From Lysobacter sp. ISL-50 (GTDB lineage Bacteria; Pseudomonadota; Gammaproteobacteria; Xanthomonadales; Xanthomonadaceae), in NCBI RefSeq assembly GCF_018612875.1, contig NZ_JAGGRI010000003.1, positions 81,658-145,657 of the forward strand: DNA of 64,000 nt, given 5' to 3'. Below the pieces are notes generated by a model, which saw only the letters and a list, made by a program, of their open reading frames with translations, had not been told where the DNA came from and searched no databases. A program made the translations under genes and the position numbers. Shown here in pieces: positions 1 to 64,000 of the stretch; position 1 is the first letter of the stretch; each line of letters begins with the position of its first letter.

Positions 1-1
1 G

Positions 2-52
2 GTGCGCCAACACCTGTCTGAGTTGGGCGAGTTTTCCGCTCGTCTGGAGTAA
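2..52 (+). CDS. 3' end of a phage gene, probably terminase small subunit
   Basis: Only the last 16 codons and the TAA stop are present; they end in the residues ELGEFSARLE. The gene ends three bases before the GTG start of the large terminase gene. In lambda-like phages the small terminase subunit (Nu1 type) lies directly upstream of the large subunit, so the assignment is by position only. Nothing in the visible residues is diagnostic. Confidence 0.4.
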   Translation: MRQHLSELGEFSARLE

Positions 53-55
53 TGC

Positions 56-2002
56 GTGTACGACGGTTCGGACGACGTTGCGCGGTACTGGCGCGACGGC
101 CTGATGCCCGATCCATTTCTCGATGTGTCCGAGTGGGCGGATCGCGACCGGGTTTTGTCCAGCACTTCGTCGGCCGAGCCAGGTCGCTGGCGCACCGCGC
201 GAACGCCGTACCTGCGCGACATCATGAACGACCTGTCGCCGGCTTCGGCGACCGAGCGCGTCGTCTTTATGAAGGGCGCTCAGGTCGGGGGCACGGAATG
301 CGGCAATAATTGGATCGGGTACGTCATCGCGTGCGCGCCGGGACCGATGATGGCGGTGGCGCCCACGGTCGAGATGGCCAAGCGCAATTCGAAACAGCGC
401 ATCGATCCGCTGATCGAGGAGTCGCCGTCGCTGCGCGAGCGCATTGCGCCGTCGCGCGCGCGCGATGCCGGCAACACCATCCTCGCCAAGGAGTTCCGCG
501 GCGGCGTGCTGGTGCTGACCGGGGCCAACAGCGCGGTCGGCCTGCGCTCGATGCCGGTGCGGTATCTGTTTCTGGACGAAGTGGACGGCTACCCACGCGA
601 CGTGGAAGGCGAAGGCGATGCGGTGGCGCTGGCGGAAGCCCGCACCCGCACCTTTACCCGGCGCAAGATTCTGTTGGTCTCGACGCCGACGATTGCCGGC
701 GCCAGCACCATCGAGCGCGAGTACCTTGCGTCCGACCAGCGCCGGTTCTTCGTGCCGTGCCCGCATTGCCGGCATGAGCAGTGGCTGCGATTCGAGCAAC
801 TGCGCTGGACCTGGGGCGAGCCGCGCTCGGCCCGTTACATCTGCGAGGTCTGCGAGCAGCCGATCGGGGAGCACCACAAGACCGCGATGCTGGCGGACGG
901 GCATTGGATCGCGACCGTCCCGCAGAACAGCGGCAAGACGGCCGGCTACCACCTGTCCTCGCTGTACTCCCCGGTCGGCTGGCGCAGTTGGGCCGACATC
1001 GCCGCCGCATGGGAAACCGCCCAGGGCTCGGCGACCGCGCTCAAGGCGTTCAAGAACACCGAGCTGGGCGAGACCTGGGAAGAGGAAGGCGAGGCCCCCG
1101 ACTGGGAGCGTTTGCTGGAGCGGCGCGAGGACTACCGCATCGGCACCGTGCCGGCCGGTGGATTGTTGCTGACCGGCGGCGCCGACATTCAGAAAGACCG
1201 CATTGAGGTATCGGTCTGGGCCTTCGGGCGCGGGCGCGAGACCTGGCTGGTTGAGCATCGCGTGCTGATGGGCGACACCGCCCGCGCGGCGGTGTGGAAC
1301 GAATTGGGTCAGGTGCTGCAAGCGCAATGGACCCACGCCAGCGGCGCACTGCTGCCGCTGACGCGATTGGGTTTGGACACAGGCTTTGCAACGCAGGAAG
1401 CGTATGCGTTTGCGCGCTCGGCGGGCGATCCACGCCTGCTGCCGATGAAAGGCGTCGGCAGCGCCGCCGCGCTGATCGGCACACCGACCGCGGTGGATGT
1501 GAGCGTGCCCGGTAAGCGCATCCGGCGCGGCTTGAAACTGTTCGCGATCGCCGGTGGCATTGCCAAGCTGGAGTTCTACAACGCGCTACGCCTGTCGATC
1601 GAGATCGGCCCGGACGGGCAGCCGGCGTTTCCGGCCGGCTACGTCCACCTGCCGAAGGTCGACGGCGAGTTCCTTCAGCAGCTGACCGCCGAACACCTGA
1701 TCTCCCGACGCGACCGCCACGGCTACACCGTGCGCGCCTGGGAGAAGCGGCGCGACCGCAACGAGGCGCTCGACTGTTACGTCATGGCGCGCGCCGCGGC
1801 GATGCAGGCCGGCGTCGATCGATTCGAAGAGCGCCATTGGCGCGAGATGGAGCGAACGCTTGGCGTTCTACCTGCGGCGATGCCATCAACGTCACCGTCC
1901 CCACCGACTTACCCCTCCCCACAGGCCGCCTCCCCAGGCGGCCTTTCCATTTCCGCCCCGCGCCGAGGGCGCCGGGTCATTTCGAGCCGTTTCATGCGAT
2001 GA
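56..2002 (+). CDS. phage terminase large subunit, lambda gpA family
   Basis: This 648-residue protein is the DNA-packaging motor: an N-terminal ATPase that drives DNA into the prohead and a C-terminal nuclease that cuts the concatemer. The Walker A-like segment KGAQVGGTE is at about residues 73-81 and the Walker B segment YLFLDEVDGYP near residue 170. A CPHC/CEVC cysteine pair follows near residues 230-265, as is usual in GpA terminases. Length matches the lambda gpA family (about 640). The start is GTG at 56, three bases after the upstream stop. The stop overlaps the next start (ATGA), so the genes are probably translationally coupled. Confidence 0.95.
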   Translation: MYDGSDDVARYWRDGLMPDPFLDVSEWADRDRVLSSTSSAEPGRWRTARTPYLRDIMNDLSPASATERVVFMKGAQVGGTECGNNWIGYVIACAPGPMMAVAPTVEMAKRNSKQRIDPLIEESPSLRERIAPSRARDAGNTILAKEFRGGVLVLTGANSAVGLRSMPVRYLFLDEVDGYPRDVEGEGDAVALAEARTRTFTRRKILLVSTPTIAGASTIEREYLASDQRRFFVPCPHCRHEQWLRFEQLRWTWGEPRSARYICEVCEQPIGEHHKTAMLADGHWIATVPQNSGKTAGYHLSSLYSPVGWRSWADIAAAWETAQGSATALKAFKNTELGETWEEEGEAPDWERLLERREDYRIGTVPAGGLLLTGGADIQKDRIEVSVWAFGRGRETWLVEHRVLMGDTARAAVWNELGQVLQAQWTHASGALLPLTRLGLDTGFATQEAYAFARSAGDPRLLPMKGVGSAAALIGTPTAVDVSVPGKRIRRGLKLFAIAGGIAKLEFYNALRLSIEIGPDGQPAFPAGYVHLPKVDGEFLQQLTAEHLISRRDRHGYTVRAWEKRRDRNEALDCYVMARAAAMQAGVDRFEERHWREMERTLGVLPAAMPSTSPSPPTYPSPQAASPGGLSISAPRRGRRVISSRFMR

Positions 2003-2217
2003 CCGATCTTCCTTATACCCACGAACAACTTAAGGCGCTGCGCAACGCGCTCGCGCGCGGCGAACGCCGCGTCAGCTTCGGCGACCGCCTGGTCGAGTAC
2101 CGCTCCGTCGACGAACTGCTGGCCGCGATCCGCGAGATCGAAGCCGCGCTCGCCGGCACCGAAGGCCAGCCCCGGCGCGTGCGCCGACTGCTGACCACCA
2201 CCTCCAAGGGCTTCTGA
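1999..2217 (+). CDS. head-tail connector protein, gpW family
   Basis: A 72-residue protein of the gpW family, which in lambda is added to the filled head to stabilise the packaged DNA and form the surface where head-tail joining proteins dock. The start MTDLPYTHEQL, the helical centre (LRNALARGERRVSF, then VEYRSVDELLAAI) and position between terminase and portal all fit gpW. The start is the ATG at 1999 that overlaps the terminase stop; in-frame codons further upstream lie inside terminase and are unlikely starts. It ends one base before the portal gene. Confidence 0.85.
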   Translation: MTDLPYTHEQLKALRNALARGERRVSFGDRLVEYRSVDELLAAIREIEAALAGTEGQPRRVRRLLTTTSKGF

Positions 2218-2218
2218 C

Positions 2219-3715
2219 ATGAGTTGGTGGTCCCGGCTGCGAACCTCGATGTTCGGAGGCACGCCCGTGCATGAAGTCGCCGGCCACGGTCGCCGCTCGA
2301 CCGCGTGGCAGCCCAGCAATCCCGGCGCGGTCGCCGCGCTGCTGGCGACCGGCGATGCGCTGCGGGTGCGCTCGCGCGACCTGGTGCGTCGCAACGCCTG
2401 GGCGAATGCCGCGCTTGAAGCGTTCGTCGCCAACGCGGTCGGCACGGGCATCAAGCCGCAATCTCTGATCGCCGATACCACGCAGCGCGAAGCACTGCAG
2501 GCGCTGTGGCGCGACTGGTGCGACGAGGCCGATGCGGCGGGCCTGACTGATCTCTACGGCTTGCAGGCGCTGGCGTGCCGCGCGCTGTTGGAGGGCGGCG
2601 AGTGCCTGGTGCGGCTGCGACCGCGACGACCGGAGGACGGCTTTGCCGTTCCGCTTCAATTGCAGTTGCTGGAGCCGGAGCATCTGCCGCTGACGCTCAA
2701 CCGGGAGGAGCCCAATGGCAACCTGATCCGTGCCGGCATCGAGTTCGATCGGCTGGGACGGCGGGTCGCGTATCACCTCTACCTGTCGCATCCGCAAGAC
2801 GGTGCGATGGCGCCGATGTCGCGACACGGTGGCATGGAAACGTTTCGGGTGCCGGCATCGGAAATCCTGCACCTCTTCCGTCCGCTGCGTCCCGGCCAGA
2901 TTCGCGGCGAGCCGTGGCTCGCGCGCGCGATCATCAAGCTGCACGAGCTAGACCAGTACGACGACGCCGAGCTGGTCCGCAAGAAGACGGCGGCGATGTT
3001 CGCCGGCTTCGTGACCCGAGACGGTCCCGAAGATCCGTTGCCCGGGGATGGACCGCCCGACGAACACGGGACGGCGCCGCTCGGCCTGGAACCGGGCAGC
3101 CTACAGATTCTGGAGGCCGGCGAGAGCGTCACCTTCGCCCAGCCGGCCGATGTGGGCGCGAGCTACGAGGCGTTCCTGCGCTCACAGTTCCGCGCGGTGG
3201 CGGCTGCCGTGGGCATTACCTATGAGCAGCTGACCGGCGACTTGACCGGGGTGAACTACTCGTCCATCCGCGCCGGTCTGCTGGAGTTCCGGCGCCGCTG
3301 CGAGATGGTCCAGCACACCGTGCTGGTCTATCAACTGTGCCGGCCGATCTGGAATGCGTTCCTGGATGCCGCGGTGTTGTCGGGCGCGATTGAACTGCCC
3401 GGCTACCGGCGTCGCAAGCGCCAGTACCGCACCAGCAAATGGGTGCCGCAAGGCTGGAGCTGGGTCGATCCGGAGAAGGAATTCAACGCAATGATCCTAG
3501 CGATTCGTGCCGGCCTGCTCTCGCGCTCGGAAGCGATCGCCAGTTCCGGTTACGACGCCGAGACCATCGACCGCGAGATCGCGGCGGATGCTGCGCGCGC
3601 GGATGCGCTCGGCCTGGTCCTGGACAGCGATCCGCGCGCCGTCGCCCGCAATGGCGCCAAACACGCGCCACCACCGGCCGAAACCTCGGCCCTTGATGCG
3701 AAGCCCACCGAATGA
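2219..3715 (+). CDS. phage portal protein, lambda gpB family
   Basis: A 498-residue portal protein. Twelve copies normally form the ring at one vertex of the prohead through which DNA enters and leaves and to which the terminase and tail attach. The order of conserved blocks fits lambda-type portals: an N-terminal DALRVRSRDLVRRNAWA segment, a central SEILHLFRPLRPGQIRGEPW segment, and YEQLTGDLTGVNYSSIRAG near residue 340. The C-terminus is rich in Ala and Pro. The stop overlaps the start of the S49 protease gene by four bases. Confidence 0.95.
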   Translation: MSWWSRLRTSMFGGTPVHEVAGHGRRSTAWQPSNPGAVAALLATGDALRVRSRDLVRRNAWANAALEAFVANAVGTGIKPQSLIADTTQREALQALWRDWCDEADAAGLTDLYGLQALACRALLEGGECLVRLRPRRPEDGFAVPLQLQLLEPEHLPLTLNREEPNGNLIRAGIEFDRLGRRVAYHLYLSHPQDGAMAPMSRHGGMETFRVPASEILHLFRPLRPGQIRGEPWLARAIIKLHELDQYDDAELVRKKTAAMFAGFVTRDGPEDPLPGDGPPDEHGTAPLGLEPGSLQILEAGESVTFAQPADVGASYEAFLRSQFRAVAAAVGITYEQLTGDLTGVNYSSIRAGLLEFRRRCEMVQHTVLVYQLCRPIWNAFLDAAVLSGAIELPGYRRRKRQYRTSKWVPQGWSWVDPEKEFNAMILAIRAGLLSRSEAIASSGYDAETIDREIAADAARADALGLVLDSDPRAVARNGAKHAPPPAETSALDAKPTE

Positions 3716-4893
3716 TCCGACTGCCCCATCTGGCGGCGCGCGTGTTCAACACGCCGCTGCTGATCCAGCGAGCCAAGCTGGACGTGATCCTGAGTGTGCT
3801 TGGTCCCCGATTCGAGCTTCAGACCGTGCCGCCGCCGCAGATGGGGCCGCCCGGTCCGAACGCGGCGCCGCGACTGGCCGACGAGCGCGGTATCGCCGTG
3901 CTGCCGATCCACGGCACGTTGGTGCAGCGCACCGGCGGCCTGGATGCGCTGTCGGGCCTGACCAGCTACGAGTCCATCGGCCGCCGACTGGAGGCCATGC
4001 TGGCCGACAGCACGGTACGCGGCATCGTGCTCGATATCGACAGTCCCGGTGGCGAAGCCGCAGGGGTGTTCGATCTGGCCGATCAGATCCACGCCGCCGG
4101 CCAGCACAAGCCGGTGTGGGCGGTCGCCAACGATGCGGCCTTCTCCGCCGCGTACGCCTTAGCGAGCGCGAGTCAACGCGTGTTTCTGACCCGCACCGCC
4201 GGAGTTGGATCGATCGGTGTGATCGCCCTGCATCTCGATCAGTCGCAGCAAGACGCGAACGCCGGCTTGAAGTTCACCCCGATCCACGCGGGCGCGCGCA
4301 AGAACGACGGCAGCCCGCATGAGCCGCTCACGCCGCAGGCGCGCGCGTCCATCCAAACCGAAGTCGATCGTCTGTACGAACTGTTTGTGCTGACCGTCGC
4401 TCACCAGCGTGGCCTCTCGATTGACGCCGTGCGCGAAAGCGAGGCCGCACTGTACTTCGGCCAGGACGCCATCAACGTCGGCCTGGCCGACCGGCTCGGC
4501 ACGCTCAGCGACGCCGTCCAACAAATGCACACCGAACTGGATGCCGCCGCGCGTCCCCTTTTCCTGGAGTCCCCTCTGATGTCTACCCCTGATTCGGCGG
4601 TACCGACCGTTGAACCCGATGTCGTGCGCGCGCAAGCGCACAGCGATGCCCTGGCAATTGCCGAACTGTGCGAACTGGCAGGTCAATCCGCCCTGACCGC
4701 GAGCTTTCTGGCCGAAGGCATTTCGGCCGCGACCGCGCGCCAGCGGCTGCTCGCGGCGAAGGCCGAGTCGCCGGAGATCACCAGTCACCTGTCGCCGACC
4801 GCACCGATGCCGTCGACGGCAATGTCGCTGGATGACAACCCGCTGATTCACACGGTGAAAGCCCGTGCCGCCGCGGCGCGGAGGGGACGCTGA
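3712..4893 (+). CDS. prohead protease, peptidase S49 family (lambda gpC type)
   Basis: A 393-residue ClpP/SppA-fold serine protease that matures the prohead by cleaving scaffold and portal. The likely nucleophile is Ser145 in NDAAFSAAYALAS, and the likely general base is Lys197 in IHAGARKND, a Ser-Lys dyad as in S49 peptidases. The N-terminal half is the protease. The C-terminal part (from about residue 290) is a low-complexity helical region that can also be made alone as a scaffold from an internal ATG at 4579. The stop overlaps the next start (TGATG). Confidence 0.9.
   Translation: MIRLPHLAARVFNTPLLIQRAKLDVILSVLGPRFELQTVPPPQMGPPGPNAAPRLADERGIAVLPIHGTLVQRTGGLDALSGLTSYESIGRRLEAMLADSTVRGIVLDIDSPGGEAAGVFDLADQIHAAGQHKPVWAVANDAAFSAAYALASASQRVFLTRTAGVGSIGVIALHLDQSQQDANAGLKFTPIHAGARKNDGSPHEPLTPQARASIQTEVDRLYELFVLTVAHQRGLSIDAVRESEAALYFGQDAINVGLADRLGTLSDAVQQMHTELDAAARPLFLESPLMSTPDSAVPTVEPDVVRAQAHSDALAIAELCELAGQSALTASFLAEGISAATARQRLLAAKAESPEITSHLSPTAPMPSTAMSLDDNPLIHTVKARAAAARRGR
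4579..4893 (+). CDS. nested internal-start scaffold protein (lambda Nu3 type)
   Basis: An in-frame ATG at 4579 within the S49 protease gene begins MSTPDSAVPTVEPDVV and would make a 104-residue Ala-rich helical protein sharing the protease C-terminus. A ctggag ribosome-binding site lies ten bases upstream, inside the protease coding sequence. Lambda makes its scaffold Nu3 in exactly this way from within gene C. The protein also ends with a basic tail (ARAAAARRGR), suited to capsid binding. This is an inference from position and start context. Confidence 0.55.
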   Translation: MSTPDSAVPTVEPDVVRAQAHSDALAIAELCELAGQSALTASFLAEGISAATARQRLLAAKAESPEITSHLSPTAPMPSTAMSLDDNPLIHTVKARAAAARRGR

Positions 4894-5285
4894 TGCGCCT
4901 GACCACGTATCCGCCTGTCCAAGAAGGTTTGAACCTGGGCGATCTGCTCAAGTTCGAAGCCGACAACCTCTACTCGCGCGATCAGGTCATCGTCGTCGCC
5001 GGCCAAGTGCTGCAGCTCGGTCAGGTCGTCGGTCGCATTACCGCGAGCGGTGAGGTGGCGGCACTGGACCCCGCCGCCACCGACGGCCGGGAGGCCGCCG
5101 CTGGAGTGGCTATCGCGCCGATCTCGACCACTACCGAGCCCAGTCCGGACGGTTTGATCGTCGCCCGCCACGCCACCGTCGCCGACCACGCCTTGGTCTG
5201 GCCGCGCGCCGTAACCCCTGAACAACGTGCAGCCGCCGTCGCGCAATTGCGCGATCACGGCGTGCTTGTCCGCCACGGAGTCTGA
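4893..5285 (+). CDS. head decoration protein, lambda gpD family
   Basis: A 130-residue protein of the gpD type. These form trimers on the expanded capsid and stabilise it against the pressure of packaged DNA. The Gly/Val-rich beta segments (QVIVVAGQVLQLGQVVGRI, then AGVAIAPISTT) and the position between prohead protease and major capsid protein support the call. It is slightly longer than lambda gpD (110 residues) because of a C-terminal helix (TPEQRAAAVAQLRDHGV), as seen in related prophages. Confidence 0.8.
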   Translation: MRLTTYPPVQEGLNLGDLLKFEADNLYSRDQVIVVAGQVLQLGQVVGRITASGEVAALDPAATDGREAAAGVAIAPISTTTEPSPDGLIVARHATVADHALVWPRAVTPEQRAAAVAQLRDHGVLVRHGV

Positions 5286-5288
5286 TCC

Positions 5289-6296
5289 ATGTCCATGAAC
5301 AACCCGTTCCATAATCCGGCGTTCTCGATGAGCGCTCTTACCACCGCGATTAACCTGCTGCCGAACCAATACGGTCGCTTGGACGAGCTGAACTTGTTTC
5401 CGGTCAAACCGGTGCGTACGCGGCAAGTGACGGTCGAAGAACGCAATGGCGTGCTGTCGTTGTTGCAGACCCAACCGGTGGGCTCACCGGGCACCGTGGG
5501 CAAGCGCGGTAAGCGCAGCCTGCGTGCGTTCAACGTTCCGCATATTCCCCACGACGATGTGGTGCTGCCCGAGGAGGTCGTCGGTGTCCGCGCATTCGGC
5601 ACCGAGTCCGAACTGGAGACCGTGGCCGGCGTTATGGCCGATCACCTGCAGACCATGCGCAACAAGCACGCGATCACTTTGGAGCACCTTCGTATGGGCG
5701 CGCTCAAGGGTGTGATCCTGGACGCCGATGGCACCGAGTTGGCGAACCTGTTCGACATCTTCAACATCACGCCGAAGACCTTCGACTTCCAGCTCGCGAA
5801 CAAGGACACCGACGTTCGCAAGAAGTGCCTGGACCTTAAGCGCTACATGAGCCAATCGCTGCTTGGCGAGCGCATGAGCGGCATTCATGTGCTGGTGTCG
5901 ACCGAGTTCTTCGACGCGCTGACGGGGCATCAAAACGTAAAGGCAGCCTACGAACGTTGGCAGGAAGGCGCGGCGTTGCGCGATGACATGCGCGCTGACT
6001 TCCGAATGGCGGGCGTGAGGTTCGAGGAGTACACCGGCGAAGCCAGCGATGCAGACGGTAAGTCCCGTCGTTTCATCGCCGAAGGCGAAGGCCACGCGTT
6101 CCCGCTGGGCACGCTGGACACGTTCGCGACTTACGTGGCGCCGGCCGACTTCAACGAGAGCGTCAACACCCTGGGCCAACTGCTCTACAGCAAGCAGGCG
6201 CCGCGTAAGTTCGACCGCGGAACCGATCTGCACACGCAGTCGAATCCGCTGCCGATGTGCCATCGCCCGGCGTTGCTGCCTAAGCTGAAGGCGTAA
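5289..6296 (+). CDS. major capsid protein, lambda gpE family
   Basis: A 335-residue HK97-fold capsid protein of the gpE family (lambda gpE is 341 residues). Recognisable segments are MSALTTAINLLPNQYGRL near the N-terminus, FNVPHIPHDD, and the C-terminal region GTLDTFATYVAPADFNE. It lies directly downstream of the gpD homologue and upstream of a small head-tail joining gene, the order found in lambda. The N-terminus shows no long scaffold-like delta domain, consistent with a separate scaffold. Confidence 0.92.
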   Translation: MSMNNPFHNPAFSMSALTTAINLLPNQYGRLDELNLFPVKPVRTRQVTVEERNGVLSLLQTQPVGSPGTVGKRGKRSLRAFNVPHIPHDDVVLPEEVVGVRAFGTESELETVAGVMADHLQTMRNKHAITLEHLRMGALKGVILDADGTELANLFDIFNITPKTFDFQLANKDTDVRKKCLDLKRYMSQSLLGERMSGIHVLVSTEFFDALTGHQNVKAAYERWQEGAALRDDMRADFRMAGVRFEEYTGEASDADGKSRRFIAEGEGHAFPLGTLDTFATYVAPADFNESVNTLGQLLYSKQAPRKFDRGTDLHTQSNPLPMCHRPALLPKLKA

Positions 6297-6300
6297 GGGT

Positions 6301-6591
6301 GTGAACGCGTTCACGACAATGGACGAGGTAGTCTTCGACACGCTCGGCGTCGTCGCGCAGATTCAGCGCCGCCCTAACCCCTCGGTGCGAATCACCCTCA
6401 TCGTGCGCGACGGCGTCGAGCGTCTCGGGGAGTTCCAGCAGGTCATCGGCCGAGCCCGGCATGTCCTGGTCCGGAATCGGGAGTGGACGTTCCGTCGCGG
6501 TGACGAAGTCATCCTCGACGGCCGCACGCAAGCGGTCGAAGCGCTGGTTCGCGATGACGGCCTCGTTAACGAGGCGGTGCTGCATGGATGA
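6301..6591 (+). CDS. head-tail joining protein, gpFII-like
   Basis: A 96-residue protein starting with GTG at 6301, four bases after the capsid stop. It has alternating beta strands (VRITLIVRDGVERLGEF, WTFRRGDEVILDG), as expected for the small connector that caps the head completion ring and receives the tail. The assignment rests on size, beta-rich pattern and position after the capsid gene. The IS element begins immediately after its stop, so the head module is intact but its link to the tail genes is broken by about 1.5 kb. Confidence 0.6.
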   Translation: MNAFTTMDEVVFDTLGVVAQIQRRPNPSVRITLIVRDGVERLGEFQQVIGRARHVLVRNREWTFRRGDEVILDGRTQAVEALVRDDGLVNEAVLHG

Positions 6592-6600
6592 TATGACTTG

Positions 6601-6854
6601 CACTGTCAAATAGCTTCGATAAGCATTCCTTTGAGTGGGCCAAATCCCCTCGGGACGACGCAGCCAGTACGATCGACGGTGTTATCACGCTGATATTCGC
6701 GGGTTGGGTACCGCAGTACTCGGGTTCGTTTCGTAGGCCTGCCTCTGTCTAAGGATCGTGAATCGGCAACTGCACCGCCATCACTCAACCATGTCGAGGG
6801 TTACCTACCACACCGGGCTGCGCCGACTCCAAGAGACTCGGAGGGCGCGGTGGT
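6601..6854 (-). ncRNA. candidate guide (bridge/seek) RNA region of the IS
   Basis: This 254-base stretch between the transposase stop and the IS end has no open frame. In the IS1111 branch of the IS110 family the guide RNA is encoded here, downstream of the transposase. CTGTCTAAG at 6745-6753 is identical to the phage flank just outside the other IS end (8087-8095). TGATAT at 6691-6696 matches the opposite flank (6589-6594). Both could be target-guide segments. Several inverted segments, such as CCGACTC and GAGACTCGG near 6825, suggest structure. RNA ends cannot be set from sequence alone. Confidence 0.45.
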
Positions 6855-7967
6855 TCAGATTGCGCTTTGGGATCGCGTCATGCGCGCGATGTCCCAGATG
6901 AAGCCGGCCAGTTCGCGAGCGACGGCGACGACCGCGAGATTGGGGTGCTTTCCTTGCTGTGTGAGCTTGCGGAACCGGCCGCACAGGCGAAGTTGCGCAT
7001 CCCAGGCTCGATCGACAATCAACTTGCTTAGTTCTTGATGTCGAGTTTGGATGATTCTGGTGACCTTGGCTGGATATCGATAGGACCAGGCCGCCTCGAT
7101 CAACATTCGACGGGCATTGAAGTTTCCCGCTTTCGTGATCCCGCCGAGCTTACGACGTGCGCCTGAACTGTACTCGCTGGGCGTAATCCCGAGCCATGCC
7201 ATCAGTTGGCGTGGATTTTGGAACCGGCTCAGATCGCCGACTTCGGCAAGGATGGCCATGGCGGCCGTGAACTGGATTCCGCGGAGCCCCTGTAAGGACT
7301 GGAGTACCGGGTAGTGGTGCCATTGCGGAGCGAGCTCGCGCAGAGCGCATTCCAATCTTGAGCTTTGATGTTCTCGATCAGTGATGGTCCGCAGGTGTTC
7401 CTCAAACGCGATTTGCGACCACGGTGTGGCGAAGACGAATTCGGATAGCCATCGTCGATGTGCAGGTCGCCAATCCGCTTTACCTTCGTATCGAACTCCG
7501 TGCGTCAGCAGGAACGACTTTAGCCTCTGCTTCGCATGTCGAAGATCTCGCTTGGCCGATACCCATGCCCTGACCAGGTCGCGTATGGCCTCGTCGTCGA
7601 CGGTAGGTACGTGAATAGGACTGAAGTCGCCATGGCGCAGTGCGCGAACCAGCATGGTCGCATCGCGGCGATCGGTCTTGACGTGGTCGCCCGGTTTACG
7701 CGCGAGCAGCGATGGAGCGCATACAACGCACTCAAAGCCCTTCTTGGTCAGAAGCCGATAAAGACCATATCCGCAGGGGCCTGCCTCATAAATGAAGGCA
7801 ACGCGCGCCGCCTTGGACCGCAATCGGGTACACAAGCGCGCTACGTCAACGTCTCGGACACCGATGTTGCCTAAGCCTTGTATTTCCCCGTATCCCACGG
7901 AGTAAGCAGCAACAATGCTCTCTTTATGTACATCGAGCCCGACGAACACGGTGTTGGTGTCGTTCAT
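6855..7967 (-). CDS. IS110-family DEDD transposase
   Basis: A 370-residue recombinase of the IS110 family. The N-terminal RuvC-like DEDD domain starts VFVGLDVHKESIVAAY, with the first Asp in GLDVHK, a Glu in FIYEAGPCG and the Asp-rich KTDRRDATML segment. The C-terminal Tnp domain has SLQGLRGIQFTAAMAI and GGITKAGNFNARRMLI. IS110 transposases cut and paste using a structured guide RNA encoded in the element. The start MNDTNTV at 7967 is preferred to an upstream in-frame codon because the conserved domain begins there. The gene appears full length. Confidence 0.93.
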   Translation of the reverse strand: MNDTNTVFVGLDVHKESIVAAYSVGYGEIQGLGNIGVRDVDVARLCTRLRSKAARVAFIYEAGPCGYGLYRLLTKKGFECVVCAPSLLARKPGDHVKTDRRDATMLVRALRHGDFSPIHVPTVDDEAIRDLVRAWVSAKRDLRHAKQRLKSFLLTHGVRYEGKADWRPAHRRWLSEFVFATPWSQIAFEEHLRTITDREHQSSRLECALRELAPQWHHYPVLQSLQGLRGIQFTAAMAILAEVGDLSRFQNPRQLMAWLGITPSEYSSGARRKLGGITKAGNFNARRMLIEAAWSYRYPAKVTRIIQTRHQELSKLIVDRAWDAQLRLCGRFRKLTQQGKHPNLAVVAVARELAGFIWDIARMTRSQSAI

Positions 7968-8083
7968 CACGGTAACCTCCACGGCGAGAACCACTTGCCA
8001 GCGTACTCCCGGCTCAGCGCGCGTGTCAGCGCGCCTCCCTGGCTACGCCCTTTTAAGGTGCGATCTTCGGGGGCGGACAAGTC

Positions 8084-8527
8084 ATGCTGTCTAAGACCGC
8101 CTCGCCCTGGATTGTGTCCTGGGATTTGCTGGAGAAGATCGCTAGTCGATTGGCGGATATCCAGGAGAGCGAGGGCTATCGCACCAATATTGGCGCGACG
8201 ATTACTTTGGAACCGTCGCAGCATTCCGACGAACTGGTTACCGGGCTGACACTGGTATCGCTCGGTATCCGGCGCGACGAAGCCAAGCCCCAAGGACGCC
8301 ACCGAATCATGCAGGCGGTGGCCGAGGCGACCGTGCCATCGTCGCTAGAAGAGGCACACGTCCAAGCGCATGCCATCGCCGCCGACATCGAGGACGCGCT
8401 CGATGAGTGGATTCCGCTGCCGAATGCGTTGCCGGTGCAGGTCGAGGACATCGTGTTTCTCGACCGACCGGAGGGTTTACCGGTCGTGGCCGTGCAAGTG
8501 GCCCTGACGATCCGTTATCGCCGCTGA
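8084..8527 (+). CDS. phage tail completion / terminator-like protein, 5' end altered by IS
   Basis: A 147-residue protein with a helical N-terminal half and a C-terminal end VVAVQVALTIRYRR typical of small tail terminator or completion proteins. It lies where lambda has the genes between FII and the tail tube gene. The ATG at 8084 is at the very edge of the IS. Without the IS the frame would start at 6586 with the codons ATG GAT GAT ATG, so the insertion removed about three codons and supplied or preserved an ATG. Its ribosome-binding site is now IS-derived and may be weak. The product assignment is by position. Confidence 0.55.
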   Translation: MLSKTASPWIVSWDLLEKIASRLADIQESEGYRTNIGATITLEPSQHSDELVTGLTLVSLGIRRDEAKPQGRHRIMQAVAEATVPSSLEEAHVQAHAIAADIEDALDEWIPLPNALPVQVEDIVFLDRPEGLPVVAVQVALTIRYRR

Positions 8528-9075
8528 TGGAACTGTTCATCGATGCCAACGCTACGCTCGATGTAGCCAAACGCATCAGCGAGATCCCGGCCAAGGTCGC
8601 GGTCGCTCAGCGCCGCGCGCTGGGCACGTTGCGCCGCCGCTGGCCGGTCATCGCCCGCCGCGACATTCAGACCGAGTACGCCCTGTCGGCGCAGCGCATC
8701 CGCGCCGGCATCAGCGTGCGAACGACGCGCGAGGGCGTCGAGCTGGTCGGCGTCGCGCGCGGCGTGGGCCTGCGGAACTTCGCGTCCAAACGCAGCGCCG
8801 ATGATCGCGGTTTGAACTTCACCGCCCTCCGGGGCCGAAGGGGTTTCCGCCGTAGCGGTTTCCATCGCCGCCACGGCGGCGCCGACATCGCGTTCGTTCG
8901 GACCCCGATCTCCGGCGACAAGCGTGTGCCGCGCACGCCGATCATTCGCCTCTACGGGCCGTCGCTGGCGCAAATGCTGCGCAAGGGCGATCGCCCCGAC
9001 CGCATGGCCCAAGCCGGGCTCGATGTGATCACCGCCGATATCGACCGGCTATTGCTGCGCTCGCTGCGCCGCTGA
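8527..9075 (+). CDS. minor tail protein Z-like
   Basis: A 182-residue, very basic protein resembling prophage minor tail protein Z, which acts in tail completion before head joining. Matching features are the N-terminal helix followed by RRRWPVIARRDIQTEY, the SAQRIRAGISVRTT segment, and an Arg/Gly-rich centre (RGRRGFRRSGFHRRHGG). The start is the ATG overlapping the upstream TGA. It ends 55 bases before the tail tube gene, leaving room for a ribosome-binding site (taggagcaacg). Confidence 0.75.
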   Translation: MELFIDANATLDVAKRISEIPAKVAVAQRRALGTLRRRWPVIARRDIQTEYALSAQRIRAGISVRTTREGVELVGVARGVGLRNFASKRSADDRGLNFTALRGRRGFRRSGFHRRHGGADIAFVRTPISGDKRVPRTPIIRLYGPSLAQMLRKGDRPDRMAQAGLDVITADIDRLLLRSLRR

Positions 9076-9130
9076 ATCGGCTGCCGCCAGGCAGCCCACC
9101 CACACCTTATTTATAGGAGCAACGCGACCG

Positions 9131-9889
9131 ATGGCCGCGCCTGATCTGTTTTCGTTTCAGGGCAAGGTTTACCTCGCCCAGCGCCAACCCAATGGCAAGC
9201 CCGGCCCGCTGCGGTGGGTCGGCAATGCCCCCCAACTCCAACTGGCTCTGGAGGTCCAGAACTCGGACAAGACCGAGTCGTTCAGTGGCAACCGCCTGCT
9301 GTACGGACGCCTGATCCAAAGCAAGACCGCCAATCTCAATCTGACCTTGGACGAGGCGACCCCGGAGAATCTGGCTGAGGGCCTGTATTCGATCCCGGCC
9401 ACCTTGCCGGCCGGCGCGGTCAGCAATGAACTGCTGCCGGCGGGCTTGAAAGCCAACGACATGGTGGCGCTTGACCGCGGCTGGGTCAGCGACGTGTCGC
9501 TCACCGACAGCGCCACGCCGCCGGTCACGGTACCTGCACCGAATTGGTGGACCGAATCGGCCTCCGCAGGCTTGCTCGGGCTGCGCAAGGTCGATGGCTT
9601 TACCCAGCCGTTCAAGGCGACTTATAAGCACGGCGAGACGGTCAACATCGCCCTGTTCAACACGCCGCCGCAGGAACGCATGCTGTTCCTCGACGGCATC
9701 AACACGGTCAACGGCCGCCGCGCCCGCGTAACCCTTTACCGCGTCGCCTTTAATCCCATTGAACAGTTGGACTTGATCTCCGAGGAATGGGGCAGCCTGC
9801 AACTCTCGGGCGCGACGCTGTTCGATGAGTCCCGGTCGCTGGACCCGGACTTGGGCGGCTTCGGCCGCATCGAATTGGTGAAGTCGTAA
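9131..9889 (+). CDS. major tail tube protein (gpV-like)
   Basis: A 252-residue protein expected to polymerise into the siphophage tail tube. The N-terminal beta-rich half fits tube proteins, with segments FQGKVYLAQRQPNGKPG and LQLALEVQNSDKTESFSG. Its position, directly before a chaperone gene with a slippery site, is the position of gpV in lambda. It is preceded by a good ribosome-binding site (aggag, about 14 bases upstream). Its stop overlaps the start of the chaperone gene by one base (TAATG). Confidence 0.8.
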   Translation: MAAPDLFSFQGKVYLAQRQPNGKPGPLRWVGNAPQLQLALEVQNSDKTESFSGNRLLYGRLIQSKTANLNLTLDEATPENLAEGLYSIPATLPAGAVSNELLPAGLKANDMVALDRGWVSDVSLTDSATPPVTVPAPNWWTESASAGLLGLRKVDGFTQPFKATYKHGETVNIALFNTPPQERMLFLDGINTVNGRRARVTLYRVAFNPIEQLDLISEEWGSLQLSGATLFDESRSLDPDLGGFGRIELVKS

Positions 9890-10320
9890 TGGCGCGCAAG
9901 GTCAAACATCCCGAGCCCGTCGTTGACGAACTGGCGATCTTGCAGCCCAACCGCACGCTGCCGTTGGGCGATCGCATTGTCACCGTGCGCGAGTTGGGCT
10001 TCTTCGAAAGCCTGCGCCTGCACGAATCGGTGGCCGCCCTGGTCGGCGGCCTGGTTGGTTTGACCGACGACGGCAACGTCGACCTGGATCGGCTGCATCG
10101 AGTCTGTGCGCTTCACCCCGACGCCACCGTCGAGCTGCTGGGGCAGGCCAGCGATCAGTCCGTGGAAGAAGTGCATTCGCTGAACGCCGCGCAGGGCGAT
10201 CTGCTGCTCATGACGTTCTGGGCGGTCAACGCCGATTTTTTTCTGCAGCGCGTGCTGGCGGCGCTGGAAACCCGGCGCGCGATCCTGGCAACGACTGGCC
10301 CAGCGTCCTCGCCACCCTAA
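9889..10320 (+). CDS. tail assembly chaperone, short form (gpG-like)
   Basis: A 143-residue product of the zero frame. In lambda-like phages the short chaperone (G) and its frameshifted long form (GT) coat the tape measure protein and recruit tail tube subunits. The protein is mostly helical, with LGFFESLRLHESVAALVGGL in the centre. A run of seven T at 10236-10242 lies 75 bases before the stop and gives the T TTT TTT slippery heptamer in phase with the reading frame (GAT TTT TTT CTG). The short form is made when no slip occurs. Confidence 0.8.
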   Translation: MARKVKHPEPVVDELAILQPNRTLPLGDRIVTVRELGFFESLRLHESVAALVGGLVGLTDDGNVDLDRLHRVCALHPDATVELLGQASDQSVEEVHSLNAAQGDLLLMTFWAVNADFFLQRVLAALETRRAILATTGPASSPP

Positions 10321-10505
10321 TCGATCACGGCTTTGATTGGCGGTGGATCGAGCGCGCCACCGCGCGCCAGCTCTCCCTGTTCTATCGCATCGCCGTCCAG
10401 CGCGAGCGCGCCCTACGGGCCGATCGCGTCGAAGACGTCAACGCCGGCTTCGCTGGCGGGCGTGATGTCACCGCCTTCATTCAAAAGCTACGGAATCCCT
10501 TATGA
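9889..10505 (+). CDS. tail assembly chaperone, -1 frameshift form (gpGT-like)
   Basis: After a -1 slip on the T run at 10236-10242, translation continues in a frame that stays open to the TGA at 10503-10505. The added segment reads SAARAGGAGN, then DWPSVLATLIDHGFDWRWIE, then QLSLFYRIAVQRERALRAD and TAFIQKLRNPL. It is a helical domain with a natural amino-acid mix and the expected length for a T-type extension (about 88 residues). The stop overlaps the start of the holin gene. This is the classic lambda arrangement, inferred from sequence. Confidence 0.8.
10236..10242 (+). other. -1 ribosomal slippery heptamer TTTTTTT
   Basis: Seven T residues in the phase GA-T TTT TTT C. The two adjacent TTT codons can re-pair perfectly one base back, the X XXY YYZ rule for -1 slippage. 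The -1 frame is open from here to 10505, whereas the zero frame closes at 10320. No clear stimulatory stem-loop was worked out by eye, although the next 60 bases are GC-rich. Confidence 0.75.
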
Positions 10506-10723
10506 AACTGATCGAGAACTGGCGCCACGCGTGGCGCTTTCTGAGCGTGCAAGCGATGACGCTCGCCATCGCCCTGCAAGGTGTGTGGTTGAACCTGCCC
10601 GACGACCTGCGCGTCCATGTGCCCGACCGCATCGCCGCCAGCGTCACCGCGGGTTTGCTGGTCCTGGGCCTGATCGGCCGGCTGTTCCAGCAGCGGGGAG
10701 CCCATGGCGAAACTCTCCGCTGA
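10502..10723 (+). CDS. phage holin
   Basis: A 73-residue small membrane protein with two hydrophobic segments, about residues 15-32 (LSVQAMTLAIALQGVWL) and 45-62 (IAASVTAGLLVLGLIGRLF), and a basic start (MKLIENWRHAWR). This matches small holins in Xanthomonadaceae prophages, which time lysis by opening the inner membrane. The next gene is a GH104-type endolysin starting inside the holin gene, so it is a lysis cassette. The start overlaps the frameshift chaperone stop. Confidence 0.75.
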   Translation: MKLIENWRHAWRFLSVQAMTLAIALQGVWLNLPDDLRVHVPDRIAASVTAGLLVLGLIGRLFQQRGAHGETLR

Positions 10724-11180
10724 GCAGGCCGGCGGCCAGAACGTGGTCGCCTTCCTCGACATGATCGCCCACGCCGAAGGCGTGGAGCGCTTCAGCGAGC
10801 AGGGCGGTTACGACGTGATGGTCGGCGGCAAACGCTTCACCAGCTTTGACGAACACCCGCGCAAGTTGGTGTGGCTGCCGAAGTACCGCATCAACTCCAC
10901 CGCGGCGGGCCGCTATCAATTCCTGTGGAAAACCTGGAACAGCCTGCGCAACAAATTGCGACTGCCCGATTTCGGCCCGGCATCGCAGGATCGCGCGGCC
11001 ATTGAACTGCTGCGCGAGACCGGGGCACTGGCCGACATCAAGCAGGGCTGGATCAAATCGGCCGTGCGTAAGTCCCGCAAGACTTGGGCGTCGTTGCCGG
11101 ATGCCGGCTACGGCCAGCGGGAGGTGCCGCTGGAAGCCCTACTGGCGGTCTACCAGAAGGCAGGAGGCCAGATCGCATGA
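10704..11180 (+). CDS. endolysin, lambda gpR-like lytic transglycosylase
   Basis: A 158-residue peptidoglycan transglycosylase similar to lambda gpR (158 residues). Shared landmarks are AFLDMIAHAEG with the catalytic Glu at residue 25, GGYDVMVGG followed by the conserved DEHPRKLV, STAAGRYQFL, and WASLPDAGYGQ. It would break glycan strands after the holin opens the membrane. No signal peptide or N-terminal membrane anchor is visible, so export should depend on the holin. It overlaps the holin at its start and the Rz-like spanin at its end. Confidence 0.93.
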   Translation: MAKLSAEQAGGQNVVAFLDMIAHAEGVERFSEQGGYDVMVGGKRFTSFDEHPRKLVWLPKYRINSTAAGRYQFLWKTWNSLRNKLRLPDFGPASQDRAAIELLRETGALADIKQGWIKSAVRKSRKTWASLPDAGYGQREVPLEALLAVYQKAGGQIA

Positions 11181-11581
11181 TCGCTCTGAAAGTGTGGGCG
11201 ACCACGGTGCTGGCCGCGCTCGCTGCCGTGTTAGCCGCATTTGGTTGGGGCCGGCTCAAAGGCGCGCGACGCGCGCGCGAGCAGGCCGAAGAGCGCATTG
11301 CTGTCAGCGAACACAAAGTCGCCATCGCCGAGCGCGTGATCAATCACACCGAAGTGCGACACGAGGTCGACACCGATGTCCTTCACCTTCCGACGAGCGA
11401 TCTTCCGCTCGGTGTTCCTGCGGCAATGGCCGTGGTGGTTGCTGATTCCGCTGCTGACCGCCTGTACGACGACTGGTCGCGCGACGGTACCGACGTCGGG
11501 GTGCGAGTGGACGCGCCCGATTCTGGTCTCTCGTCTGGATCAACTGACCGATCTGACGGCCCGGCAAATTTTGGCCCATAA
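11177..11581 (+). CDS. inner-membrane spanin (Rz-like)
   Basis: A 134-residue protein with one N-terminal membrane segment (MIALKVWATTVLAALAAVL) and a charged helical periplasmic region (KGARRAREQAEERIAVSEHK), the pattern of the lambda i-spanin Rz. Together with the lipoprotein encoded inside it in another frame it should join inner and outer membranes and disrupt the outer membrane at lysis. The ATG at 11177 overlaps the endolysin stop. The identification is by pattern, size and position. Confidence 0.75.
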   Translation: MIALKVWATTVLAALAAVLAAFGWGRLKGARRAREQAEERIAVSEHKVAIAERVINHTEVRHEVDTDVLHLPTSDLPLGVPAAMAVVVADSAADRLYDDWSRDGTDVGVRVDAPDSGLSSGSTDRSDGPANFGP

Positions 11582-11639
11582 CGAGACCGGCCGTCGCTTG
11601 TGCGGCTGGGGCACAAAAGCGGCAAGCAAGCAGCTCTGA
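11376..11639 (+). CDS. outer-membrane spanin lipoprotein (Rz1-like), nested in another frame
   Basis: An 87-residue product in a different frame that starts inside the Rz-like gene and ends just before the tape measure gene. It has a basic start, a hydrophobic segment WPWWLLIPLLTAC that ends in a lipobox (LLTAC), and a short mature part, as in Rz1 o-spanins. The mature part ends with HNETGRRLCGW, seen in related prophage lysis cassettes. The nested arrangement is itself typical of Rz/Rz1. Confidence 0.75.
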   Translation: MSFTFRRAIFRSVFLRQWPWWLLIPLLTACTTTGRATVPTSGCEWTRPILVSRLDQLTDLTARQILAHNETGRRLCGWGTKAASKQL

Positions 11640-11642
11640 TTC

Positions 11643-14600
11643 ATGGCCAATCGCGATACCACGATCACGCTGCTGATCAAGGCTAACGCCGCACAACTAA
11701 ATCAAGCCCTGCAACAAGCGGGAGTGCGCGCCCGCGTATTTGGCGACGATGCGGAGAGCGCGGGTCGCCGAGCGAAGAAGGGATTCGACCAATCCCAATC
11801 CAGCGTCGAAGCGATCGGCCGCCAACTTGGTCAAGCCAAAGCGCAGCTGCTGGCGTTCGTGGGATTGCAAAGCGCCGGCACCGCCATCGCCGGTCTGGTG
11901 CGCGCGGCCGACAGCTACAGCAATCTCACCGCCAAGATCAAGCTGGCCACGACGTCGCAGGCCGGCTTCAACTTAGCCGAAGAAGCGGTGTTCGCGATCT
12001 CGCAGCGCACGTCCACGCAGCTGGACGCCACCGCCACGTTGTTCGGCCGGCTCAGCGGTGCGCTGAAGGACCAAGGCGGAACGCAGCGCGAAGTGCTGGG
12101 TCTTACCGAGACGATCAACAAGGCGCTGGCAGTATCGGGCGCGACCGGAGCCGAGACGGCCTCGGTCATCGTCCAGCTGAGCCAGGCGTTCGCTGCCGGT
12201 CGGCTGAGCGGCGACGAGTTCAACTCGGTCAACGATGCCGGCCCGCGCTTAATGAAGGCGTTGGCCGACAGCATGGGCGTCACGGTCGGCGAGCTGAAGG
12301 CCTTGGCCGAAGCCGGCAAGCTGACCAGCGATCAGCTTCGTACTGCCTTCTCTGGCGAGCAGGCGAAGAAGATCGCCGCCGAGTTCAATCAGCTGCCGCT
12401 GACCATCGAGCGCAGCCTGACCCAGCTCGATAACGCATTTACCCGCTTCATCGGTCAGCAGGACCGGGCGATGGGCGTGTCGGCCGCTGTGGCCGGTTCG
12501 ATCCAAGGTCTGTCGCAGAACTTCGACGGGTTAGCGAACGTCGTCGGCGTGATCGTCGTGGCCGGGTTGGGCCGCTTGATTGCCACGCTGGCCACGGCCG
12601 GCGCGGCGAAAGTCGGCGCCCTGCGCAAGACGCAGCAGTTGGCGCAGGAGGAGCTGGCGCAGGCGCGTGCGGCGGAAACCGCAGCGCAGGCCGAATTGGC
12701 GCGTGCCCGCGCGCTGACCCTGTCGGGCACCGGGACCGCGCGGGTCGCCGCCGCCGAAGCGGGGTTGGCCGCCGCGCAAACCCGCACGACGGCCGCGACA
12801 CAGGCGGCGACGGCGGCCGTGGGTGCGAAGGCCGTGGCCGTGCGCGCGCTGTCGTCCGTGCTGACCCTGATGGGCGGTCCGCTCGGACTCGCCATTACCG
12901 GCGTGACCCTGCTCGCGAGCGCCTTTGCCACGGCGAGCGCGAACGCGAAGGCGGCGAAGATCGAGTTCGAAGGCACGATCAAGGCCGCACAACGCTTTCG
13001 CGAGCAGCAGGACATCGACACCGGGGTCGATCTCGGCAAACGGCTGATCGATCAACGCGAACAACTACAGAAGGAGCTGGACAATCTTCAGATCCTTCGG
13101 CAAGGCATCGGTCCACTCTATGGCGGCGTCCAGTTTGATGGCGGTCAGAGTAGCGGGCGGTTGCTGTTCGGCACGGATGTCGACGCCGAAATTAAGCGCG
13201 TTCAGACCCAACTGGAGCGGACGAAGCAAGAATTCAATCAGGTCCGCGACTCGCTGACCGAGCTGCGCACCGCCCAGGCTAACGGCGGACGCACTCGCGT
13301 GCAGGTCACGAAGGAAGCCGGTGATTTCACCAAGGCGCTGACCGAGCAGAACGAGCGGCTCAAGGTCGAGCGGATCGAGCGCGAGAAGGGCGTGCGTGCC
13401 GCCTTGGAGTATCAAGCGGTCAAGGCGGCCGGCGTCAACAACGCTACTGAGCTTGCCGCCGCAACGCGCAAGGTGATTGACGAACAAGTTCGGGAGCGTG
13501 AAGCGGCCCAGGCAGCCACCGAAGCCGGCAAGGCGCAGACCAAAGCGCAGCGTGACGCGGTACGCCAGAAAAAGGCGGACGAACGTCAGCAGGCCCGCGA
13601 CCAAAAGGTAGCGGACAGCGCGCAGAAGAAGGAGCGCAAGACCAGCGAGGAGTTGGACAAGACGGTCGGCGATGCGGACGTCTCGCTGCTGCGCAATCGC
13701 GGCGACACCGCCGCCGCGCGCCAGCGCGAGCTGCTGCTGGAGCATCGCGAGTCCCTGGCCGAATTGCTGGAGCGGGGCCGAACCTCGGATTGGCTGAAAC
13801 TCAACCTCAGCATCGACACCGAGGTGGCGCAGGCGCAGTTGGACGATCTGCAGACGCAGGTCGAGCGCGTGTTTGGTCAACAGTCCCGTGACGAGCAATC
13901 GATCCAGACGCGCCAGCAGGCAGGATTGCTGACCGAGATCGGTGCACGCCGCGAACTGATCGATCTGCATGCGCGGACCGCTGCTGAGGTCGAGCAGCTG
14001 CTGCCGAAGATGGATCAACTAGCGGCGAAGACCGGCTCGCCTGATTCTATCGAACGGGTCAAAGATCTGACCGCACAGGTCGCGGCGCTCAAGACCCAGT
14101 CGAACGAGCTGGTGGTCACGCTGACCAATGGCTTCGAAAGCGGCATGAGCAATGCACTGGAAGGACTGGCGTCCGGTACGTTAACGCTGCGCCAAGCGCT
14201 GACCGGACTGGTGCAGGACATGGCGCGCTCGATGGCGCAACTGGCGGCGCAGCAACTGGCCGCGATGGCGACCGCGAAGCTGATGTCGCTCGTCGGAAAG
14301 TTGGCCGGGGGTGGCAAAACGCCCGACATCGCCCAGCCCGATCCGGTGGAAGCGGCGAAGGCGGGCTTGGCCTATGCCACGCCCATCGCCGCGGCCTCGG
14401 GGGCATTGGGCTTGGCCGGCGGTGTGGTACTGAAAGCGGCGACGGCCATGCAGACCGCCGCGGCCGCAATGCTGGCGGCCAACGCCACCAAAGCGGCCTC
14501 GGGATTCTTCGCCAGCGGCGGCTTTACCGGCATTGGGCCGAAGTTTGCGCCGGCCGGCGTGGTGCATCGTGGCGAGTTCGTGCATCGGCGCGAAGTCGTG

Positions 14601-14912
14601 CGGCAGCCCGGCGCGCGTTCGTTCCTTGAACGGTTCAACCGCGTCGGCATGGCGGCGATTGATGGCCTGCGCGGCTATGCATCGGGTGGCTTTGTCAGCC
14701 CGGCGCCACGCGCCCCGGCCACGGTCAGTCGCTCGGTTGCCGAACAGCCTGGGCGCAGCGCCGAGCTGGATCGGCGTTCGGGCCAGATCACCAATGTGCT
14801 GTACCTGGACCCGCGCGAGATCGTGAACGTCATGGGCACTCAGGCCGGGCGGCAAGTGATCTTGTCCACGATTCGCGCCAATGCCCCCACCGTCAGGCAA
14901 GACCTGGGCTGA
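11643..14912 (+). CDS. tail tape measure protein (gpH-like)
   Basis: A 1089-residue tape measure protein that sets tail length and is ejected with the DNA. The N-terminal 300 residues hold the tape-measure domain (LVRAADSYSNLTAKIKLA, then SGDEFNSVNDAGPRLMKALA). Long Ala/Gln/Arg-rich coiled-coil stretches follow, with hydrophobic segments near residues 310, 410 and 915-960. The C-terminus contains GGFTGIGPKFAPAGVVHRGE, common in these proteins. By the usual 1.5 angstrom per residue rule the tail would be about 160 nm. It starts four bases after the Rz1 stop. Confidence 0.93.
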   Translation: MANRDTTITLLIKANAAQLNQALQQAGVRARVFGDDAESAGRRAKKGFDQSQSSVEAIGRQLGQAKAQLLAFVGLQSAGTAIAGLVRAADSYSNLTAKIKLATTSQAGFNLAEEAVFAISQRTSTQLDATATLFGRLSGALKDQGGTQREVLGLTETINKALAVSGATGAETASVIVQLSQAFAAGRLSGDEFNSVNDAGPRLMKALADSMGVTVGELKALAEAGKLTSDQLRTAFSGEQAKKIAAEFNQLPLTIERSLTQLDNAFTRFIGQQDRAMGVSAAVAGSIQGLSQNFDGLANVVGVIVVAGLGRLIATLATAGAAKVGALRKTQQLAQEELAQARAAETAAQAELARARALTLSGTGTARVAAAEAGLAAAQTRTTAATQAATAAVGAKAVAVRALSSVLTLMGGPLGLAITGVTLLASAFATASANAKAAKIEFEGTIKAAQRFREQQDIDTGVDLGKRLIDQREQLQKELDNLQILRQGIGPLYGGVQFDGGQSSGRLLFGTDVDAEIKRVQTQLERTKQEFNQVRDSLTELRTAQANGGRTRVQVTKEAGDFTKALTEQNERLKVERIEREKGVRAALEYQAVKAAGVNNATELAAATRKVIDEQVREREAAQAATEAGKAQTKAQRDAVRQKKADERQQARDQKVADSAQKKERKTSEELDKTVGDADVSLLRNRGDTAAARQRELLLEHRESLAELLERGRTSDWLKLNLSIDTEVAQAQLDDLQTQVERVFGQQSRDEQSIQTRQQAGLLTEIGARRELIDLHARTAAEVEQLLPKMDQLAAKTGSPDSIERVKDLTAQVAALKTQSNELVVTLTNGFESGMSNALEGLASGTLTLRQALTGLVQDMARSMAQLAAQQLAAMATAKLMSLVGKLAGGGKTPDIAQPDPVEAAKAGLAYATPIAAASGALGLAGGVVLKAATAMQTAAAAMLAANATKAASGFFASGGFTGIGPKFAPAGVVHRGEFVHRREVVRQPGARSFLERFNRVGMAAIDGLRGYASGGFVSPAPRAPATVSRSVAEQPGRSAELDRRSGQITNVLYLDPREIVNVMGTQAGRQVILSTIRANAPTVRQDLG

Positions 14913-14992
14913 CAGTCTCAGCCTGTGCGACCGCCGCCGATCAGCATCTTGGTCGGCGGGTAAGTTCCCCCCTGTTCCCAACCGCCACGCGT

Positions 14993-15022
14993 GCCCGGAC
15001 CCTCATCCGGGCGCGCTTTTTT
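14993..15022 (+). terminator. rho-independent terminator after the tape measure gene
   Basis: GCCCGGA at 14993-14999 pairs with TCCGGGC at 15006-15012. A short GC clamp and six T residues at 15017-15022 follow. It lies between the tape measure gene and the tail tip genes, so it may lower or separate expression of the two groups. The ATG of the next gene directly follows the T run. Confidence 0.75.
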
Positions 15023-16606
15023 ATGCCTATGACTCTGCGAACTGGCGTTGCCGCCGACTACACCGACTTCCTTAATCAACTCGAAAGCGCCCTGTGTGGC
15101 GAAGGGCATGCCTGGGGCCTGCTGTATGCCGGCGCTGGCAATGGCACCCTGACGGGCGTTGATGGCGCGACCGGCGGCTATCGCGGCGGTATCGCGTCGG
15201 TCGCCGAAGCCTTCACGATCACGGCGCTGGATGCGACTCGATTCCAGGTGGTCGGAGCGACGGCCGGCGATCTGGGCATCGCTACGGTCGGACAGCCCTT
15301 CGAACACGCGCGATTGCGCTTTCGGATCAACGCCGGCACCGCCGCGTTTGTCGCGGGCGATCGCTTCACTTTGAACACGACCCCGCCGTGGGCGATGGTG
15401 CGCCGCTTTGGCGTGCGCAATCCGACGTTCCGCACCGGTAACTTCGTCAACTCGGCCGCGCTTTTCGACAACAACGTCGATACCTGGGGTACTCGCGCTG
15501 TCGCGGATCTGCCGGCGACCGCTGCGGTCGAGATGATCGGACCTGTGTCCGTTCGTGCCGTGACGTTAGGCATAGGCGACAGCGGCGCTCGGGGCCCCGG
15601 CGCGTTCGAATTGCAACGCTCTGATAACGGCACTGCCTGGACGTCGGTACAAGCCTGGGCCGGAGTGACATGGGCGACCGCGCGAGCGCGGCGCACCTTT
15701 GCGGTGAGCGCCGCGCCGCCCGCTGCCCGTTTCTGGCGAGTGGTGGTTACTGCGACGGCCGGTGCCGGCCCGCTGGAGGTCAACGACCTGTCGTTCCACA
15801 CCGACCTCAACGCCGACTACGAGCTGGAGGACCGCGCGCAGTGGATCGTCAAGGCACCGGGGCTCGACGGGTCGAAGTCGATCTTCGTCGGCGCGGAGCT
15901 GTTTGAGGATCCCGCGCGCGCCGCCTACAACCTCAACTGGTACGGCTTTCGTAGCCACAACCCATTGCTGGGCGTGCGCTCGCAGGTCAACAACAGCGGC
16001 CTGCGCAATCTGCCGCTGCGCAACGGCGCCTTTGCTTACTGGCTTGCGATCAATGGTCAGCGCGTGGTGATCGTCGCGCGCATTGGCACGGTGTACGTCA
16101 GCGCGTACCTGGGCTATGCCAACGCTTACGAGCCGCCGTCGATTCACGAGTATCCGCTGGTAATCGGCGCCTGCGGTTCGACCGAGAGCGGAACACCCGA
16201 CGCGACCGATTCGAATTTCCGAAGCTTCTTCGATCCGGGCCGCTATGGCTTGGCCGCGAACTATCCCGATAACGTGTGGCGGCCGCACAGCAACCGCTAT
16301 GCATCGGGCGCAAACGATTACGGCGATTCCGAGACCGGCGGCAAGGTGTATCCCAGCGCCATGTCGGCTTCGGGCGACCGTTCCTATCTACGCGATAGCC
16401 TGGATCAATCCTCGCCGCTGCTGCCCTTGATCCTGGGCAGCACGAACCCGCGCCATCCGTGGGGCGAGTTCGACGGTTGCGCTTGGACTACGGGATTTTC
16501 AACGGCCTCGGAGTCACGCATCGAGCGGGACGGCGCGACCTGGCTCGCGTTCCAGAACACGTTTCGCATCTCGCCCGACAACTTCTTCGCTTTGAGGATG
16601 GACTGA
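15023..16606 (+). CDS. phage tail tip structural protein
   Basis: A 527-residue tail protein of unknown fold, rich in Gly, Ala and aromatic residues. Residues about 180-230 (TLGIGDSGARGPGAFELQRS, then WTSVQAW) resemble a discoidin-type beta sandwich that could bind sugars. It is in the position of the lambda M/L genes, directly after the tape measure gene, and overlaps the next gene by one base. A receptor- or hub-related role is inferred. Two possible starts (ATG at 15023 and 15029) lie right after the terminator T run. Confidence 0.65.
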   Translation: MPMTLRTGVAADYTDFLNQLESALCGEGHAWGLLYAGAGNGTLTGVDGATGGYRGGIASVAEAFTITALDATRFQVVGATAGDLGIATVGQPFEHARLRFRINAGTAAFVAGDRFTLNTTPPWAMVRRFGVRNPTFRTGNFVNSAALFDNNVDTWGTRAVADLPATAAVEMIGPVSVRAVTLGIGDSGARGPGAFELQRSDNGTAWTSVQAWAGVTWATARARRTFAVSAAPPAARFWRVVVTATAGAGPLEVNDLSFHTDLNADYELEDRAQWIVKAPGLDGSKSIFVGAELFEDPARAAYNLNWYGFRSHNPLLGVRSQVNNSGLRNLPLRNGAFAYWLAINGQRVVIVARIGTVYVSAYLGYANAYEPPSIHEYPLVIGACGSTESGTPDATDSNFRSFFDPGRYGLAANYPDNVWRPHSNRYASGANDYGDSETGGKVYPSAMSASGDRSYLRDSLDQSSPLLPLILGSTNPRHPWGEFDGCAWTTGFSTASESRIERDGATWLAFQNTFRISPDNFFALRMD

Positions 16607-17541
16607 TGGCGTATGCCACCTCGGCGGCGAACGATCCCAACGAGCTGCTCGACAAACTTCGGCTGTTCGCCCAGGGCGCCGGCTGGACGATCGATGGTCT
16701 GCGTGATCGCAGCGCGGGCGCCGGTAAGGCGCTGAGCCTGCACGCCGGCACGCTCCACGCGACCTTCTTGTCGCAGCTGACCGGCGGCGATGGCAACAAT
16801 CCCTCGCCGCTGCTGGGCACGTTCGGCCACACCGGCTATATCGCCAATGCCAATGCGGAGGTCCAGAACGAGGCCAGCGCGGCGAGCTGGGCGAACTATG
16901 CGCAAGGCCCGTACAGCGCCGTCTATTTCTTCGGCCGTACCGCGCCGCAACCTTACCTGCATGTTGTTCTGGAAACCCAAGCGGGTACGTTCAAGCACTT
17001 CGGCACCGGACGCTTGGTCACAGCCGGCGTGGTCACCACCGGCCAGTACGTCTACGGGAGTTCGTGGTACTACGCCGCCAATCAAATCAACAGCGCAGAC
17101 TCCCAGTATCACAGCGTCGCGTTCGATGACGCGTACTACAACTACACCACACCCTCGACGCGAATCCGAGCCGACTACGAGGGGATCACCCCGCGCTGGC
17201 ATGCGACCAACGGCGACGCGAACGATCCCCGACGGCTGACGTGCGGCTGGCGGACCAAAGCCAGCCCGATCAACCTGCTCAAGGATGTAGGTCACAGCAC
17301 CTTGACCGGCCGGGCGCCAGGGCAGCCGTTATGGTGCGCCGTGCCGCGCGGCGCGGGCCTGTGGTCCGATGTCGGTCATCCGCCCGACCTGCGCTTTATC
17401 CGCTTGGACAGCTATGCCCCTGGTGAGGAACTGCCGTTGGGCAGCGATCGCTGGAAGGTCTTTCCCGTCCACCGCAAGAACGGTCCTGCCGGCACCCCGA
17501 ACAGTGGTGTCTACGGCTACGCCTACCGCATCACCGAGTAA
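16606..17541 (+). CDS. phage tail protein
   Basis: A 311-residue protein starting at the ATG that overlaps the upstream TGA. It begins MAYATSAANDPNELLDKLR, a short helical lead-in similar to the start of its upstream neighbour. A beta-rich region follows with many aromatic residues (YVYGSSWYYAANQINSAD). The two genes may share an N-terminal docking element (upstream DYTDFLNQLESALCGEG; here NELLDKLRLFAQGAGW). The function is unknown; a tail tip or fibre component is the best guess from position. Confidence 0.6.
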   Translation: MAYATSAANDPNELLDKLRLFAQGAGWTIDGLRDRSAGAGKALSLHAGTLHATFLSQLTGGDGNNPSPLLGTFGHTGYIANANAEVQNEASAASWANYAQGPYSAVYFFGRTAPQPYLHVVLETQAGTFKHFGTGRLVTAGVVTTGQYVYGSSWYYAANQINSADSQYHSVAFDDAYYNYTTPSTRIRADYEGITPRWHATNGDANDPRRLTCGWRTKASPINLLKDVGHSTLTGRAPGQPLWCAVPRGAGLWSDVGHPPDLRFIRLDSYAPGEELPLGSDRWKVFPVHRKNGPAGTPNSGVYGYAYRITE

Positions 17542-17553
17542 CCCCGACACCTC

Positions 17554-19263
17554 ATGATCTGGCCCGCCCTTTGGCCGCTGACCTTCAGCGGTCAGGGCGA
17601 CTATTTCCAATCGCCGCCGGCTTGGGATGGCCGGGCGTCTGCCGCGCTCGGCACCGAGCCCAGCCTCGGCCGACGTTCATTCGATGTGCCGAACCATGTG
17701 GCTGACCGACGTGTCGGTGCGCCGCAGCCGATGTTCGGCGACGATTTCTTCGATCGCATCCATGTCGAGCCGCAGGTACTGAACCTGGGCAACGTCAGTA
17801 GCGTCCAGCAACGGGCCGTGCGCGTCTGGAACGCGTATCGCGCCCGCGCGCTGACGCTGACGGACGCGGCCCTGAGCGGCGGCGAGGGGATCGTGCTGAC
17901 CGCGCCCGGTGTGCCGCCTCTGCCGTTCGCGCCGATGTCCGAGCGAACGTGGCAGGTCGCGGTCGGGACGGACGGCCCGCCGGTCATCGCCGCGACGCTC
18001 GCGTTCCGGTTCGACGGCTTCGCGCAGATTCCGGTGGTCATCACCGGCCAGCGCATCGTCGCCTGGGCGTTCGTACCGGATTGGTCGCGCGGCGTACTGG
18101 AGCGGCTGGAATGGAAGACCGACATCCTGACGAATCCGCTTGCCGCCGAGCAGCGCAGGGGCTTGCGATCGGCGCCGCGCCGTTCTTTCGAAGCCACGAT
18201 GCTCGTGGACGGACGCGAACGCGTCCTGCTTGATCTGGCCGTATTCGGCTGGGGTGGCCGCACCTGGGCGCTACCGATCTGGCCCGATGGGCAGTGGCTG
18301 GCGCAAGACCACGCGCTCGGCGTGCGGGTCATCGCGTGCGATCCGCACCATCGCGACTTCCGCGTCGGCAGCTTGGTGCAGTTGCGCGGGCGCACGGCGT
18401 TCGAAGTCGAGGTCGCTGAGGTCGAAGCGATTGGTGCGGCGTCGATCACGCTGCGTCATCCGACCACGCGCGCCTGGTCGCGCGGTAGCCGGCTCTATCC
18501 GGTGCGGACTGCGCGTTTGGCCGAGCCGCCCAGGGTGACCCGGCTGACGGATCAGGCTGCTTCGGTCAGCGTCCGTTTCGATGTGGTTGAAGCGTGCGAT
18601 TGGCCGGGGATTGACGATCCGACGATGTATCGCGGCCATCCGGTGCTGGACCAGCGCCCGGACGAATCCGAGAGGCTCAACGACGGCTGGCAGCGCGCGT
18701 TACTGAGCTTGGACAACGAGTTCGGGCGAGCGTTGGTGCTGGACCCGGCGGACTGGGCGGCGACCACACAGGCGCACCGCTGGCGCATGCACGGCCGAGC
18801 CGAGCGCGCCGCCGTGCGGTCGTGGCTGTACACCCTGCGCGGGCGACAGCGCGCCGTGTGGCGGCCCACCCATGCCGACGATCTGACCTTGCTGGCGACC
18901 GTGGCCGGGACCGCGACCGCCCTGGACGTGGCGAACGTGGGCTTGGCACGGTTCGGCGGCTTGCGGCCGGGACGGCGTGACGTTCGGATCGAGCTGCGCG
19001 GCGGTGTGGCTTTGCATCGCCGAATCACCGCGGCCGTGGCTTTGGACGACGACATAGAGCGGTTGACGCTCAATGCCGCGCTCGGCTTGGACGTTCGCCC
19101 GCGCGACATCGGCCGCATCAGTTTCTTGGTGCTGAGCCGTAGCGACAGCGACGAAGCTGAGATCGAACACCACACCGACAGCGACGGCAGTGCCGACACC
19201 GCTATTGTCCTGCGCGCCGTTCGCGACCCTGATATTAACGACGACATTCCCGCGCCGACATGA
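17554..19263 (+). CDS. phage tail protein, large distal component
   Basis: A 569-residue protein between two tail tip genes. It starts MIWPALWPLTFSGQGDYF and is beta-rich throughout, with the sequence RTWALPIWPDGQWL near residue 230. It is very Arg- and Trp-rich, as seen in baseplate hub proteins of related siphophages. No catalytic motif was recognised. The stop overlaps the next start by four bases. Assignment to the tail rests on gene order. Confidence 0.6.
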   Translation: MIWPALWPLTFSGQGDYFQSPPAWDGRASAALGTEPSLGRRSFDVPNHVADRRVGAPQPMFGDDFFDRIHVEPQVLNLGNVSSVQQRAVRVWNAYRARALTLTDAALSGGEGIVLTAPGVPPLPFAPMSERTWQVAVGTDGPPVIAATLAFRFDGFAQIPVVITGQRIVAWAFVPDWSRGVLERLEWKTDILTNPLAAEQRRGLRSAPRRSFEATMLVDGRERVLLDLAVFGWGGRTWALPIWPDGQWLAQDHALGVRVIACDPHHRDFRVGSLVQLRGRTAFEVEVAEVEAIGAASITLRHPTTRAWSRGSRLYPVRTARLAEPPRVTRLTDQAASVSVRFDVVEACDWPGIDDPTMYRGHPVLDQRPDESERLNDGWQRALLSLDNEFGRALVLDPADWAATTQAHRWRMHGRAERAAVRSWLYTLRGRQRAVWRPTHADDLTLLATVAGTATALDVANVGLARFGGLRPGRRDVRIELRGGVALHRRITAAVALDDDIERLTLNAALGLDVRPRDIGRISFLVLSRSDSDEAEIEHHTDSDGSADTAIVLRAVRDPDINDDIPAPT

Positions 19264-20075
19264 GCTTCGACCAATTTGAACGATCGACTGCTGCGGGCAA
19301 CCCGCAGCGGCTGTACGAGTTTGTGCGCGGTGCGCAGCACTACCGCTATACCGGCGGCGACCGCGACCGCGTCCTCGACACGCAAACGTATCGTGCCGTG
19401 GCTGCATCGGACGATGGCATTCGGCAGTCGGGCAGCGTCGCCAGCGACATGCTGACGATCGTGGTGCCGGGCGATCTCGATCTCGTCCGCTTGTATCGCG
19501 GCCTGCCGCCATCGACTGAGATCGGCGTGGTCATTCGTGATCTGCACGAAGGCGACGACGACGCCAAGGTGGCGTGGATGGGGCGCATCGCAGGGATCAA
19601 TCGCACCGCGCCCGAACGCGCCGAGATCCGTTGCCAAACGCTCGATGCCGCGCTCTCGCAACCCGGTCTGCGTTTGGCCTGGACGCGCGGCTGTCCGCAC
19701 ACGCTGTACGACCGCAATTGTCAGGCAAACCCGGAAGCGCATCGCGTGCCGGTATCGCTGACGACCGTCGCCGGGATAGTGGTCACCGCGAGCGAGTTCG
19801 GCCACTACCCGGACGGCTGGTTCGCGGGCGGATTTCTGGCCTGGGACTTGGGCGAAGCGGGCATGGAGCGGCGCGGCATTCGCTCGCACCAGGGCGAGCG
19901 GCTGACGTTGCTGGGCGCAGGCGATGGTCTGCGGATCGGCCAAGCCGTCGTCGCCTATCCCGGCTGCGCCCGAACCATCGCGGTGTGCGATTCAAAATTC
20001 AAGAACGCCGCGAATTACGGCGGCGCACCGGGATTGCCCGGCAAATCCCCCTTCGACGGAACACCTGTCTTTTAG
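19260..20075 (+). CDS. minor tail protein, gpL-like (BR0599/DUF2163 type)
   Basis: A 271-residue protein of the BR0599/DUF2163 type, found at the gpL position in tail tips. The N-terminal half starts MSFDQFERSTAAGNPQRLYE. The C-terminal half has RGCPHTLYDRNC, YPGCARTIAVCDSKF and the ending PGLPGKSPFDGTPVF. The four cysteines (two in the CPHTLYDRNC loop, two in GCARTIAVC) fit the metal or Fe-S site described for gpL-type proteins. It overlaps the preceding gene by four bases. Confidence 0.8.
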   Translation: MSFDQFERSTAAGNPQRLYEFVRGAQHYRYTGGDRDRVLDTQTYRAVAASDDGIRQSGSVASDMLTIVVPGDLDLVRLYRGLPPSTEIGVVIRDLHEGDDDAKVAWMGRIAGINRTAPERAEIRCQTLDAALSQPGLRLAWTRGCPHTLYDRNCQANPEAHRVPVSLTTVAGIVVTASEFGHYPDGWFAGGFLAWDLGEAGMERRGIRSHQGERLTLLGAGDGLRIGQAVVAYPGCARTIAVCDSKFKNAANYGGAPGLPGKSPFDGTPVF

Positions 20076-20092
20076 CTTCGGAACTTCTCGCG

Positions 20093-20329
20093 ATGAATAT
20101 TTGGGTCCAGCTCGCGATCATGGTCGTGAGCTATTTCTTGTCGAAGGCTTCACAACCGAAACCGCCGCAGCCCAAGCCCGCCGCATTCGGCGATTTCCAG
20201 TTCCCGCAAAGCACGGAAGGCACGCCGCAGGCGGTGGTGTTCGGCGATGTGTGGACGGGTGACTGGATGGTGCTGGGTGTTGGTCAGTACCGCACCGTGC
20301 CGATCAAGCAAAAAGGCGGAAAAAAATAA
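20093..20329 (+). CDS. small tail assembly membrane-like protein
   Basis: A 78-residue protein with an N-terminal hydrophobic helix (VQLAIMVVSYFLSKA), a Pro-rich linker and the segment TPQAVVFGDVWTGDWMVLG. This short pattern recurs just upstream of tail tip protein genes in Xanthomonadaceae prophages and may correspond to part of the K/I position. The stop overlaps the next start by one base. A role in tail tip assembly is inferred from position only. Confidence 0.55.
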   Translation: MNIWVQLAIMVVSYFLSKASQPKPPQPKPAAFGDFQFPQSTEGTPQAVVFGDVWTGDWMVLGVGQYRTVPIKQKGGKK

Positions 20330-20550
20330 TGATCGTGACCCTGGATCATCTGCGGCGCGTGCCGGGATTCGGCGTGCGCGATGGATTCTGCGCGCAAGGC
20401 GGTCGGGAATGGTTTGCCTACTACGGGTTGAGCTGGAGCGACTTCGTGCGCAACGGCGTCGACGCCGAGGTGCTGCAAGCGACCGGCGATGCACTGGCAC
20501 TGCGTGTCATCGCCTTCGCGTGCGAGGAGGCGGCGCGTGGGCAGCAGTAA
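20329..20550 (+). CDS. small phage tail-region protein
   Basis: A 73-residue protein, MIVTLDHLRRVPGFG followed by WFAYYGLSWSDFVRNGV, conserved in position next to tail tip genes in similar prophages. It overlaps the next gene, whose GTG start at 20537 lies 14 bases before this stop, which suggests coupled translation. No known domain is evident. Confidence 0.6.
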   Translation: MIVTLDHLRRVPGFGVRDGFCAQGGREWFAYYGLSWSDFVRNGVDAEVLQATGDALALRVIAFACEEAARGQQ

Positions 20551-22750
20551 GAAACAGACGGTTGGTCACCGCTATCTCTTCGGCCTGCACATGGGCCTGT
20601 CGCGCGGGCCGCTCGATGAAATTGTCGAGATCCGGATCGGCGATCGCGAAGCCTGGAAAGGATCGATTACCAAGACCGGCCGCATCTTCATCAACAAGCC
20701 CGATCTGTTCGGTGGCGACAAGGGCGAAGGTGGGATCAAGGGCAAGCTCGATGTCTTGATGGGCGATATGGCCCAAGCGGTAATGCCAGTACTGTCGGCC
20801 TTGCATGGCGCCATTGTCCCCGCATTCCGGGGCGTGACCACGCAATACTTCGACGGCCAGATCACGGCCAACAACCCGTATCCGAAGCCTTGGAAGATGC
20901 GCACGCGCCGTGCCCTGGCGGGGTGGGACGGCGCAACGTGGTACCCCGAGAAAGCGGTGATCTGGCTCGGCAACGGCGCGGTGCGCGCGATGAACCCCGC
21001 GCACATCCTGGTCGAGTGCCTGACGAACCGTGATTGGGGCCGTGGCCTAGACCGGGGTCTGCTGGACGACGCCAGCTACCGTCGCGCCGCCGACGCGTTG
21101 TCGACCGAAGGCTTTGGCCTGTGCCTGCGCTGGAACCGCCAGTCCCCGATTGCCGAGTTCATGCAGGTGGTCATCGACCACATCGGCGCAGCACAGTACG
21201 TAGATCGGGCGACCGGCCGGTTGACGTTGAAGCTGATCCGCGACGACTACCGCATCGAAGACCTGCCGCTGTTCGACTACAGCAGTGGCCTGCTCGCAAT
21301 CGAAGAGGATGAGGTCGCCGCGCCCGATGGCGCGGTCAATCAGGTCATCGTGACGTGGTACGACCCGACCACCGACGAAGAGCGGCAGGCGCGGGTGCAA
21401 GACCTGGCCGGCATCCAAGCAACCGGAGGCGTCGCCTCCAGCACCATGGAGTACAAGGGCCTGCCTACCGCTGATCTGGCGGCCCGCGTCGGTATGCGCG
21501 ATCTGACCATTGCCTGCTCGGGCCTCAAGCGCTTGAAGTTGAAATTCGACCGCCGGGCCGGTGTGCTGGCGCCGGGTGGCGTGTTCCGCATCCGCGATCC
21601 GCTGCGCGGCATCGAGAATCTAGTGCTACGCGTCGGCACCTTCGATGATGGCAAGCTGGCCGAGGGCACGATCACGGTTGCCGCGGTGCAGGATGTGTTC
21701 GGGTTGCCAGCGACGGTCTACCTGGAACCGCAGCCACCGGTCTGGACACCGCCGAATCGCAACCCGCAGCCGTCGCCGAACCGGCGCTTGATGGAGGCGA
21801 GCTACCGCGACTTGGCGACCACGCTGAACGCCGCGGCCCTGGCGGCCCTGCCGGCGGATACGGGGGCCGTGGCCAGCGTCGCGGAGCAACCGACTGGCTT
21901 GGCGCTGAACTATGTGCTGACCACGCGTGTCGGCAACGGCGAGTACACCGAAGCAGGTGTCGGCGATTGGTGTCCGACTGCCGTGCTGGCCGAGGCAATG
22001 ACGGCGACGACGATTGCGCTGCAACTGGCCGGCGGCCGAGGGCTGGATCAGGTCACGGCCGGCACGGCTGCTCTGATCGAGGATGAGGTTGTCCGCGTGG
22101 TAGCCATCGACCCCCAGGCTCAGACCGCGACGTTCGCCCGCGGCTGCGCGGACACGGTGCCGATGCCGCATGCGGTCGGCGCCCGGATCTGGTTCTTTGA
22201 TGACTACGCCGCCGCTGATTCCACCGACTACAGCGTGGGCGAGACCGTGCAGGCCAAGCTGCTGACGCGCACGTCGAGCGCGCTGCTGGACCCGGCGCTC
22301 GCGCCCGTGGACACGATCAAGCTGGCGCAGCGGCAAGCGCGGCCGTATCCGCCGGGCGATCTGAAGCTCAATGGGCAGCGCTACCCGGCCTCGATTGACG
22401 GCGACCTGGCCGTGGCCTGGGCGCACCGCGATCGACGCTTGCAGGCAGATCAACTGGTCGATCACGGCCAAGGGTCGATCGGACCGGAGGCCGGTACGGC
22501 GTATGTGTTGCGGCTGCTGGACGACATCGCCGGCAGCGTGCTGGAAAGCCCGGCCGCCACGCCGGGCACCGGCTATACCGCCGCGTTGAAGGGTGTTTAC
22601 CGGCTGCGGACTGAGGTCGGTTCGACCCGCGAGGGCCTGACGAGCTGGCAGAAGGCGGCGCACACCTTCGATTTCAAGAACGGACTGCTTCGCACCGAGA
22701 CCGCCGATGAACTGGTGTCGGAAACGGGCGACTACTTACTGATCGAGTAA
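20537..22750 (+). CDS. tail tip / host specificity protein (gpJ-like)
   Basis: A 737-residue central tail tip protein. It starts with the GTG codon at 20537, giving the N-terminus GSSKKQTVGHRYLFGLHMG; in-frame codons further upstream overlap the previous gene fully. It begins with a baseplate-hub domain (EIVEIRIGDREAWKG) and continues with a long beta-rich region (YKGLPTADLAARVGMRDL). This class forms the tail tip hub that contacts the cell surface. It is shorter than lambda gpJ (about 1130), so separate fibre proteins probably add host range. Confidence 0.8.
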   Translation: MGSSKKQTVGHRYLFGLHMGLSRGPLDEIVEIRIGDREAWKGSITKTGRIFINKPDLFGGDKGEGGIKGKLDVLMGDMAQAVMPVLSALHGAIVPAFRGVTTQYFDGQITANNPYPKPWKMRTRRALAGWDGATWYPEKAVIWLGNGAVRAMNPAHILVECLTNRDWGRGLDRGLLDDASYRRAADALSTEGFGLCLRWNRQSPIAEFMQVVIDHIGAAQYVDRATGRLTLKLIRDDYRIEDLPLFDYSSGLLAIEEDEVAAPDGAVNQVIVTWYDPTTDEERQARVQDLAGIQATGGVASSTMEYKGLPTADLAARVGMRDLTIACSGLKRLKLKFDRRAGVLAPGGVFRIRDPLRGIENLVLRVGTFDDGKLAEGTITVAAVQDVFGLPATVYLEPQPPVWTPPNRNPQPSPNRRLMEASYRDLATTLNAAALAALPADTGAVASVAEQPTGLALNYVLTTRVGNGEYTEAGVGDWCPTAVLAEAMTATTIALQLAGGRGLDQVTAGTAALIEDEVVRVVAIDPQAQTATFARGCADTVPMPHAVGARIWFFDDYAAADSTDYSVGETVQAKLLTRTSSALLDPALAPVDTIKLAQRQARPYPPGDLKLNGQRYPASIDGDLAVAWAHRDRRLQADQLVDHGQGSIGPEAGTAYVLRLLDDIAGSVLESPAATPGTGYTAALKGVYRLRTEVGSTREGLTSWQKAAHTFDFKNGLLRTETADELVSETGDYLLIE

Positions 22751-22752
22751 TC

Positions 22753-23193
22753 ATGGCAAATCTGAAACTCTCGCAGCTGCCGGCGGCCACTGCGCTGACC
22801 GGCGATGAAATCATTCCGCTGGTCCAAGGCGGACAGACCCGCCGCAGCACGGCGGCGGCCATCGCGGATCTGCGCCAGGGCGCTTGGCAGACGCCAACGC
22901 TCAACGCGTCTTGGACCAACTATGGGGATGCGTTCGCAACGGCTACCTATCGTAAGGATGCTAATCGCGTCCAGCTACGAGGACTGGTCAAAGGCGGCGC
23001 TGGCGGCAGCATTGTTTGCACGTTGCCGGCTGGATTTCGGCCGCCCGCGCAACAAATCTTTGTAGCCGTTTGCGATGCGCCGTCACACGCGCGCATCGAC
23101 GTGAGGATTAATGGCGATGTGGCCGTCGCTCAACCCACCACAGGCACCATCGGGTGGCTTTCACTCGATGGAATTGGATTCTTCGTCGATTAA
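22753..23193 (+). CDS. tail fibre-like protein
   Basis: A 146-residue protein starting MANLKLSQLPAATALTGDE, a motif common at the N-terminus of phage fibre and tailspike proteins that dock on the tail. The C-terminal part is beta-rich (VQLRGLVKGGAGGSIVC, then AVCDAPSHARIDVRING). It is the last gene of the phage module. Its stop overlaps the stop of a converging - strand gene, so the prophage genes end exactly where the accessory operon ends. Confidence 0.7.
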   Translation: MANLKLSQLPAATALTGDEIIPLVQGGQTRRSTAAAIADLRQGAWQTPTLNASWTNYGDAFATATYRKDANRVQLRGLVKGGAGGSIVCTLPAGFRPPAQQIFVAVCDAPSHARIDVRINGDVAVAQPTTGTIGWLSLDGIGFFVD

Positions 23194-23561
23194 GATTGAC
23201 GTCTGATCCGAGCGGGATACCAAACGTCGTGCTGCCGCCGGTATGCACAGATGCCCGCCAGGGTGCCTCCGGGGATGGCGAGGAAGCCCAGCATCGTTAC
23301 CCACTTCAAGACCCGTTGATACTTCAACACGGCAAAAGCCAGGGACGCGATAAGTAGGTACGCCCCGCTCGCCGCGAGATAAGCCCCTATCACGATAGGG
23401 ACGTAGGTAATGCCGAAGGTAAGAAGCCCATACCATAGGTAGTCGGATAGTCTCCCGTCCAGCCACATCGCGTAGTAATCGCGAATGCTCATCCATGCCA
23501 ACTCGACATGAAGCAAAGCACAGTAAAAGTACATCCGCGCGACAATTGCTGGGGTCTTCAT
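23190..23561 (-). CDS. small inner membrane protein, end of exporter operon
   Basis: A 123-residue protein with four likely membrane segments (centred near residues 15, 48, 68 and 92), for example YLWYGLLTFGITYVPIVIG and YLLIASLAFAVLKY. It has a basic C-terminus (YPARIRRQS). It is the last gene of the - strand operon. No family was recognised. An immunity or accessory role for the exported product is possible but is inference. Confidence 0.6.
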   Translation of the reverse strand: MKTPAIVARMYFYCALLHVELAWMSIRDYYAMWLDGRLSDYLWYGLLTFGITYVPIVIGAYLAASGAYLLIASLAFAVLKYQRVLKWVTMLGFLAIPGGTLAGICAYRRQHDVWYPARIRRQS

Positions 23562-23564
23562 GGT

Positions 23565-23753
23565 CTATTCACTTGAATCTTCCTGATACGGGATCGGATC
23601 GAGAGCGGGTGCGTATTCAACATCGATAGCGCCGTTGCACACTTGAAACGACTGCGCGGACATCCTTGGAAAGGCATCGACGAAGTGAAGCAGGACTTGG
23701 ACAGGGTTTCCGACCTCCTTGCGCAGCGCGGTGATTGATGCCTCCGCGAGCAA
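23565..23753 (-). CDS. small hypothetical protein
   Basis: A 62-residue frame ending three bases before the next gene, in the operon direction. It would start with TTG at 23753 and its ribosome-binding site is poor, so either the start is wrong or it is the remnant of a longer gene. The sequence (VQVLLHFVDAFPRMSAQSF) looks like normal protein but gives no family. The spacing to its neighbour is its main support. Confidence 0.35.
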   Translation of the reverse strand: MLAEASITALRKEVGNPVQVLLHFVDAFPRMSAQSFQVCNGAIDVEYAPALDPIPYQEDSSE

Positions 23754-23808
23754 CGAACGCTTTAAAACGCCGGTTGCTCTGCCGTATCGCCCAGCGCTTT
23801 GTTCTGGC

Positions 23809-24834
23809 TCAAGTAGGACCGCAGCTCTCTAGACTGATTTGACTCGGATTGTCTGGCCGGACACTGGATCGCTCCGAATGGGTCACGTCCGGTGTCGCCC
23901 ACGCCTTTAACTCACTGTCGGAAATGGATTTGCTCAGCGCTAGAGCATTAGGGTCCATTGAGGACTCAAGTTCTGCGATTCGAGCGCTGACCATCCGACT
24001 AACGCGGTCGACATCGTTACCCGTGCGGGTACCTATCGCGTTCTGGACATGTCGATAGATGGCGAGAGAATAGGGTGCGCTAGGTCGGACCGATTGGCCG
24101 AGCAATGATCGTTGGGCGTTTGGAACCGGTGCGTACGCGGACGCCAACTGGATCATCATTTCCAAATCTCCCGCGCTGGCGGCTCGTTTTGCGATGCCTT
24201 CCGCTTCGCGGCGGTAAGCTTGTAGCTGCGGAAGAGCGTCGAGCACGCTATCCCATCTGAAGGCATTGCCGCTGGCGTACTGCTTCATGGCCGGAACGCT
24301 CCCCAGGGCCGCCGCGCGACGCCACATCTCGATCGATTGCGCTACGGTCGGTGGAGGAATATCGGCGCAATGATCCTCGTACTTCGTGAGGCGCTGATCT
24401 CGGAACGTCATTTCATTTTCGATCAGCTTCGCGGCCTGGCTTCGAAGGGCCGGGTCGGATAATGAGTTCATCGAAAGCTCGCGATCGCTTAGCCAGCGCT
24501 GATGCTGAAATCGCTTCAGGGTCAGCTCTTGGCAATAGGAGAACTCGGCGGCAAGCCGACAAGCGGCACCCGTGTCCCCTTGAGCAGCGCGGCTGCGCAG
24601 GGAAGCGACTGTTGCCCTGAACGGCTGGTCCAACGCCGGCAACGGACCGAGCGTCTTCGGCTGTGCGATTGTCGCGGCTGCCATCGGCGATGACGTCGCG
24701 GTGGCGACGGAAGGCGGACTCGATGTGCCGGTCGCGTCTGAAGACTCGGCTTTGCGATCCGTTATCAGATACATAGCGCTGGACGCCAAAATCGCACCAA
24801 TCGCCGCGGCGAGCAGTAACGGGGTTTTGTTCAC
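23809..24834 (-). CDS. membrane-anchored periplasmic protein with helical repeats
   Basis: A 341-residue protein with one N-terminal membrane helix (LLLAAAIGAILASSAMYLI), a Ser/Thr/Ala-rich linker to about residue 70, and a helical domain. That domain contains Sel1- or TPR-like pieces (MWRRAAALGSVPAMKQYASG, then EGIAKRAASAGDLEMMIQLA). It probably faces the periplasm. It follows the beta-propeller gene by 47 bases. A scaffold role near the exporter is a guess. Confidence 0.65.
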   Translation of the reverse strand: MNKTPLLLAAAIGAILASSAMYLITDRKAESSDATGTSSPPSVATATSSPMAAATIAQPKTLGPLPALDQPFRATVASLRSRAAQGDTGAACRLAAEFSYCQELTLKRFQHQRWLSDRELSMNSLSDPALRSQAAKLIENEMTFRDQRLTKYEDHCADIPPPTVAQSIEMWRRAAALGSVPAMKQYASGNAFRWDSVLDALPQLQAYRREAEGIAKRAASAGDLEMMIQLASAYAPVPNAQRSLLGQSVRPSAPYSLAIYRHVQNAIGTRTGNDVDRVSRMVSARIAELESSMDPNALALSKSISDSELKAWATPDVTHSERSSVRPDNPSQISLESCGPT

Positions 24835-24881
24835 TGTGAAGTATCTCCAAGGAAAAGAGCAGAATGAAGAGCCACCACAGA

Positions 24882-25973
24882 TCAGCCTGTGAATCGGCAG
24901 ATCTGAGTCGTCGCTAATTGTTCAGGGTTAGGCTCAAGTAGCACGACGCGCGAACTCGGAACCACGCGCACGGTTGAAATCTCATCCAGATCGGGGAGAG
25001 CGACGCGATCAACAATTTCTCCTGACCTTATATCGATAAGCTGAAGGTCACAGACATTCTCCGCAGAAGCCCATTTGGTCGATAACGTCTCCGCGACCGA
25101 ACCGCTGGAGGGGCGAACGCGCGATCGGCCGATAATGGCAAAGTGTTCGAGAAAGTCGAGGCCCCGCACTATGCCGCGCGGTTCCGCAACGTCTGTTTGA
25201 TGCCCAGCTTGATCGACCTTGATAAGCCGGCCACGGCCGGCCTCCAAAAGCCATACTTCGTTTTGACGAACGACGGGCGAATGCGGAAGGCTTAGCCCGT
25301 CAGCTACGGTGCCGCCAGCGAGATCGAGGAGCACGCCGGATCGAAGTGGGTTGGATGCGCGCCATCCTTCGGCCGTACCGATCGCCGCCAATGCGGTGGC
25401 GTAGCGGGGCGCCCCGTCCGCGAAGGCCATCCCGTTCAGATGGCAACAGTCCCGCGGTCCATGCTCAAGCACGAAGGACGGTGTCCACTCAACGCGGAAA
25501 CTGCTTGCGTAGTCCAGGCTGCAAAGCGCCGAGTACATGGTGTTCACAAACCAGAGTTTTCCGTCAGCGTCCCACTCGACATCGTGGATGCTGACGCTTC
25601 CAGTAAATTGAATGCCGATGGGGAGGTAACTGGCCTCGGCACCTAGCGCGGCAGGGAACCGGCGATACGTTTTGATGCCCAAAGCCGTGCCCAGAGCAAT
25701 CAAAGGGCCAGCAACAGCGATGCCCATCGGGCCAGGAGCTGATGAGCGAGACATGTAGCATCGCTCGCCGTCCGAATGAATCGCCAGCACGACGTTTCCT
25801 TGGCGGCTGGCGACCAACAATGACTGGCCGGCTGATTGGAGCAGCGCTGCAAGTTGTCCGTTGCCTAGTAACGGCGTCGGTCGTTGCACCAGCGGTTGCT
25901 GCCACCACGCTGACCGCGCGTAGGTTCGTGCCAGTCCAGTTGGCTGCGTCGATTCTCTTGATACATGCTGCAT
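24882..25973 (-). CDS. TIGR03032-type beta-propeller protein
   Basis: A 363-residue protein with hallmarks of the TIGR03032/DUF4915 family: VSIHDVEWDADGKLWFVNT, CCHLNGMAFADGAPRY, GLSLPHSPVV and WLLEAGRGRLIKVD. The fold is probably a six-bladed propeller; no enzymatic role has been firmly set for the family. The start at 25973 is chosen because AAGGACT lies just upstream of that ATG, while the longer frame has no such site. It follows the HlyD-like gene by 38 bases. No signal peptide is visible. Confidence 0.75.
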   Translation of the reverse strand: MQHVSRESTQPTGLARTYARSAWWQQPLVQRPTPLLGNGQLAALLQSAGQSLLVASRQGNVVLAIHSDGERCYMSRSSAPGPMGIAVAGPLIALGTALGIKTYRRFPAALGAEASYLPIGIQFTGSVSIHDVEWDADGKLWFVNTMYSALCSLDYASSFRVEWTPSFVLEHGPRDCCHLNGMAFADGAPRYATALAAIGTAEGWRASNPLRSGVLLDLAGGTVADGLSLPHSPVVRQNEVWLLEAGRGRLIKVDQAGHQTDVAEPRGIVRGLDFLEHFAIIGRSRVRPSSGSVAETLSTKWASAENVCDLQLIDIRSGEIVDRVALPDLDEISTVRVVPSSRVVLLEPNPEQLATTQICRFTG

Positions 25974-26011
25974 TTGGAGTCCTTTCTCACGTACATCCGA
26001 GTGGTATGGGG

Positions 26012-26818
26012 CTACTGCGTCCGAGTCGCTCGATCGACTGCCCACTTTGCCAGCGACTTCTTGTTCACTAGTGCGCTGGCGGTTAGGAGTGAGCCAGGCC
26101 GTAGGTAGGCGCTATCCATGCCGACAGGCAATTGGGCCCGCTGGAAGTCGACCACAACTTCGAACGCAGGCTCCCTTAAAGGGAAGTAGCGGCCGACTTC
26201 TTCCGGGGAGCGCGGCAAGACCGACGTCTTTGTCACTCGCCCAGTGATTTCCGCTGACCCAAACTTCGGCATGGTATCGAGCGACAGGCTCACTTCGCCG
26301 CCTTGGCGAAAACTCGCCACGCGATCGCTCGGCACATACACGATGGCGGAAAACTCAGGGTCGCTACGCATGATAAGAACGCACCAATCATCGGCCCGCA
26401 CCGCCATTCCGGGAACTGCGCGAACGCGAGCGACTACGCCAGCGCTGGGCGCTACGACAAGCTCAGGACCACCCTTCGCGTTGTCGCCGCCGCCGTTCGG
26501 CGCCTCGATTGCGACGTCCGGATCTAGGGTAAGCAGTACATCCCCCTTCTTGACGGTCTGCCCTTCTCTAACTTGTACTTGACGCACCGTAGCGGCGCGA
26601 AGCGGCATCACGCGCTCCATGCCTCCGCGTGGAAGCAAGACACCGCGGGCATCCACGTACTGAGGTATGTCAGCGATCAGTGCGTAAGCCAGTCCCGCAA
26701 GGAACAACCCAGACAGCACCAGAGAAAAATGTACACCGAGGCGAATCCGACGCGGCACGGCCGGCAATCGGTCAGCCGAAGGCCGCCGACCGCTCTCGCT
26801 GTTCGAAACCTCGTTCAT
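26012..26818 (-). CDS. HlyD-family periplasmic adaptor
   Basis: A 268-residue membrane fusion protein with a cytoplasmic N-terminus, one membrane helix (HFSLVLSGLFLAGLAYAL) and a lipoyl-type domain (RAATVRQVQVREGQTVKKGD, then LVVAPSAGVVARVR). A beta-barrel region follows. It is short for HlyD (about 480 residues) because the long alpha-hairpin is almost missing, which resembles adaptors of C39-type exporters. It starts inside the end of the ABC gene (4-base overlap). No outer membrane TolC gene is present, so the export channel must come from elsewhere. Confidence 0.85.
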   Translation of the reverse strand: MNEVSNSESGRRPSADRLPAVPRRIRLGVHFSLVLSGLFLAGLAYALIADIPQYVDARGVLLPRGGMERVMPLRAATVRQVQVREGQTVKKGDVLLTLDPDVAIEAPNGGGDNAKGGPELVVAPSAGVVARVRAVPGMAVRADDWCVLIMRSDPEFSAIVYVPSDRVASFRQGGEVSLSLDTMPKFGSAEITGRVTKTSVLPRSPEEVGRYFPLREPAFEVVVDFQRAQLPVGMDSAYLRPGSLLTASALVNKKSLAKWAVDRATRTQ

Positions 26819-28935
26819 GCGACCTCCTCGATCTGCGCAAGCAGTCGTCCCACTTCCCGAATACCCTGATGATCGAGAGCCAAGTGGCGATCTGCGCAGC
26901 GGCTTGCGCCTTGCTGATGTGATACGACAATCTTGGTTGAACCGAGCTGCCGTATGTTCTCGAAGATGCGCGTCTCCGTGGAGGGATCGATGTGTGCGGT
27001 GGCTTCATCGAGGATGAGCAACCTCGGGCGGCGGTATATCGCACGGGCGAGAATGATTCGTTGGCGCTGGCCAGCGGACAACGACCAACCAGCCTCGCCA
27101 ACTGGAGTGTGCAACCCAAGCGGAAGTTCGCGAATTTCTTGCCAGATCTCAGCCGCCTTGAGCGCTTCTATGCACAGGTCACGGTCGGGCACTTCCGCAA
27201 ACACCGTTACATTCTCCAAAACCGTTCCGCCTAAAAGTTCGTCTTCCTGCGTTACGGCACCGATGCTTGCTCGCAAAAGACGAGGATGGGTCGAGCTCGT
27301 AGAGGCGCCGTCGTAAGCGATATCGCCGGAGGTCGGGGTATATAGGCCGGCCAGCAACCGAACTAAGGTGCTTTTGCCACTGCCGGACGGTCCGGTCAGC
27401 AGGACAAACTCGCCAGCCTTGATGCTTACGTTGAGGCCACGCAGCACCCAGCGATCGTTAGGAGAATGCCGAAAGGAGAGATCAGCTACTTCGACCCCAC
27501 CGTGGGGAATGAGTTCTCCTTTTCCGTCAGATTCTTCGGCCCTCGATTCGGGCTCGGACTCGTGGACCTCGGCGATGCGCTGCAGGTGGAACTTGAGGAT
27601 CGCCAGGGCATTGACTTGATCGAAGGCCGCTAGCGTCTTGTCCGCCAAGAAACGCCGATACATCACGAACGCGAACAGACCGCCAACCGATAGCTCGCCT
27701 GTGCTTACCAGCAATGAGCCGTAGAGTATCGTCGCCAAGTTGCCCAGGCCTCCGAACAGTCCGGCGCTGGTCTGTTGGACGGCGACCCAGGCTTGCGATC
27801 GATCCTGGGCCGCGAGCTGCGCCTCGTAAACGGAACTCCACTCGCGTTCACGCGCCCGTTCCGAGCCGGTGAGCTTGAGAGTCTGTACGGCTCGGAAACT
27901 CTCGATCCGCTTTCCTTGCTCGCGGATTCGCAACTGCAAGGCTTCGCCACCTTGGCGAGTCACCAGCGGCGTTAGCGCACCCTTCACAACCACGGCGAGC
28001 ATCACAGAGCCAACGATGAACGCTCCCATGATCGGCGATACGAGGAACATGGCGCACGCCAAGACCAGTGCCAGCACGCCATCAACTGCAAGCGACGGCA
28101 ACCCGCTGCTGACAGCATTTCGAAGGGGTTCGACCGAATCGAATCGCGACACGACATCCGCCAGTCGTCTCCGCTGGTGCCATGCCATGGGGAGAGCGAG
28201 TAGCTTGGAGAATACTTGCCGCGCCGAAGTAGTGGCGACTTGCGACGCGATGCGGTGGTTGATGAGGCTGCGCCACAGCTCACAAACCGACGAGAAACCA
28301 ATGGCGACGGCAGCGCAGATCGCGACCGTGGTCAGCGCGGAAATATTCCCGCGCGTGGCGCCGAAGTTGATGGCGACCTGCGACATGAGCGGTACGAGCA
28401 GGTTGACTACCTGAAGTAGCGTCGACAATAGGATCATCTGTCCTATGCCACCCCCCACGCCATCCAGAGACTTCCGTAGAACGGCGAAGTTGTACGGGGA
28501 CGGTCGACGCACGGGCCTCAGTTCCTGCGTCGGACGCAACTGCACCGCGACCCCGGAGAAATGCCTGTCGACCTCGGTCCATGGCAGCGAGCGCAGGCCC
28601 AGCGCCGGATCGAAGATCACGCATGCGCGCCGAGTAGCGCTGACCAACGTGACGAAATGATCTCCGTACCAGTGAAGAATGCTCGGGACCAACAAGTCGC
28701 GCAGCTCAGGCACGCTGCATCGGACCGCAGTGGCCGCTAGATGAAGGTTAGCCGCCAGATCACAAAGTTTCCCGAGCGTAACGCCTCGGACCGATGAAGC
28801 GTGGCGGCGTCGCAGCTCTGCGGGCGGGCATTCGGCGTCAAGCAGGCTTAAGGCCGCACCCAAGCACATCAAACCGCACTCCGACTCCTCCACCTGTAGG
28901 AACTGTACGAGTTCCGGCTTCCTACTAAACTGCAT
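26815..28935 (-). CDS. peptidase C39 ABC exporter (double-glycine leader processing)
   Basis: A 706-residue peptidase-containing ABC transporter. The N-terminal C39 peptidase (residues 1-130) has LQVEESECGLMCLGA with the catalytic Cys and oxyanion Gln, and HWYGDHFVTLV followed by FDPALG for the His and Asp. Next comes a six-helix membrane domain (about 165-440). The C-terminal ATPase has GPSGSGKSTL (Walker A), LSAGQRQRI (signature) and LLILDEAT (Walker B). It should cut leaders after Gly-Gly and export the cargo. The gene order with an HlyD-like adaptor and a Gly-Gly leader protein in the same operon supports this. Confidence 0.95.
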   Translation of the reverse strand: MQFSRKPELVQFLQVEESECGLMCLGAALSLLDAECPPAELRRRHASSVRGVTLGKLCDLAANLHLAATAVRCSVPELRDLLVPSILHWYGDHFVTLVSATRRACVIFDPALGLRSLPWTEVDRHFSGVAVQLRPTQELRPVRRPSPYNFAVLRKSLDGVGGGIGQMILLSTLLQVVNLLVPLMSQVAINFGATRGNISALTTVAICAAVAIGFSSVCELWRSLINHRIASQVATTSARQVFSKLLALPMAWHQRRRLADVVSRFDSVEPLRNAVSSGLPSLAVDGVLALVLACAMFLVSPIMGAFIVGSVMLAVVVKGALTPLVTRQGGEALQLRIREQGKRIESFRAVQTLKLTGSERAREREWSSVYEAQLAAQDRSQAWVAVQQTSAGLFGGLGNLATILYGSLLVSTGELSVGGLFAFVMYRRFLADKTLAAFDQVNALAILKFHLQRIAEVHESEPESRAEESDGKGELIPHGGVEVADLSFRHSPNDRWVLRGLNVSIKAGEFVLLTGPSGSGKSTLVRLLAGLYTPTSGDIAYDGASTSSTHPRLLRASIGAVTQEDELLGGTVLENVTVFAEVPDRDLCIEALKAAEIWQEIRELPLGLHTPVGEAGWSLSAGQRQRIILARAIYRRPRLLILDEATAHIDPSTETRIFENIRQLGSTKIVVSHQQGASRCADRHLALDHQGIREVGRLLAQIEEVA

Positions 28936-29443
28936 CGTCGGCCTCCATGTCGATAAGGATGGTGCCCTTGCGCTTGGCAGGATCGCCGCTGGCGTACAAG
29001 GCGGTATAGAAACTACTTAGCTTGATCAGAGTCACCGGGCCGGCGTCGACAGGAGCGAACCGTATATCCAGTCCAGTGAGTCGGTAGCGCTCCGACAGCG
29101 CGCGAAGGCTGCGGGCAAGCTGGCCGCTATCGCGCTCCAGCCGCGAGTAGAAGATCACCGTGTCCAGATCTTTCGGTTCGGGAACCTCCATGTCGCAGAG
29201 ACTGCCGCCGATAAGCGCTGCGTGGACCGTGACGTGAGCGCGCGCCTCATCCACCATCGCCCAAAACTGTGCGAGTAGCGCGTGCCTACGGGGGCCCTGC
29301 GCCAAGACGGAATTGGTATTTCGGTGGTGAAGGACGTAGGGCGCGCTGTTGTGCGGGGCTGACTTAGAGATGTCCTTCTCTAGAAAGAGCGGAACCCCCA
29401 TGCCAACTGCGCGTGAAATCTCGGCCGATTGAAACCAATCCAT
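28925..29443 (-). CDS. nucleotidyltransferase-like protein
   Basis: A 172-residue protein with a minimal nucleotidyltransferase motif: ALIGGSLCDMEVPEPKDLD, the GGS(x)nDxD pattern, near residues 78-96. A third acidic strand may be LDIRFAPVD. It lacks a substrate-binding domain, like antitoxin-type or DUF6932-like minimal nucleotidyltransferases. It starts three bases after the Fic gene stop and overlaps the ABC gene by 11 bases. A regulatory partnership with the Fic protein is possible but unproven. Confidence 0.6.
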   Translation of the reverse strand: MDWFQSAEISRAVGMGVPLFLEKDISKSAPHNSAPYVLHHRNTNSVLAQGPRRHALLAQFWAMVDEARAHVTVHAALIGGSLCDMEVPEPKDLDTVIFYSRLERDSGQLARSLRALSERYRLTGLDIRFAPVDAGPVTLIKLSSFYTALYASGDPAKRKGTILIDMEADDAV

Positions 29444-29446
29444 ATG

Positions 29447-30229
29447 TCAGACCTCGGGACGTTCGTTATGTCGCAGTGCTTCCAGGTATGTATCGACAAG
29501 CCCTTCGAACAGTTCCAGCAGCGGCTCCCAACGTGCATGCAACTCGGCAGAGCGCAGCGCAAGTTCGTAGCTATACGTTAGATGCGATCTAAGGCCGTAC
29601 AGCGGTAGGTACAGAGCGCTGCCGGCGTCGTCTCCCCATAGCAGACTGTTCAGCAGAATCCGGCCGGTCCTACCGTTACCGTCCGCCAGTGGATGGAGAT
29701 TTAGCCACGCCGCCTGAAGTGCAATCGCACGTAGCGATCGGGGGAGAGCAGGAAGATTGGCGTACGCGGCCAGCGTACTCAGACGGTGGGCAATGGCGGA
29801 TGTCGGCAAGAACATGATCACACGCGCTTTCCGGTCCGGAGTGGTCCCCGCCGCGCTGGACCTCAACCTTGCGCCGGTAACGCCGGCTCGATCCGCCGCT
29901 TCAATAGCGATTGCCACGAGCTGCGCCGTATCCGATCGGTCTAGAGCACGTGTCAGTCGCGACGCAACCGCGCCTGCGGCGGCGATCTCCAGCTTGTCGC
30001 CGTCGCGGCGCAGGTGGATGGGGCCATGCTGTTGCTCTGCATGATGCGAAAGCGGATGCCTGGCGCGCGCTCCCGCCTTCGAAAACCAACTGTGGGTAAG
30101 CGGCGATTTTGTACGGGCCAGCCCGATCTCACTCACCCTCTCATCGAGGGCTCGCCATCTGCGCGCCACAGGCTCGGCGAGCATCGCCGGGTTGGGCAAA
30201 TCAACTGGTGTGCGGTAGGCACGAATCAT
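29447..30229 (-). CDS. Fic-domain protein (AMPylase-type)
   Basis: A 260-residue Fic protein with the full active motif HPLADGNGRTGR beginning at His179, matching HPFx(D/E)GNGRxxR with Leu for Phe. Fic enzymes move AMP or other phosphate-linked groups onto Ser, Thr or Tyr of target proteins. No signal peptide or leader is seen, so it acts in the cytoplasm or is a modifying enzyme for the exported protein. The start at 30229 (MIRAYRTPVDLP) has GGAG seven bases upstream. No inhibitory helix motif was clearly identified. Confidence 0.85.
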   Translation of the reverse strand: MIRAYRTPVDLPNPAMLAEPVARRWRALDERVSEIGLARTKSPLTHSWFSKAGARARHPLSHHAEQQHGPIHLRRDGDKLEIAAAGAVASRLTRALDRSDTAQLVAIAIEAADRAGVTGARLRSSAAGTTPDRKARVIMFLPTSAIAHRLSTLAAYANLPALPRSLRAIALQAAWLNLHPLADGNGRTGRILLNSLLWGDDAGSALYLPLYGLRSHLTYSYELALRSAELHARWEPLLELFEGLVDTYLEALRHNERPEV

Positions 30230-30293
30230 TGGCACTCCGTCCGTGGATGCATTGCAAGGGAAAACTGGGAGGGGCTTCACCCCTCCCAGGGGC

Positions 30294-30719
30294 TCAGCGA
30301 ATCTCGATTGAGCCAGCGTCACTCTTCATAATCAGGAACGAATCCATCGCGCTCGGCTGACTGGCCCCGCTACCCCACAGAGTCACGGCGAGCCGCACTG
30401 ATCGGCCGATACATTCAGCACTGACGCCAAGTATCGTTTTCGACCCGACACGGCTGTTCATTTTTGCCAAGAGGTTCTTCGACACAGCGCTTTTGTCGAA
30501 GACGACGGACGCAATCGAGTTCGCTCGCCGACTGCCGTCAAACGTATGCTCGATGCGAACCTCACCGCTGGCCGCATCAGCCGCTTTCCCGCAGCGAAAC
30601 GTCGTCACGTTCGTCACAGCGGGAGCGGGCGTGTAGTTGCTCACGGTGAGTTGTTGAGCATGAGCGCCGGACGTGGCGCCCAATGCGGCAAATAGAAAAA
30701 TCGGTAGCAGGACCTTCAT
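30294..30719 (-). CDS. small periplasmic protein
   Basis: A 141-residue protein with a clear signal peptide (MKVLLPIFLFAALG, cleaved after GAHA) and a beta-rich mature domain with two Cys (FRCGKAAD and SAECIGRS). It is ten bases downstream of the Gly-Gly leader gene and has its own good ribosome-binding site (AAGGAAC). An immunity or periplasmic chaperone role for the exported product is a reasonable guess from this pairing. The family was not recognised. Confidence 0.6.
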   Translation of the reverse strand: MKVLLPIFLFAALGATSGAHAQQLTVSNYTPAPAVTNVTTFRCGKAADAASGEVRIEHTFDGSRRANSIASVVFDKSAVSKNLLAKMNSRVGSKTILGVSAECIGRSVRLAVTLWGSGASQPSAMDSFLIMKSDAGSIEIR

Positions 30720-30729
30720 GCGCAGTTCC

Positions 30730-31431
30730 TTATGGGCAGTATTCAGGTTGCAGGTAGGGGGAAATTGTTACGCCATCCCGTGTGTACTGGGTGGGTGGAT
30801 CGAACGTCGCTTTATCCGTGTAGCGATAGGAGCGTAGTTTTCCTTGGGTGTCCACGACAAACAGGTCCAGGTGGGTCGGATTGGCCCCAGCCGCAACGAG
30901 CTTGTCAGCGGTATCCCAATCGTTCTTTGAAGGATGTCGATTGATCTGCTCGATGGTCGGATGGCCTCCGTAGACACTCACCGGATGGTTGTGAATCATC
31001 CCAACGATCTGAGCTGGCGCAATGCCCTCGAACTGCAGGTCCAGCGATGCCGTGTCACCGCCTGCCGCACGCGAGCTGATCCGCAGCGAGCCCCACTTGT
31101 CTCGATAGATGACTTGCAGGTACTCCTTGTTGTTCCAGTCCAGTTGCTTGATCTCACGGAGGTACTGAGCAGCCAGTTGGTCGGTGTACGCACTCTGGCT
31201 AAAATCGTCCGGTGCCTGACACAGCGGCACGCCTGGATCACTGGAGCCACCGCCGCCGGTGTCAGTGTAGTAATAGCCGTCGGTCACGTCATAAGTGAAC
31301 GGATCATTCCATATGTAGGTGTAACCGATGTAGTCGCTGAATGAAGGCGCGAATACAGAGTAGGTCCCCCAATCATGCGTGTTGATGCCGCCCGCAATCA
31401 GCTCCATCTCTTCCTGTGACAGTTGTTGCAT
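30730..31431 (-). CDS. double-glycine leader protein with JAB/JAMM-like domain, probable exported effector
   Basis: A 233-residue protein. Residues 1-15 (MQQLSQEEMELIAGG) are a textbook double-glycine leader for C39 exporters. A Tyr/Gly-rich spacer follows (about 16-65). Residues about 100-205 look like a JAB/MPN metallopeptidase: Glu103, His147-Asn-His149 in MIHNHP, and Ser168-Lys-Asn-Asp171. The His-to-Ser spacing is longer than in canonical JAMM proteins, so activity is uncertain. Cys71 and Cys232 could form a disulfide. It is the first gene of the operon and has AAAGGACC upstream. Most C39 cargos are small bacteriocins, so an enzyme cargo is unusual. Confidence 0.75.
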   Translation of the reverse strand: MQQLSQEEMELIAGGINTHDWGTYSVFAPSFSDYIGYTYIWNDPFTYDVTDGYYYTDTGGGGSSDPGVPLCQAPDDFSQSAYTDQLAAQYLREIKQLDWNNKEYLQVIYRDKWGSLRISSRAAGGDTASLDLQFEGIAPAQIVGMIHNHPVSVYGGHPTIEQINRHPSKNDWDTADKLVAAGANPTHLDLFVVDTQGKLRSYRYTDKATFDPPTQYTRDGVTISPYLQPEYCP

Positions 31432-31538
31432 TTTTATGGTCCTTTGCTTTGGTCAGGTGCAGTACCCGTGCTGAGCTCGCTCGCTTGTTGGGTGATCAGG
31501 CCTGCAACGCAGATCGAATAGCCCGGGCGATTTGTGTA

Positions 31539-31727
31539 TCAGTTCAACCTCGGCCGCCTCAGTTGCGACCCAATCCTCCCGGCTTCTTCGGCATCAAAAG
31601 ATTCGTCGTAATGGTTAGGCGCGAGGTTCCGCGTTGAGGTGAGCCCTGAGCGGCGTGGCCGGTGACAGCGCGCCGATGTCGATTCCAGTCCGGGCAGTGG
31701 CGGCGATTCGATTGGCAGTAAGGTCAT
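31539..31727 (-). CDS. small ORF coupled to the upstream DUF416 gene
   Basis: A 62-residue frame whose ATG overlaps the stop of the DUF416 gene (ATGA). It is Pro/Arg-rich (LPGLESTSARCHRPRRSG) and ends ESFDAEEAGRIGSQLRR. No family was recognised. It occupies most of the 292 bases between the DUF416 genes and the exporter operon, where a promoter would be expected, so it may be spurious or part of a repeated element. Confidence 0.25.
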   Translation of the reverse strand: MTLLPIESPPLPGLESTSARCHRPRRSGLTSTRNLAPNHYDESFDAEEAGRIGSQLRRPRLN

Positions 31728-32359
31728 ATCGCGGCCTTAACGTGCGCAGACAGTTGTGCCGCTTGCGAATTCGCAACGTAGGGCCGTACTAAAGTAAGAC
31801 TCGGGGGGCTTTCTTCAGATTCGCGCTGTAAGGTTCTTACCAGTGCGGCGTCGCGTTCCTGTCCCGCTTGCTCGAGCCGAGCCAAACAATTCGATTGGCG
31901 CGCTATTTCGGCGTCTATCAATCGTGCCTGGTTGAGGCGTTCTGGCTCGGGTAGCGCGTCGTCCGGTACTAGCGTCGCGAGTGTCCAGAGCGCGCTGTCG
32001 GACGAGTCAATCACGTCCTCAAGCGACGGTGCCTCGACGCAGCCAAGGAGATGGGTTACCGCCATGCATGCGTCGGCGGCCCCGTGTGCATAGAGCGCGT
32101 TTCGGTCTATCCAGTCCGGCGACTGGCGGCTGCAGGGAGCAATGTGTTGCTCCGCCGCTCCAAGTTCGCCCGTAGCGGCGAATGCCCACGCCACGTCAAG
32201 CGCGTCTTTGAGGACTGCGACACTGCCCCGGTTGGCCTTTGCTCGATAGATCAGATAATTCGATACCATCGGTTCACAGCAGAACGCCATAAAGGTCACG
32301 CGTTTCCAACACGGTGCGTCGTGCAGCATCTGCGCGATCATTGAGCTGAGGCGTTTCAT
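31724..32359 (-). CDS. DUF416 family protein (YjaG-like), copy 2
   Basis: A 211-residue protein with the DUF416/YjaG signature: RVTFMAFCCEPMVSNYLIYR, then LKDALDVAWAF and AADACMAVTHLL. E. coli YjaG (about 196 residues) has the same blocks; its function is not established. Its nearest relative here is the next gene upstream, which also gives exactly 211 residues after start correction. The tandem copies differ at most positions, so the duplication is old or both were acquired. The role near a secretion operon is unknown. Confidence 0.75.
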   Translation of the reverse strand: MKRLSSMIAQMLHDAPCWKRVTFMAFCCEPMVSNYLIYRAKANRGSVAVLKDALDVAWAFAATGELGAAEQHIAPCSRQSPDWIDRNALYAHGAADACMAVTHLLGCVEAPSLEDVIDSSDSALWTLATLVPDDALPEPERLNQARLIDAEIARQSNCLARLEQAGQERDAALVRTLQRESEESPPSLTLVRPYVANSQAAQLSAHVKAAI

Positions 32360-32383
32360 AGGCGGGGCTCCATGCCTTGCGAT

Positions 32384-33019
32384 TTAGACCGCGCGATTCA
32401 TCGCGTCGGAAGTTGTCGGTCTGCGCGAGGTTCCGGCCCCGGCGCGTTGAAGGCTTGCTTTAGTACGCATGGCCCTCTTGCGTAAACCAGCGACGACCTT
32501 GCTTCGATCCGCATCCGGTGCTGCCGACAAGCGCTCCAGACACCGAACTTGTCGCGCCTGCTCCGATCGAACACGCCGTTCGCGATCCCACAACTGCTCG
32601 GCGGTGATCGGCAACTGGTTGCGGTCTTGAATCTCGATGGAGTAGATAGCCGCGTCGCTCACGTCCAGTGCATCCGACAGGGTTGGAGAGCGCATCGAAA
32701 CTAAAGTGTGGTGGATGCCGAAACATGCTTCGTCCGCCGATCGCGCGTAGGGTTTCGATCCGTGCAGCCACCCTGGCTTCTGCTGTCGGCTAAGTGATAT
32801 GACGTGCCGAGACTTGGGGAACGCGATGTCGGCGCGAGCGACACCCCAAATCAAGTCCAAGCCCTCGCGGAGCAGTTGAGGTGACCCTAGGCCGGTGTCG
32901 TTGTGATAGATCAGGTAGTTCTGCAACATCGGCTCGCAGCACCACGCCATGAACGCGACGCGCCTCCAGCCAGAATCGGGTCCGAGATGCCGACAAATTA
33001 GGGGTTCTACATGGACCAT
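32384..33019 (-). CDS. DUF416 family protein (YjaG-like), copy 1
   Basis: A 211-residue paralogue of the downstream gene. The shared core is RRVAFMAWCCEPMLQNYLIY, LREGLDLIWGVA and ADEACFGIHHTL. The start at 33019 (MVHVEPLICRHLG) is chosen because upstream residues are low-complexity Gly/Arg/Pro read through the hairpin at 33064-33089. The C-terminus is basic (AMRTKASLQRAGAGTSRR). It ends 24 bases before the second copy begins, so the pair is one unit. Confidence 0.75.
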   Translation of the reverse strand: MVHVEPLICRHLGPDSGWRRVAFMAWCCEPMLQNYLIYHNDTGLGSPQLLREGLDLIWGVARADIAFPKSRHVISLSRQQKPGWLHGSKPYARSADEACFGIHHTLVSMRSPTLSDALDVSDAAIYSIEIQDRNQLPITAEQLWDRERRVRSEQARQVRCLERLSAAPDADRSKVVAGLRKRAMRTKASLQRAGAGTSRRPTTSDAMNRAV

Positions 33020-33063
33020 GATGTGCGACCAAAGAAATAGAGTGTGGGTACTTGGCGTTTCAG

Positions 33064-33089
33064 CCCGCCGGCCCCCATTGGCCGGCGGG
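33064..33089. terminator. GC-rich hairpin between csrA and the DUF416 pair
   Basis: CCCGCCGGC at 33064-33072 pairs perfectly with GCCGGCGGG at 33081-33089 around an eight-base loop. It is just past the csrA stop (33108) in the - direction and before the DUF416 promoter. There is no long T run, so termination would be weak or depend on other factors. Confidence 0.5.
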
Positions 33090-33107
33090 TTCCTGCCTCC
33101 ACCGCCG

Positions 33108-33341
33108 TTAGCGCTCAACCGGCCGGGGGCGGGCGCGGTGAGCGACGTTCTTTCCCCGCTTCGCACGGCACGGGATCTTCGCTTGCCGGGAGTCATCCAG
33201 AAGCTCCGAGCGAAGAATCAGTACGTCGCGAGGGGCGGTGAGTCCGAAGCGAACATCGCCGTTGCGCACTCGGAACACGCGGACTTCGATATCCTCTTCA
33301 ATCTTGATTGCCTCACAGGGCTTTCTCGTTAGAACGAGCAT
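33108..33341 (-). CDS. csrA: divergent CsrA/RsmA-family RNA-binding regulator
   Basis: A 77-residue protein starting MLVLTRKPCEAIKI, the CsrA signature. It continues with VRVFRVRNGDVRFGLTAPRD and ILRSEL at positions matching the CsrA strands and the key C-terminal Arg. CsrA binds GGA-containing hairpins in mRNA leaders and controls translation. Compared with housekeeping CsrA it has a changed first strand and a basic tail (AKRGKNVAHRARPRPVER), typical of island-borne copies. It is the last gene of the effector operon, so its natural target could be this secretion unit. The start at 33341 begins the conserved core. Confidence 0.8.
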   Translation of the reverse strand: MLVLTRKPCEAIKIEEDIEVRVFRVRNGDVRFGLTAPRDVLILRSELLDDSRQAKIPCRAKRGKNVAHRARPRPVER

Positions 33342-33348
33342 GCGGCCG

Positions 33349-33675
33349 TTACTCACGAATGGGGAACAGCGGGCCGTAGGCATAGCTGGCTTCGCGAAGC
33401 TGGGACTCGGGAACAGATCGGCGGAGCATTTCTTCCAGATCGGACGGGGTCATGTAACGCACGATGCATTCCGATTCTCGGTTATAAGTCGGCGCCCAGA
33501 CTTCCGTGGTCACGCCGTGACTGATGTGGTGAAGGCGAGCGCGGGCGCTTGCGGCGGCGATACAAGTGTCTCGGCTCGCGAACGGAACATGGTCGGTCGA
33601 GCCGTTGACCGATACCCGCCAGTCCAGCGTGCCTAGATGCACGGCTTCAAAGATCACGACAGTGCCGGTTACCAC
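33349..33675 (-). CDS. hypothetical protein, possibly DUF2188-like
   Basis: A 108-residue protein. The start is a GTG at 33675 that overlaps the previous stop, with AAGGAGT eight bases upstream. It has a strand-strand-helix-strand pattern (VVIFEAVHLGTLDWRVSVN, then CIAAASARARLHHISHG and TEVWAPTYN) that recalls DUF2188-type small proteins. It lies seven bases before the csrA start. The function is unknown. Confidence 0.55.
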   Translation of the reverse strand: MVTGTVVIFEAVHLGTLDWRVSVNGSTDHVPFASRDTCIAAASARARLHHISHGVTTEVWAPTYNRESECIVRYMTPSDLEEMLRRSVPESQLREASYAYGPLFPIRE

Positions 33676-34325
33676 CCTTCGTACTCCTTCAAAATCCCAA
33701 CCTTCCGAGCAAAACCTTCGCCCACCCACTGCGGGTGGTAGCTACGCCCCAGCATCTGATCCGGGTGCAGGAACAATCCACGCGCCTGACGCTCTTCGAT
33801 GCTGGCGAATCCCGGCAACACCGCCCAGAACGTGGCGTCGATGATTTCGTGGCTCGGCAAGGTCAGCCACGCGTGCAAGCTGAGCCGCGCGCCCGGCGCG
33901 ATGCCGGTGCGAAGCATCTGCTCCAGTCCTTCGATCGAGGTGTGGCAAAGTCGTTGCCCGTCCTGATGGACAAAGCCCAGCGTGTACGCCAGTGGGGCGC
34001 GGAACTCGGTCTCCAGAACATCACGGACCAAGCTCAACAATCCGAAGCGCTGGGTCCGCACCACATCCTCGCTCAGGTGGCCCAATGCGCGAGACAGGTG
34101 ACGCCGCACGGCGTCGATGGTGTGAGCCGTGGCATAGCGGACCGGTTGCGGGTCAAAGCGCGGGGGCCGCAGTCCCCAGTCGTAAGAGCGCCCGCGCGCG
34201 ATCGCGAACTTGGTTTCGTAGAGGCCGGCAATACGGTTGAGGCCGGCAGCTCGGGAAGGAAAAAACCGACGAAGCCAAGGTGGCAGCATCCAATGCATAG
34301 TCGGTGGGAACAAAGATCGGGACAC
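33669..34325 (-). CDS. hypothetical protein
   Basis: A 218-residue protein with no recognised family. It has a hydrophobic, basic N-terminus (MHWMLPPWLRRFFPSRAAG). The rest is a mixed domain with TAHTIDAVRRHLSRALGHLS and LPSHEIIDATFWAVLP. Alternative starts are Met10 and Met13. It lies downstream of the lipase effector after a hairpin and overlaps the next gene. A role in the type IV secretion unit is suggested only by position. Confidence 0.55.
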   Translation of the reverse strand: MSRSLFPPTMHWMLPPWLRRFFPSRAAGLNRIAGLYETKFAIARGRSYDWGLRPPRFDPQPVRYATAHTIDAVRRHLSRALGHLSEDVVRTQRFGLLSLVRDVLETEFRAPLAYTLGFVHQDGQRLCHTSIEGLEQMLRTGIAPGARLSLHAWLTLPSHEIIDATFWAVLPGFASIEERQARGLFLHPDQMLGRSYHPQWVGEGFARKVGILKEYEGW

Positions 34326-34338
34326 AAAGCGCTCCTGG

Positions 34339-34356
34339 CCGCCCCTTGCGGGGCGG
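34339..34356. terminator. hairpin after the lipase effector gene
   Basis: CCGCCCC at 34339-34345 pairs with GGGGCGG at 34350-34356 around a TTGC loop. It follows the effector stop (34388) in the - direction. No T run follows, so it may only attenuate transcription into the downstream genes. Confidence 0.4.
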
Positions 34357-34387
34357 TGCGGCTGAGGTCAGGTTGAAGGAAAGTTGC

Positions 34388-35740
34388 TTAGACGGTGCGA
34401 GCCGATTGGGCTCGGGTCTGCTCTTGGCTTTGCTGATCTTGCGTCAGCGACTGCTGCTGATTGACGGCAGCCAGCTGCTGGAAGGATTTCTCGACGGGGA
34501 TCTGGGCCGCGACCTCGGTGTTGACCTGAGCGCGCTTGTGCGCAGGGTCAGTCAGTTCGCCCTGCACGGCGAAAAGGTCCGTGCCGGTCGGCGTGCTGCG
34601 GCCTGCGACAACATGGTTGATCTGCTCCAGCCCCGCTTGCCGCGAGTTCACCAATAGCGCCGCTGTCGTGCGCTCGGCGGTCTCGTTCAGCGGAAGCCCC
34701 TGTTGGGCGAATTCACGCTCAATACCGGCATGGAGCGTGCTATGCATCGAGTGGTTCGGATGGTCTGGATTGCGCGGATCGATTGCGCGCTGCTCCGACG
34801 CAGGCAGCGCGCCGTGCGCGTCCTTGAAAGGGCTCTCTGCCGGTCTATCGGGAAGGAGCCTGCCGATCTCGTCAGCGATGCCCTGAGCACCGCGGATGCT
34901 TGAAGCGCCGACAGAGACCCCGCCGCGGATATTCTCGATGTCCCCGCGGTACTTATCGAACATCGGCCTGTGCTGATCGGCGAGTTCGCGTGCGTGCGGC
35001 TGCGACAGTATCGATCGGTCTCGCTGGCCATTTCCATCAACATCGAGAAAGTGATGCATCCGGTGGGAGTCCCCGCCTGTGACCGCCGCCTTGACCGGAT
35101 TTCTGATGTCCCACTGACTGCCGTTGTCCTCGTAACCCGCCGCCCTCATTACATTCAGTTCGACGGGCTCCGCGTACATGTGCACTTTTCCAAAGTGCTT
35201 GCTCGCTGCGCTGACTACGTCACCGGCCATCACGTGGTTGACGATCTGATTACCGCCTTCGGGGATGTTAAGGCCCAAGCTAACGGCGCCGTAGGGGTTA
35301 AAGGCCTCCCCGTTGAGGTTGAGCTTCGCTGCGGTGATCTGCGTAAGGCAGCCGCCGAGGGAGTGCCCGGTTACGGTGACCTGCGGTTCCCGGCCGCTTA
35401 ACTTTGCTTGGTCTTGGGCCAGCTCGATGGCTTCTTTCGTAAACTCAAGCGCATCGGCTGCTTGAGCGTTGGCACGCTTTGCGACCATTCCGCCATCGGC
35501 GAACACGCCGTCCTTAAAAGGCTGGGTATCGAACTCGCTACCGCGATGGGCAACAATGATTTCTTTGGAATCGACGCGCTGGTAAATCGTGCCTTGGTAG
35601 CCCGATGGTTTATCAACATGGGCAAGGATGTTGTACTCGACCCCCCCAAGGACAACAGTTTGCTCTTTGGGGTTGCTGAGGTCGGGACTACGATATGCAT
35701 CTTGCGCGAGGTTTGCATATTGCTGCGTCGTAGTGCTCAT
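34388..35740 (-). CDS. X-Tfe type IV secretion effector: class 3 lipase-like with XVIPCD
   Basis: A 450-residue predicted antibacterial effector. The N-terminal half is a class 3-type lipase: YQRVDSKEIIVAHRGSEFDT and the nucleophile elbow VTVTGHSLGG near residue 128, with a probable acid and His in the following 120 residues. The C-terminal 130 residues fit the XVIPCD signal used by the Xanthomonadales VirB/VirD4 system. Landmarks are RNPDHPNHSMHSTL, ERTTAALLVNSRQAGLEQI and TDLFAVQGELTDPAHKRAQV, ending with a Gln-rich tail. It should be injected into rival bacteria and attack membrane lipids. Its start overlaps the stop of the lipoprotein gene. Confidence 0.88.
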   Translation of the reverse strand: MSTTTQQYANLAQDAYRSPDLSNPKEQTVVLGGVEYNILAHVDKPSGYQGTIYQRVDSKEIIVAHRGSEFDTQPFKDGVFADGGMVAKRANAQAADALEFTKEAIELAQDQAKLSGREPQVTVTGHSLGGCLTQITAAKLNLNGEAFNPYGAVSLGLNIPEGGNQIVNHVMAGDVVSAASKHFGKVHMYAEPVELNVMRAAGYEDNGSQWDIRNPVKAAVTGGDSHRMHHFLDVDGNGQRDRSILSQPHARELADQHRPMFDKYRGDIENIRGGVSVGASSIRGAQGIADEIGRLLPDRPAESPFKDAHGALPASEQRAIDPRNPDHPNHSMHSTLHAGIEREFAQQGLPLNETAERTTAALLVNSRQAGLEQINHVVAGRSTPTGTDLFAVQGELTDPAHKRAQVNTEVAAQIPVEKSFQQLAAVNQQQSLTQDQQSQEQTRAQSARTV

Positions 35741-36384
35741 GGGGCTACCTTCCTGGCCGCGATTGTTATGCTGAACAAATCGCTCCGCAGCGATTCCTTG
35801 AATTCATCCGGACTAGCCAACCCATGATCGGGATAGCCATCGACTCTTTGTTGCTTCGGGTAAAGACCTCGCCAGTGGTATGACGTCTTCTGCGGATTCG
35901 TCTCGATGTCATCCGCGTACATTCGGGCGAAAAACTGGGTGTCGGATTTAGCGTCTGAGGCTTGGAAACGGATCGTCGAAGCTGTTGCCTTGATGCGACA
36001 TAGTCCATGGCCGAAATAGTCATCGTTAAGCACTCCGTCCATCGAAACGCGGCCTTCATAGGTGTTGCTTTTGATCTTTTTCAGGGCAATCGGAAGGAAG
36101 ATCGAAGTCGGAGTCGTCTGGACCCCGGAAAAGAAGTCGGCAGGAGGAAGGCAGTCCATGTTGGTGATGTCGTATTGCATCACTCCCTTAACCACAAGAA
36201 ATGGCCCTGGGGCTTTATCGACGGTAATGGTCAAATCGAAAACTTGAGCGGGGGTCGGATTCTGTTTGTACTCGGGCATCTTAATTTCCGATCTATTTGA
36301 ACATCCACTCGTAGCGAGCATTGCGCAGACAAGTGTTGCAGTAAGTGTGGTCAGTCGCTTGCTCACTTCATTTCGTCCATGCAT
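35737..36384 (-). CDS. X-Tfi immunity lipoprotein for the lipase effector
   Basis: A lipoprotein of about 215 residues. The N-terminal signal (RLTTLTATLVCAMLATSGC) ends in a lipobox-like TSGC, so the mature protein should sit in the periplasm, where an incoming effector would act. The rest is beta-rich (FLVVKGVMQYDI, NTYEGRVSMDGVL). Immunity genes of X-T4SS effectors usually lie directly upstream of the effector with overlapping stop and start, as here (ATGA). A GTG a few codons later (VSKRLTT) is an alternative start. Specific immunity is inferred. Confidence 0.75.
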   Translation of the reverse strand: MHGRNEVSKRLTTLTATLVCAMLATSGCSNRSEIKMPEYKQNPTPAQVFDLTITVDKAPGPFLVVKGVMQYDITNMDCLPPADFFSGVQTTPTSIFLPIALKKIKSNTYEGRVSMDGVLNDDYFGHGLCRIKATASTIRFQASDAKSDTQFFARMYADDIETNPQKTSYHWRGLYPKQQRVDGYPDHGLASPDEFKESLRSDLFSITIAARKVAP

Positions 36385-36419
36385 TGGCGCCGGTAGAGCG
36401 CGTTAAAGAGTTGCGTCCG

Positions 36420-36953
36420 CTAGAGCCGCGCTTCGCAGGCAGGGGCAAGATCGCGTAGGAGCTCGACTTCACTCATCAACGCCCTACGTGCATAAATGAA
36501 TGCAGTCGAATAGGCACAAGACACCGTTAGCACAACGGCGTAAACAGGGATCACTTCTGGGTAGGTATAAGCCAGGCTGAGAGATAGCAGTGTCAGTCCT
36601 TGCATGACCACTAAAGTCCAGGAGCCGATAGCGCCGACGGTTAGACCGCGAGCGCGGCGACGAACCGGCACTAGCTCTTCAAGCCGAGTGTTGCCCCATC
36701 GGACAAATAGATACTGATAAAGTGCCACCACCAGGCGGGTCCGGAGAAGCGCAAACCACACGTGGCCCCCCAAGGAAGCTGCGGCGGCAAGCCATGACAC
36801 GACTAACATCTCGCTCACCCGAAACTTCACCGCAATCATCAGAGTTACAATCGACATAACCATTGCGGCGGGCGCGGCGATAGCCAATCCATCAATTGAT
36901 TTACCATCGCCGAGCCACACGCGATGATCCGGGTTTAGCGCTTTGACTTCCAT
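36420..36953 (-). CDS. membrane protein of unknown function
   Basis: A 177-residue protein with four predicted membrane helices: AIAAPAAMVMSIVTLMIAV, MLVVSWLAAAASLGGHVWF, VGAIGSWTLVVMQGLTLLSL and VIPVYAVVLTVSCAYSTAF. Two basic loops lie between the second and third. It sits between the immunity gene and DUF4189, in the same direction. No family was recognised. A second immunity protein or accessory of the secretion unit are both possible. Confidence 0.6.
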   Translation of the reverse strand: MEVKALNPDHRVWLGDGKSIDGLAIAAPAAMVMSIVTLMIAVKFRVSEMLVVSWLAAAASLGGHVWFALLRTRLVVALYQYLFVRWGNTRLEELVPVRRRARGLTVGAIGSWTLVVMQGLTLLSLSLAYTYPEVIPVYAVVLTVSCAYSTAFIYARRALMSEVELLRDLAPACEARL

Positions 36954-37019
36954 GGCGGGTCTCTATGTGCGTTGAAAACGTGCCAAATTATCGTTGTTGA
37001 TGCTTGGTTCGTAATCGGA

Positions 37020-37529
37020 TTAATGTATGAGCATTGGGGGTGAGCAGTCCGTATAAAAGATTTCACACTTTTCACCTCCCTTGGCCTCACAGCTCTCCAA
37101 CGCCAAACGCTCGCTTTCATACTCGTTAGCTGCGGCGATGATCGAGCCAGACCTCCTCCCCGTAACCTCTTTGGGGCCAGCTATCGAGGCACATTGATTC
37201 GCGTAAGTCAGCGCGATTCGGCAGTTCGTGCCGCCTTCCTTTTTGCAGCGGTCAGTGGCCTCCTTTCGGGCGGTACGCTCCGATTTAGCTTTCACTGTCA
37301 CGCCAGTTGATCCTGTTTCATGGTCCATCGCGATCGCTCCCCACGTTTCGCGCCACTTGGGACCGGTCTGCTGCTCACGGGTCTGGGGAATTGGGACGCA
37401 GTTCCCCGGATGGCCAGGATTGGTATAGCGGTAGAACCCGGGGGGGCAGTCGCCCTCTGCTAATGCCACGTTTGGGGCACAGAGCGGGAGCAGGAACAGG
37501 CCAATGGAAACGAGGCGGGCGATCGTCAT
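37020..37529 (-). CDS. DUF4189 secreted protein
   Basis: A 169-residue exported protein with a signal peptide (LVSIGLFLLPLCAPNVALA). Its DUF4189 core is WGAIAMDHETGSTGVTVKAK, KEATDRCKKEGGTNCRIALT and ALESCEAKGGEKCEIFYTDC, with several Cys probably paired. DUF4189 proteins are common next to type IV secretion and effector genes in Xanthomonadaceae; the function is unknown. It has a good ribosome-binding site (AAGGAGCATCAC). It starts 21 bases after virB6. Confidence 0.8.
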   Translation of the reverse strand: MTIARLVSIGLFLLPLCAPNVALAEGDCPPGFYRYTNPGHPGNCVPIPQTREQQTGPKWRETWGAIAMDHETGSTGVTVKAKSERTARKEATDRCKKEGGTNCRIALTYANQCASIAGPKEVTGRRSGSIIAAANEYESERLALESCEAKGGEKCEIFYTDCSPPMLIH

Positions 37530-37550
37530 ATGTGATGCTCCTTAGCTAAA

Positions 37551-38663
37551 TCAAGCGGGTCGGATCTTATTGGGGTTGAAACCTTCGCTGTCTTGAACCG
37601 TACCGTGATGCGCTCGCGGCGGGGGGGCGCTTCCGACACCGGGTCCTGGATAGTGCGAACTGCCCGCCGGCGGTGATGCTGAGGAGCCGCCACCGCTCCC
37701 GCCGATTGGACCAGCAATCGTCGAGTACGGATTGAAGTTCGCGAGGAGACCCCTGAACAACATCGCTGCCGCTGGCGGCGCGCCCATAATGAGAGTCGTG
37801 AGGACTAGTCCCAGGATTCCTTGCATCTGCACGACGCCATTAATACCTTCGGATGCGGTACCCATGCCGAGCAGTCGTGATAGTCCTTCGGCCGCCCAGA
37901 ACCCTCCAGCGAGCGCGAGCGTTATATCCATAGCAAGCGTAACTGCGACGCTTAGAAAGGCCATCGCCATCAACGATCCTAGAAGGGAGTTCAGCCAGCC
38001 TTTGAACAGTCCTTCCGTTTGCTTGAAAATAAGGCAAAGGACGAAGAAGGGGCCAACTCCGAGCAGCATCGCGATCACGAACTTGTTCAGGATCAGGAGG
38101 CACCCGCCGACTACTGCTGGGCCTCCCACGCCGAGTCCGGCAATCAGACTGGCTTGATCGCGCTTCTTGAGCGCAACTGGGTTATCGCCTACGTCGAGCA
38201 TGTCAATACTGCTGATTGCTAGCTGCATCAAGGCGAGGGCTTCGTCGATGTCATCGTAGACAGTGGTCTTGTCGTCGCCGGTGATCGCGTAGTTGATGAC
38301 CTGACTGACGCCATCCGTCAACGACTTATAGATTGACGCTTGAAAGTTGGCGGCGGCGCCGCAGATCATTACGATCAGAACAATCTTAGTAGCTTCAACT
38401 TTCAGAGCCGCCATCGAACCGTGCGACTGCCCGGTCACGCGCAGGAAGCCCTGGTAAAAAATCCACAGCGTCACCAGCGGGGTGACACCTACAGCGACCA
38501 ACGTTCCGACGCGCCGCAGTAGATTGCGCGAGTACTCGGTGATTTCGCCATCGAGAAAATCTTTGAACAGCGCGAAGAACCCGAGGCTGTCGATGCCATC
38601 GGGGATGCCAGCTCGCAACAGATGAAGGCTGCCCGTAAGACCGCCCGAGAACAAATCAAACAT
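37551..38663 (-). CDS. virB6: VirB6-like type IV secretion channel protein
   Basis: A 370-residue polytopic membrane protein of the VirB6/TrbL type. Helices include RVGTLVAVGVTPLVTLWIFY, TKIVLIVMICGAAANFQA, VVGGCLLILNKFVIAMLLG, FFVLCLIFKQTEGLFKGWLN and LVLTTLIMGAPPAAAMLF. The large periplasmic loop before the third helix is usual in VirB6. The C-terminus is a Gly/Pro/Ser-rich tail (GGSGGGSSASPPAGSSHYPG). VirB6 forms part of the inner membrane channel for effectors. The VirB5-like gene upstream supports the call, but no other vir genes are in the window. Confidence 0.85.
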   Translation of the reverse strand: MFDLFSGGLTGSLHLLRAGIPDGIDSLGFFALFKDFLDGEITEYSRNLLRRVGTLVAVGVTPLVTLWIFYQGFLRVTGQSHGSMAALKVEATKIVLIVMICGAAANFQASIYKSLTDGVSQVINYAITGDDKTTVYDDIDEALALMQLAISSIDMLDVGDNPVALKKRDQASLIAGLGVGGPAVVGGCLLILNKFVIAMLLGVGPFFVLCLIFKQTEGLFKGWLNSLLGSLMAMAFLSVAVTLAMDITLALAGGFWAAEGLSRLLGMGTASEGINGVVQMQGILGLVLTTLIMGAPPAAAMLFRGLLANFNPYSTIAGPIGGSGGGSSASPPAGSSHYPGPGVGSAPPPRAHHGTVQDSEGFNPNKIRPA

Positions 38664-38697
38664 GTCGAAAATTCCGTTTAAGTAGTTCTGCCACTAA

Positions 38698-39438
38698 TCA
38701 ACGTTCGCGCCGCTTAGCCACTTCGAAGGCTGCCTTCAGCGCAGCCGCTCGCATGCCGCCTTGTGCGAGCTTCTTGAGGTCGATCTTGCTACCAGTTTGC
38801 TCGCCCTCAATAACTGCCTGTGCGGCTTTCGAATGTTCCTGTTCCAGCACTCGCACCTGACCGCCGTAAGCTTCCAGTATGTTTTGTGCGTTCTGCAGAT
38901 CCACCTGAGTTCGAGCTTGGAATGACAACAAACGGTTGTTGTTCGCCTGAAGACGTCCGGCTTCGTCCGGCTTGATGCCGGCTCTTTCCTTGTAGACGTC
39001 CTTCAACTCGCCCTCGCGAGCCTCGGTCAGCTCTTGGAGATCGACCATGGCGTTGAATTGTCGGTTCTGGGTTTGCACCAGCGCCGTGCATAGTTCCTTC
39101 TGCTTCGGCCCCGGATTCTTGATGTCTGTGCAGCGCTCCATGACGCCGTAGCCCAACGGGCGCCGATCCAGCTTGACCTTCACGCCGTCACGGCCGACGT
39201 ATGACATGCCATTGACAAGTTGCTGATTGAACTGCTTTTGCAGCTCCTTGTACTGATCGTTGAGCTTGTCATAGGAGCGCTTCATTTCCTGAAGCTGCTT
39301 CATACTCTCCACAGTGTTCTTTGGATCGTTCACGATCATCTGTGCGCCAGCCTGGTTGGCCCACAAGCCGACCGTCAACGCTACCGAGATTGCAGCCCCC
39401 CTGACGGAGCAACGATTGACTCTGCTGCGATTCTTCAT
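38698..39438 (-). CDS. virB5: VirB5-like type IV secretion pilus-tip protein
   Basis: A 246-residue exported protein. It has a signal peptide (ISVALTVGLWANQAGAQ), then long helical regions (MKQLQEMKRSYDKLNDQYKE, QLVNGMSYVGRDG and LQANNNRLLSFQARTQVDLQ), as in VirB5/TraC pilus-tip proteins. It lies 34 bases upstream of virB6, the standard order. With the separate virB6 it looks like a module that supplies tip and channel parts to a complete T4SS elsewhere in the genome. Confidence 0.8.
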   Translation of the reverse strand: MKNRSRVNRCSVRGAAISVALTVGLWANQAGAQMIVNDPKNTVESMKQLQEMKRSYDKLNDQYKELQKQFNQQLVNGMSYVGRDGVKVKLDRRPLGYGVMERCTDIKNPGPKQKELCTALVQTQNRQFNAMVDLQELTEAREGELKDVYKERAGIKPDEAGRLQANNNRLLSFQARTQVDLQNAQNILEAYGGQVRVLEQEHSKAAQAVIEGEQTGSKIDLKKLAQGGMRAAALKAAFEVAKRRER

Positions 39439-39537
39439 ACTGACTCCACGTCCTTTTTGTGAATGCTGAGATGGATCTGGCGACCGGCCTCGCCGCCTTT
39501 GTCATTGGCGTCACGCGACAGTCCATTGCGGAAGGCC

Positions 39538-40173
39538 TTACTCATCCATCAGGTAGTCCAGTCCGTTCGCGTAGAGATATGCCGTGAGCCCAGCGTCTTC
39601 GGTGACACTCAACTTCTCCCTCGCTGAGCACTTGTGCGCTGATACCGTCTTCTTCTTCATCTCGAACCGCGAGCAGATTTTGGCCATCGGCCAGCCCCTG
39701 CATAACGCTATAACCACATCGCTTTCTCGAACCGTTAGGTCCCACCAGTCGCTACTAAGGTTGTTTGTTGTGTCCAGCGTTTCATCAATGAATCGATCAC
39801 CGCGGATCGCGTTAGCAATCGCCCACTTCAGCCAAATGGTCGGACTAGTCTTAAAGACGTAGCCATGAACAGCATGGAAGATCAGTTCTTGTGCGAGATG
39901 TGGGCTCTTATAGCGGGTGTGAACAATCACCCTTGCGAACGGAGCGCTTCGTCTCAACTCCTTTACCAGATCGAGCCGCCGGTACCGTCCCGGCAGCAGC
40001 AGCTCCGTCACAATGATGGCGCTGGCGTACTCCGGATGAAGTGCGATCTCCAGAAGCTGATCCCCCGTTGCGCACTGCCAAACATCTTCGGGCGGCGATC
40101 CAAATTGCGACTTGATCAGTTCGGATACCAGCAGCCGCATCGACGTTTCGTCGTCTGCAACGATGTACTTCAT
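39538..40173 (-). CDS. LuxR-type regulator with a degenerate receiver domain
   Basis: A 211-residue response-regulator-like protein. The receiver starts MKYIVADDETSMRLL, keeps the acidic pair and the distal Lys (GYVFKTS), but the phosphorylation Asp position reads Glu in IIVTELLLPG, so phosphorylation is unlikely. The C-terminal GerE/LuxR helix-turn-helix is present (LTVRESDVVIALCRGWPMAK, then SAHKCSAREKLSV). The start at 40173 has AAGGAATTTTTC upstream; a longer frame exists but lacks such a site. It is 99 bases upstream of virB5 in the same direction and could control that unit. Confidence 0.8.
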   Translation of the reverse strand: MKYIVADDETSMRLLVSELIKSQFGSPPEDVWQCATGDQLLEIALHPEYASAIIVTELLLPGRYRRLDLVKELRRSAPFARVIVHTRYKSPHLAQELIFHAVHGYVFKTSPTIWLKWAIANAIRGDRFIDETLDTTNNLSSDWWDLTVRESDVVIALCRGWPMAKICSRFEMKKKTVSAHKCSAREKLSVTEDAGLTAYLYANGLDYLMDE

Positions 40174-40658
40174 GAAAAATTCCTTTTCTTGAGAGCTTCG
40201 GCCTCCGGCCTGGGGTACGACGCAGGTAGTGTTGCCCGGCGCTCGCGTGAATGTCGATACGGGAAAAATCCAAGAAGTCCGAGCCTTTGCACTAAGTGAC
40301 AAAGCCTCGGCGTAGCTAAATGCTGATTGGATGGCTTAAATTTAGGCTTTTCGTGCGTTTCGATGACGCAAAGCAGGATGTGACTAAACGCACATTTTCG
40401 TGCTCTGTAGGATTTTTCTGACCCGCCATCGAGCCGCAATCTGATGGGGATGGGATGGCTCACTTCGTCGCGGGGATGTGTGATTTTTGTTCTATTTAGT
40501 AAGCGCATTGGTTGCAGCACCGGTCCAATCGTGTAGCCGCATACGGCGACTATTCACGATATAAGTCAATAAGATCAATATCTTATAGTCTTAGGTGAGG
40601 AATCACCGGGTGAGGGCTGCCGAGGTATTCACACACGCTTCTCTCTAGCTTCTTGGAT
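40174..40658. promoter_or_regulatory. divergent intergenic region with an inverted repeat
   Basis: The 485 bases between the LuxR-type gene and the XRE gene hold no convincing gene. The region is AT-richer near 40300-40590. TATAAG at 40560-40565 and CTTATA at 40582-40587 form an inverted repeat with 16 bases between, about 70 bases before the XRE start. That spacing suits an operator for the XRE protein. Promoters for both divergent genes are expected here, but no clear -35/-10 pair was assigned. Confidence 0.4.
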
Positions 40659-41072
40659 ATGTCCAAGAAGTCCTTCACATCGAAGTCACGGGCGCCCGCG
40701 AAGCGGGCGACAGCAGCTGCGCCGAAAGTACGGGCGCCCACGAAGCGAGAGACGCCTGCTGCGCCGAAAGTACGGGCTGCCGCGAAGCGGGCGAAGGCTG
40801 TCGCATCCAAGCGCCGCAAAGAGCCGGATGAACTGCTTAAGATGATTGGCGCCCAAATTAGAGAGGTGCGGAGGGAGCGGGGGCTAAGCGGCGACCATTT
40901 GGCGCATGCGATCCCTTTAGACCGAGCTCACCTGGGGCTAATCGAAACCGGAAAGATCGCGCCGAACGTCAAGACGCTGGTGAAGATCGCGGCGGCCCTG
41001 GAATGCGAAGTGGGCGACCTCATCCCTTACGTCGAGGATCTGCTGCCCCACGCCGATTGGCTGGAGGAGTAA
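40659..41072 (+). CDS. XRE-family regulator with basic Lys/Ala repeat N-terminus
   Basis: A 137-residue protein in two parts. Residues 1-55 are a Lys/Arg/Ala/Pro-rich, histone-like tail built from a repeat of about 14 residues (APAKRATAAAPKVR, then APTKRETPAAPKVR, then AAAKRAKAVASKRR). Residues 60-125 are an XRE helix-turn-helix (MIGAQIREVRRERGLSGDHL, then DRAHLGLIETGKIAPN). The tail may add non-specific DNA binding. The ATG at 40659 is preferred to a TTG two codons earlier. The tail repeats are also visible in the DNA at 40688-40800. Confidence 0.8.
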   Translation: MSKKSFTSKSRAPAKRATAAAPKVRAPTKRETPAAPKVRAAAKRAKAVASKRRKEPDELLKMIGAQIREVRRERGLSGDHLAHAIPLDRAHLGLIETGKIAPNVKTLVKIAAALECEVGDLIPYVEDLLPHADWLEE

Positions 41073-41106
41073 GCTGTCGCCCATCAAGGACTGATGCGAG
41101 TGCCCC

Positions 41107-42492
41107 ATGTCCAGCCCTCTTATTCCTGGCCCGGCCTACGCTGACCCGGAGCAGTTTGTCGACGCGTTACATCGCGACCCGCACAGACTCGCGGAACTGG
41201 ATGAGTTCTTGTGGTCCCACCGCAAGCCGGGAATTCTGCTCCGCCGACCCTATCCCCCAATCCATGGGTGCGGGATTCGGAGCCGCCAGGGCGGTTTGCC
41301 GGCGCTACCAGCATCGTTCGATTGGCCTTACGGGGTGAACTACGGCCAGCGGATGGCGATGCACTTCCTCGCGCAGATCGACTGCGCCGAACTGCCCCGA
41401 ATCGACCCACGACTTCCCGCAGAGGGAGTGCTGTTCTTCTTCGCGGTGAACGCGGAGGAGCAGATTTGGGATAGAGAACAGCCGCACAACAGCATCCGCG
41501 TGCATTACGCACCCAATGTTCCGCATGACACCCCGTTACGCGCACCGCCGGACGATATCGAACCGATGCTCGGCGCCGAGGTCACCGATGACTATCCGTG
41601 GCCAGATTGGCGACTTCCCGGTGAGCCGGGCCCTACCGTACATCCGGCATGGCCATTGCTGGCCTGTCGCATGGACACATGGCCCGACTATGAGTCCCTA
41701 GAAACTGAGCCGCCGCGCGTAGGCGATTACTACGCGCGCAGGGTGGCTGAGTTGCGTGTTGGGTCGGTGGTCGGCGCAGCGGGTGTGCCAACAAAGTTCG
41801 ACTGGCTTCCTCAGTGGGAGGTTCCCGTGGGGGCTGGCAAAGCGTTTCCGAGAGCTCACTTGGGGCTGGATGATGACTTTCCGCAAGCGGGAGTGATTGT
41901 TGACCGAATCGCGCGAGCCGTTGGACGACATCGCACCAGCCGACGTGGCATCAGCCTTCCGGGTGACGATGTATTGGGATGGGTACATCGTGCCGCTGAG
42001 ATCGGTTGGGACCAAGTGCCCTCAGATAAGGACAGAAGCGAGTTCCGGGCCTGGCTGCTCGGGCTGGTTGGAGCAGAGGACGAGGATGGCATCTCACGCT
42101 ACTACCTGGGACGAATCATCACCGCGGGCATCCGCCACACTATCGCGCTCGCTGGCGGATCGGCGAGCATTGCGGAATTGATACCGGACGCGCTGTACCG
42201 CGACCTAGAAGCGGCTCACCTGCCCATTGAGCAAAGCCGACACTCTCATCCTGTCGGCGGACACAACTGGCGGTTGCGAGCGCGAATTAATCAGATGCTT
42301 GGCCACCCCGAACTACTGCACGGATACGTGCCCAGGCCTCGGAGCGAGATGCTGTGCTTGCTTCAACTCGCAAACGACTACTCCATTGATTTCCAGTTCG
42401 GCGACGGCGGCCAGGCCACGTTCTGGATAGACGGGGACGATCTGTTGCACCGTCGTTTTGACAAGGTCATTGGGATTGTGGAGTCGCACTAG
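41107..42492 (+). CDS. DUF1963 (YwqG-like) protein
   Basis: A 461-residue protein with DUF1963 blocks in the N-terminal half: GGLPALPASFDWPYG, MHFLAQIDCAELP and LPAEGVLFFFAVNAE. The C-terminal half has the matching region CLLQLANDYSIDFQFGDGGQ and FWIDGDDLLHRRFDKV. The family is widespread and of unknown function. It is long for the family; a helical insertion lies between about residues 250 and 390. It may be cotranscribed with the XRE gene 34 bases upstream. Confidence 0.75.
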   Translation: MSSPLIPGPAYADPEQFVDALHRDPHRLAELDEFLWSHRKPGILLRRPYPPIHGCGIRSRQGGLPALPASFDWPYGVNYGQRMAMHFLAQIDCAELPRIDPRLPAEGVLFFFAVNAEEQIWDREQPHNSIRVHYAPNVPHDTPLRAPPDDIEPMLGAEVTDDYPWPDWRLPGEPGPTVHPAWPLLACRMDTWPDYESLETEPPRVGDYYARRVAELRVGSVVGAAGVPTKFDWLPQWEVPVGAGKAFPRAHLGLDDDFPQAGVIVDRIARAVGRHRTSRRGISLPGDDVLGWVHRAAEIGWDQVPSDKDRSEFRAWLLGLVGAEDEDGISRYYLGRIITAGIRHTIALAGGSASIAELIPDALYRDLEAAHLPIEQSRHSHPVGGHNWRLRARINQMLGHPELLHGYVPRPRSEMLCLLQLANDYSIDFQFGDGGQATFWIDGDDLLHRRFDKVIGIVESH

Positions 42493-42542
42493 CGCCAATA
42501 GCGGGATCGGGTTTAACTTGCGCTAATCAGGGAGGAACTTCC

Positions 42543-42881
42543 GTGTCGCCTGAAATTCTCTTCGGAATTGGTGTCGTAGCGATCGCGCTCGTTGCGTTAG
42601 GGGCAAGAATTTTTTCCAAGCGCAGGCCTACCGATAATATTTTTAGGTGCTCACGCTGCAAAGGGGTTTCGCGTCACAACGCCCGCACCATTGAAGCTTG
42701 GCGCAACAGTAAGACAAAATTCTACTGTCCGAGCTGTCATGCGAAATGGCTTCAATCTCAACCGCCCCGGGAGCGGAATCAGCACGCCGGATCGGTGCGT
42801 GGCTCTGGCTGCCTTGGGGTCTTGACGCTGGTCGCATTGCTTCCATTCGGGTTTGTCATTGTTCTTTCGTTTTCTCAATGA
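42543..42881 (+). CDS. small zinc-ribbon membrane protein
   Basis: A 112-residue protein with an N-terminal membrane helix (ILFGIGVVAIALVALGARI), a soluble zinc ribbon (RCSRCKGVSRHN and YCPSCHAKW, four Cys) and a C-terminal membrane helix (CLGVLTLVALLPFGFVIVL). The start is a GTG with a strong site (GGAGGAACTTCC). Its neighbour downstream is another Cys-motif protein. The function is not known. Confidence 0.65.
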   Translation: MSPEILFGIGVVAIALVALGARIFSKRRPTDNIFRCSRCKGVSRHNARTIEAWRNSKTKFYCPSCHAKWLQSQPPRERNQHAGSVRGSGCLGVLTLVALLPFGFVIVLSFSQ

Positions 42882-42906
42882 TCCTGATCCGCTGTTAGGA
42901 GTTGCG

Positions 42907-43209
42907 ATGAAAGAAACAACGAAGCAGGACTGCCCACTATGTGCAACATCTGCAGTGTTCTATCTAGTGGATTACGACAAATGCAAATATTTCAACTGCA
43001 CGGCTTGTGGCCTCTTCCAGATTTCATTACGGGGAGAGCGAGTTCTTAGCGGAGCGCCGCAACAGTGGCGAGACGAATTTGCCATTAAGGCGCGGGCGGC
43101 TCCTGAGGACCATGCCCTGGTCATCCGGGTGCCGACAGTTCCGCCTGGGGTGGAGGGCGCACGCCCAGCGCTGGAGGGTAAATATGTCGCTATGTCAGAT
43201 TTGCCATAG
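42907..43209 (+). CDS. small Cys-motif (zinc-ribbon) protein
   Basis: A 100-residue protein with CPLCATSAVFYLVDYDKCK and FNCTACGLFQIS, two Cys pairs that can bind zinc. The later part (EFAIKARAAPEDHALVI) is helical and then strand-rich. The ATG at 42907 follows AGGAGTTGCG. It lies 25 bases after the previous gene and 50 bases before the DUF3800 gene. Such short ribbon proteins often accompany restriction or defence genes, but no direct link is shown. Confidence 0.6.
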   Translation: MKETTKQDCPLCATSAVFYLVDYDKCKYFNCTACGLFQISLRGERVLSGAPQQWRDEFAIKARAAPEDHALVIRVPTVPPGVEGARPALEGKYVAMSDLP

Positions 43210-43259
43210 GGATAGGTAGACTGTGATCCAGTTATAGGCAATCAATCATCAAGCGCGAG

Positions 43260-44315
43260 ATGGAATACTTCCACATCGATGAAAGCGGCTTCACCGGCTA
43301 CGACCTGTTGAACCCCGAGCAGCGGTTTCAGGGTACGAGTGCCGTTTCTATATCGGATGACGAAGCGGCGCGCCTGATCAAGGAATTCTTTCCTCGACTA
43401 CAAGCGCCTGAGTTGAAATACCAGTCGCTCGCCCGACGGCAAAGTTATCGAAAGCCGCTCATTGAACTTCAGTGCATAGTTCTCTCGCAGTTCAAATGCA
43501 CTACCTGCGTGGCGGACAAGCGCTTTCTTTTGATCTTGATGTTCCTAGATTACGCCGTCGAGCCGTTCTACTTTAAGCGACAGATGGATTTTTACGAAGA
43601 CGGACAGAACTTCTCGCTTGCGTCGCTGCTCTGGAGGGTTGGGACGACCCTTTTCGGACCTGGCGCATTCGATCAGATCCTCGCGGCATTTCAGCGGGCG
43701 ACCAAGGAAAAGTCGCCACCAGCCCTTAGGACGCTTGTTGAGGCAGTTCGGGCAGCGGACTGGAATCAGCTTCGCGAGGCGCTTGGGCCTCTAGCGCTGG
43801 CAGCTCCTGAGTGCCTCGGAGCGATAGCCACGCCTGGCGTCTCGACTGACGCCGCCTTGGTGCTCCTACAGGCTTTAATTACGCGCATGGAAGTTCAGTC
43901 TGGTGGGCCATATGAAGCTCGCCACGATCAATCAGAGAACCTCCGCAGGTATCATGAGTTGCTGCGGCGTTACATCGACCACAAAGAAAACGCTGAATTC
44001 ATACACAGCAAAATTGCTCGCCTCAGGTTCCCACTCAAGCTGACGTCAGTCGTCCAGGTTGATTCGAAGACCAGTCCGGCGGTGCAAATCGCAGATGTCT
44101 TGGTTGGGGCGGCAGTTGAGGCGGTAAACACATTGACCGGTCAGCGCCAAGGTGTGCTGGATCCTGGTGAGGTGCTGTCGCTTTATGCCGCGGACCAACT
44201 CATTCACTACCTGCCCTCGAGTGACTTCGCCGAACAGAAGTGTCTCCGATCCGGATCGCAGGCAAGCGAAATGATTGACTATTTCACGCGGCATTTTGGC
44301 GACGGCGCCACATAA
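43260..44315 (+). CDS. DUF3800 protein, RNase H-like fold
   Basis: A 351-residue protein with DUF3800 landmarks: MEYFHIDESGFTGYDLL at the N-terminus with the conserved Asp-Glu-Ser, a Lys/Tyr region (ELKYQSLARRQSYRK), and VVQVDSKTSPAVQIADVLVG near residue 275 with Asp and the QIADVL motif. These acidic positions match an RNase H-like nuclease site. DUF3800 genes are frequent in defence islands and beside mobile elements. No partner gene was recognised in the direct neighbours. Confidence 0.75.
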   Translation: MEYFHIDESGFTGYDLLNPEQRFQGTSAVSISDDEAARLIKEFFPRLQAPELKYQSLARRQSYRKPLIELQCIVLSQFKCTTCVADKRFLLILMFLDYAVEPFYFKRQMDFYEDGQNFSLASLLWRVGTTLFGPGAFDQILAAFQRATKEKSPPALRTLVEAVRAADWNQLREALGPLALAAPECLGAIATPGVSTDAALVLLQALITRMEVQSGGPYEARHDQSENLRRYHELLRRYIDHKENAEFIHSKIARLRFPLKLTSVVQVDSKTSPAVQIADVLVGAAVEAVNTLTGQRQGVLDPGEVLSLYAADQLIHYLPSSDFAEQKCLRSGSQASEMIDYFTRHFGDGAT

Positions 44316-44391
44316 CCAATCGAAGGTTATCCAAGCTTGAGAAGGAAGCGCCGACGAAACCTGGGCGATTCAAGAAGCTCACCATGGCCCT

Positions 44392-44757
44392 TCAGTCGTC
44401 CTTCTTATGTGCGCAATGTGCGGCGACACTCAAGACCATTTCCTGGATTGCAGTCACGAGCCTTGCAACGGCCGGTTCGCTGCCAGGTAGGCTGGCAACC
44501 AGTTCATCCAGCAAGCTCCCGGCACGCGTTGGCGGAGGATTTCCCGTGGTCGCTGGAATCTGCAAGTATGTGCATATTTTTTGCACATTTTCCGACACCG
44601 TGGCCATTTGGCCGCGCTCCAGTTTTGAGAGCTGCCCGGCATCCACGCCGGTATGCGTCGCCACGAATACTAACGTATAGCCCTTATTTTTCCGGGCCGA
44701 GCGCATCCGCGCTCCAAGCCGTGTCGCATCGTCAGGAGTCTTGAACCGTTCGGCCAT
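44392..44757 (-). CDS. XRE-family transcriptional regulator
   Basis: A 121-residue protein with an XRE domain at residues about 12-70 (RLGARMRSARKNKGYTLVFV, then THTGVDAGQLSKLERGQM) and a C-terminal helical part. The start at 44757 (MAERFKTPDD) is chosen over an upstream in-frame Met because it begins the domain and lies beside the shared operator region. It is divergent from a DUF4031 gene with only 41 bases between them, so it probably controls both. Confidence 0.75.
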   Translation of the reverse strand: MAERFKTPDDATRLGARMRSARKNKGYTLVFVATHTGVDAGQLSKLERGQMATVSENVQKICTYLQIPATTGNPPPTRAGSLLDELVASLPGSEPAVARLVTAIQEMVLSVAAHCAHKKDD

Positions 44758-44798
44758 ATGTGCTAAATATTTGCATATTATTTGCAAGCTGGCTACAT
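44758..44798. promoter_or_regulatory. shared operator/promoter of the XRE and DUF4031 genes
   Basis: This 41-base AT-rich divergent gap carries ATTTGC at 44769-44774 and ATTTGC again at 44780-44785, a direct repeat of half-sites 11 bases apart, about one helical turn. Tandem half-sites at such spacing fit a dimeric XRE repressor. A third related segment (TGCATATTTTTTGCACAT) lies inside the XRE gene near 44572-44589. Confidence 0.45.
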
Positions 44799-45068
44799 AT
44801 GGCGGTCTACGTTGATTCAGAAGCGATTCGCTGGAGGGGCCGCGAGTGGTGCCACATGGTCGCCGACACTCTGGAGGAGCTCCATGACTTCGCAGCCCGC
44901 CTCGGTTTGCAGCGACGTTGGTTTCAAGATCGCGGTCGCTACCCCCACTACGATGTCACTGTAGCCGTACGCTCTAGGGCGTTGCGAATAGGGGCGATTG
45001 ACGCCGACCGCGCGACTTTGATTGCCTGCTGTAAGCGGGTTCGCTTCGAGCTGAGCCGTCGCACTTAG
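44799..45068 (+). CDS. DUF4031 protein
   Basis: An 89-residue protein with the DUF4031 pattern: MAVYVDSEAIRWRGREWCHM, then ADTLEELHDFAARLGLQRRW and YPHYDVTVAVR. The family is small, cytosolic and of unknown function, and is often found in phages or mobile islands. The ATG at 44799 begins the conserved core; an earlier in-frame codon would read through the operator. It may form an operon with the MazG-like gene 40 bases downstream. Confidence 0.75.
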   Translation: MAVYVDSEAIRWRGREWCHMVADTLEELHDFAARLGLQRRWFQDRGRYPHYDVTVAVRSRALRIGAIDADRATLIACCKRVRFELSRRT

Positions 45069-45108
45069 GCCGTGTTGCCGTAGAGCCCATCTTCCCGAAG
45101 GACTGCAG

Positions 45109-46311
45109 ATGACACCTGCACTGCCCCAGCCTCAGCCGCTCTCGCTGCCCGAGTACCTGTTGAAGGCACGGCGAACCAACCGATTCGAGAACAATCCGGA
45201 GGAGTTCGACAACCTTCGCTTCGGCTACTTTGGAGAGATCGGCGGACTGCTGGCGGCGGTCAAGAAATCTGGTCGGGACCAACTCACGGAACCGCAAAGC
45301 GCCCTGGCGGCCGAGGAGCTCGGCGACGCCCTGTGGTACCTGGTCAGTACCGCCCATCTGCTTGGCGTTTCCGCTGACGACCTGGGTGAACACTGCCTCC
45401 GGCGGCTGCGGCAACGCTTCGGTGATAATGACCGTCCCGCGGTGTTGCCAGTCACCTTCCGGCAGATCGACGCCCTGCTCGACACTTATAGGGAAGGCTG
45501 GGGCCTAGATCGGATCCAGCAGTTGGGAACCCTAGCCCATTCGGCCGGAAACATGGCCAGCATCACGATCACGAAATTCGAGGCAATGAGCCCTCCTGCG
45601 TTGCGCGAGCACTTTGGAATTCTGTTCGCGGAATGGGCTATTACGTGTGGGTGTTTCGATCTGCGCACAGAAGACATCGCGCGGAGCAACCTGGACAAGA
45701 TTTCCAGCCGTTGGCCGGGTGACGAAAAGGTGTATCCGGCCTTCTTTGATTCCGACAAGCGCTTCCCGGAGTACGAGCAGTTTCCCCGCACGTTCGACAT
45801 CGAGTTCATCGAACGCGACGGCTATGTCGTGCAGAGCCTCAAAGGCGTGTTCATCGGCGATCGGCTGACGGATAACAGCAATGAGGAGGACCACTACCGG
45901 TTCCACGATGTCTTCCACCTCGCGTACATTGCCTACCTTGGATGGTCGCCGGTCATCAGGGGCCTTCTGAAGCGTAAGCGGAAGTCAGATCCGCGCATTG
46001 ATGAGAACGAGGATGGCGCTCGGGCCATGATCATCGAAGAAGGCATTGCGACTTGGATCTTCAATCACGCCCGGCGGTTTGGCTTGTATGAGAACATCGA
46101 GGTTGGCAAGCTGGATTACAGTCTGCTCAAGCAGATCCAGAACATGATCGAAGGCTATGAGGTCGAAAGTTGCAAGCTCTGGCAATGGGAACTGGCGATC
46201 CTCAAGGGCTTCGAGGTGTTTCGTCTGCTGCGACAGCATCGTGGTGGAATAGTCACCATTGACATGAATCAGCATGCGCTGACTTTCCGCCCGCACCCGG
46301 CTCAACCATGA
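45109..46311 (+). CDS. MazG-like nucleotide pyrophosphohydrolase with extra C-terminal domain
   Basis: A 400-residue protein. Residues about 10-105 are a MazG-like NTP-PPase helical fold with the metal-binding pattern: FGYFGEIGGLLAAVKKSG (ExxG-like) and LAAEELGDALWYLVSTA (EEExxD-like, EELGD). These enzymes hydrolyse (d)NTPs to monophosphates. Residues about 250-400 form a conserved region with HYRFHDVFHLAYIAYLGWSP and MIIEEGIATWIFNHARR. That region has many acidic and His residues and could be a second metal site. The stop overlaps the UDG-like start, so the two act together. Confidence 0.8.
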   Translation: MTPALPQPQPLSLPEYLLKARRTNRFENNPEEFDNLRFGYFGEIGGLLAAVKKSGRDQLTEPQSALAAEELGDALWYLVSTAHLLGVSADDLGEHCLRRLRQRFGDNDRPAVLPVTFRQIDALLDTYREGWGLDRIQQLGTLAHSAGNMASITITKFEAMSPPALREHFGILFAEWAITCGCFDLRTEDIARSNLDKISSRWPGDEKVYPAFFDSDKRFPEYEQFPRTFDIEFIERDGYVVQSLKGVFIGDRLTDNSNEEDHYRFHDVFHLAYIAYLGWSPVIRGLLKRKRKSDPRIDENEDGARAMIIEEGIATWIFNHARRFGLYENIEVGKLDYSLLKQIQNMIEGYEVESCKLWQWELAILKGFEVFRLLRQHRGGIVTIDMNQHALTFRPHPAQP

Positions 46312-46979
46312 CTCCCGCTGCTTTTGTAAAGGCGCTGGCTGCATTCAGCCTGGACAACGTCTTCAATCCCTACGCGGACGTGTGCGCTGTGCACGATCGC
46401 GCCGATGCCGCCGAGTCGCGTCGACGTAACCTGCGCACATACTTGGCCGCGTCCGCCGACATCGGCGTGGACACGATCTGGATGGGCCGGGATCTGGGTT
46501 ATCGGGGTGGACGACGCACGGGGCTGGCGCTGACCGACGAGTACCACTTGCCGGAAATTGCGAAGCGGTATCCAGGGTGCCAGTCACGCCAGGCTACACG
46601 CGGACCCGCCGTTGCGGAGCGAACCGCCGCTGAGATCTGGGCGGTGCTTCGGGTGATCGACACGCCCCCGCTGCTGTGGAATGTCTTCCCTTTCCATCCG
46701 CATGAGCCTAACAACCCGTTCAGTAACCGACGTTTCACGGCGCGAGAACTCGACCAGGTTGACGAGCTTAACAACGCGCTCATTGCTTGGCTGAATATCC
46801 GTCAGATTGTTGCGATCGGACAGGATGCGGCGCAGTACGCGCGGCGGTTCGGCGTGAAGGTGATCACCATTAGGCATCCGAGCTATGGAGGCGTCAGAGA
46901 GTTCAGAGAAGGGATGCAGCAACTGTATAAGCTGCCCGACAGTGCCGTGAGACGGGCAACGCAGGCTACGCTCATCTAG
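46308..46979 (+). CDS. uracil-DNA glycosylase superfamily protein
   Basis: A 223-residue protein with a UDG-fold pattern: IWMGRDLGYRGGRRTGLALT near the N-terminus for the first loop, LWNVFPFHPHEPNNPFSNRR in the middle, and IRHPSYGG near residue 190 for the HPS loop that pinches DNA. The region before it, VAIGQDAAQYAR, matches the helix of such proteins. It may excise a damaged or modified base or bind a nucleotide. It overlaps the MazG-like gene by four bases and its stop overlaps that of the converging thymidylate-synthase-like gene. Confidence 0.7.
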   Translation: MTPAAFVKALAAFSLDNVFNPYADVCAVHDRADAAESRRRNLRTYLAASADIGVDTIWMGRDLGYRGGRRTGLALTDEYHLPEIAKRYPGCQSRQATRGPAVAERTAAEIWAVLRVIDTPPLLWNVFPFHPHEPNNPFSNRRFTARELDQVDELNNALIAWLNIRQIVAIGQDAAQYARRFGVKVITIRHPSYGGVREFREGMQQLYKLPDSAVRRATQATLI

Positions 46980-47785
46980 GCTGTTGTGAGCAGTACGCGC
47001 GTGAGGAGCGCATTGGTGGCTGCTACGCCACCGAATGCCTCCACGTCGAGATGCGCCAAGGTGCTGACGCAGGTCAGCACGCCCGGCGTATGTCCGGACT
47101 CGGTTGCCACGAACGACTGCAGTTGGCTCAAGCCGATCAGGTTCCCTACCGCACGACGTCCATAATGATGGGACCGATAGACGGCCGTGAGGTCAATCGC
47201 CTCGCGTGCGCGGTCGAGTTTGAAACTGAGATGGCTTAGACAAGGGATGTTAGTGGCGCGTCCGCCGTCGCTTGTAGGTCCGTAGATTGGCAGCTCTCCG
47301 CCGATCTCGTTGTCCAGCACATCGGCCACCTCATGCAGGCCCAGTTCGTAGGCGGCCTGATATTTGGTCCCCGCCCTGGTCCTTTGAAACTTGGTGACGA
47401 TGACCTCAAGCGGATTGATCGTCTCTCTGGTCCGCGGGTGGGTCCGCTCCATCATGCGCATCGCGTACGTCCCCCAAGTTCCCGGCTTCTTGCCTTTTTT
47501 CATGGCCGCGAAAAATTGTCCATAGAAGTCGGGGCGCCCGTGACGCAAATACATCCGTTGTGGAAAGATGGTCGCAGCAACGGTGTACACCCCGATTCCG
47601 TCATCCGTCTTGCGAAGCTCTGCGTCGACGGCATTGATGGCCGCGACGTCGTCTGCGGTGAGCGTCGACGGAGATGTGATCTCGAGAACGAAGTTCCGGT
47701 CGGTGCGCCCTGGCGCCGCGGCCAAACTGCCAACAGCGCTCAACCATGCGGGAACTATCCTCTCCGAACAAAACAGCTTAGCCAT
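46976..47785 (-). CDS. thymidylate synthase-like protein
   Basis: A 269-residue protein whose C-terminal half matches the thymidylate synthase core. The catalytic Cys would be Cys182 in NIPCLSHLSFKLD. The phosphate-binding Arg-Ser is at 204-205 (TAVYRSHHYGRR), and the conserved Asn is Asn215 in GNLIGLSQLQSFV. The N-terminal half has YAMRMMERTHPRT. The usual QRSxD box reads YRSHH, so folate or nucleotide use may differ. It is the last gene of a coupled operon and starts three bases after the papain-like gene. A base-modifying or dNMP-modifying role is inferred. Confidence 0.7.
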   Translation of the reverse strand: MAKLFCSERIVPAWLSAVGSLAAAPGRTDRNFVLEITSPSTLTADDVAAINAVDAELRKTDDGIGVYTVAATIFPQRMYLRHGRPDFYGQFFAAMKKGKKPGTWGTYAMRMMERTHPRTRETINPLEVIVTKFQRTRAGTKYQAAYELGLHEVADVLDNEIGGELPIYGPTSDGGRATNIPCLSHLSFKLDRAREAIDLTAVYRSHHYGRRAVGNLIGLSQLQSFVATESGHTPGVLTCVSTLAHLDVEAFGGVAATNALLTRVLLTTA

Positions 47786-47788
47786 GTG

Positions 47789-48421
47789 TCAGGCTCCAAA
47801 AGCGCAGAGTGCATGCTCGCGAACATACGTTACCGATATCCAGGCAACCCCATACTGACCCCAGCCGCGTCCCCAGCTGTTACGAATCAGAAAATGTGCT
47901 TCGCCGTCTTTCCAGCCGAGACCAACGATGGCGACCGCATGCAGGACCACTGGCATGAGGGCCGCGGCTTCGAACGTGACTACGCCATCGACAGGCATGT
48001 AGAAGCTTTCGGTGAGTCGTAGGCCGATCCCTACCGGCCGATGCTCACACAGCATCGCGCAGATGACTCCGGCATCCAAAGGCAGCATAGCGACGCCACC
48101 GCCATGCAGGTCAAAGGTGCTGGGCGGAGCAGGCACTGGCGCGACAGGCTCTACAGCTTGGTAGGGAAAATCCGATTCCACCGGCTGTCCATTGGACGTC
48201 GCGCGCAATGCGGCATCCAAGGGAACGCCGGTTCCAGGCAACCACGAGGGAACGAGGCAGGCGGCGCCCTGATAGGCGTACTCCGGACTGAGAGCTTCAA
48301 CGCCGGTTGCGGCGTCGAGATTCAATTCAGCCAAGGCGAACGCAATGCAGGTCGGCCGAAGCCCTTGATCGCGTGCGGGGAACCTGGCTTGCGCAAGAAT
48401 GACCTCTTCCTTGATCGTCAC
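47789..48421 (-). CDS. papain-like cysteine peptidase (C1A), cytoplasmic and without prodomain
   Basis: A 210-residue C1A peptidase core. The catalytic set is complete: Gln19 and Cys25 in RDQGLRPTCIAFAL, His161 in VVLHAVAIVGLGW, and Asn181 in LIRNSWGRGWGQYG. The first residues (MTIKEEVILAQARFP) replace the usual propeptide, and there is no signal peptide, so an active protease would form inside the cell. Control must come from elsewhere, most likely the chagasin-like domain of the next upstream gene, whose stop overlaps this start (ATGA). Confidence 0.85.
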   Translation of the reverse strand: MTIKEEVILAQARFPARDQGLRPTCIAFALAELNLDAATGVEALSPEYAYQGAACLVPSWLPGTGVPLDAALRATSNGQPVESDFPYQAVEPVAPVPAPPSTFDLHGGGVAMLPLDAGVICAMLCEHRPVGIGLRLTESFYMPVDGVVTFEAAALMPVVLHAVAIVGLGWKDGEAHFLIRNSWGRGWGQYGVAWISVTYVREHALCAFGA

Positions 48422-49425
48422 GCGGTCGGACTCTCCCGGAGCAGCTGCTGTTTGGCGATGCTTGTCAGCCCGGGGGCAATGTTCTCGAACGAGGTCCTGG
48501 CCTCAAAGGTGTTCGCCGGCGTTTCCTTCGCCCATGGTCGTACTTCTTCCATCGCAAGCACGGCGGGGCTGTCGTTGACTCCGGCCGTGTCATGCGCAAG
48601 CAGGAACTCAGCGGTGGTGGGGCCGCCAAACACGGAGTCGGTTGAGATCCCCTCTTTGCTTGACGCACGAGTCGGCCGGATCTGAAAACCTTCCGAAGCC
48701 AGTTCGTCCAGCGCCCAGAGGTAACCCGCACTCGCGTGGCTGCTAAAGCGCACGACTATCCGGTCCTCCGCGCGAGGTTCCAACACGCTGTCGCGATCGC
48801 GCTCATCCAGCAGCCAGACCTCCTTGCGCGCATCGAACGCCTGGCCGGCAAGCAGCTCTTCTTTGATGGCCAAAGGCTGGACGTTGATCAACCGCTTCAC
48901 CTCGGCAGGCGCCATCAGTTTGTGGCGGGCCAAAGACCACGCCGCCGCCGTATAGCTGATGCCAAGCCGGAGCGACAGCTGATAGAGGAGCCGCGGGTCC
49001 GCCAGCGATTGCATGGTCCAGCCCTTGCGGCGCATCACGTGCGCCAGCAATGCCCGAGGGACCATGAGCTGGTAGGCAAACCAGTCCGCTTCCAGCTCAT
49101 GGCGAGCCGCTTGAGGCCCATAGTCTAATGAATCGTCCGCAGTGGAGTCATGGCCCATAAAGTAGTGGCCCAACTCGTGGGCGCAGGTCATATGGATCAG
49201 TCCAGCGGATCGCTCGGAGTTGATCAGTATCCCGGACGCATCGTCCCGGATGAACGCACCTAGGAGCTTGTCCAGCGGCCTCAGTAGCACCGGCACGCGC
49301 TCTTTGCCCGCAATAAGGAAGGGGTCCACGCGCGTGTAGCCTTCTTGCTCGACGCGCCCCTTAGCCCCCGAGTCGCGATATACCTCGGACGCGCGACGTG
49401 CGGCAGCCATGATCAGAGGGAGCAT
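48418..49425 (-). CDS. ImmA/IrrE metallopeptidase fused to a chagasin-like (I42) inhibitor domain
   Basis: A 335-residue fusion. Residues 1-200 are an ImmA/IrrE-type metallopeptidase with CAHELGHYFMGH (zinc ligands His83, His87) and RHELEADWFAYQLMVP supplying the third ligand. Residues about 218-315 match chagasin-type cysteine-protease inhibitors by their three binding loops: HASAGYLW (NPTTGY-like), FGGPTTAEF (GGxx loop) and VRPWAK (RPW loop). ImmA/IrrE proteins usually cleave XRE repressors under stress, and chagasins block papain-type enzymes. The cognate XRE regulator is encoded immediately upstream and the papain-type enzyme immediately downstream. Confidence 0.8.
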   Translation of the reverse strand: MLPLIMAAARRASEVYRDSGAKGRVEQEGYTRVDPFLIAGKERVPVLLRPLDKLLGAFIRDDASGILINSERSAGLIHMTCAHELGHYFMGHDSTADDSLDYGPQAARHELEADWFAYQLMVPRALLAHVMRRKGWTMQSLADPRLLYQLSLRLGISYTAAAWSLARHKLMAPAEVKRLINVQPLAIKEELLAGQAFDARKEVWLLDERDRDSVLEPRAEDRIVVRFSSHASAGYLWALDELASEGFQIRPTRASSKEGISTDSVFGGPTTAEFLLAHDTAGVNDSPAVLAMEEVRPWAKETPANTFEARTSFENIAPGLTSIAKQQLLRESPTA

Positions 49426-49428
49426 TCC

Positions 49429-49791
49429 TTACTCCTTTCGCGTCACCTTGGGTGATTGCTTCAAAAACTCGGCGAACCGGGCCACTTCGTCTAGATCACG
49501 TTCCGATAAGCCTTTGATGGCGCGCGCCAGGAACGCTAGCTGTTCGGGTGCCTTCGGGGCCGGCTCCCTCCCCGTCAACAAAGATTCCATGGTCCGTCGA
49601 TAGAGGCGAGCCAAGATGTTGAGCTCGGTGGATTCGACCTTGCGGGCCCCCGACTCAATCTTCGTGACGGCAGGACGGGAAATTCCTAAAGCCCCAGCGA
49701 CGTCTTCCTGGGTCAGGCCGACGTATTCCCGCGCCAACCGCAGTCGTTCGGCCATCTCAGCGCGCTGATCGCCCTTCTCCGAACTAGTCAT
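49429..49791 (-). CDS. XRE-family regulator, likely substrate of the adjacent ImmA/IrrE peptidase
   Basis: A 120-residue protein with an XRE helix-turn-helix at residues about 13-68 (MAERLRLAREYVGLTQEDVA, then ISRPAVTKIESGARKV). A helical C-terminal tail follows (LAFLARAIKGLSERDLDEVA). It starts inside the upstream carrier-like gene (8-base overlap) and ends three bases before the metallopeptidase gene. XRE plus ImmA/IrrE pairs are known two-part switches in which the peptidase inactivates the repressor. It probably represses this operon. Confidence 0.85.
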   Translation of the reverse strand: MTSSEKGDQRAEMAERLRLAREYVGLTQEDVAGALGISRPAVTKIESGARKVESTELNILARLYRRTMESLLTGREPAPKAPEQLAFLARAIKGLSERDLDEVARFAEFLKQSPKVTRKE

Positions 49792-50068
49792 GGGGGTGCT
49801 CTGTAATGTAGTCGAGAACTTGGCAGGTCAGCAGCTCAACAAACTGCTCTTTCGACTCGTACCCGCCCCTGCGAATCACGACCTCTGCCGGAATGCTTCG
49901 ACCCAGCAGCGTGTCGAGCTGCAACAGCGCCTCCACCGCCGTAAGGGAGTCCAGCGGTGCACCCAGCAGGCCAGAGGTGTCCCGCGGGTCTTCACCGAGT
50001 TCAATCGCCATCTCCTCCCAGAACTGGCCCAGAACCGCCTCTATCTCCGCCTTCCTGTCGTTCATCAC
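49784..50068 (-). CDS. acyl/peptidyl carrier protein-like small protein
   Basis: A 94-residue helical protein resembling a carrier protein. The block GAPLDSLTAVEALLQLDTLL holds a DSL motif with Ser41 where phosphopantetheine would be attached. The following IPAEVVI and a final helix match the four-helix carrier fold. The N-terminal helix is acidic. It is the first gene of the five-gene operon. Alternatives are a carrier fold that is never loaded or an unrelated acidic protein. A 4'-phosphopantetheinyl transferase is not encoded nearby. Confidence 0.6.
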   Translation of the reverse strand: MMNDRKAEIEAVLGQFWEEMAIELGEDPRDTSGLLGAPLDSLTAVEALLQLDTLLGRSIPAEVVIRRGGYESKEQFVELLTCQVLDYITEHPHD

Positions 50069-50086
50069 GTCTCCGCAGAAAATCGC

Positions 50087-50106
50087 ACGTTATGTTCTAA
50101 AAACGT
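50087..50106. promoter_or_regulatory. inverted repeat upstream of the five-gene protease operon
   Basis: ACGTT at 50087-50091 and AACGT at 50102-50106 are an inverted pair with ten bases between, about 19-38 bases upstream of the first start of the - strand operon. With one more matched base on each side the arms read GcACGTT and AACGTaC. The AT-rich spacer could include a -10 region. This is a good operator candidate for the XRE repressor of the operon. Confidence 0.5.
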
Positions 50107-50681
50107 ACCACGTCGCGGAAGTGAAGGGAACCTGGACGGTTGAGTGTTCCGACAGACGGCCCTGGCTGAGGGCGAGCTGGGACTAGTCGTGGTCAGAAAG
50201 TGCGAGCGGCCGAGGCGGATTCTGACCTCAGGCCGGTCGACGCCAACGCCGTTGTCTGGCGGCCTGGGGCCGACTGAGGCCGTCGGGGGCCGCTCGCGGC
50301 CGACACGTGCCGGGACACGGCGACGCAGGTCAACCTGCAAGCCGACCCCGGCCGTCCGACCGCAGGGACATGCAGGGCCGTACAGGGACACCAGGGGATC
50401 AAGAGAGTTAGCCCCCAGTTGCCGTGGGCGCGCCAGTTTCCAGCGGTGAACCCTCTCCGCTCTCCGCACGCCCCTCCGAAAGCCCCAGTCCTGGCGGCCT
50501 TCCGCGATGGGCGTTTGGTTTTGACCTTTGGGCCAAACCGCCGAAACGGTTCGTTTTCCCCTCTCTCCACCCCATTTTTCTCCGGTCGGTTGGTCCTGAG
50601 ACCAAACGCTCGTTTGCGCAAAGCGCCAAAAACAAGGTGGATTTCGCCGGCCCTATTTTCTACGTTGGATTCGGACTTAGG
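50107..50681. other. non-coding, GC-rich region with small hairpins
   Basis: No gene is supported in these 575 bases. Open frames exist but have biased, repetitive composition. Hairpins can be formed by CAAACG at 50603-50608 with CGTTTG at 50611-50616, and by AACCG with CGGTT near 50537-50553. The segment between 50340 and 50400 is rich in caggGaca-type short repeats. The region lies between the stop of the GacA-like gene and the promoter of the five-gene operon. It may hold a terminator, a structured RNA or an old integration scar; no choice can be made. Confidence 0.4.
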
Positions 50682-51338
50682 TTATCCGCCGCGATTCGAA
50701 CGATCTGCCTCGGCATCGCCGGGGTGCGGAATTAGGCCCCAGACCATCGCCAGTCGCACGAGTGCGATGTCACTTCTCACCCGCAGCCTAGCCATCACCT
50801 TCGTCCGCACGGTGCGAACGGTCGATTCGGTCAGCGCAAGCTCCAGGGCGATATCGCTTGTGCGCTTACCTTGCACCATTAGCCGCGCCACCTCCAATTG
50901 CCGGGCGCTGAGATAGTCGAACGGCGAGGCCTCAAACAATAGTCTGACTCCCAGCGCGTCATCCAGAAATCGGCGTCCGGCAGCCACCTCGCGCACCGCG
51001 CGGATGACAGCAGCTCCGTCCTGCGCTTTCGATACGTAACCACTCGCACCAGCCGCCAGCAAACTGCGAGGCACTGCTCCGCGTTCAATGACCGACACAA
51101 TGAGGATCTTCATCTCGGGGTCGCGCACCAGCAACCGGCGCGTGACCTCCAGCCCGTCCCACTCCGGCAGGTGGAAGTCGCACAGCACCACATCGGGCTT
51201 GCACTCCGAAATCGCAGCGAGCGCATCCTTGCCGTTCGATGCTTCTCCTACCACGCGCACATCGTTCTGCGTCTCCAGCGCTCCTCTCAAGCCCAGTCGC
51301 ACCAAAGGATGGTCGTCGATTACAAATACTCGAATCAT
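50682..51338 (-). CDS. GacA/UvrY-like response regulator
   Basis: A 218-residue NarL/FixJ-type response regulator. The receiver is intact: MIRVFVIDDHPLVRLGLRG, the phosphorylation Asp in VVLCDFHLPEWDG, and the Lys in SGYVSKAQ. The linker and output match the GacA/UvrY subgroup (SPFDYLSARQLEVARLMVQG, then ALTESTVRTVRTKVMARLRV). GacA-type proteins turn on small RNAs that titrate CsrA. Here a csrA gene lies about 17 kb away in the same window, but no partner kinase gene is seen. It is transcribed away from the RHS gene. Confidence 0.85.
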   Translation of the reverse strand: MIRVFVIDDHPLVRLGLRGALETQNDVRVVGEASNGKDALAAISECKPDVVLCDFHLPEWDGLEVTRRLLVRDPEMKILIVSVIERGAVPRSLLAAGASGYVSKAQDGAAVIRAVREVAAGRRFLDDALGVRLLFEASPFDYLSARQLEVARLMVQGKRTSDIALELALTESTVRTVRTKVMARLRVRSDIALVRLAMVWGLIPHPGDAEADRSNRGG

Positions 51339-51889
51339 CTTCTTCCTCGGGAATCATCCGCCGAGGACAGACTTAGCCAATACAAGCCGGCCGCTATCAA
51401 CATAATCATTTGTAATTTGCGATTCGCCGACGCCAATGTCGGCTAATGGCATTTATCGATAGACAAACGCCTAGGCTGGTGGATCGAAATACCAAGTAAA
51501 AGTCAGATTTTGCTTACTCTCAGCCCTTGCCTTAGCTGCTAGCGTGGAGCCCCACCGACGCACCCAAAGTACACTTCGGGCGAGCAAGGAGGGCTATGTC
51601 ACATTCACGAAATTTAGCTACAGACCGAACAAGAAGCACCGAGGCTTTCGCAGTCTCTTCGAACGAGATAACCTTCGGCGAAACTGGCCATCAGGATGGC
51701 CTGGACGCTCAAGCACTCTTCTGGCGCCCCGCACTTAGACATGGACAGTTGTATGCCCACACTGAAGCTACTGGCCTCTCAGCCGGCACGAGCGGTCGTC
51801 GATTTTCTCCGCAATCCTCACCTCCCCAAGGCGTGGGCATCCGCCCGCGCTGTTCCGCTGTGCCAACAGGAGTAGCACCAAGGAATATC
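51339..51889. promoter_or_regulatory. intergenic region before the RHS gene, with an alternative in-frame start
   Basis: The 551 bases between the response regulator and the RHS start hold no independent gene. The AT-rich stretch 51390-51535 is the likely promoter area for both divergent genes. An in-frame ATG at 51596, preceded by a strong AAGGAGGG site, would add 98 residues to the RHS protein. That extension is Arg/Ser/Pro-rich and would bury the signal peptide, so the later start is preferred. The strong site could instead serve a leader peptide. Confidence 0.4.
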
Positions 51890-54800
51890 ATGAAAAAGAA
51901 TCGAATATTCGCAGTAGCGCTCAGCGTGCTGGCCGCTTGGTCGGGCCTAGCGATCGCACAAGAACCCATTACGCCATGGAATTGGAAGCTCACCATTTAC
52001 GATGCCTCCGATCACGAGTTAGAGAACAAGGAGTTCACCAGCCGAAGCGCGGCAGAGCAGTACCTCTGGGCGTCTTCTCCACTGAACGCGACGCTCAAGG
52101 AAGTCAAGCTCATTAAAGCGGGCGGATTGGGCGCCGAGTATCGGTATACCGGAACTCGCTCATCGACAACTCCAGGTCCGTATCAGTACAACACATATGT
52201 TGAGGAGGGCCTGAAATGGTTTTCCAGTGAATCGGAAGCAGTTACCGCGCGTAAGCAACGCCTCACCTACGCCTGGGGTACAAGCCGGAAAGCTTGCGCC
52301 CCAATCTTTGAGGACGAAGAGTGGAGCAACGAACCTAATCCAACTGACTCCCAGAGGAAATATACTAGGGTATATGTATTCAATGAGGACGACCCTACTT
52401 GCAGACCCTACTGGGAATTTCCTTACTTCAATACTGAACTGGTTAACAAAAAACGCATTACCTTTCGCGACCACGTCAAAAATCAGGACGGCAATTTCTT
52501 TCGTGATCCGCAGCCATTCACGGGTTTGGAGGAGAGCGCACAAATCTTGCACACTGGACCCGCTCGCGACCCGTACGGAAGCAATTACACCCCGGAGCAA
52601 TGGACCGTATTCAGTCGGCGAACGGCCAAGCTAGTCGGGCAACCCAATCACTGCTCGCCGATCAAGGGCAATCCCTGCGATGTCGCTAGAGGTTCAAAGT
52701 ATGAAATCGTAACCGACGCGGGCGGGTACGGCCCGCTGGATTTGATTCGCCAGTACGACTCCACCGATGCCGGTGGTTCGTTTGGCCGAGGGTGGCATGG
52801 CCCGTTTGACTACAGTTTGATGGTCTCAAACGACGGTAACCAATCCATCGTTCTCACGACCCCAAGTGGCAAACAAGTCGATCTGACGCGATCGTCTGGT
52901 TTGATCGACGACGCCCAACGGTATCGCAGCTCGGACAATCGCTCGGCTACCGCGATGAAGTACTACAAAGGGGCTGGCGTGTATGCGGTCCGGGTCGAGT
53001 TTCCGGACATGTCGATCGAATTCCGCTACCCCGGCCCAGGTTACAGCGAGAGACCTAGCAGCATCACCTACAACGGCAACCAAGAAGTTCGGCTTAACTA
53101 CGACACGCTCGGCCGCATCGAGCGCGCGGAGTACCTCGGCCGTTCGGTCAAGTATGTTTACGAGCACACCGATACCGAGCGCCTGCATAAGGTTTCAGCC
53201 GCGCTAATGCCGGATGGGCGGCTGATCACCTACGAGTACACGGCCGATGGCAACCTCGACCGCGTGGCGGACGACAGCGGTGAGTTGTTCAAGTACGGCT
53301 ACAAGGCCGGCACGTCGCTGATCACATCGATTCTGGAAAGTGGCGAGCATCCTCGTGGATACCAGTACGACGATTTACGCCGCCTGATCGGATCGACCAA
53401 TGGACCGGCCCAGTACGGCTACGCCTATCAGCCCACCCAGACTACCGTGACGTTTCCGAGCGGCCGGGTCGAGGTCACAGACTTTGAGCCCGAGCTCTCG
53501 CGACGACCGGTGCGCGAAGAGACCGTGGGCGGCTTGGTCACCTCGACAGCCTATACTTATAGCGGCCCCTACGACATCGTTACCGAGACCGACAACGCCG
53601 GTTTGACCACGATCCGGAAATACAACAGCAACTCGGAAACCGTTCAGACCCTGCTGAACAATGCGGTGTTGCGGACTATCCTCACGACATATGAACCCGG
53701 AACGTCGCGGCCGACGCGGATTCAGGCCAACGATGGGACGAGCAATCTCACCGCACAGACCGACTACACGTACAACACTCGTCGGCAGTTGACCTCGGTC
53801 GTTCGCAAAGATGCGAAGACGGCCGAACAGCGGACGACGACCCTGACCTACTGCGAGGACGCGGACCTGACGGCTCCGGCTTCCACCTGCGCCACGCTGG
53901 GGGCCTTGAAGTCCGTAGACGGACCGCGCACCGACGTCGCCGATACGACCGGTTATGACTACTTCGTCAGTGACGCGCCCGGCTGTGCAGTACCCGGTGG
54001 CAATTGCTCCTACCGGAAAGGTGATCTGTGGAAAATCAATTTCCCGATGGGTCAGACCCAGGAGTACTTGGCCTACGATGGCGGTGGCCGAACCTTGGGT
54101 TCTAAAGACTCCAACGGGGTCGTCACGAACTCGGAGTACGACCCGCGGGGTCGTTTGGCCGCGCAAAAGATTCGCGGTGCGAACGATTCGGTCAAGACCG
54201 ATGACCGGATCACGCGATTCGAATACACCCCTAGCGGCTCGGTGAAACAGATCACCCTGCCGGATGGGACGTACACCCGGTTCACCTACGACGCCGCGCT
54301 GCGGCTGACAGACATCACCGACAACCTGGGTGACGTCATCCACTACACCCTGGACAACGCCGGCAATCGCAAGCAGGAAGACGTCAAGGCCGGGGGCACT
54401 ACGGTCAGGCGCACCCTGTCGCGCGCCTTCAATGCGTTGGGTCAGTTGGAGGTACTGAAGGACGCGTCCCAGAATGCAACCAGCTTCCGCTACGACCTGG
54501 GCGGCAACCCCGACCGGACGACCGACGCCTTGGGGCGCATGACCGATCAGACCTACGATGGGCTAGGTCGTCTCAAGAAGACCCTTCAGGACGTGGGTGG
54601 ACTGGCCGTCGAGACAAAGCTCGAATATGACCCGTTCGATCGCCTCGCTGGGGTGGTCGATCCTAAAGGATTGTCAACGGCCTACGTCTACAACGGCTTC
54701 GGAGATCAGACCAAGCTGACCAGTCCGGATACGGGCGTCACCGATTACACCTATAACGCCGCCGGTCTGCTGGCGACGAAGAAGGATGCTAACGATACCG

Positions 54801-56752
54801 CGGCGCACACCTATACCTACGATGCGCTCGGGCGCCCTAAGACGGTCTCCTATGGTTCGGGCAGCGCCGATGTCGAGTATGTGTACGACACCGTCAACCC
54901 GGCTTGCACGGCAGGCGAAACGTTCGCCTCCGGTCGCGTGACCGCGATGCGGACGGACGGCACGGAGTTGTTGTACTGCTACGATCGCTTCGGCCAAATA
55001 GTCCGCAAGACCCAGACGCTAGCAGGCAAGAGTTTCACCCTTCGCCACGCGTACACCAGCACGGGGCAGCTCAAAAACTTGACCTACCCGGATGGAACCG
55101 TCGTGGACTATGTTCGCGACGCCAGGGCGCGCATCAAGGAGATCGGCGTTAAGCCCAACGGCAGCGTGCGTTCCGTGTTGCTCACCAGCGCTTCATACGA
55201 GCCGTTCGGCCCCGTTAATGGCTGGACTTACGGCAACGGCCGCACCCTAAGTCGGACCTATGACCTGGATTACCGTGCCAAGACCGTGCTCGACAACGCC
55301 AGCGGCGGTTTATCGCTGGGCTACGGCTACAACGCGGTCGGCGACTTGACCGAATTGAAAGACGGCCAACAAAGCGCGTTCCAGGCCAAGTATGACTACG
55401 ACACCCTTGGGCGGTTAAAGGTCACCCGCGATGGCACGACCGACACGGCATTGGAAACCTACGGCTACGATGGGACCGGCAACCGTCTCAGCGTTCTGCA
55501 GAGTGCGGTGACGACGGCGTACACCTATCCGGACACCCAGCATCGCCTTACCCGCGTCGGCACCGTCAATCGCACGTACAACGCGGTCGGCAACACGACC
55601 AGCATTGGCAGCACGGCCAAGGAGTTCGCCTACAACCCCGATGATCGGCTGAGTCAGGTCAAGCTCAATGGCGTAATCAAGGCGGGCTACCGCTACAACG
55701 CCATAGGCGAACGCGTGGCCATCACCAAGCCGGACGGCACGATCGACACGTACACGCTGTACGACGAGGCCGGGAATTGGATCGGTGACTACACGACGGC
55801 CGGAATCGCGAAGCAACAGGCGGTTTGGTTAGGCGGCGCACCCGTCGGCGTGTTGGTCGGAAGCGGCACCACTCAGTCGGCGAAATACGTGGAAACCGAT
55901 CATCTCGGCACACCGCGTGCGGTCATCGACCCCATTCGCAATGTCGCGATCTGGACCTGGAGTGCGAAGGGTGAGGCGTTCGGCAAGGATGTTCCCAACC
56001 AGGATCCGGACCTGGATGGCACCGCGTTCGTGTTCAACTTGCGGTTTCCGGGACAGAGGTTCGACGCCGGCAGCGGATTTGTTTACAACTACTATCGCGA
56101 TTACGACCCAGCCGTAGGCCGGTACCTGCAAAGCGACCCGATTGGCCTGAACGGTGGGGCTAGCACTTACGCCTATGCATTCAATAATTCGAATAGTTTC
56201 AAGGATCCATTTGGTCTTCAGCCGCCCGTAATTGACAGACCGGCTCCCGGCACCAGCAGAATCTTCACCCGCAATGAGTTTACAGAGCGCTACGGCCCCT
56301 TCAGTTCAGCCGTTAATCGCCAGTTGGATCGCGGCTGTGTCGGCGTTGCTTCAATCTACCAGGGCATGGGATACAACATGCCCGAGAACGCGCCCGGGGC
56401 ACAGTGCTTCAAAACGCAAGACGAGGCAGAACGCAAGGCTCGCGAGTGCAAGAATAATGTTGTATGGATCAAGCAAGGCGAGTGGCGGTTTGCTGACAAA
56501 TCGAACATCAAGCCCAATTCGATCAAGGGAGTCTCAAATAATGATTCGAAGAATCCTGCCGAGGCTTTCAACTACGTTACTTGGCTACTCGATGAAGAAG
56601 CATACCTAATCATGAACTATCGGGTCGAAGATGTCCCCGCTAACGGGCCTCAGATGATCGAAATTAAGTCATCACAAAATACGCAGATCGCTCCGACCGA
56701 CGAATATCCTGCGCAAATTTTCTGCACTACCTGCCCAGCACGAACAAGGTGA
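51890..56752 (+). CDS. secreted RHS-repeat protein with variable C-terminal domain
   Basis: A 1620-residue protein. It has a signal peptide (MKKNRIFAVALSVLAAW, cut after GLAIA), an N-terminal region to about residue 270, then dozens of YD/RHS repeats (such as TYDALGRPKTV and FEYTPSGSVKQI). These form the shell that encloses a toxin. The RHS core near residue 1420 (RYLQSDPIGLNGG, ending DPFGL) marks the usual cleavage point. The last 177 residues are a separate domain (RGCVGVASIYQGMG, then RECKNNVVWIKQGEWRF) with several Cys and no recognised family. A toxin role is inferred. The following small gene may be its immunity protein. Confidence 0.9.
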   Translation: MKKNRIFAVALSVLAAWSGLAIAQEPITPWNWKLTIYDASDHELENKEFTSRSAAEQYLWASSPLNATLKEVKLIKAGGLGAEYRYTGTRSSTTPGPYQYNTYVEEGLKWFSSESEAVTARKQRLTYAWGTSRKACAPIFEDEEWSNEPNPTDSQRKYTRVYVFNEDDPTCRPYWEFPYFNTELVNKKRITFRDHVKNQDGNFFRDPQPFTGLEESAQILHTGPARDPYGSNYTPEQWTVFSRRTAKLVGQPNHCSPIKGNPCDVARGSKYEIVTDAGGYGPLDLIRQYDSTDAGGSFGRGWHGPFDYSLMVSNDGNQSIVLTTPSGKQVDLTRSSGLIDDAQRYRSSDNRSATAMKYYKGAGVYAVRVEFPDMSIEFRYPGPGYSERPSSITYNGNQEVRLNYDTLGRIERAEYLGRSVKYVYEHTDTERLHKVSAALMPDGRLITYEYTADGNLDRVADDSGELFKYGYKAGTSLITSILESGEHPRGYQYDDLRRLIGSTNGPAQYGYAYQPTQTTVTFPSGRVEVTDFEPELSRRPVREETVGGLVTSTAYTYSGPYDIVTETDNAGLTTIRKYNSNSETVQTLLNNAVLRTILTTYEPGTSRPTRIQANDGTSNLTAQTDYTYNTRRQLTSVVRKDAKTAEQRTTTLTYCEDADLTAPASTCATLGALKSVDGPRTDVADTTGYDYFVSDAPGCAVPGGNCSYRKGDLWKINFPMGQTQEYLAYDGGGRTLGSKDSNGVVTNSEYDPRGRLAAQKIRGANDSVKTDDRITRFEYTPSGSVKQITLPDGTYTRFTYDAALRLTDITDNLGDVIHYTLDNAGNRKQEDVKAGGTTVRRTLSRAFNALGQLEVLKDASQNATSFRYDLGGNPDRTTDALGRMTDQTYDGLGRLKKTLQDVGGLAVETKLEYDPFDRLAGVVDPKGLSTAYVYNGFGDQTKLTSPDTGVTDYTYNAAGLLATKKDANDTAAHTYTYDALGRPKTVSYGSGSADVEYVYDTVNPACTAGETFASGRVTAMRTDGTELLYCYDRFGQIVRKTQTLAGKSFTLRHAYTSTGQLKNLTYPDGTVVDYVRDARARIKEIGVKPNGSVRSVLLTSASYEPFGPVNGWTYGNGRTLSRTYDLDYRAKTVLDNASGGLSLGYGYNAVGDLTELKDGQQSAFQAKYDYDTLGRLKVTRDGTTDTALETYGYDGTGNRLSVLQSAVTTAYTYPDTQHRLTRVGTVNRTYNAVGNTTSIGSTAKEFAYNPDDRLSQVKLNGVIKAGYRYNAIGERVAITKPDGTIDTYTLYDEAGNWIGDYTTAGIAKQQAVWLGGAPVGVLVGSGTTQSAKYVETDHLGTPRAVIDPIRNVAIWTWSAKGEAFGKDVPNQDPDLDGTAFVFNLRFPGQRFDAGSGFVYNYYRDYDPAVGRYLQSDPIGLNGGASTYAYAFNNSNSFKDPFGLQPPVIDRPAPGTSRIFTRNEFTERYGPFSSAVNRQLDRGCVGVASIYQGMGYNMPENAPGAQCFKTQDEAERKARECKNNVVWIKQGEWRFADKSNIKPNSIKGVSNNDSKNPAEAFNYVTWLLDEEAYLIMNYRVEDVPANGPQMIEIKSSQNTQIAPTDEYPAQIFCTTCPARTR

Positions 56753-56791
56753 AGAATTAGACTGTCCACTCGTTAGACAAAAAGGTGAGAT

Positions 56792-57262
56792 ATGAGATAC
56801 ATAGCCATTCCCAGCCTCATCATGTTGATGACGATCCCCTTCGCCTCTGCCCAGCCGCCCGAATCGAATACAGAGGTAGCGAAATTAGCGGTTCAGTACG
56901 CGAGCGCTCAGAACGAATCGCAGCGGCTACTCGCAAGCATAGAAGCGATAGATAGAAAGCTTATATGCAAAGGATGTGAGCTCGAAACAATCAACGCGAT
57001 CTTTGGCACACGTTTTTCGACGAAGGACTTTTCTAGGCAGGGCGACGACGGCTTGTTCAGCGCCGTTGTGCCACTAAGGCCGCCAGCAGCCGCCGTGCAA
57101 AAGGAGAAGGCATCTCCTCTTGTGAGCCCTGAGGCTTCGGAAAAAAACCCACCATCTGCAACCGCAATTACCGGCTGGCGGCTTGGGCTTAAATACGACA
57201 ACTATGGAAAGGTTAGGCTCTACTACTTAGCGAATGCGACGCTAGCACCTATGGGCTTCTAA
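56792..57262 (+). CDS. small secreted protein, putative immunity to the RHS C-terminal domain
   Basis: A 156-residue exported protein with a signal peptide (MRYIAIPSLIMLMTIPFASA), a helical first half with two Cys (LICKGCELETINAIFG) and a Pro/Ser/Lys-rich linker to a short C-terminal strand region (GWRLGLKYDNYGKVRLYYLA). It begins 40 bases after the RHS stop with its own site (AAAGGTGAG). Genes at this position usually encode the antitoxin; the periplasmic location would fit a toxin that acts there. The family is unknown. Confidence 0.55.
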   Translation: MRYIAIPSLIMLMTIPFASAQPPESNTEVAKLAVQYASAQNESQRLLASIEAIDRKLICKGCELETINAIFGTRFSTKDFSRQGDDGLFSAVVPLRPPAAAVQKEKASPLVSPEASEKNPPSATAITGWRLGLKYDNYGKVRLYYLANATLAPMGF

Positions 57263-57879
57263 CGGCTTCCGCGCTTTGAAGCAGATAAAATAGCTGACCT
57301 ACAAGGCGGAGCAGCTAGCCGGACAAGTAAGTGACTAAGGGCTGGGCTCTGTACTTCACGGGGCTCAGCCTTTTTGTCTGGTTTTGGGGGCATTCTTTTA
57401 ACGCGGCGGTCACGATTGGAGCACACACTATTACCTTCGTCCCCACAGATGCCGGCCCCCCATAAGCCCCTGGCCTCCTCGAGCGCTTGAGCTGCTTTGC
57501 TGACGTCTATGCGATTGAGTCTCGTCAGTTCGTCCTGTAAATCGAGAGCAAGGTCGGCCACGCCGCTCGCCTCGGCATCAGGATTGGCCTCCGAGTAGGC
57601 CGTCCTACCGCTCGACACAAGTACAGCCTCGATGAGGCGAAGCGTCTCGCCCCCATGCATCTCAGCCTGACCGGCCAGCGCGCGGCCAAGCATCACCCGC
57701 CTCCGAGAAGATCGCCGTGCAACAGGAGCCTCGACAAGCTGCCCCTTCCTCCAGCCGCAGATCCAGCCGATATCGGCGCATACGCGAAGCAGTCGCGCTT
57801 CAATTCTTTTCCGCAGCGCGGCCTTCCTTTCGGGCGGTCGAGCCAGTCGCCCTCGACGATTTCGCTTCGCGTTCTTCAT
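57259..57879 (-). CDS. hypothetical protein, helical
   Basis: A possible 206-residue protein starting MKNAKRNRRGRLARPP. Its central part looks like real protein (RIEARLLRVCADIGWICGW, then GETLRLIEAVLVSSGRTAYS and ALDLQDELTRLNRIDVSKAA). The last 60 residues are less convincing and cross the RHS terminator. The gene would belong to the - strand early genes of the right-hand element. No family was recognised. Confidence 0.4.
   Translation of the reverse strand: MKNAKRNRRGRLARPPERKAALRKRIEARLLRVCADIGWICGWRKGQLVEAPVARRSSRRRVMLGRALAGQAEMHGGETLRLIEAVLVSSGRTAYSEANPDAEASGVADLALDLQDELTRLNRIDVSKAAQALEEARGLWGAGICGDEGNSVCSNRDRRVKRMPPKPDKKAEPREVQSPALSHLLVRLAAPPCRSAILSASKRGSR
57340..57375 (+). terminator. 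rho-independent terminator after the RHS unit
   Basis: GGCTGGG at 57340-57346 pairs, with one mismatch, with CTCAGCC at 57364-57370, followed by five T residues at 57371-57375. It is 80 bases after the putative immunity gene and should end the RHS transcript. It lies within the 3' part of the overlapping - strand frame, which casts doubt on that frame's end. Confidence 0.6.
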
Positions 57880-57954
57880 ATTCTTCTCGCCGCATTGAAC
57901 CAGGCGAACACGATGCGGCCATAGCGGCTGCACCGCAACAGCGATTTCGTTGCT

Positions 57955-57996
57955 GTGACGGTGGTGATGGTCGTGACGGTGTATCCCGACCTGCGA
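57955..57996 (+). repeat. dispersed GTGACGGT repeat, copy 1
   Basis: The copy has the units GTGACGGTGGTGATGGTCG and TGACGGTGTATCCCGACCTG. It is a direct repeat of copy 2 (58038-58080) and belongs to a family of five in the window, whose other members lie at 61871-62064. The core unit is GTGACGGT repeated with a nine-base period, followed by GTATCCsGACC. Confidence 0.75.
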
Positions 57997-58037
57997 CTAC
58001 GAACGAAAAACGAGAACCACGGTCGGCCGACCGACCC

Positions 58038-58080
58038 GTGATGGTCGTGACGGTTGTGATGGTGTATCCGGACCTGACGC
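58038..58080 (+). repeat. dispersed GTGACGGT repeat, copy 2
   Basis: The copy has the units GTGATGGTCGTGACGGTTG and TGATGGTGTATCCGGACCTG, the same direction as copy 1. About 40 bases between the copies differ. Copies 1 and 2 lie in a 250-base stretch (57934-58190) without a convincing gene. Confidence 0.75.
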
Positions 58081-58180
58081 TACGACTCAAAACAGAAGGT
58101 CGCCGTCGGCTGGCGATCCGAACTGCTAAACGCGAGCGTAACCCGCCGAGCTATTGCTGGCTGGGTTCAGCCGCCAGCTA

Positions 58181-58200
58181 ATTATGCAAATTTGCATAAT
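58181..58200. promoter_or_regulatory. 20-bp perfect palindrome, probable operator
   Basis: ATTATGCAAATTTGCATAAT is a perfect 20-base palindrome. Its ten-base core GCAAATTTGC recurs in a second palindrome at 60219-60230 (GGCAAATTTGCC). It lies just past the stop of a small - strand gene (58243). This matches a binding site for a dimeric regulator, for instance a phage repressor, whose gene is not recognised here. Confidence 0.6.
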
Positions 58201-58242
58201 GAGAATTGCCGCCACCGGCGAGCTGGCGGCGCAGGCTTCGGG

Positions 58243-58527
58243 TCAGCGGCCGAGCAGGTAAGCGTTGCGCAAGCTCAGGGCGGCATCGGCCTGCGCGGCC
58301 GTCAGGCCGGCGGCGACGAAGCTAGCGTGCAGTTCGGCATCATCCGACGCTTCGTTGTTACTGAGCAGGTCCTCGACGAAGGCGAGCAGGTCGGGCAATA
58401 GGTCGGCGAGCAGGAGGTCGGTGCGCGTGGCCGGGTCCGTAGTCGAGACCCCAAGAACGCTTCCGTCTTCTATAGAATCAGGCCAAATGCCGGCCGTGCA
58501 GTCGTCCTCCGCATTCGCGGACAGCAT
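58243..58527 (-). CDS. small acidic hypothetical protein
   Basis: A 94-residue protein with an acidic helical C-terminal part (LLADLLPDLLAFVEDLLSNN, then ASFVAAGLTAAQADAALSL) that looks genuine. The first 30 residues are less so; a later start is possible. It is part of the - strand gene row of the right-hand element. No family was recognised. Confidence 0.45.
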   Translation of the reverse strand: MLSANAEDDCTAGIWPDSIEDGSVLGVSTTDPATRTDLLLADLLPDLLAFVEDLLSNNEASDDAELHASFVAAGLTAAQADAALSLRNAYLLGR

Positions 58528-58561
58528 GCCGGTGCCTCACCGAGGGCACTTGGGATTGGCT

Positions 58562-58780
58562 ATGGTCGATTGGCTGGCAATCTTGGAAGACGAACCAGAA
58601 GCTAACCCAGACAACTGGATAGATGGGATCTATGTCGGCCCAGCGGCGGCGTCAGTGATGCGAGCTCGAGCGCACCATGAGGCAATTAGGGAAGCGCACG
58701 CGAGGGCGCTGCGGGATCGCAGCAGAGAGCGCGATGCCGCAGCCGGACCAAATGCTGCAACTGACAGCGAGCCGGGCTAA
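58562..58780 (+). CDS. small hypothetical protein
   Basis: A possible 72-residue protein starting MVDWLAILEDEPEANPDNWI and continuing AAASVMRARAHHEAIREAHA, an acidic start and a basic helix. An ATG at 58526 would add 12 residues and overlap the opposing gene. It stands alone on the + strand between two - strand genes. The stop is followed by AGCCGGGCTAAGCCCGGCT, a hairpin at about 58769-58790. Confidence 0.4.
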   Translation: MVDWLAILEDEPEANPDNWIDGIYVGPAAASVMRARAHHEAIREAHARALRDRSRERDAAAGPNAATDSEPG

Positions 58781-58799
58781 GCCCGGCTCGCCATGGGGG

Positions 58800-59303
58800 T
58801 CACTCGGTGGCGTTGCCGGCCGGCGCGGCTTCGGTCTGGATGCGGTAGACCCGCTCCTCTTTTCCTTCTTTAGTAGAAGTCAGCGGATAGCCCTTCTTGC
58901 GAACGGTGCCGGCGAAGAATCCGCGTACCGAGTGCGCTTGCCAGTGGGTTGCCGCCATCACCTGCGAGATGGTCGCGCCTTCCGGGCGGGTCAGCAGGCC
59001 GACGACAAGATCTAGCCGAGGTTGCTTGGTGTTGCTGGACGATGCAGCGTGGCTGGGCGATTCCGCAGCTGACGCTTCCAACTCGACCGATTCCGGTGGC
59101 CCGTCGTAGCCCACTGCACGCCAGCCGGCTTCAGTGAGTAGGTGGCCACTCCCATTGGCGACGATGAAGTCGTTAAGTAGCAGGCCGCGCACCACCGAGG
59201 CGCGCGCACCACCTTTGAGGTTGTCGGGGAAGCTCTCGATCCGGCCGCCGGATTCGACGGCGAGAAGGATCAAAGCGTGCTGGCTGTCAGTAAGGTCCGT
59301 CAT
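58800..59303 (-). CDS. DUF3489 protein, winged-helix-like
   Basis: A 167-residue protein. The N-terminal part (LTDSQHALILLAVESGGRIE, then RGLLLNDFIVANGSGHLLTE) looks like a winged helix. The C-terminal DUF3489 part reads LVVGLLTRPEGATISQVMAA and HSVRGFFAGTVRKKGYPLTS. DUF3489 proteins are common in proteobacterial prophages and probably bind DNA. The gene begins four bases after the stop of the upstream gene, so they are cotranscribed. Confidence 0.8.
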   Translation of the reverse strand: MTDLTDSQHALILLAVESGGRIESFPDNLKGGARASVVRGLLLNDFIVANGSGHLLTEAGWRAVGYDGPPESVELEASAAESPSHAASSSNTKQPRLDLVVGLLTRPEGATISQVMAATHWQAHSVRGFFAGTVRKKGYPLTSTKEGKEERVYRIQTEAAPAGNATE

Positions 59304-59307
59304 GGTC

Positions 59308-59574
59308 TTAGTCAGCCAGAACTTCGCGGATGACGCGCTGGATGTTCACCTCGCCCTTGGCGATGGCCATGATCATGTCGTCGGGCAGAATCTCGATGGC
59401 GTGAATCGCTCGTCGCTCAATCTCGCCATGTATGAGTTCCGGCCAGTTTTTGATCGTATCCAGCCGCTCCAACGCGAGGCGGTTGTTGCGCTTCATGCCG
59501 TTGAGGTAGTCCTTCAGTTGCTGCGTTTTATGGTGCATCGCTGGCCTCCGTGGCCGTTGTTGGTGTGGAGTCAT
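59308..59574 (-). CDS. small hypothetical phage-region protein
   Basis: An 88-residue basic and helical protein (HHKTQQLKDYLNGMKRNNRL, then LPDDMIMAIAKGEVNIQRVI). The start at 59574 follows AAGGAAGCGTTC. The same leader sequence stands before the gene at 60034, so the two genes share an upstream block. The N-terminal residues MTPHQQRPRRPAM suggest alternative starts further in. The function is unknown. Confidence 0.6.
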   Translation of the reverse strand: MTPHQQRPRRPAMHHKTQQLKDYLNGMKRNNRLALERLDTIKNWPELIHGEIERRAIHAIEILPDDMIMAIAKGEVNIQRVIREVLAD

Positions 59575-59620
59575 GAACGCTTCCTTTCCCAACGAAGCCA
59601 AGTGAATTTCGCGGCAAAAT
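59572..59620 (-). repeat. duplicated leader block, copy A
   Basis: The 49 bases upstream of and including the start of the 59574 gene are about 75-80 percent identical to those at 60032-60080. The shared part includes the ribosome-binding site and CATGAACGCTTCCTTT (read on the + strand), then CGAAkCCAAGTGrATT. No protein similarity between the two downstream genes was seen, so the block itself was copied or is under selection. Confidence 0.65.
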
Positions 59621-59695
59621 ACTCTCGCTGTCTATTTCAGACAGCCGGCGGACAGCTAGCGATTTCGGTAACGCGAACACCAGGAAGAGGGAACA

Positions 59696-59720
59696 CCCCA
59701 ACGCCCTATGGGCGTTGGGG
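59696..59720. terminator. strong GC hairpin
   Basis: CCCCAACGCCC at 59696-59706 and GGGCGTTGGGG at 59710-59720 form a perfect 11-base stem with a three-base loop. It follows the stop of the gene at 59744-60034 in the - direction. There is no long T run. Termination after that gene is the most likely role. Confidence 0.6.
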
Positions 59721-59743
59721 TCTGCGCTCTCCAAAACCCAGCA

Positions 59744-60034
59744 TCAGGACTCGAAAATTTCTCCTACCAGATCCGATGGCTTCGCCCGTAAGGCGAAATC
59801 AACGCCATGGGACATGTAGATTGCCTGGATCATGCCTAAGCAATCGTTTGCAAGATTCTTCAACGCGTTCAATTCATCCAGTGTGATCGCTTGCGGTACA
59901 CCCGTTGCGATCTCCTGAAACTCTTGAAGGCAGTCGGCCATCATCGCTTCGGTGTTACGGAAGATGTGGGTCTTGGCGAGCTCGATCTTCATCTGGTTTT
60001 CCCCTAAATGGCAACGTCGTTGCGGTAGGGACAT
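59744..60034 (-). CDS. small hypothetical phage-region protein
   Basis: A 96-residue, mostly helical protein (MKIELAKTHIFRNTEAMMAD, then ITLDELNALKNLANDCLGMI). The start at 60034 follows AAGGAAGCGTTC; a second Met 14 codons later is an alternative. It is the first of the - strand genes to carry the duplicated leader. It ends before the hairpin at 59696. No family was recognised. Confidence 0.55.
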   Translation of the reverse strand: MSLPQRRCHLGENQMKIELAKTHIFRNTEAMMADCLQEFQEIATGVPQAITLDELNALKNLANDCLGMIQAIYMSHGVDFALRAKPSDLVGEIFES

Positions 60035-60080
60035 GAACGCTTCCTTTGGCGGCGAATCCAAGTGGATTACGCGAAGAAGA
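60032..60080 (-). repeat. duplicated leader block, copy B
   Basis: This is the second copy of the block at 59572-59620. It reads CATGAACGCTTCCTTTgg on the + strand, then CGAATCCAAGTGGATTAC. Both copies end at an ATG with identical spacing. Confidence 0.65.
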
Positions 60081-60764
60081 GCGAACGTTATAGGAGGCGG
60101 ACAGGTGTCGGACAGGTTCGTCGCCGCAAGAGAAACCGGCAAATGTACCGGTTTGTAAAAGCCTTTAGGCACAAGGCCTCCCGCGCGAAAAGCATGAAAA
60201 GCTGGCGTATGCCAGATCGGCAAATTTGCCTATCTGCCGCTGAAAGGCTTGCTACACCGAGCGTTTAGCCGAAATAGCCGAGTGACCTTTGCGTGCACGA
60301 GGCTTGAGGTCGGCCAAGTGGCCGATCATCCGAGGTCGGCAGCTCCGCAAACTTGCGGAGCTGCGAAAGCGTTGCGCTGCAAGAGATTGCGAGGAAAAAA
60401 AGTTGAAAGGTCGCCGAGGGATGGGTGGAGAAGATGCAAACCAATCTCGCGAGTGCAAACCAAAAAAGTGCAAACCTAGTTCGCAATCCTGACGCTAGCG
60501 GGGCTTTGCGGCTATGCCCCCCGCTGCACCTAAGCTGAAGGAAGGACCCGCGATTTCTGCCCGAAGGGCGCGACGTGCGCCGCCGCGAGCGCAGCTGGGC
60601 GGTGTTGCGCGGCATCAACGAGCCGCGCGTGCACCGCGTGTGGCGGCGACGTTGCGTCGTGGTCTTCAGCAACGCACCGCGATCAGCACGCCGGTCAGTC
60701 CACAGCAGCAAGATCGCCTACGCCGCCACGCCTTTGTCATCGCGCAGCGTCCGTAACGGATTCG
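60081..60764. promoter_or_regulatory. non-coding region with several palindromes
   Basis: No gene is supported in these 684 bases. Palindromes seen are AAACCGG/CCGGTTT at 60133-60154 (eight-base spacer), CTGGC/GCCAG at 60202-60215, GGCAAATTTGCC at 60219-60230 and a 12-base perfect inverted repeat at 60339-60364 (GCAGCTCCGCAA, AC, then TTGCGGAGCTGC). Several are half-sites about the right distance apart for repressor binding. The region precedes the - strand gene at 60034 and probably carries its promoter and operators. Confidence 0.5.
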
Positions 60765-61676
60765 CTACGGCGCTACGAGCTTGGGGAACAACAACTCCGC
60801 CGAGAGGCTACAGATCAACCGCTGATCCTCAACGTGAAACAGCGTCTGATCATCTGCATCCTGTCGTCCGATGAAGAACAACCAGCTTCTTTCCAAGCGT
60901 TCGTTCCTCTTCGCCTCGATGCTCTCGGTGCGCGAAACCTCGATATCGGTTTCAAAGGAGGTCCTCGCTCGCTTCGACCATCCGGCCCAGCGTACCCGCA
61001 CTCGATAGGCTTCAATGACCCGGCCGGTTTTGTCGCGCCTGCCCGCGCTCAACGGCACCTCAAGAAACTCTTCTGTGGAGGCAGGCTTGGCCCAGGCCAA
61101 CTCGGCGTAGCGCAGGCGCTGCGTGTCGTACCGAATGATGCGTTGGGTTTCCAACATCCTGACGACCTGGGCGTAAGTGACACCGACTAGTCCATCGATC
61201 GACAAGGGCTGATCACGGTTGTTTGGGAAGTTCAGATAGGCTCGGCAGATGCGGCGAATGCTGGAAGCGGCCGTCGTATGCCGGCTGCGTCCGGTGGTTC
61301 CGCCCGCCCCCTCCCGTCGAACGTGAATCCGATGCCCGGCCTCGACTAGGTCGCCCTCGGGATCGGTCCGGGTCGCGTCATTGCGCAGGTCGAGCCGGTT
61401 CGGCATCTTGCCCGGAAACGATCCACGCTCGTCCACTAATCGTTCGGTCTTGGCGCGCTTGATCAGGGCCAGCTCGCCCTCGACGTCGCACCACGCTTCG
61501 TGATCCTTGGAGCGTCGGAAGTACGGCCGGACCTTATTCTCAGGTTGATACGAAGCCGGCCAGACCGGAATACGGCAGTCGATGCATTCGTACCGATCCC
61601 TATCCACCTTCTCTATCTGCCATAGATCTTCGGCATCCACGTCCTTGCCGGCGACCTTGTCCCAAGCTCTATCCAT
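60765..61676 (-). CDS. hypothetical protein with an N-terminal Cys-motif domain
   Basis: A 303-residue protein. Near the N-terminus it has YECIDCRIPVWPASY, then VRPYFRRSKDHEAWCD, the Cys-His pattern of CoiA-like or restriction-associated N-terminal domains. The middle (LSIDGLVGVTYAQVVRMLET) and C-terminal parts (VRVRWAGWSKRARTSFETDI) have no recognised family. It is divergent from the + strand genes beginning at 62177, with the repeat cluster between them. Confidence 0.65.
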   Translation of the reverse strand: MDRAWDKVAGKDVDAEDLWQIEKVDRDRYECIDCRIPVWPASYQPENKVRPYFRRSKDHEAWCDVEGELALIKRAKTERLVDERGSFPGKMPNRLDLRNDATRTDPEGDLVEAGHRIHVRREGAGGTTGRSRHTTAASSIRRICRAYLNFPNNRDQPLSIDGLVGVTYAQVVRMLETQRIIRYDTQRLRYAELAWAKPASTEEFLEVPLSAGRRDKTGRVIEAYRVRVRWAGWSKRARTSFETDIEVSRTESIEAKRNERLERSWLFFIGRQDADDQTLFHVEDQRLICSLSAELLFPKLVAP

Positions 61677-61870
61677 CCGAACCTCATCGGCCTCCCGTCA
61701 ATGACGGGATCGTCAACCAAGTGCCGAGGCTATCGCATCGCCTAACCCTGGGCACCCCGGAGGTACGGCGCAGGACACCAAAGGTGATCGAGCGCACAGG
61801 TCGCAGAGGCGGCCAGCCTTGCTCGCCCGCCCGCGTGCCGCCGGCATTCTCTTCTCTCGGCGATAGTGCA

Positions 61871-61908
61871 AGGTCGGCATACATCATCACCACCGTCACG
61901 ACCGTCAC
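61871..61908 (-). repeat. dispersed GTGACGGT repeat, copy 3
   Basis: Inverted relative to copies 1, 2 and 4. Read on the - strand it contains GTGACGGTCGTGACGGTGG, then TGATGATGTATGCCGACCT. A further 30 bases on its left resemble those at copy 5 (GCCGGCmTTCTyTTCTCTCG), so copies 3 and 5 are longer direct repeats of each other. Confidence 0.75.
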
Positions 61909-61909
61909 G

Positions 61910-61918
61910 TTATCCACA
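61910..61918 (+). other. perfect DnaA box TTATCCACA between inverted repeats
   Basis: TTATCCACA is the strict DnaA binding consensus. It lies centrally between copies 3 and 4, which point away from it head-to-head with 13 bases between them. This arrangement of iteron-like repeats plus a DnaA box, in a 500-base gap between divergent phage early operons, looks like a replication origin or an initiator-controlled regulatory region. A single DnaA box can also occur by chance. Confidence 0.5.
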
Positions 61919-61921
61919 GGC

Positions 61922-61960
61922 GTGATGGTCGTGACAGTCGTGACGCTCTATCCCGACCGG
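61922..61960 (+). repeat. dispersed GTGACGGT repeat, copy 4
   Basis: Reads GTGATGGTCGTGACAGTCG, then TGACGCTCTATCCCGACCGG. It is head-to-head with copy 3 around the DnaA box. Confidence 0.75.
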
Positions 61961-62025
61961 GCGCTCGGCGTTGAAGAAGAGAGTCCGCGCTGCCCGCCGG
62001 CCTTCTTCTCTCGCGCCAATAGTTC

Positions 62026-62064
62026 AGGGTCCGGATACACCGTCACCACCGTCACAACCGTCAC
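62026..62064 (-). repeat. dispersed GTGACGGT repeat, copy 5
   Basis: Inverted. On the - strand it reads GTGACGGTTGTGACGGTGG, then TGACGGTGTATCCGGACCCT. It is the copy nearest to the + strand gene at 62177. Confidence 0.75.
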
Positions 62065-62176
62065 AGCGGCCGCCCAAGGTCCTGCCCGGCGCGATATCGA
62101 ATCATGGTCGTCAAGCACTTGTGCCGGAACACGGCCGTCACCATCGTCATCGGTCCCCTTCTGGCCAGGACCGCCG

Positions 62177-62806
62177 ATGACCGACGCCACCCCTCCCCGT
62201 CTAATCACTCAGCCCGTTTTTTTTTGGGACATAAGCGATACCGTGACCTTTGACGAGGCCATTGCGCTCTGGAGTGGCATCCCGGCTCAGGAAGTTGATT
62301 CGATTCGCAGTCACCACGAAAGCTTCGAAACCAAGCGCGCGGCGCTTGTCAGTGCCGTACTTGAGAGGCGCTTGGAAGCCGAGGACGTCGGCGTCATCAC
62401 GCCGTATGGGTCACGACGGCTCTACGACCTACCGTTGGCCGAGCTGATTCGAAGCGGCCGCATCGTGATCAAGAAGCCCCAACTGCTGCGGTGGCTGGAG
62501 CAGGTCGGAATCAACGAGCCGCCCACCGACACGGTCGGCGAGTCTGCGACCACGGATGGCACCGAGGCGGGGGAAATGATCAGCCAGACTGCGATTGCCG
62601 TGCTGGCCCACCTCGTCGCCGAGCTTGCGCCGAAGACCTACGCTGTCGGTGAGCGGCCGAACGCTGCCCAGATCAGCGTCGCGGTGGAGGCGCGCGCAAA
62701 GGTGTGGTTCGGACCTGACGTTCGCGGCTTCGCGTCCTTCCGCAAGAAGGTGGCGAATGCGCTCAAGCGAGTCGAGCGGGAGCTGCCCGATCGAAAATGG
62801 CACTGA
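62177..62806 (+). CDS. hypothetical phage early protein
   Basis: A 209-residue protein starting MTDATPPRLITQPVFFWDIS. The N-terminal part (VTFDEAIALWSGIPAQEVDS) and the C-terminal part (KVWFGPDVRGFASFRKKVAN, then LKRVERELPDRKW) are seen in hypothetical proteins next to phage replication genes. The frame stays open upstream through the repeat cluster, but that part translates the repeats (VVTVVT) and is unlikely to be used. It is the first gene of the + strand early operon. Confidence 0.65.
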   Translation: MTDATPPRLITQPVFFWDISDTVTFDEAIALWSGIPAQEVDSIRSHHESFETKRAALVSAVLERRLEAEDVGVITPYGSRRLYDLPLAELIRSGRIVIKKPQLLRWLEQVGINEPPTDTVGESATTDGTEAGEMISQTAIAVLAHLVAELAPKTYAVGERPNAAQISVAVEARAKVWFGPDVRGFASFRKKVANALKRVERELPDRKWH

Positions 62807-62834
62807 TCGGAAAATGGCATGCCAAAATTTTTCT
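62789..62834. repeat. direct repeats around the stop of the early gene
   Basis: GATCGAAAATGGCA at 62789-62802 is followed by GATCGGAAAATGGCA at 62805-62819. A TGGCATGCCA palindrome overlaps the second copy (62815-62824) and another TGGCAT lies near 62840. The cluster covers the stop codon and the gap before the HTH gene. It looks like a small operator or a slippage duplication. Confidence 0.45.
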
Positions 62835-62905
62835 GGCATTAGCCACGATGCCAAGAGGGCCGCTCGTAGTCTGCCGTCTGTCCCGGCAGACCCCGATGGA
62901 GCGCC

Positions 62906-63181
62906 ATGCAGTCCCTCACCACCCGCCGCCAAGCATTAGAGCGGCAAACCGAACTTAGTCTTCTGTTCTGGGCCGCGCCCGACGCGGCGATGCTCGATCG
63001 CCGCACCGCGGCGGCCGGCCTGGGCTACACCGTGGCGTGGCTGGAAGCCGTGGCCGCGCGCGGCGCAGGCCCGGCGTACACGCGCATCGGTCGCCGCGTC
63101 CGCTACCGTAAGGCCGACGTGCTGGCGTGGCTGGCCCGCCACGGCGAGCGGGTCACCCCGTCCGACGAGGGCGCGCGCTGA
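62906..63181 (+). CDS. excisionase/AlpA-like helix-turn-helix protein
   Basis: A 91-residue protein with a MerR/AlpA-type HTH: MLDRRTAAAGLGYTVAWLEA, then GAGPAYTRIGRRVRYRKADV and LAWLARHGERV, the standard ending of such domains (xxYxxxDxxxWL). Small HTH proteins of this kind act as excisionases or phage transcriptional activators. It is two bases upstream of the replication gene and follows GGAGCGCC. Confidence 0.75.
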   Translation: MQSLTTRRQALERQTELSLLFWAAPDAAMLDRRTAAAGLGYTVAWLEAVAARGAGPAYTRIGRRVRYRKADVLAWLARHGERVTPSDEGAR

Positions 63182-63182
63182 G

Positions 63183-64000
63183 ATGTCGCTGCACTCCGAC
63201 ACGGCCGCCAGCGACGTGGTGGCGCACCTGCAACAACAGATCGAGGCGGCCATCGCCCTGGCCGCGGACGACATCGGCGCGGTGCTCGCGCCGTCCGTGG
63301 TGACGGCGTGGGCGGAGCTGCGTTCGCTCGACCCCGGCGCCTTCGTTCGCCTGCGCCAGCAGGTCAAGCGCGTCAGCCCCGCCTTCCCGGTGGCCGAGCT
63401 GGAGCGGGCGATGCGCCGCGAAGTCTCGGCCGAGGGCGAGCGCGATCCGACCGCACTGGATGCGCTGGTCCAGCTGGCGCGCTCGCGCTGCGACTTGGTT
63501 CACGATGCCGACCGCAATGCCGTCGCGATCATTACGATGCCCGATCATCGGCAGGTCTGGCGCGTGCACTCGGCCGGATTCTCGGATTGGCTGCGTGCGC
63601 TGTGGTGGGCCGAGAAGCAAGCGGGCCTGCAAGAGACGCTGCTCAAGGCCGCGCTCGCGACCCTGGCCGCCGCCGGCCTGCACGAAGGCGAACAGGTCGA
63701 AGTCCACCTTCGCGCTGCACGCGGCGACGATGGGTACTACATCGATCTGTGCGATGCGAAGTGGCGGGTCGTCTACGTTTGCGCGACAGGCTGGGACTTG
63801 CTCGACCACGCCCCGATCCTGTTCACGCGCACCTCCGCGATGCGCCCCTTGCCCGAACCCGATCCGAACCACGGCGGACTGTCGGATCTGGCGCGGCTGT
63901 GGGAACACGTCAATGTCCGCCCGGAACAGCAGGTCCTGGTGTTGACTTGGCTGCTGGACTGCCTGCGCGCCGACACCCCGTTCCCGGTCTTGGAACTCAT
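63183..64000 (+). CDS. phage replication/helicase-like protein, N-terminal part
   Basis: An open frame from the ATG at 63183 that is still open at the window end (272 residues visible). The N-terminal half is Ala-rich and helical (VVAHLQQQIEAAIALAADDI). The next part has DDGYYIDLCDAKWRVVYVCA and DHAPILFTRTSAMRPLPEPD. It ends just where the ATPase core of related prophage proteins begins (VLVLTWLLDCLRADTPFPVL). Proteins of this type are large primase/helicase-like ATPases of temperate phages. The Walker motifs lie beyond the window and were not seen. Confidence 0.65.
   Translation, partial: MSLHSDTAASDVVAHLQQQIEAAIALAADDIGAVLAPSVVTAWAELRSLDPGAFVRLRQQVKRVSPAFPVAELERAMRREVSAEGERDPTALDALVQLARSRCDLVHDADRNAVAIITMPDHRQVWRVHSAGFSDWLRALWWAEKQAGLQETLLKAALATLAAAGLHEGEQVEVHLRAARGDDGYYIDLCDAKWRVVYVCATGWDLLDHAPILFTRTSAMRPLPEPDPNHGGLSDLARLWEHVNVRPEQQVLVLTWLLDCLRADTPFPVLEL

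Follow-up and report, generated by a model that had tools for sequence, protein, structure and literature searches.

Gene content of the Lysobacter sp. ISL-50 locus

The window, a 64,000-nucleotide stretch of the Lysobacter sp. ISL-50 genome (contig NZ_JAGGRI010000003.1, positions 81,658 to 145,657), carries a minus-strand operon of five tightly packed genes (46976–50068) that encode an acyl carrier protein (ACP)-like protein, an XRE regulator, a fusion of an M78 metallopeptidase to an I42 domain, a C1 cysteine peptidase, and a thymidylate synthase (TS)-like protein. The ACP-like gene (49784–50068) overlaps the XRE gene (49429–49791) by 8 nt, a 3-nt gap separates the latter from the fusion gene (48418–49425), the fusion gene overlaps the C1 gene (47789–48421) by 4 nt, and a second 3-nt gap precedes the TS-like gene (46976–47785). 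The original prediction had described this operon, and all five open reading frames lie where it placed them, with the overlaps and 3-nt gaps it gave. The operon is real, but the real set is larger and nucleotide-centered, a side that the prediction barely touched; it also omitted the convergent operon, the promoter palindrome, and the conservation across genomes. The convergent partner on the plus strand encodes a small DUF4031 protein (44799–45068; PF13223, 5.6e-27), a MazG plus MazG_C protein (45109–46311; PF18722, 1.8e-77), and a uracil-DNA glycosylase (UDG)-superfamily-like protein (46308–46979; Pfam UDG, 0.024), and the whole set comprises about eight genes in two operons. The match of the UDG-like family profile to TM0511 UDG is weak (0.28); homologues in plasmid records are annotated as uracil-DNA glycosylase. 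A second XRE regulator (44392–44787, minus strand; HTH_19, 2.4e-7) is divergent from the DUF4031 gene, and genes like it by eye also stand beside DUF4031 in three loci (L019–L021) of a six-locus sequence family.

The fusion protein joins two recognizable domains. Its M78 (ImmA/IrrE/CapP-like) metallopeptidase domain (48868–49425, residues 1–186) is matched by Pfam PF06114 from the single sequence (4.4e-13), and its family profile matches IrrE/PprI (6.8e-10) and CapP (1.8e-8). In the AlphaFold2 model of the fusion protein (pLDDT 92.6, pTM 0.91), residues 6–184 align by VIA-align with CapP at Z 17.8 and with PprI/IrrE structures at Z 12.6–13.9, the upper value being that of the PprI-ssDNA structure, and the HExxH...E active site (H83, E84, H87, and E110) is kept in 92/92 distinct sequences. 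The chagasin-fold I42 inhibitor domain (48484–48831, residues 199–314) scores below the Pfam cut-off as a single sequence (PF09394, 0.0047, 17.6 bits against 27.2); its family profile matches amoebiasin-2 (1.9e-13) and chagasin (3.7e-7), and residues 198–314 of the model align with EhICP2 at Z 12.6 and with chagasin at Z 11.2. The original prediction had staked its account on an I42 fold in the fusion protein, and this fold is borne out by the model.

The C1 product is a papain-like cysteine peptidase (Pfam PF00112, 3.4e-10), and, as had been predicted, it has no prodomain: the catalytic Cys falls at residue 23–27 in 82/83 loci, leaving no room for a propeptide. Its catalytic set is intact, with Q19 and C25 present in 88 of 90 distinct sequences (two gaps) and H161 and N181 in all 90.

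Neither the TS-like nor the ACP-like single sequence has a Pfam match at E 1, and the identities proposed for both held up by other means. The AlphaFold2 model of the TS-like protein (pLDDT 90.4, pTM 0.90) aligns with the TS superfamily at VIA-align Z 14–17, including phage dCMP hydroxylase (17.3), MilA (17.1), and ThyA (15.2), and its family profile matches Lactobacillus casei thymidylate synthase (0.0014), consistent with a divergent TS-fold enzyme. The active-site Cys182 is found in 92/93 distinct sequences (one gap) and N215 in 91/93 (two gaps). Two ThyA residues with roles in folate-dependent dUMP methylation, the His that follows the Cys and the RSxD Asp, are replaced in the alignment of the TS-like protein with ThyA. 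The ACP-like family profile matches acyl carrier proteins in the PDB (3e-6), and its phosphopantetheine motif (D40, S41) is retained, with Ser in 81/81 and Asp in 79/81 distinct sequences. This profile missed the cyanobacterial and R. rosettiformans loci that lack C1, in one of which such a gene is annotated as an acyl carrier protein.

Distribution, conservation, and mobility

Co-occurrence of the families in other genomes, proposed as a check on the operon, was found: all six modules are present in 73 of 80 C1-seeded genome loci from several phyla, these being the best 80 of at least 345 relatives, with C1 present by construction and near-copies included (e.g., L033–L040; 43 long-flank loci are non-redundant). 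Plasmid records extend the range to cyanobacteria and one haloarchaeon, and the residues of the catalytic sites and inhibitor loops vary hardly at all across 81–93 distinct sequences. Three of the domains score low as single sequences, which could suggest a chance run of unrelated genes; we give this reading a negligible probability because synteny of the six modules in these 73 loci, spanning distant phyla, refutes it.

Several further genes are linked to the system, namely HMUDK_hel, AcpS/phosphopantetheinyl transferase (PPTase) genes in several loci, often dCTP deaminase, and also a second thymidylate synthase. Among the same best 80 of at least 345 C1-seeded loci, 52 carry the UDG-like gene, 18 carry HMUDK_hel, none carries both, and 10 carry neither, some of these 10 being contig edges or loci without the system. 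A requirement for both genes was thus rejected (0/80 loci), as was an exclusive association of PPTase with the HMUDK type, since AcpS occurs in UDG-type plasmid loci (L003, L004, and L210). This cluster of MazG_C, HMUDK_hel, TS-fold, UDG-like, dCTP deaminase, second thymidylate synthase, and PPTase genes would also suit a nucleotide or DNA hypermodification cassette without an effector, in which C1 would process or turn over one of the cassette's own proteins (e.g., the carrier or the TS-fold enzyme) in a regulated way; the absence of C1 from some lineages points in that direction as well. We regard such a cassette as rather unlikely, since a dedicated inhibitor carried by a damage-type sensor peptidase and accompanied by a repressor would suit a dangerous protease more than one with housekeeping duties.

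The system is patchy and often plasmid-borne. It occurs in 3/149 relatives and in 5/292 genomes of one order; in a set of 398 genomes, 23 matched, but strong matches (E below 1e-26) came from only 4, whereas 19 have another TS-like family in larger frames, and the C1 profile matched 7/20 genomes, only 3 strongly. Eleven of the 20 plasmid records that carry the TS-like gene are conjugative (16 of the 20 were retrieved, and H7–H10 were judged from match lists alone), and the flanks hold recombinases, integrases, T4SS genes, and transposases. The operon DNA has no match in E. coli at distant-blastn sensitivity. Phages as the main habitat were rejected: at E 0.01, a search of 50,697 phage records gave no match to the TS-like protein, which was found in a single viral-contig locus (L099).

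Patchiness, conjugative records, and mobility genes in the flanks, together with the order in which inhibitor precedes protease, are also what a toxin-antitoxin-like module for plasmid or integrative conjugative element (ICE) maintenance would show, with C1 as toxin, I42 as antitoxin, XRE as autorepressor, and the nucleotide genes serving replication of the element or protection of its DNA. The set of eight or more genes, with nucleotide enzymes and an intact metallopeptidase, nevertheless far exceeds the needs of addiction, and C1-less versions persist with the remaining genes; we consider maintenance an improbable primary role.

Pairing of the C1 peptidase with the I42 domain

The genes for the inhibitor and the peptidase abut in nearly every locus. 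In 82/83 loci with a callable start, the distance from the fusion-gene stop to the C1 start is −4 to +6 nt, the start being the candidate closest to the upstream stop; these 83 come from 96 loci, near-copies included, of which 13 gave no start by the motif used. The two domains also come and go together, in support of the pairing that had been proposed. Among 29 HMM-scanned loci found via TS or M78, C1 and I42 are both present in 21 and both absent in 8, with no mixed case. This count excludes L207 (a plasmid record that lacks M78 and C1 and holds only a TS fragment) and M78 matches outside the system, such as the CBASS-like L205; a further C1-less locus known from annotation alone (L246) lies outside the eight, L223 and L224 represent one genome, and the TS- and C1-seeded sets overlap, judging by 4 of 9 TS-seeded genome loci with C1 whose contigs have the same lengths as those of C1-seeded loci (L218/L059, L219/L028, L220/L071, and L221/L066). 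The C1-less proteins of Streptomyces, cyanobacteria, and R. rosettiformans keep M78 and lack the I42 loops. The correlation reflects few independent events, because the TS tree (72 of 96 TS rows, near-copies having been removed and with them the row of the window itself) needs about two switches: the loss of C1 takes two changes, of which the starred branches force only one.

A C1 gene found stably without the fusion gene would, according to the original prediction, refute its account. Close relatives are paired: all 15 plasmid records with a C1 of this family are also in the M78–I42 match list, and M78 plus I42 is found in 76 of the 80 C1-seeded genome loci (best 80 of at least 345 relatives), the other four being L060, which is cut by a contig edge, and L090, L096, and L097, whose C1 genes do not belong to the system. 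More distant C1 genes in viral contigs mostly are not: 78 of 81 viral-contig loci (L099 and the best 80 of 331 C1 relatives) carry C1 only, without M78–I42.

The I42 domain retains the loops by which chagasin-type inhibitors presumably act, which we take to be G-Y-x-W, G, and R-P-W, matching residues 234–237, 267, and 296–298. In 83 distinct sequences, the first loop keeps G234 in 83, Y235 in 79, and W237 in 83, G267 is kept in 82, and the third loop has R296 in 72 (Q in 10), P297 in 75, and W298 in 77 (F in 4). By motif, we assume that W298 corresponds to W93 of chagasin. In chagasin, the W93A substitution is reported to lower the affinity for cathepsin L 100-fold (PMC2607524). Loop 257–260 is a low-confidence part of the AlphaFold2 model, which leaves some room for a docking or activating domain that would recruit C1 to the M78 sensor without inhibiting it; retention of the inhibitor loops and the effect of W93A argue against such a domain, and we judge it very unlikely. 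The predicted function of the I42 domain, a leash on the co-encoded C1 peptidase, is well supported by fold, loop conservation, and co-occurrence.

Regulation and proposed mechanism

The XRE protein is a CapH-like repressor (Pfam HTH_31, 1.6e-13; PADLOC capH, 1.1e-10), and PADLOC assigns capP to the window's M78 partner (4e-16). With the CapP fold match described above, this agrees with the original assignment of the XRE and ImmA/IrrE pair to the CapH/CapP type. The pair is conserved as neighbors, with 76 loci giving XRE–M78 match distances between −7 and 75 nt. A palindromic candidate operator, GTACGTTTTTAGAAC (50094–50108, minus strand), lies upstream of the ACP-like gene. A site with at most three mismatches to GTACGNTTTTNGTAC occurs upstream of the ACP gene in 10/10 beta/gamma-type loci (shuffle fraction 0 to 0.05), the pattern having been picked after inspection of some of these 10 loci, and with a slightly looser palindrome pattern the operator site is the only match in the window (0.17 expected). 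Among 75 upstream regions, perfect 7-bp inverted-repeat stems occur in 35 (9.9 expected by simple shuffling), and ATGTC-N9-GACAT occurs in 15 (0 by shuffling).

The arrangement resembles several known systems and departs from each. CapH and CapP, which control CBASS and other immune operons, likewise form an XRE and M78 pair near the operon start and resemble the present pair in M78 fold and PADLOC matches; here, in contrast, a chagasin-fold inhibitor follows M78, and C1, TS-like, and ACP-like genes share the operon. PADLOC (E up to 0.1) found no adjacent immune operon of known type under the pair and no family for the TS-like, C1, ACP-like, UDG-like, or MazG_C proteins. PprI/IrrE-DdrO of Deinococcus shares the M78 peptidase and, by homology, probably the ssDNA-type switch, whereas here I42 takes the place of the GAF-like domain and the repressor gene is adjacent; we know of no protease partner for PprI/IrrE-DdrO. 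Chagasin/ICP (MEROPS I42) inhibitors share the fold and loops and are, to our knowledge, stand-alone proteins, whereas here the inhibitor is fused to a sensor-type peptidase and has a C1 gene as its neighbor. Finally, the DefensePredictor nucleotide-modification loci (MazG, MazG-C, UDG, 5-hmdU DNA kinase, and TS) have MazG_C, UDG-like, HMUDK_hel, and TS domains in common with this system, and in the main text of that study, validated defense systems include TS and 5-hydroxymethyluracil kinase domains and predicted ones MazG and MazG-C (PMC13092281). That main text, with which the comparison was made, contains no "acyl carrier" or "cysteine protease" and one "peptidase" (M15 family), and overlap with the systems of its Fig. 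6F is possible. No earlier description of the gene set was found in the literature surveyed, older nucleotide-system papers lying outside that survey. In a small survey of the flanks for a defense island, at a PADLOC threshold of 1e-10, 131/174 flank genes yielded 79 families, compared with 24 families from 133/158 control genes; of the 25 flank families listed, however, 20 are single-member PtuA/PtuB (Septu) models. Twenty-two loci drawn at random from 43 supplied the flank genes; one of them (L051) gave none, leaving 21. The control comprised 20 stretches of 10 kb each, taken from eight genomes with the system, six of them on the system's own contigs.

We lean, with moderate confidence, toward a mobile system for conflict or stress response that would be under CapH/CapP-type regulation and keep its protease effector on a built-in leash. 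Its most likely design is a CapH/CapP-like switch, probably triggered by DNA damage, in which the sensor peptidase would leash a cytoplasmic protease and be tied to pyrimidine-nucleotide enzymes and a carrier. The XRE protein would repress its own operon at the promoter-near palindrome, whose position is shown by conservation. M78–I42 would be made just before C1 from the abutting genes, and its chagasin-type loops may block the C1 active site. CapP/CapH and PprI are reported to be activated by ssDNA (PMC13373217, PMC10904395), and the trigger is probably likewise ssDNA, arising from infection or DNA damage, which would activate M78 to cleave the XRE repressor, as homology suggests. The I42 domain sits where PprI has its third, GAF-like domain, which is needed for ssDNA binding, and trigger binding could thus switch on M78 and free C1 together. 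Self-cleavage of the interdomain linker as the release step is disfavored, because the stretch between M78 and I42 (about residues 193–202) is modeled at pLDDT 94–98, as would not be expected of a floppy, cleaved linker. Freed C1 would cleave cytoplasmic targets, with dormancy or death as the most likely outcome. The TS-fold, MazG_C, UDG-like or HMUDK_hel, and often dCTP deaminase proteins would act on deoxypyrimidine nucleotides; this nucleotide arm may destroy or make an unusual base, and the phosphopantetheine carrier perhaps holds a transferred group.

A more far-reaching possibility, which we offer tentatively, is an immune system of wide distribution whose sensor, transcription switch, and protease leash would all be a single protein. 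Single-stranded DNA, or an unusual nucleotide that the TS-fold/MazG/UDG arm makes or exposes, would bind between M78 and I42; the repressor would be destroyed and, at the same time, a cytoplasmic papain-family executioner would be freed, with the TS-fold enzyme and a carrier-bound group producing or sensing a new pyrimidine signal. If such a three-in-one protein exists, the operon would be a two-stage proteolytic switch for death or dormancy. As far as the literature surveyed goes, this would be the first prokaryotic operon with a damage-sensor-type metallopeptidase carrying an inhibitor of a co-encoded cysteine protease. In the M78–I42 arrangement, one molecule would control both expression and activity, a bacterial chagasin-fold domain would gain a natural partner, and CapP-type sensing would be tied to nucleotide-modification genes and a carrier protein.

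Operon architecture and domain folds

Five minus-strand reading frames had been predicted at 46976-50068, and all are present there. The ACP-like gene (49784-50068) overlaps the XRE gene (49429-49791) by 8 nt, 3 nt separate the latter from the M78-I42 fusion gene (48418-49425), which overlaps the C1 peptidase gene (47789-48421) by 4 nt (GTGA), and a further 3-nt gap precedes the TS-like gene (46976-47785), which meets a plus-strand operon in a 4-nt tail-to-tail overlap. This convergent operon encodes DUF4031 (44799-45068; PF13223, 5.6e-27), a MazG_C protein (45109-46311; PF18722, 1.8e-77) and, last, a UDG-like protein (46308-46979), and a second XRE gene (44392-44787) diverges from the DUF4031 gene. 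The system adjoins a large protein (51596-56752) that is RHS/YD-repeat-like as judged by eye. Elsewhere in the window, a lipase-like protein that carries an X-Tfes XVIPCD domain (34391-35740; 3.2e-24), probably an X-T4SS antibacterial effector, lies near a TrbL/VirB6 gene (37554-38663).

Single-sequence searches of the window proteins identified M78 (4.4e-13), C1 (3.4e-10) and HTH (1.6e-13) domains, left I42 below the cut-off (0.0047) and gave no match for the TS and ACP domains; PADLOC scored the XRE protein as capH (1.1e-10) and the fusion as capP (4e-16). Searched against the PDB, the fusion-family profile matched amoebiasin-2 (1.9e-13), chagasin (3.7e-7), IrrE (6.8e-10) and CapP (1.8e-8). 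In an AlphaFold2 model of the fusion (pLDDT 92.6, pTM 0.91), residues 6-184 resemble CapP (Z 17.8, rmsd 2.6, 163 aligned) and ssDNA-bound PprI (Z 13.9, rmsd 2.9, 153 aligned), and residues 198-314 resemble EhICP2 (Z 12.6, rmsd 2.6, 103 aligned) and chagasin (Z 11.2, rmsd 2.5, 104 aligned), bearing out the original prediction of a chagasin-like domain fused to an ImmA/IrrE peptidase. The predicted TS-like and ACP-like identities also held: the TS-like family profile matched thymidylate synthase (0.0014) and the confident model (pLDDT 90.4, pTM 0.90) matched phage dCMP hydroxylase (Z 17.3, rmsd 3.4, 203 aligned), the CMP hydroxymethylase MilA (Z 17.1, rmsd 3.0, 201 aligned) and ThyA (Z 15.2, rmsd 3.0, 196 aligned), and the ACP-like family profile matched acyl carrier protein (3e-6). 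Of the whole set, the UDG-like partner is the least securely assigned (UDG match: Pfam 0.024, profile against PDB 0.28); its homologues are annotated as uracil-DNA glycosylase in plasmid records.

Conservation of the gene set

Scanning 84,980 species genomes with a C1 profile gave at least 345 relatives, of which the best 80, near-copies (L033-L040) included, were examined with family HMMs. The gene set recurs in these genomes, with ACP, XRE, M78, I42, C1 and TS together in 73 of the 80 loci and M78, I42 and C1 in 76. The exceptions to the six-module set are a locus without TS (L051), one at a contig edge (L060), two actinobacterial loci with TS elsewhere in the locus and no ACP HMM match (L086, L094), one with C1 only (L090) and two from Bacteroidota (L096, L097) with a different C1. 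In these two, C1 adjoins a separate I42-like gene (L096:339-857 and 836-1942; L097:7512-8318 and 8425-8739), a simpler protease-inhibitor pair outside the system. A tree of 72 TS-like proteins spans loci of Pseudomonadota, Myxococcota, Acidobacteriota, Planctomycetota and Actinomycetota, together with plasmid loci of cyanobacteria and the archaeon Haloarcula.

Within the best 80 of at least 345 relatives, 52 loci carry a UDG-like gene, 18 carry HMUDK_hel (the helical domain of 5-hmdU DNA kinase) and 10 carry neither; because no locus holds both, the two may be interchangeable parts. AcpS/PPTase genes near 17 of the same 80 loci, and in five plasmid loci (L003, L004, L006, L209, L210), support a functional carrier protein. 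In 18 UDG-type loci the place of DUF4031, ahead of MazG, is taken by a small protein (median 74 residues; L005:8593-8790 and similar), and a family of about 200 residues (L027:9439-10011 and similar; six loci, five HMUDK-type), whose L027 member has no Pfam match, is perhaps another NTP pyrophosphatase. A further protein family that includes a TS-like part, in frames of 493-786 residues (L183-L202), is weakly matched by the TS profile in 19 of 398 genomes. Two copies of the system lie some 44 kb from each other and in opposite orientation in a single genome (L223, L224); in one of them the TS-like gene is broken into two frames and C1 and I42 are intact, as also in two Rhizobium ruizarguesonis plasmids (L208:6962-7721; L209:6965-7799). 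One complete genome (L092) has its M78, I42, C1, UDG-like and MazG matches each split in two frames, by sequencing error or decay.

Active-site and inhibitor-loop residues are kept in nearly all distinct sequences: M78 H83, E84, H87 and E110 (92/92); I42 G234 and W237 (83/83), Y235 (79/83), G267 (82/83), R296 (72/83), P297 (75/83) and W298 (77/83); C1 Q19 and C25 (88/90, two gaps), H161 and N181 (90/90); TS-like C182 (92/93, one gap), N215 (91/93, two gaps) and R204 (85/93); and ACP-like S41 (81/81). In 82 of the 83 loci whose C1 start could be called, 22-26 residues precede the cysteine, as in mature papain, so that C1 lacks a propeptide, as had been predicted. With near-copies included and the start nearest the fusion's stop chosen, C1 starts -4 to +6 nt from that stop in 82 of 83 loci (a 4-nt overlap in 38); the inhibitor gene thus directly precedes the protease gene in the examined loci.

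After rough de-duplication, the 75 regions upstream of the ACP-like gene include 35 with a perfect 7-bp inverted repeat, where simple shuffling predicts 9.9, and 15 with ATGTC-N9-GACAT, where it predicts 0. All 10 beta/gamma-group loci have a site within three mismatches of GTACGNTTTTNGTAC, a pattern picked after viewing some of them; in the weakest, L021, 5% of shuffles were equally good. The sole such match in the window, a palindrome at 50094-50108, sits where an XRE operator is expected and is a candidate site.

Pairing of C1 with its putative inhibitor

Since a C1-seeded set cannot test C1-I42 pairing, we turned to loci retrieved with TS-like or M78 proteins from plasmids (including 20 TS records) and genomes, leaving out L207, a plasmid record with a TS fragment only. 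Of the HMM-scanned loci, 21 have both domains (12 plasmid, 9 genome) and 8 have neither (6 plasmid, 2 genome); no locus among the 29 has one without the other. In C1-less Streptomyces the M78 protein ends in a degenerate vestige that lacks the GY-W and RPW loops, and in C1-less cyanobacteria and Rhizobium rosettiformans the M78 protein ends in another sequence. The expectation that C1 does not occur without the fusion gene holds for all 15 plasmid records with a system-type C1, each also among the M78-I42 matches (for CP034356 and CP140872 the match to the fusion does not reach as far as in the other records and stops before the last loop), and for 76 of the 80 C1-seeded loci; the other four are a contig edge (L060) and three C1 genes outside the system (L090, L096, L097). 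Few independent events lie behind the correlation: the TS-like tree needs two changes to account for the loss of C1, its starred branches enforce just one, and a single change suffices in only 2% of bootstrap trees.

Distribution, defence and a proposed switch

The system is real and widely conserved, and its occurrence is patchy (3/149 relatives; 5/292 genomes of one order; 1/149 in a family sample; 3/20 congeneric genomes, counting strong C1 matches). Of the 20 plasmid records with a TS-like gene, 11 are conjugative; flanks hold recombinase, integrase, T4SS and transposase genes, and some copies adjoin Shedu, caspase-like or AbiEii genes. PADLOC at 1e-10 matched 79 families among 131 flank genes and 24 among 133 control genes, but 20 of the 25 flank families displayed are PtuA/PtuB (Septu) models with one member each, so the count does not decide for or against a defence island. 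The fusion query also matched a CapH/CapP-like pair beside genes for a nucleotidyltransferase and a patatin, an arrangement like that of CBASS (L205:4599-5804). PMC13092281 names TS and 5-hydroxymethyluracil kinase among the domains of validated defence systems, and MazG, MazG-C and UDG among predicted defence domains. Weighing this mobility, these neighbours and these domains against the system's near-absence from the viral collections searched, we give an anti-phage function about an even chance. A predicted nucleotide arm is supported by the TS fold, MazG_C, UDG-like/HMUDK_hel, a dCTP deaminase family (13 loci; Pfam DCD in 5 members among 131 flank genes) and second thymidylate synthases in the flanks.

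The system is assigned to no known defence system. Among the papers listed by literature searches, titles and abstract starts gave no description of the gene set or the M78-I42 fusion; a 2015 nucleotide-system paper cited by PMC13092281 may contain an earlier in-silico mention. The word chagasin is absent from the main text of the papain-family survey PMC10380794.

CapP is activated by ssDNA and cuts CapH, derepressing immune operons (PMC13373217), and I42 occupies the fusion's third position, after M78, held in PprI by a GAF-like domain needed for ssDNA binding (PMC10904395). From this switch and this placement we propose a dual action, in which binding of a trigger would activate M78 to cut the XRE protein, presumed to sit on the operator, and would at the same time disturb the grip of I42 on C1, releasing the protease, most likely with dormancy or death of the cell as the outcome. 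An XRE-M78 pair is common to CapH/CapP and the system described here; the putative sensor-tethered protease inhibitor sets this system apart. If I42 binds C1 as we infer, the system would work like a CapH/CapP-controlled operon with such an inhibitor.
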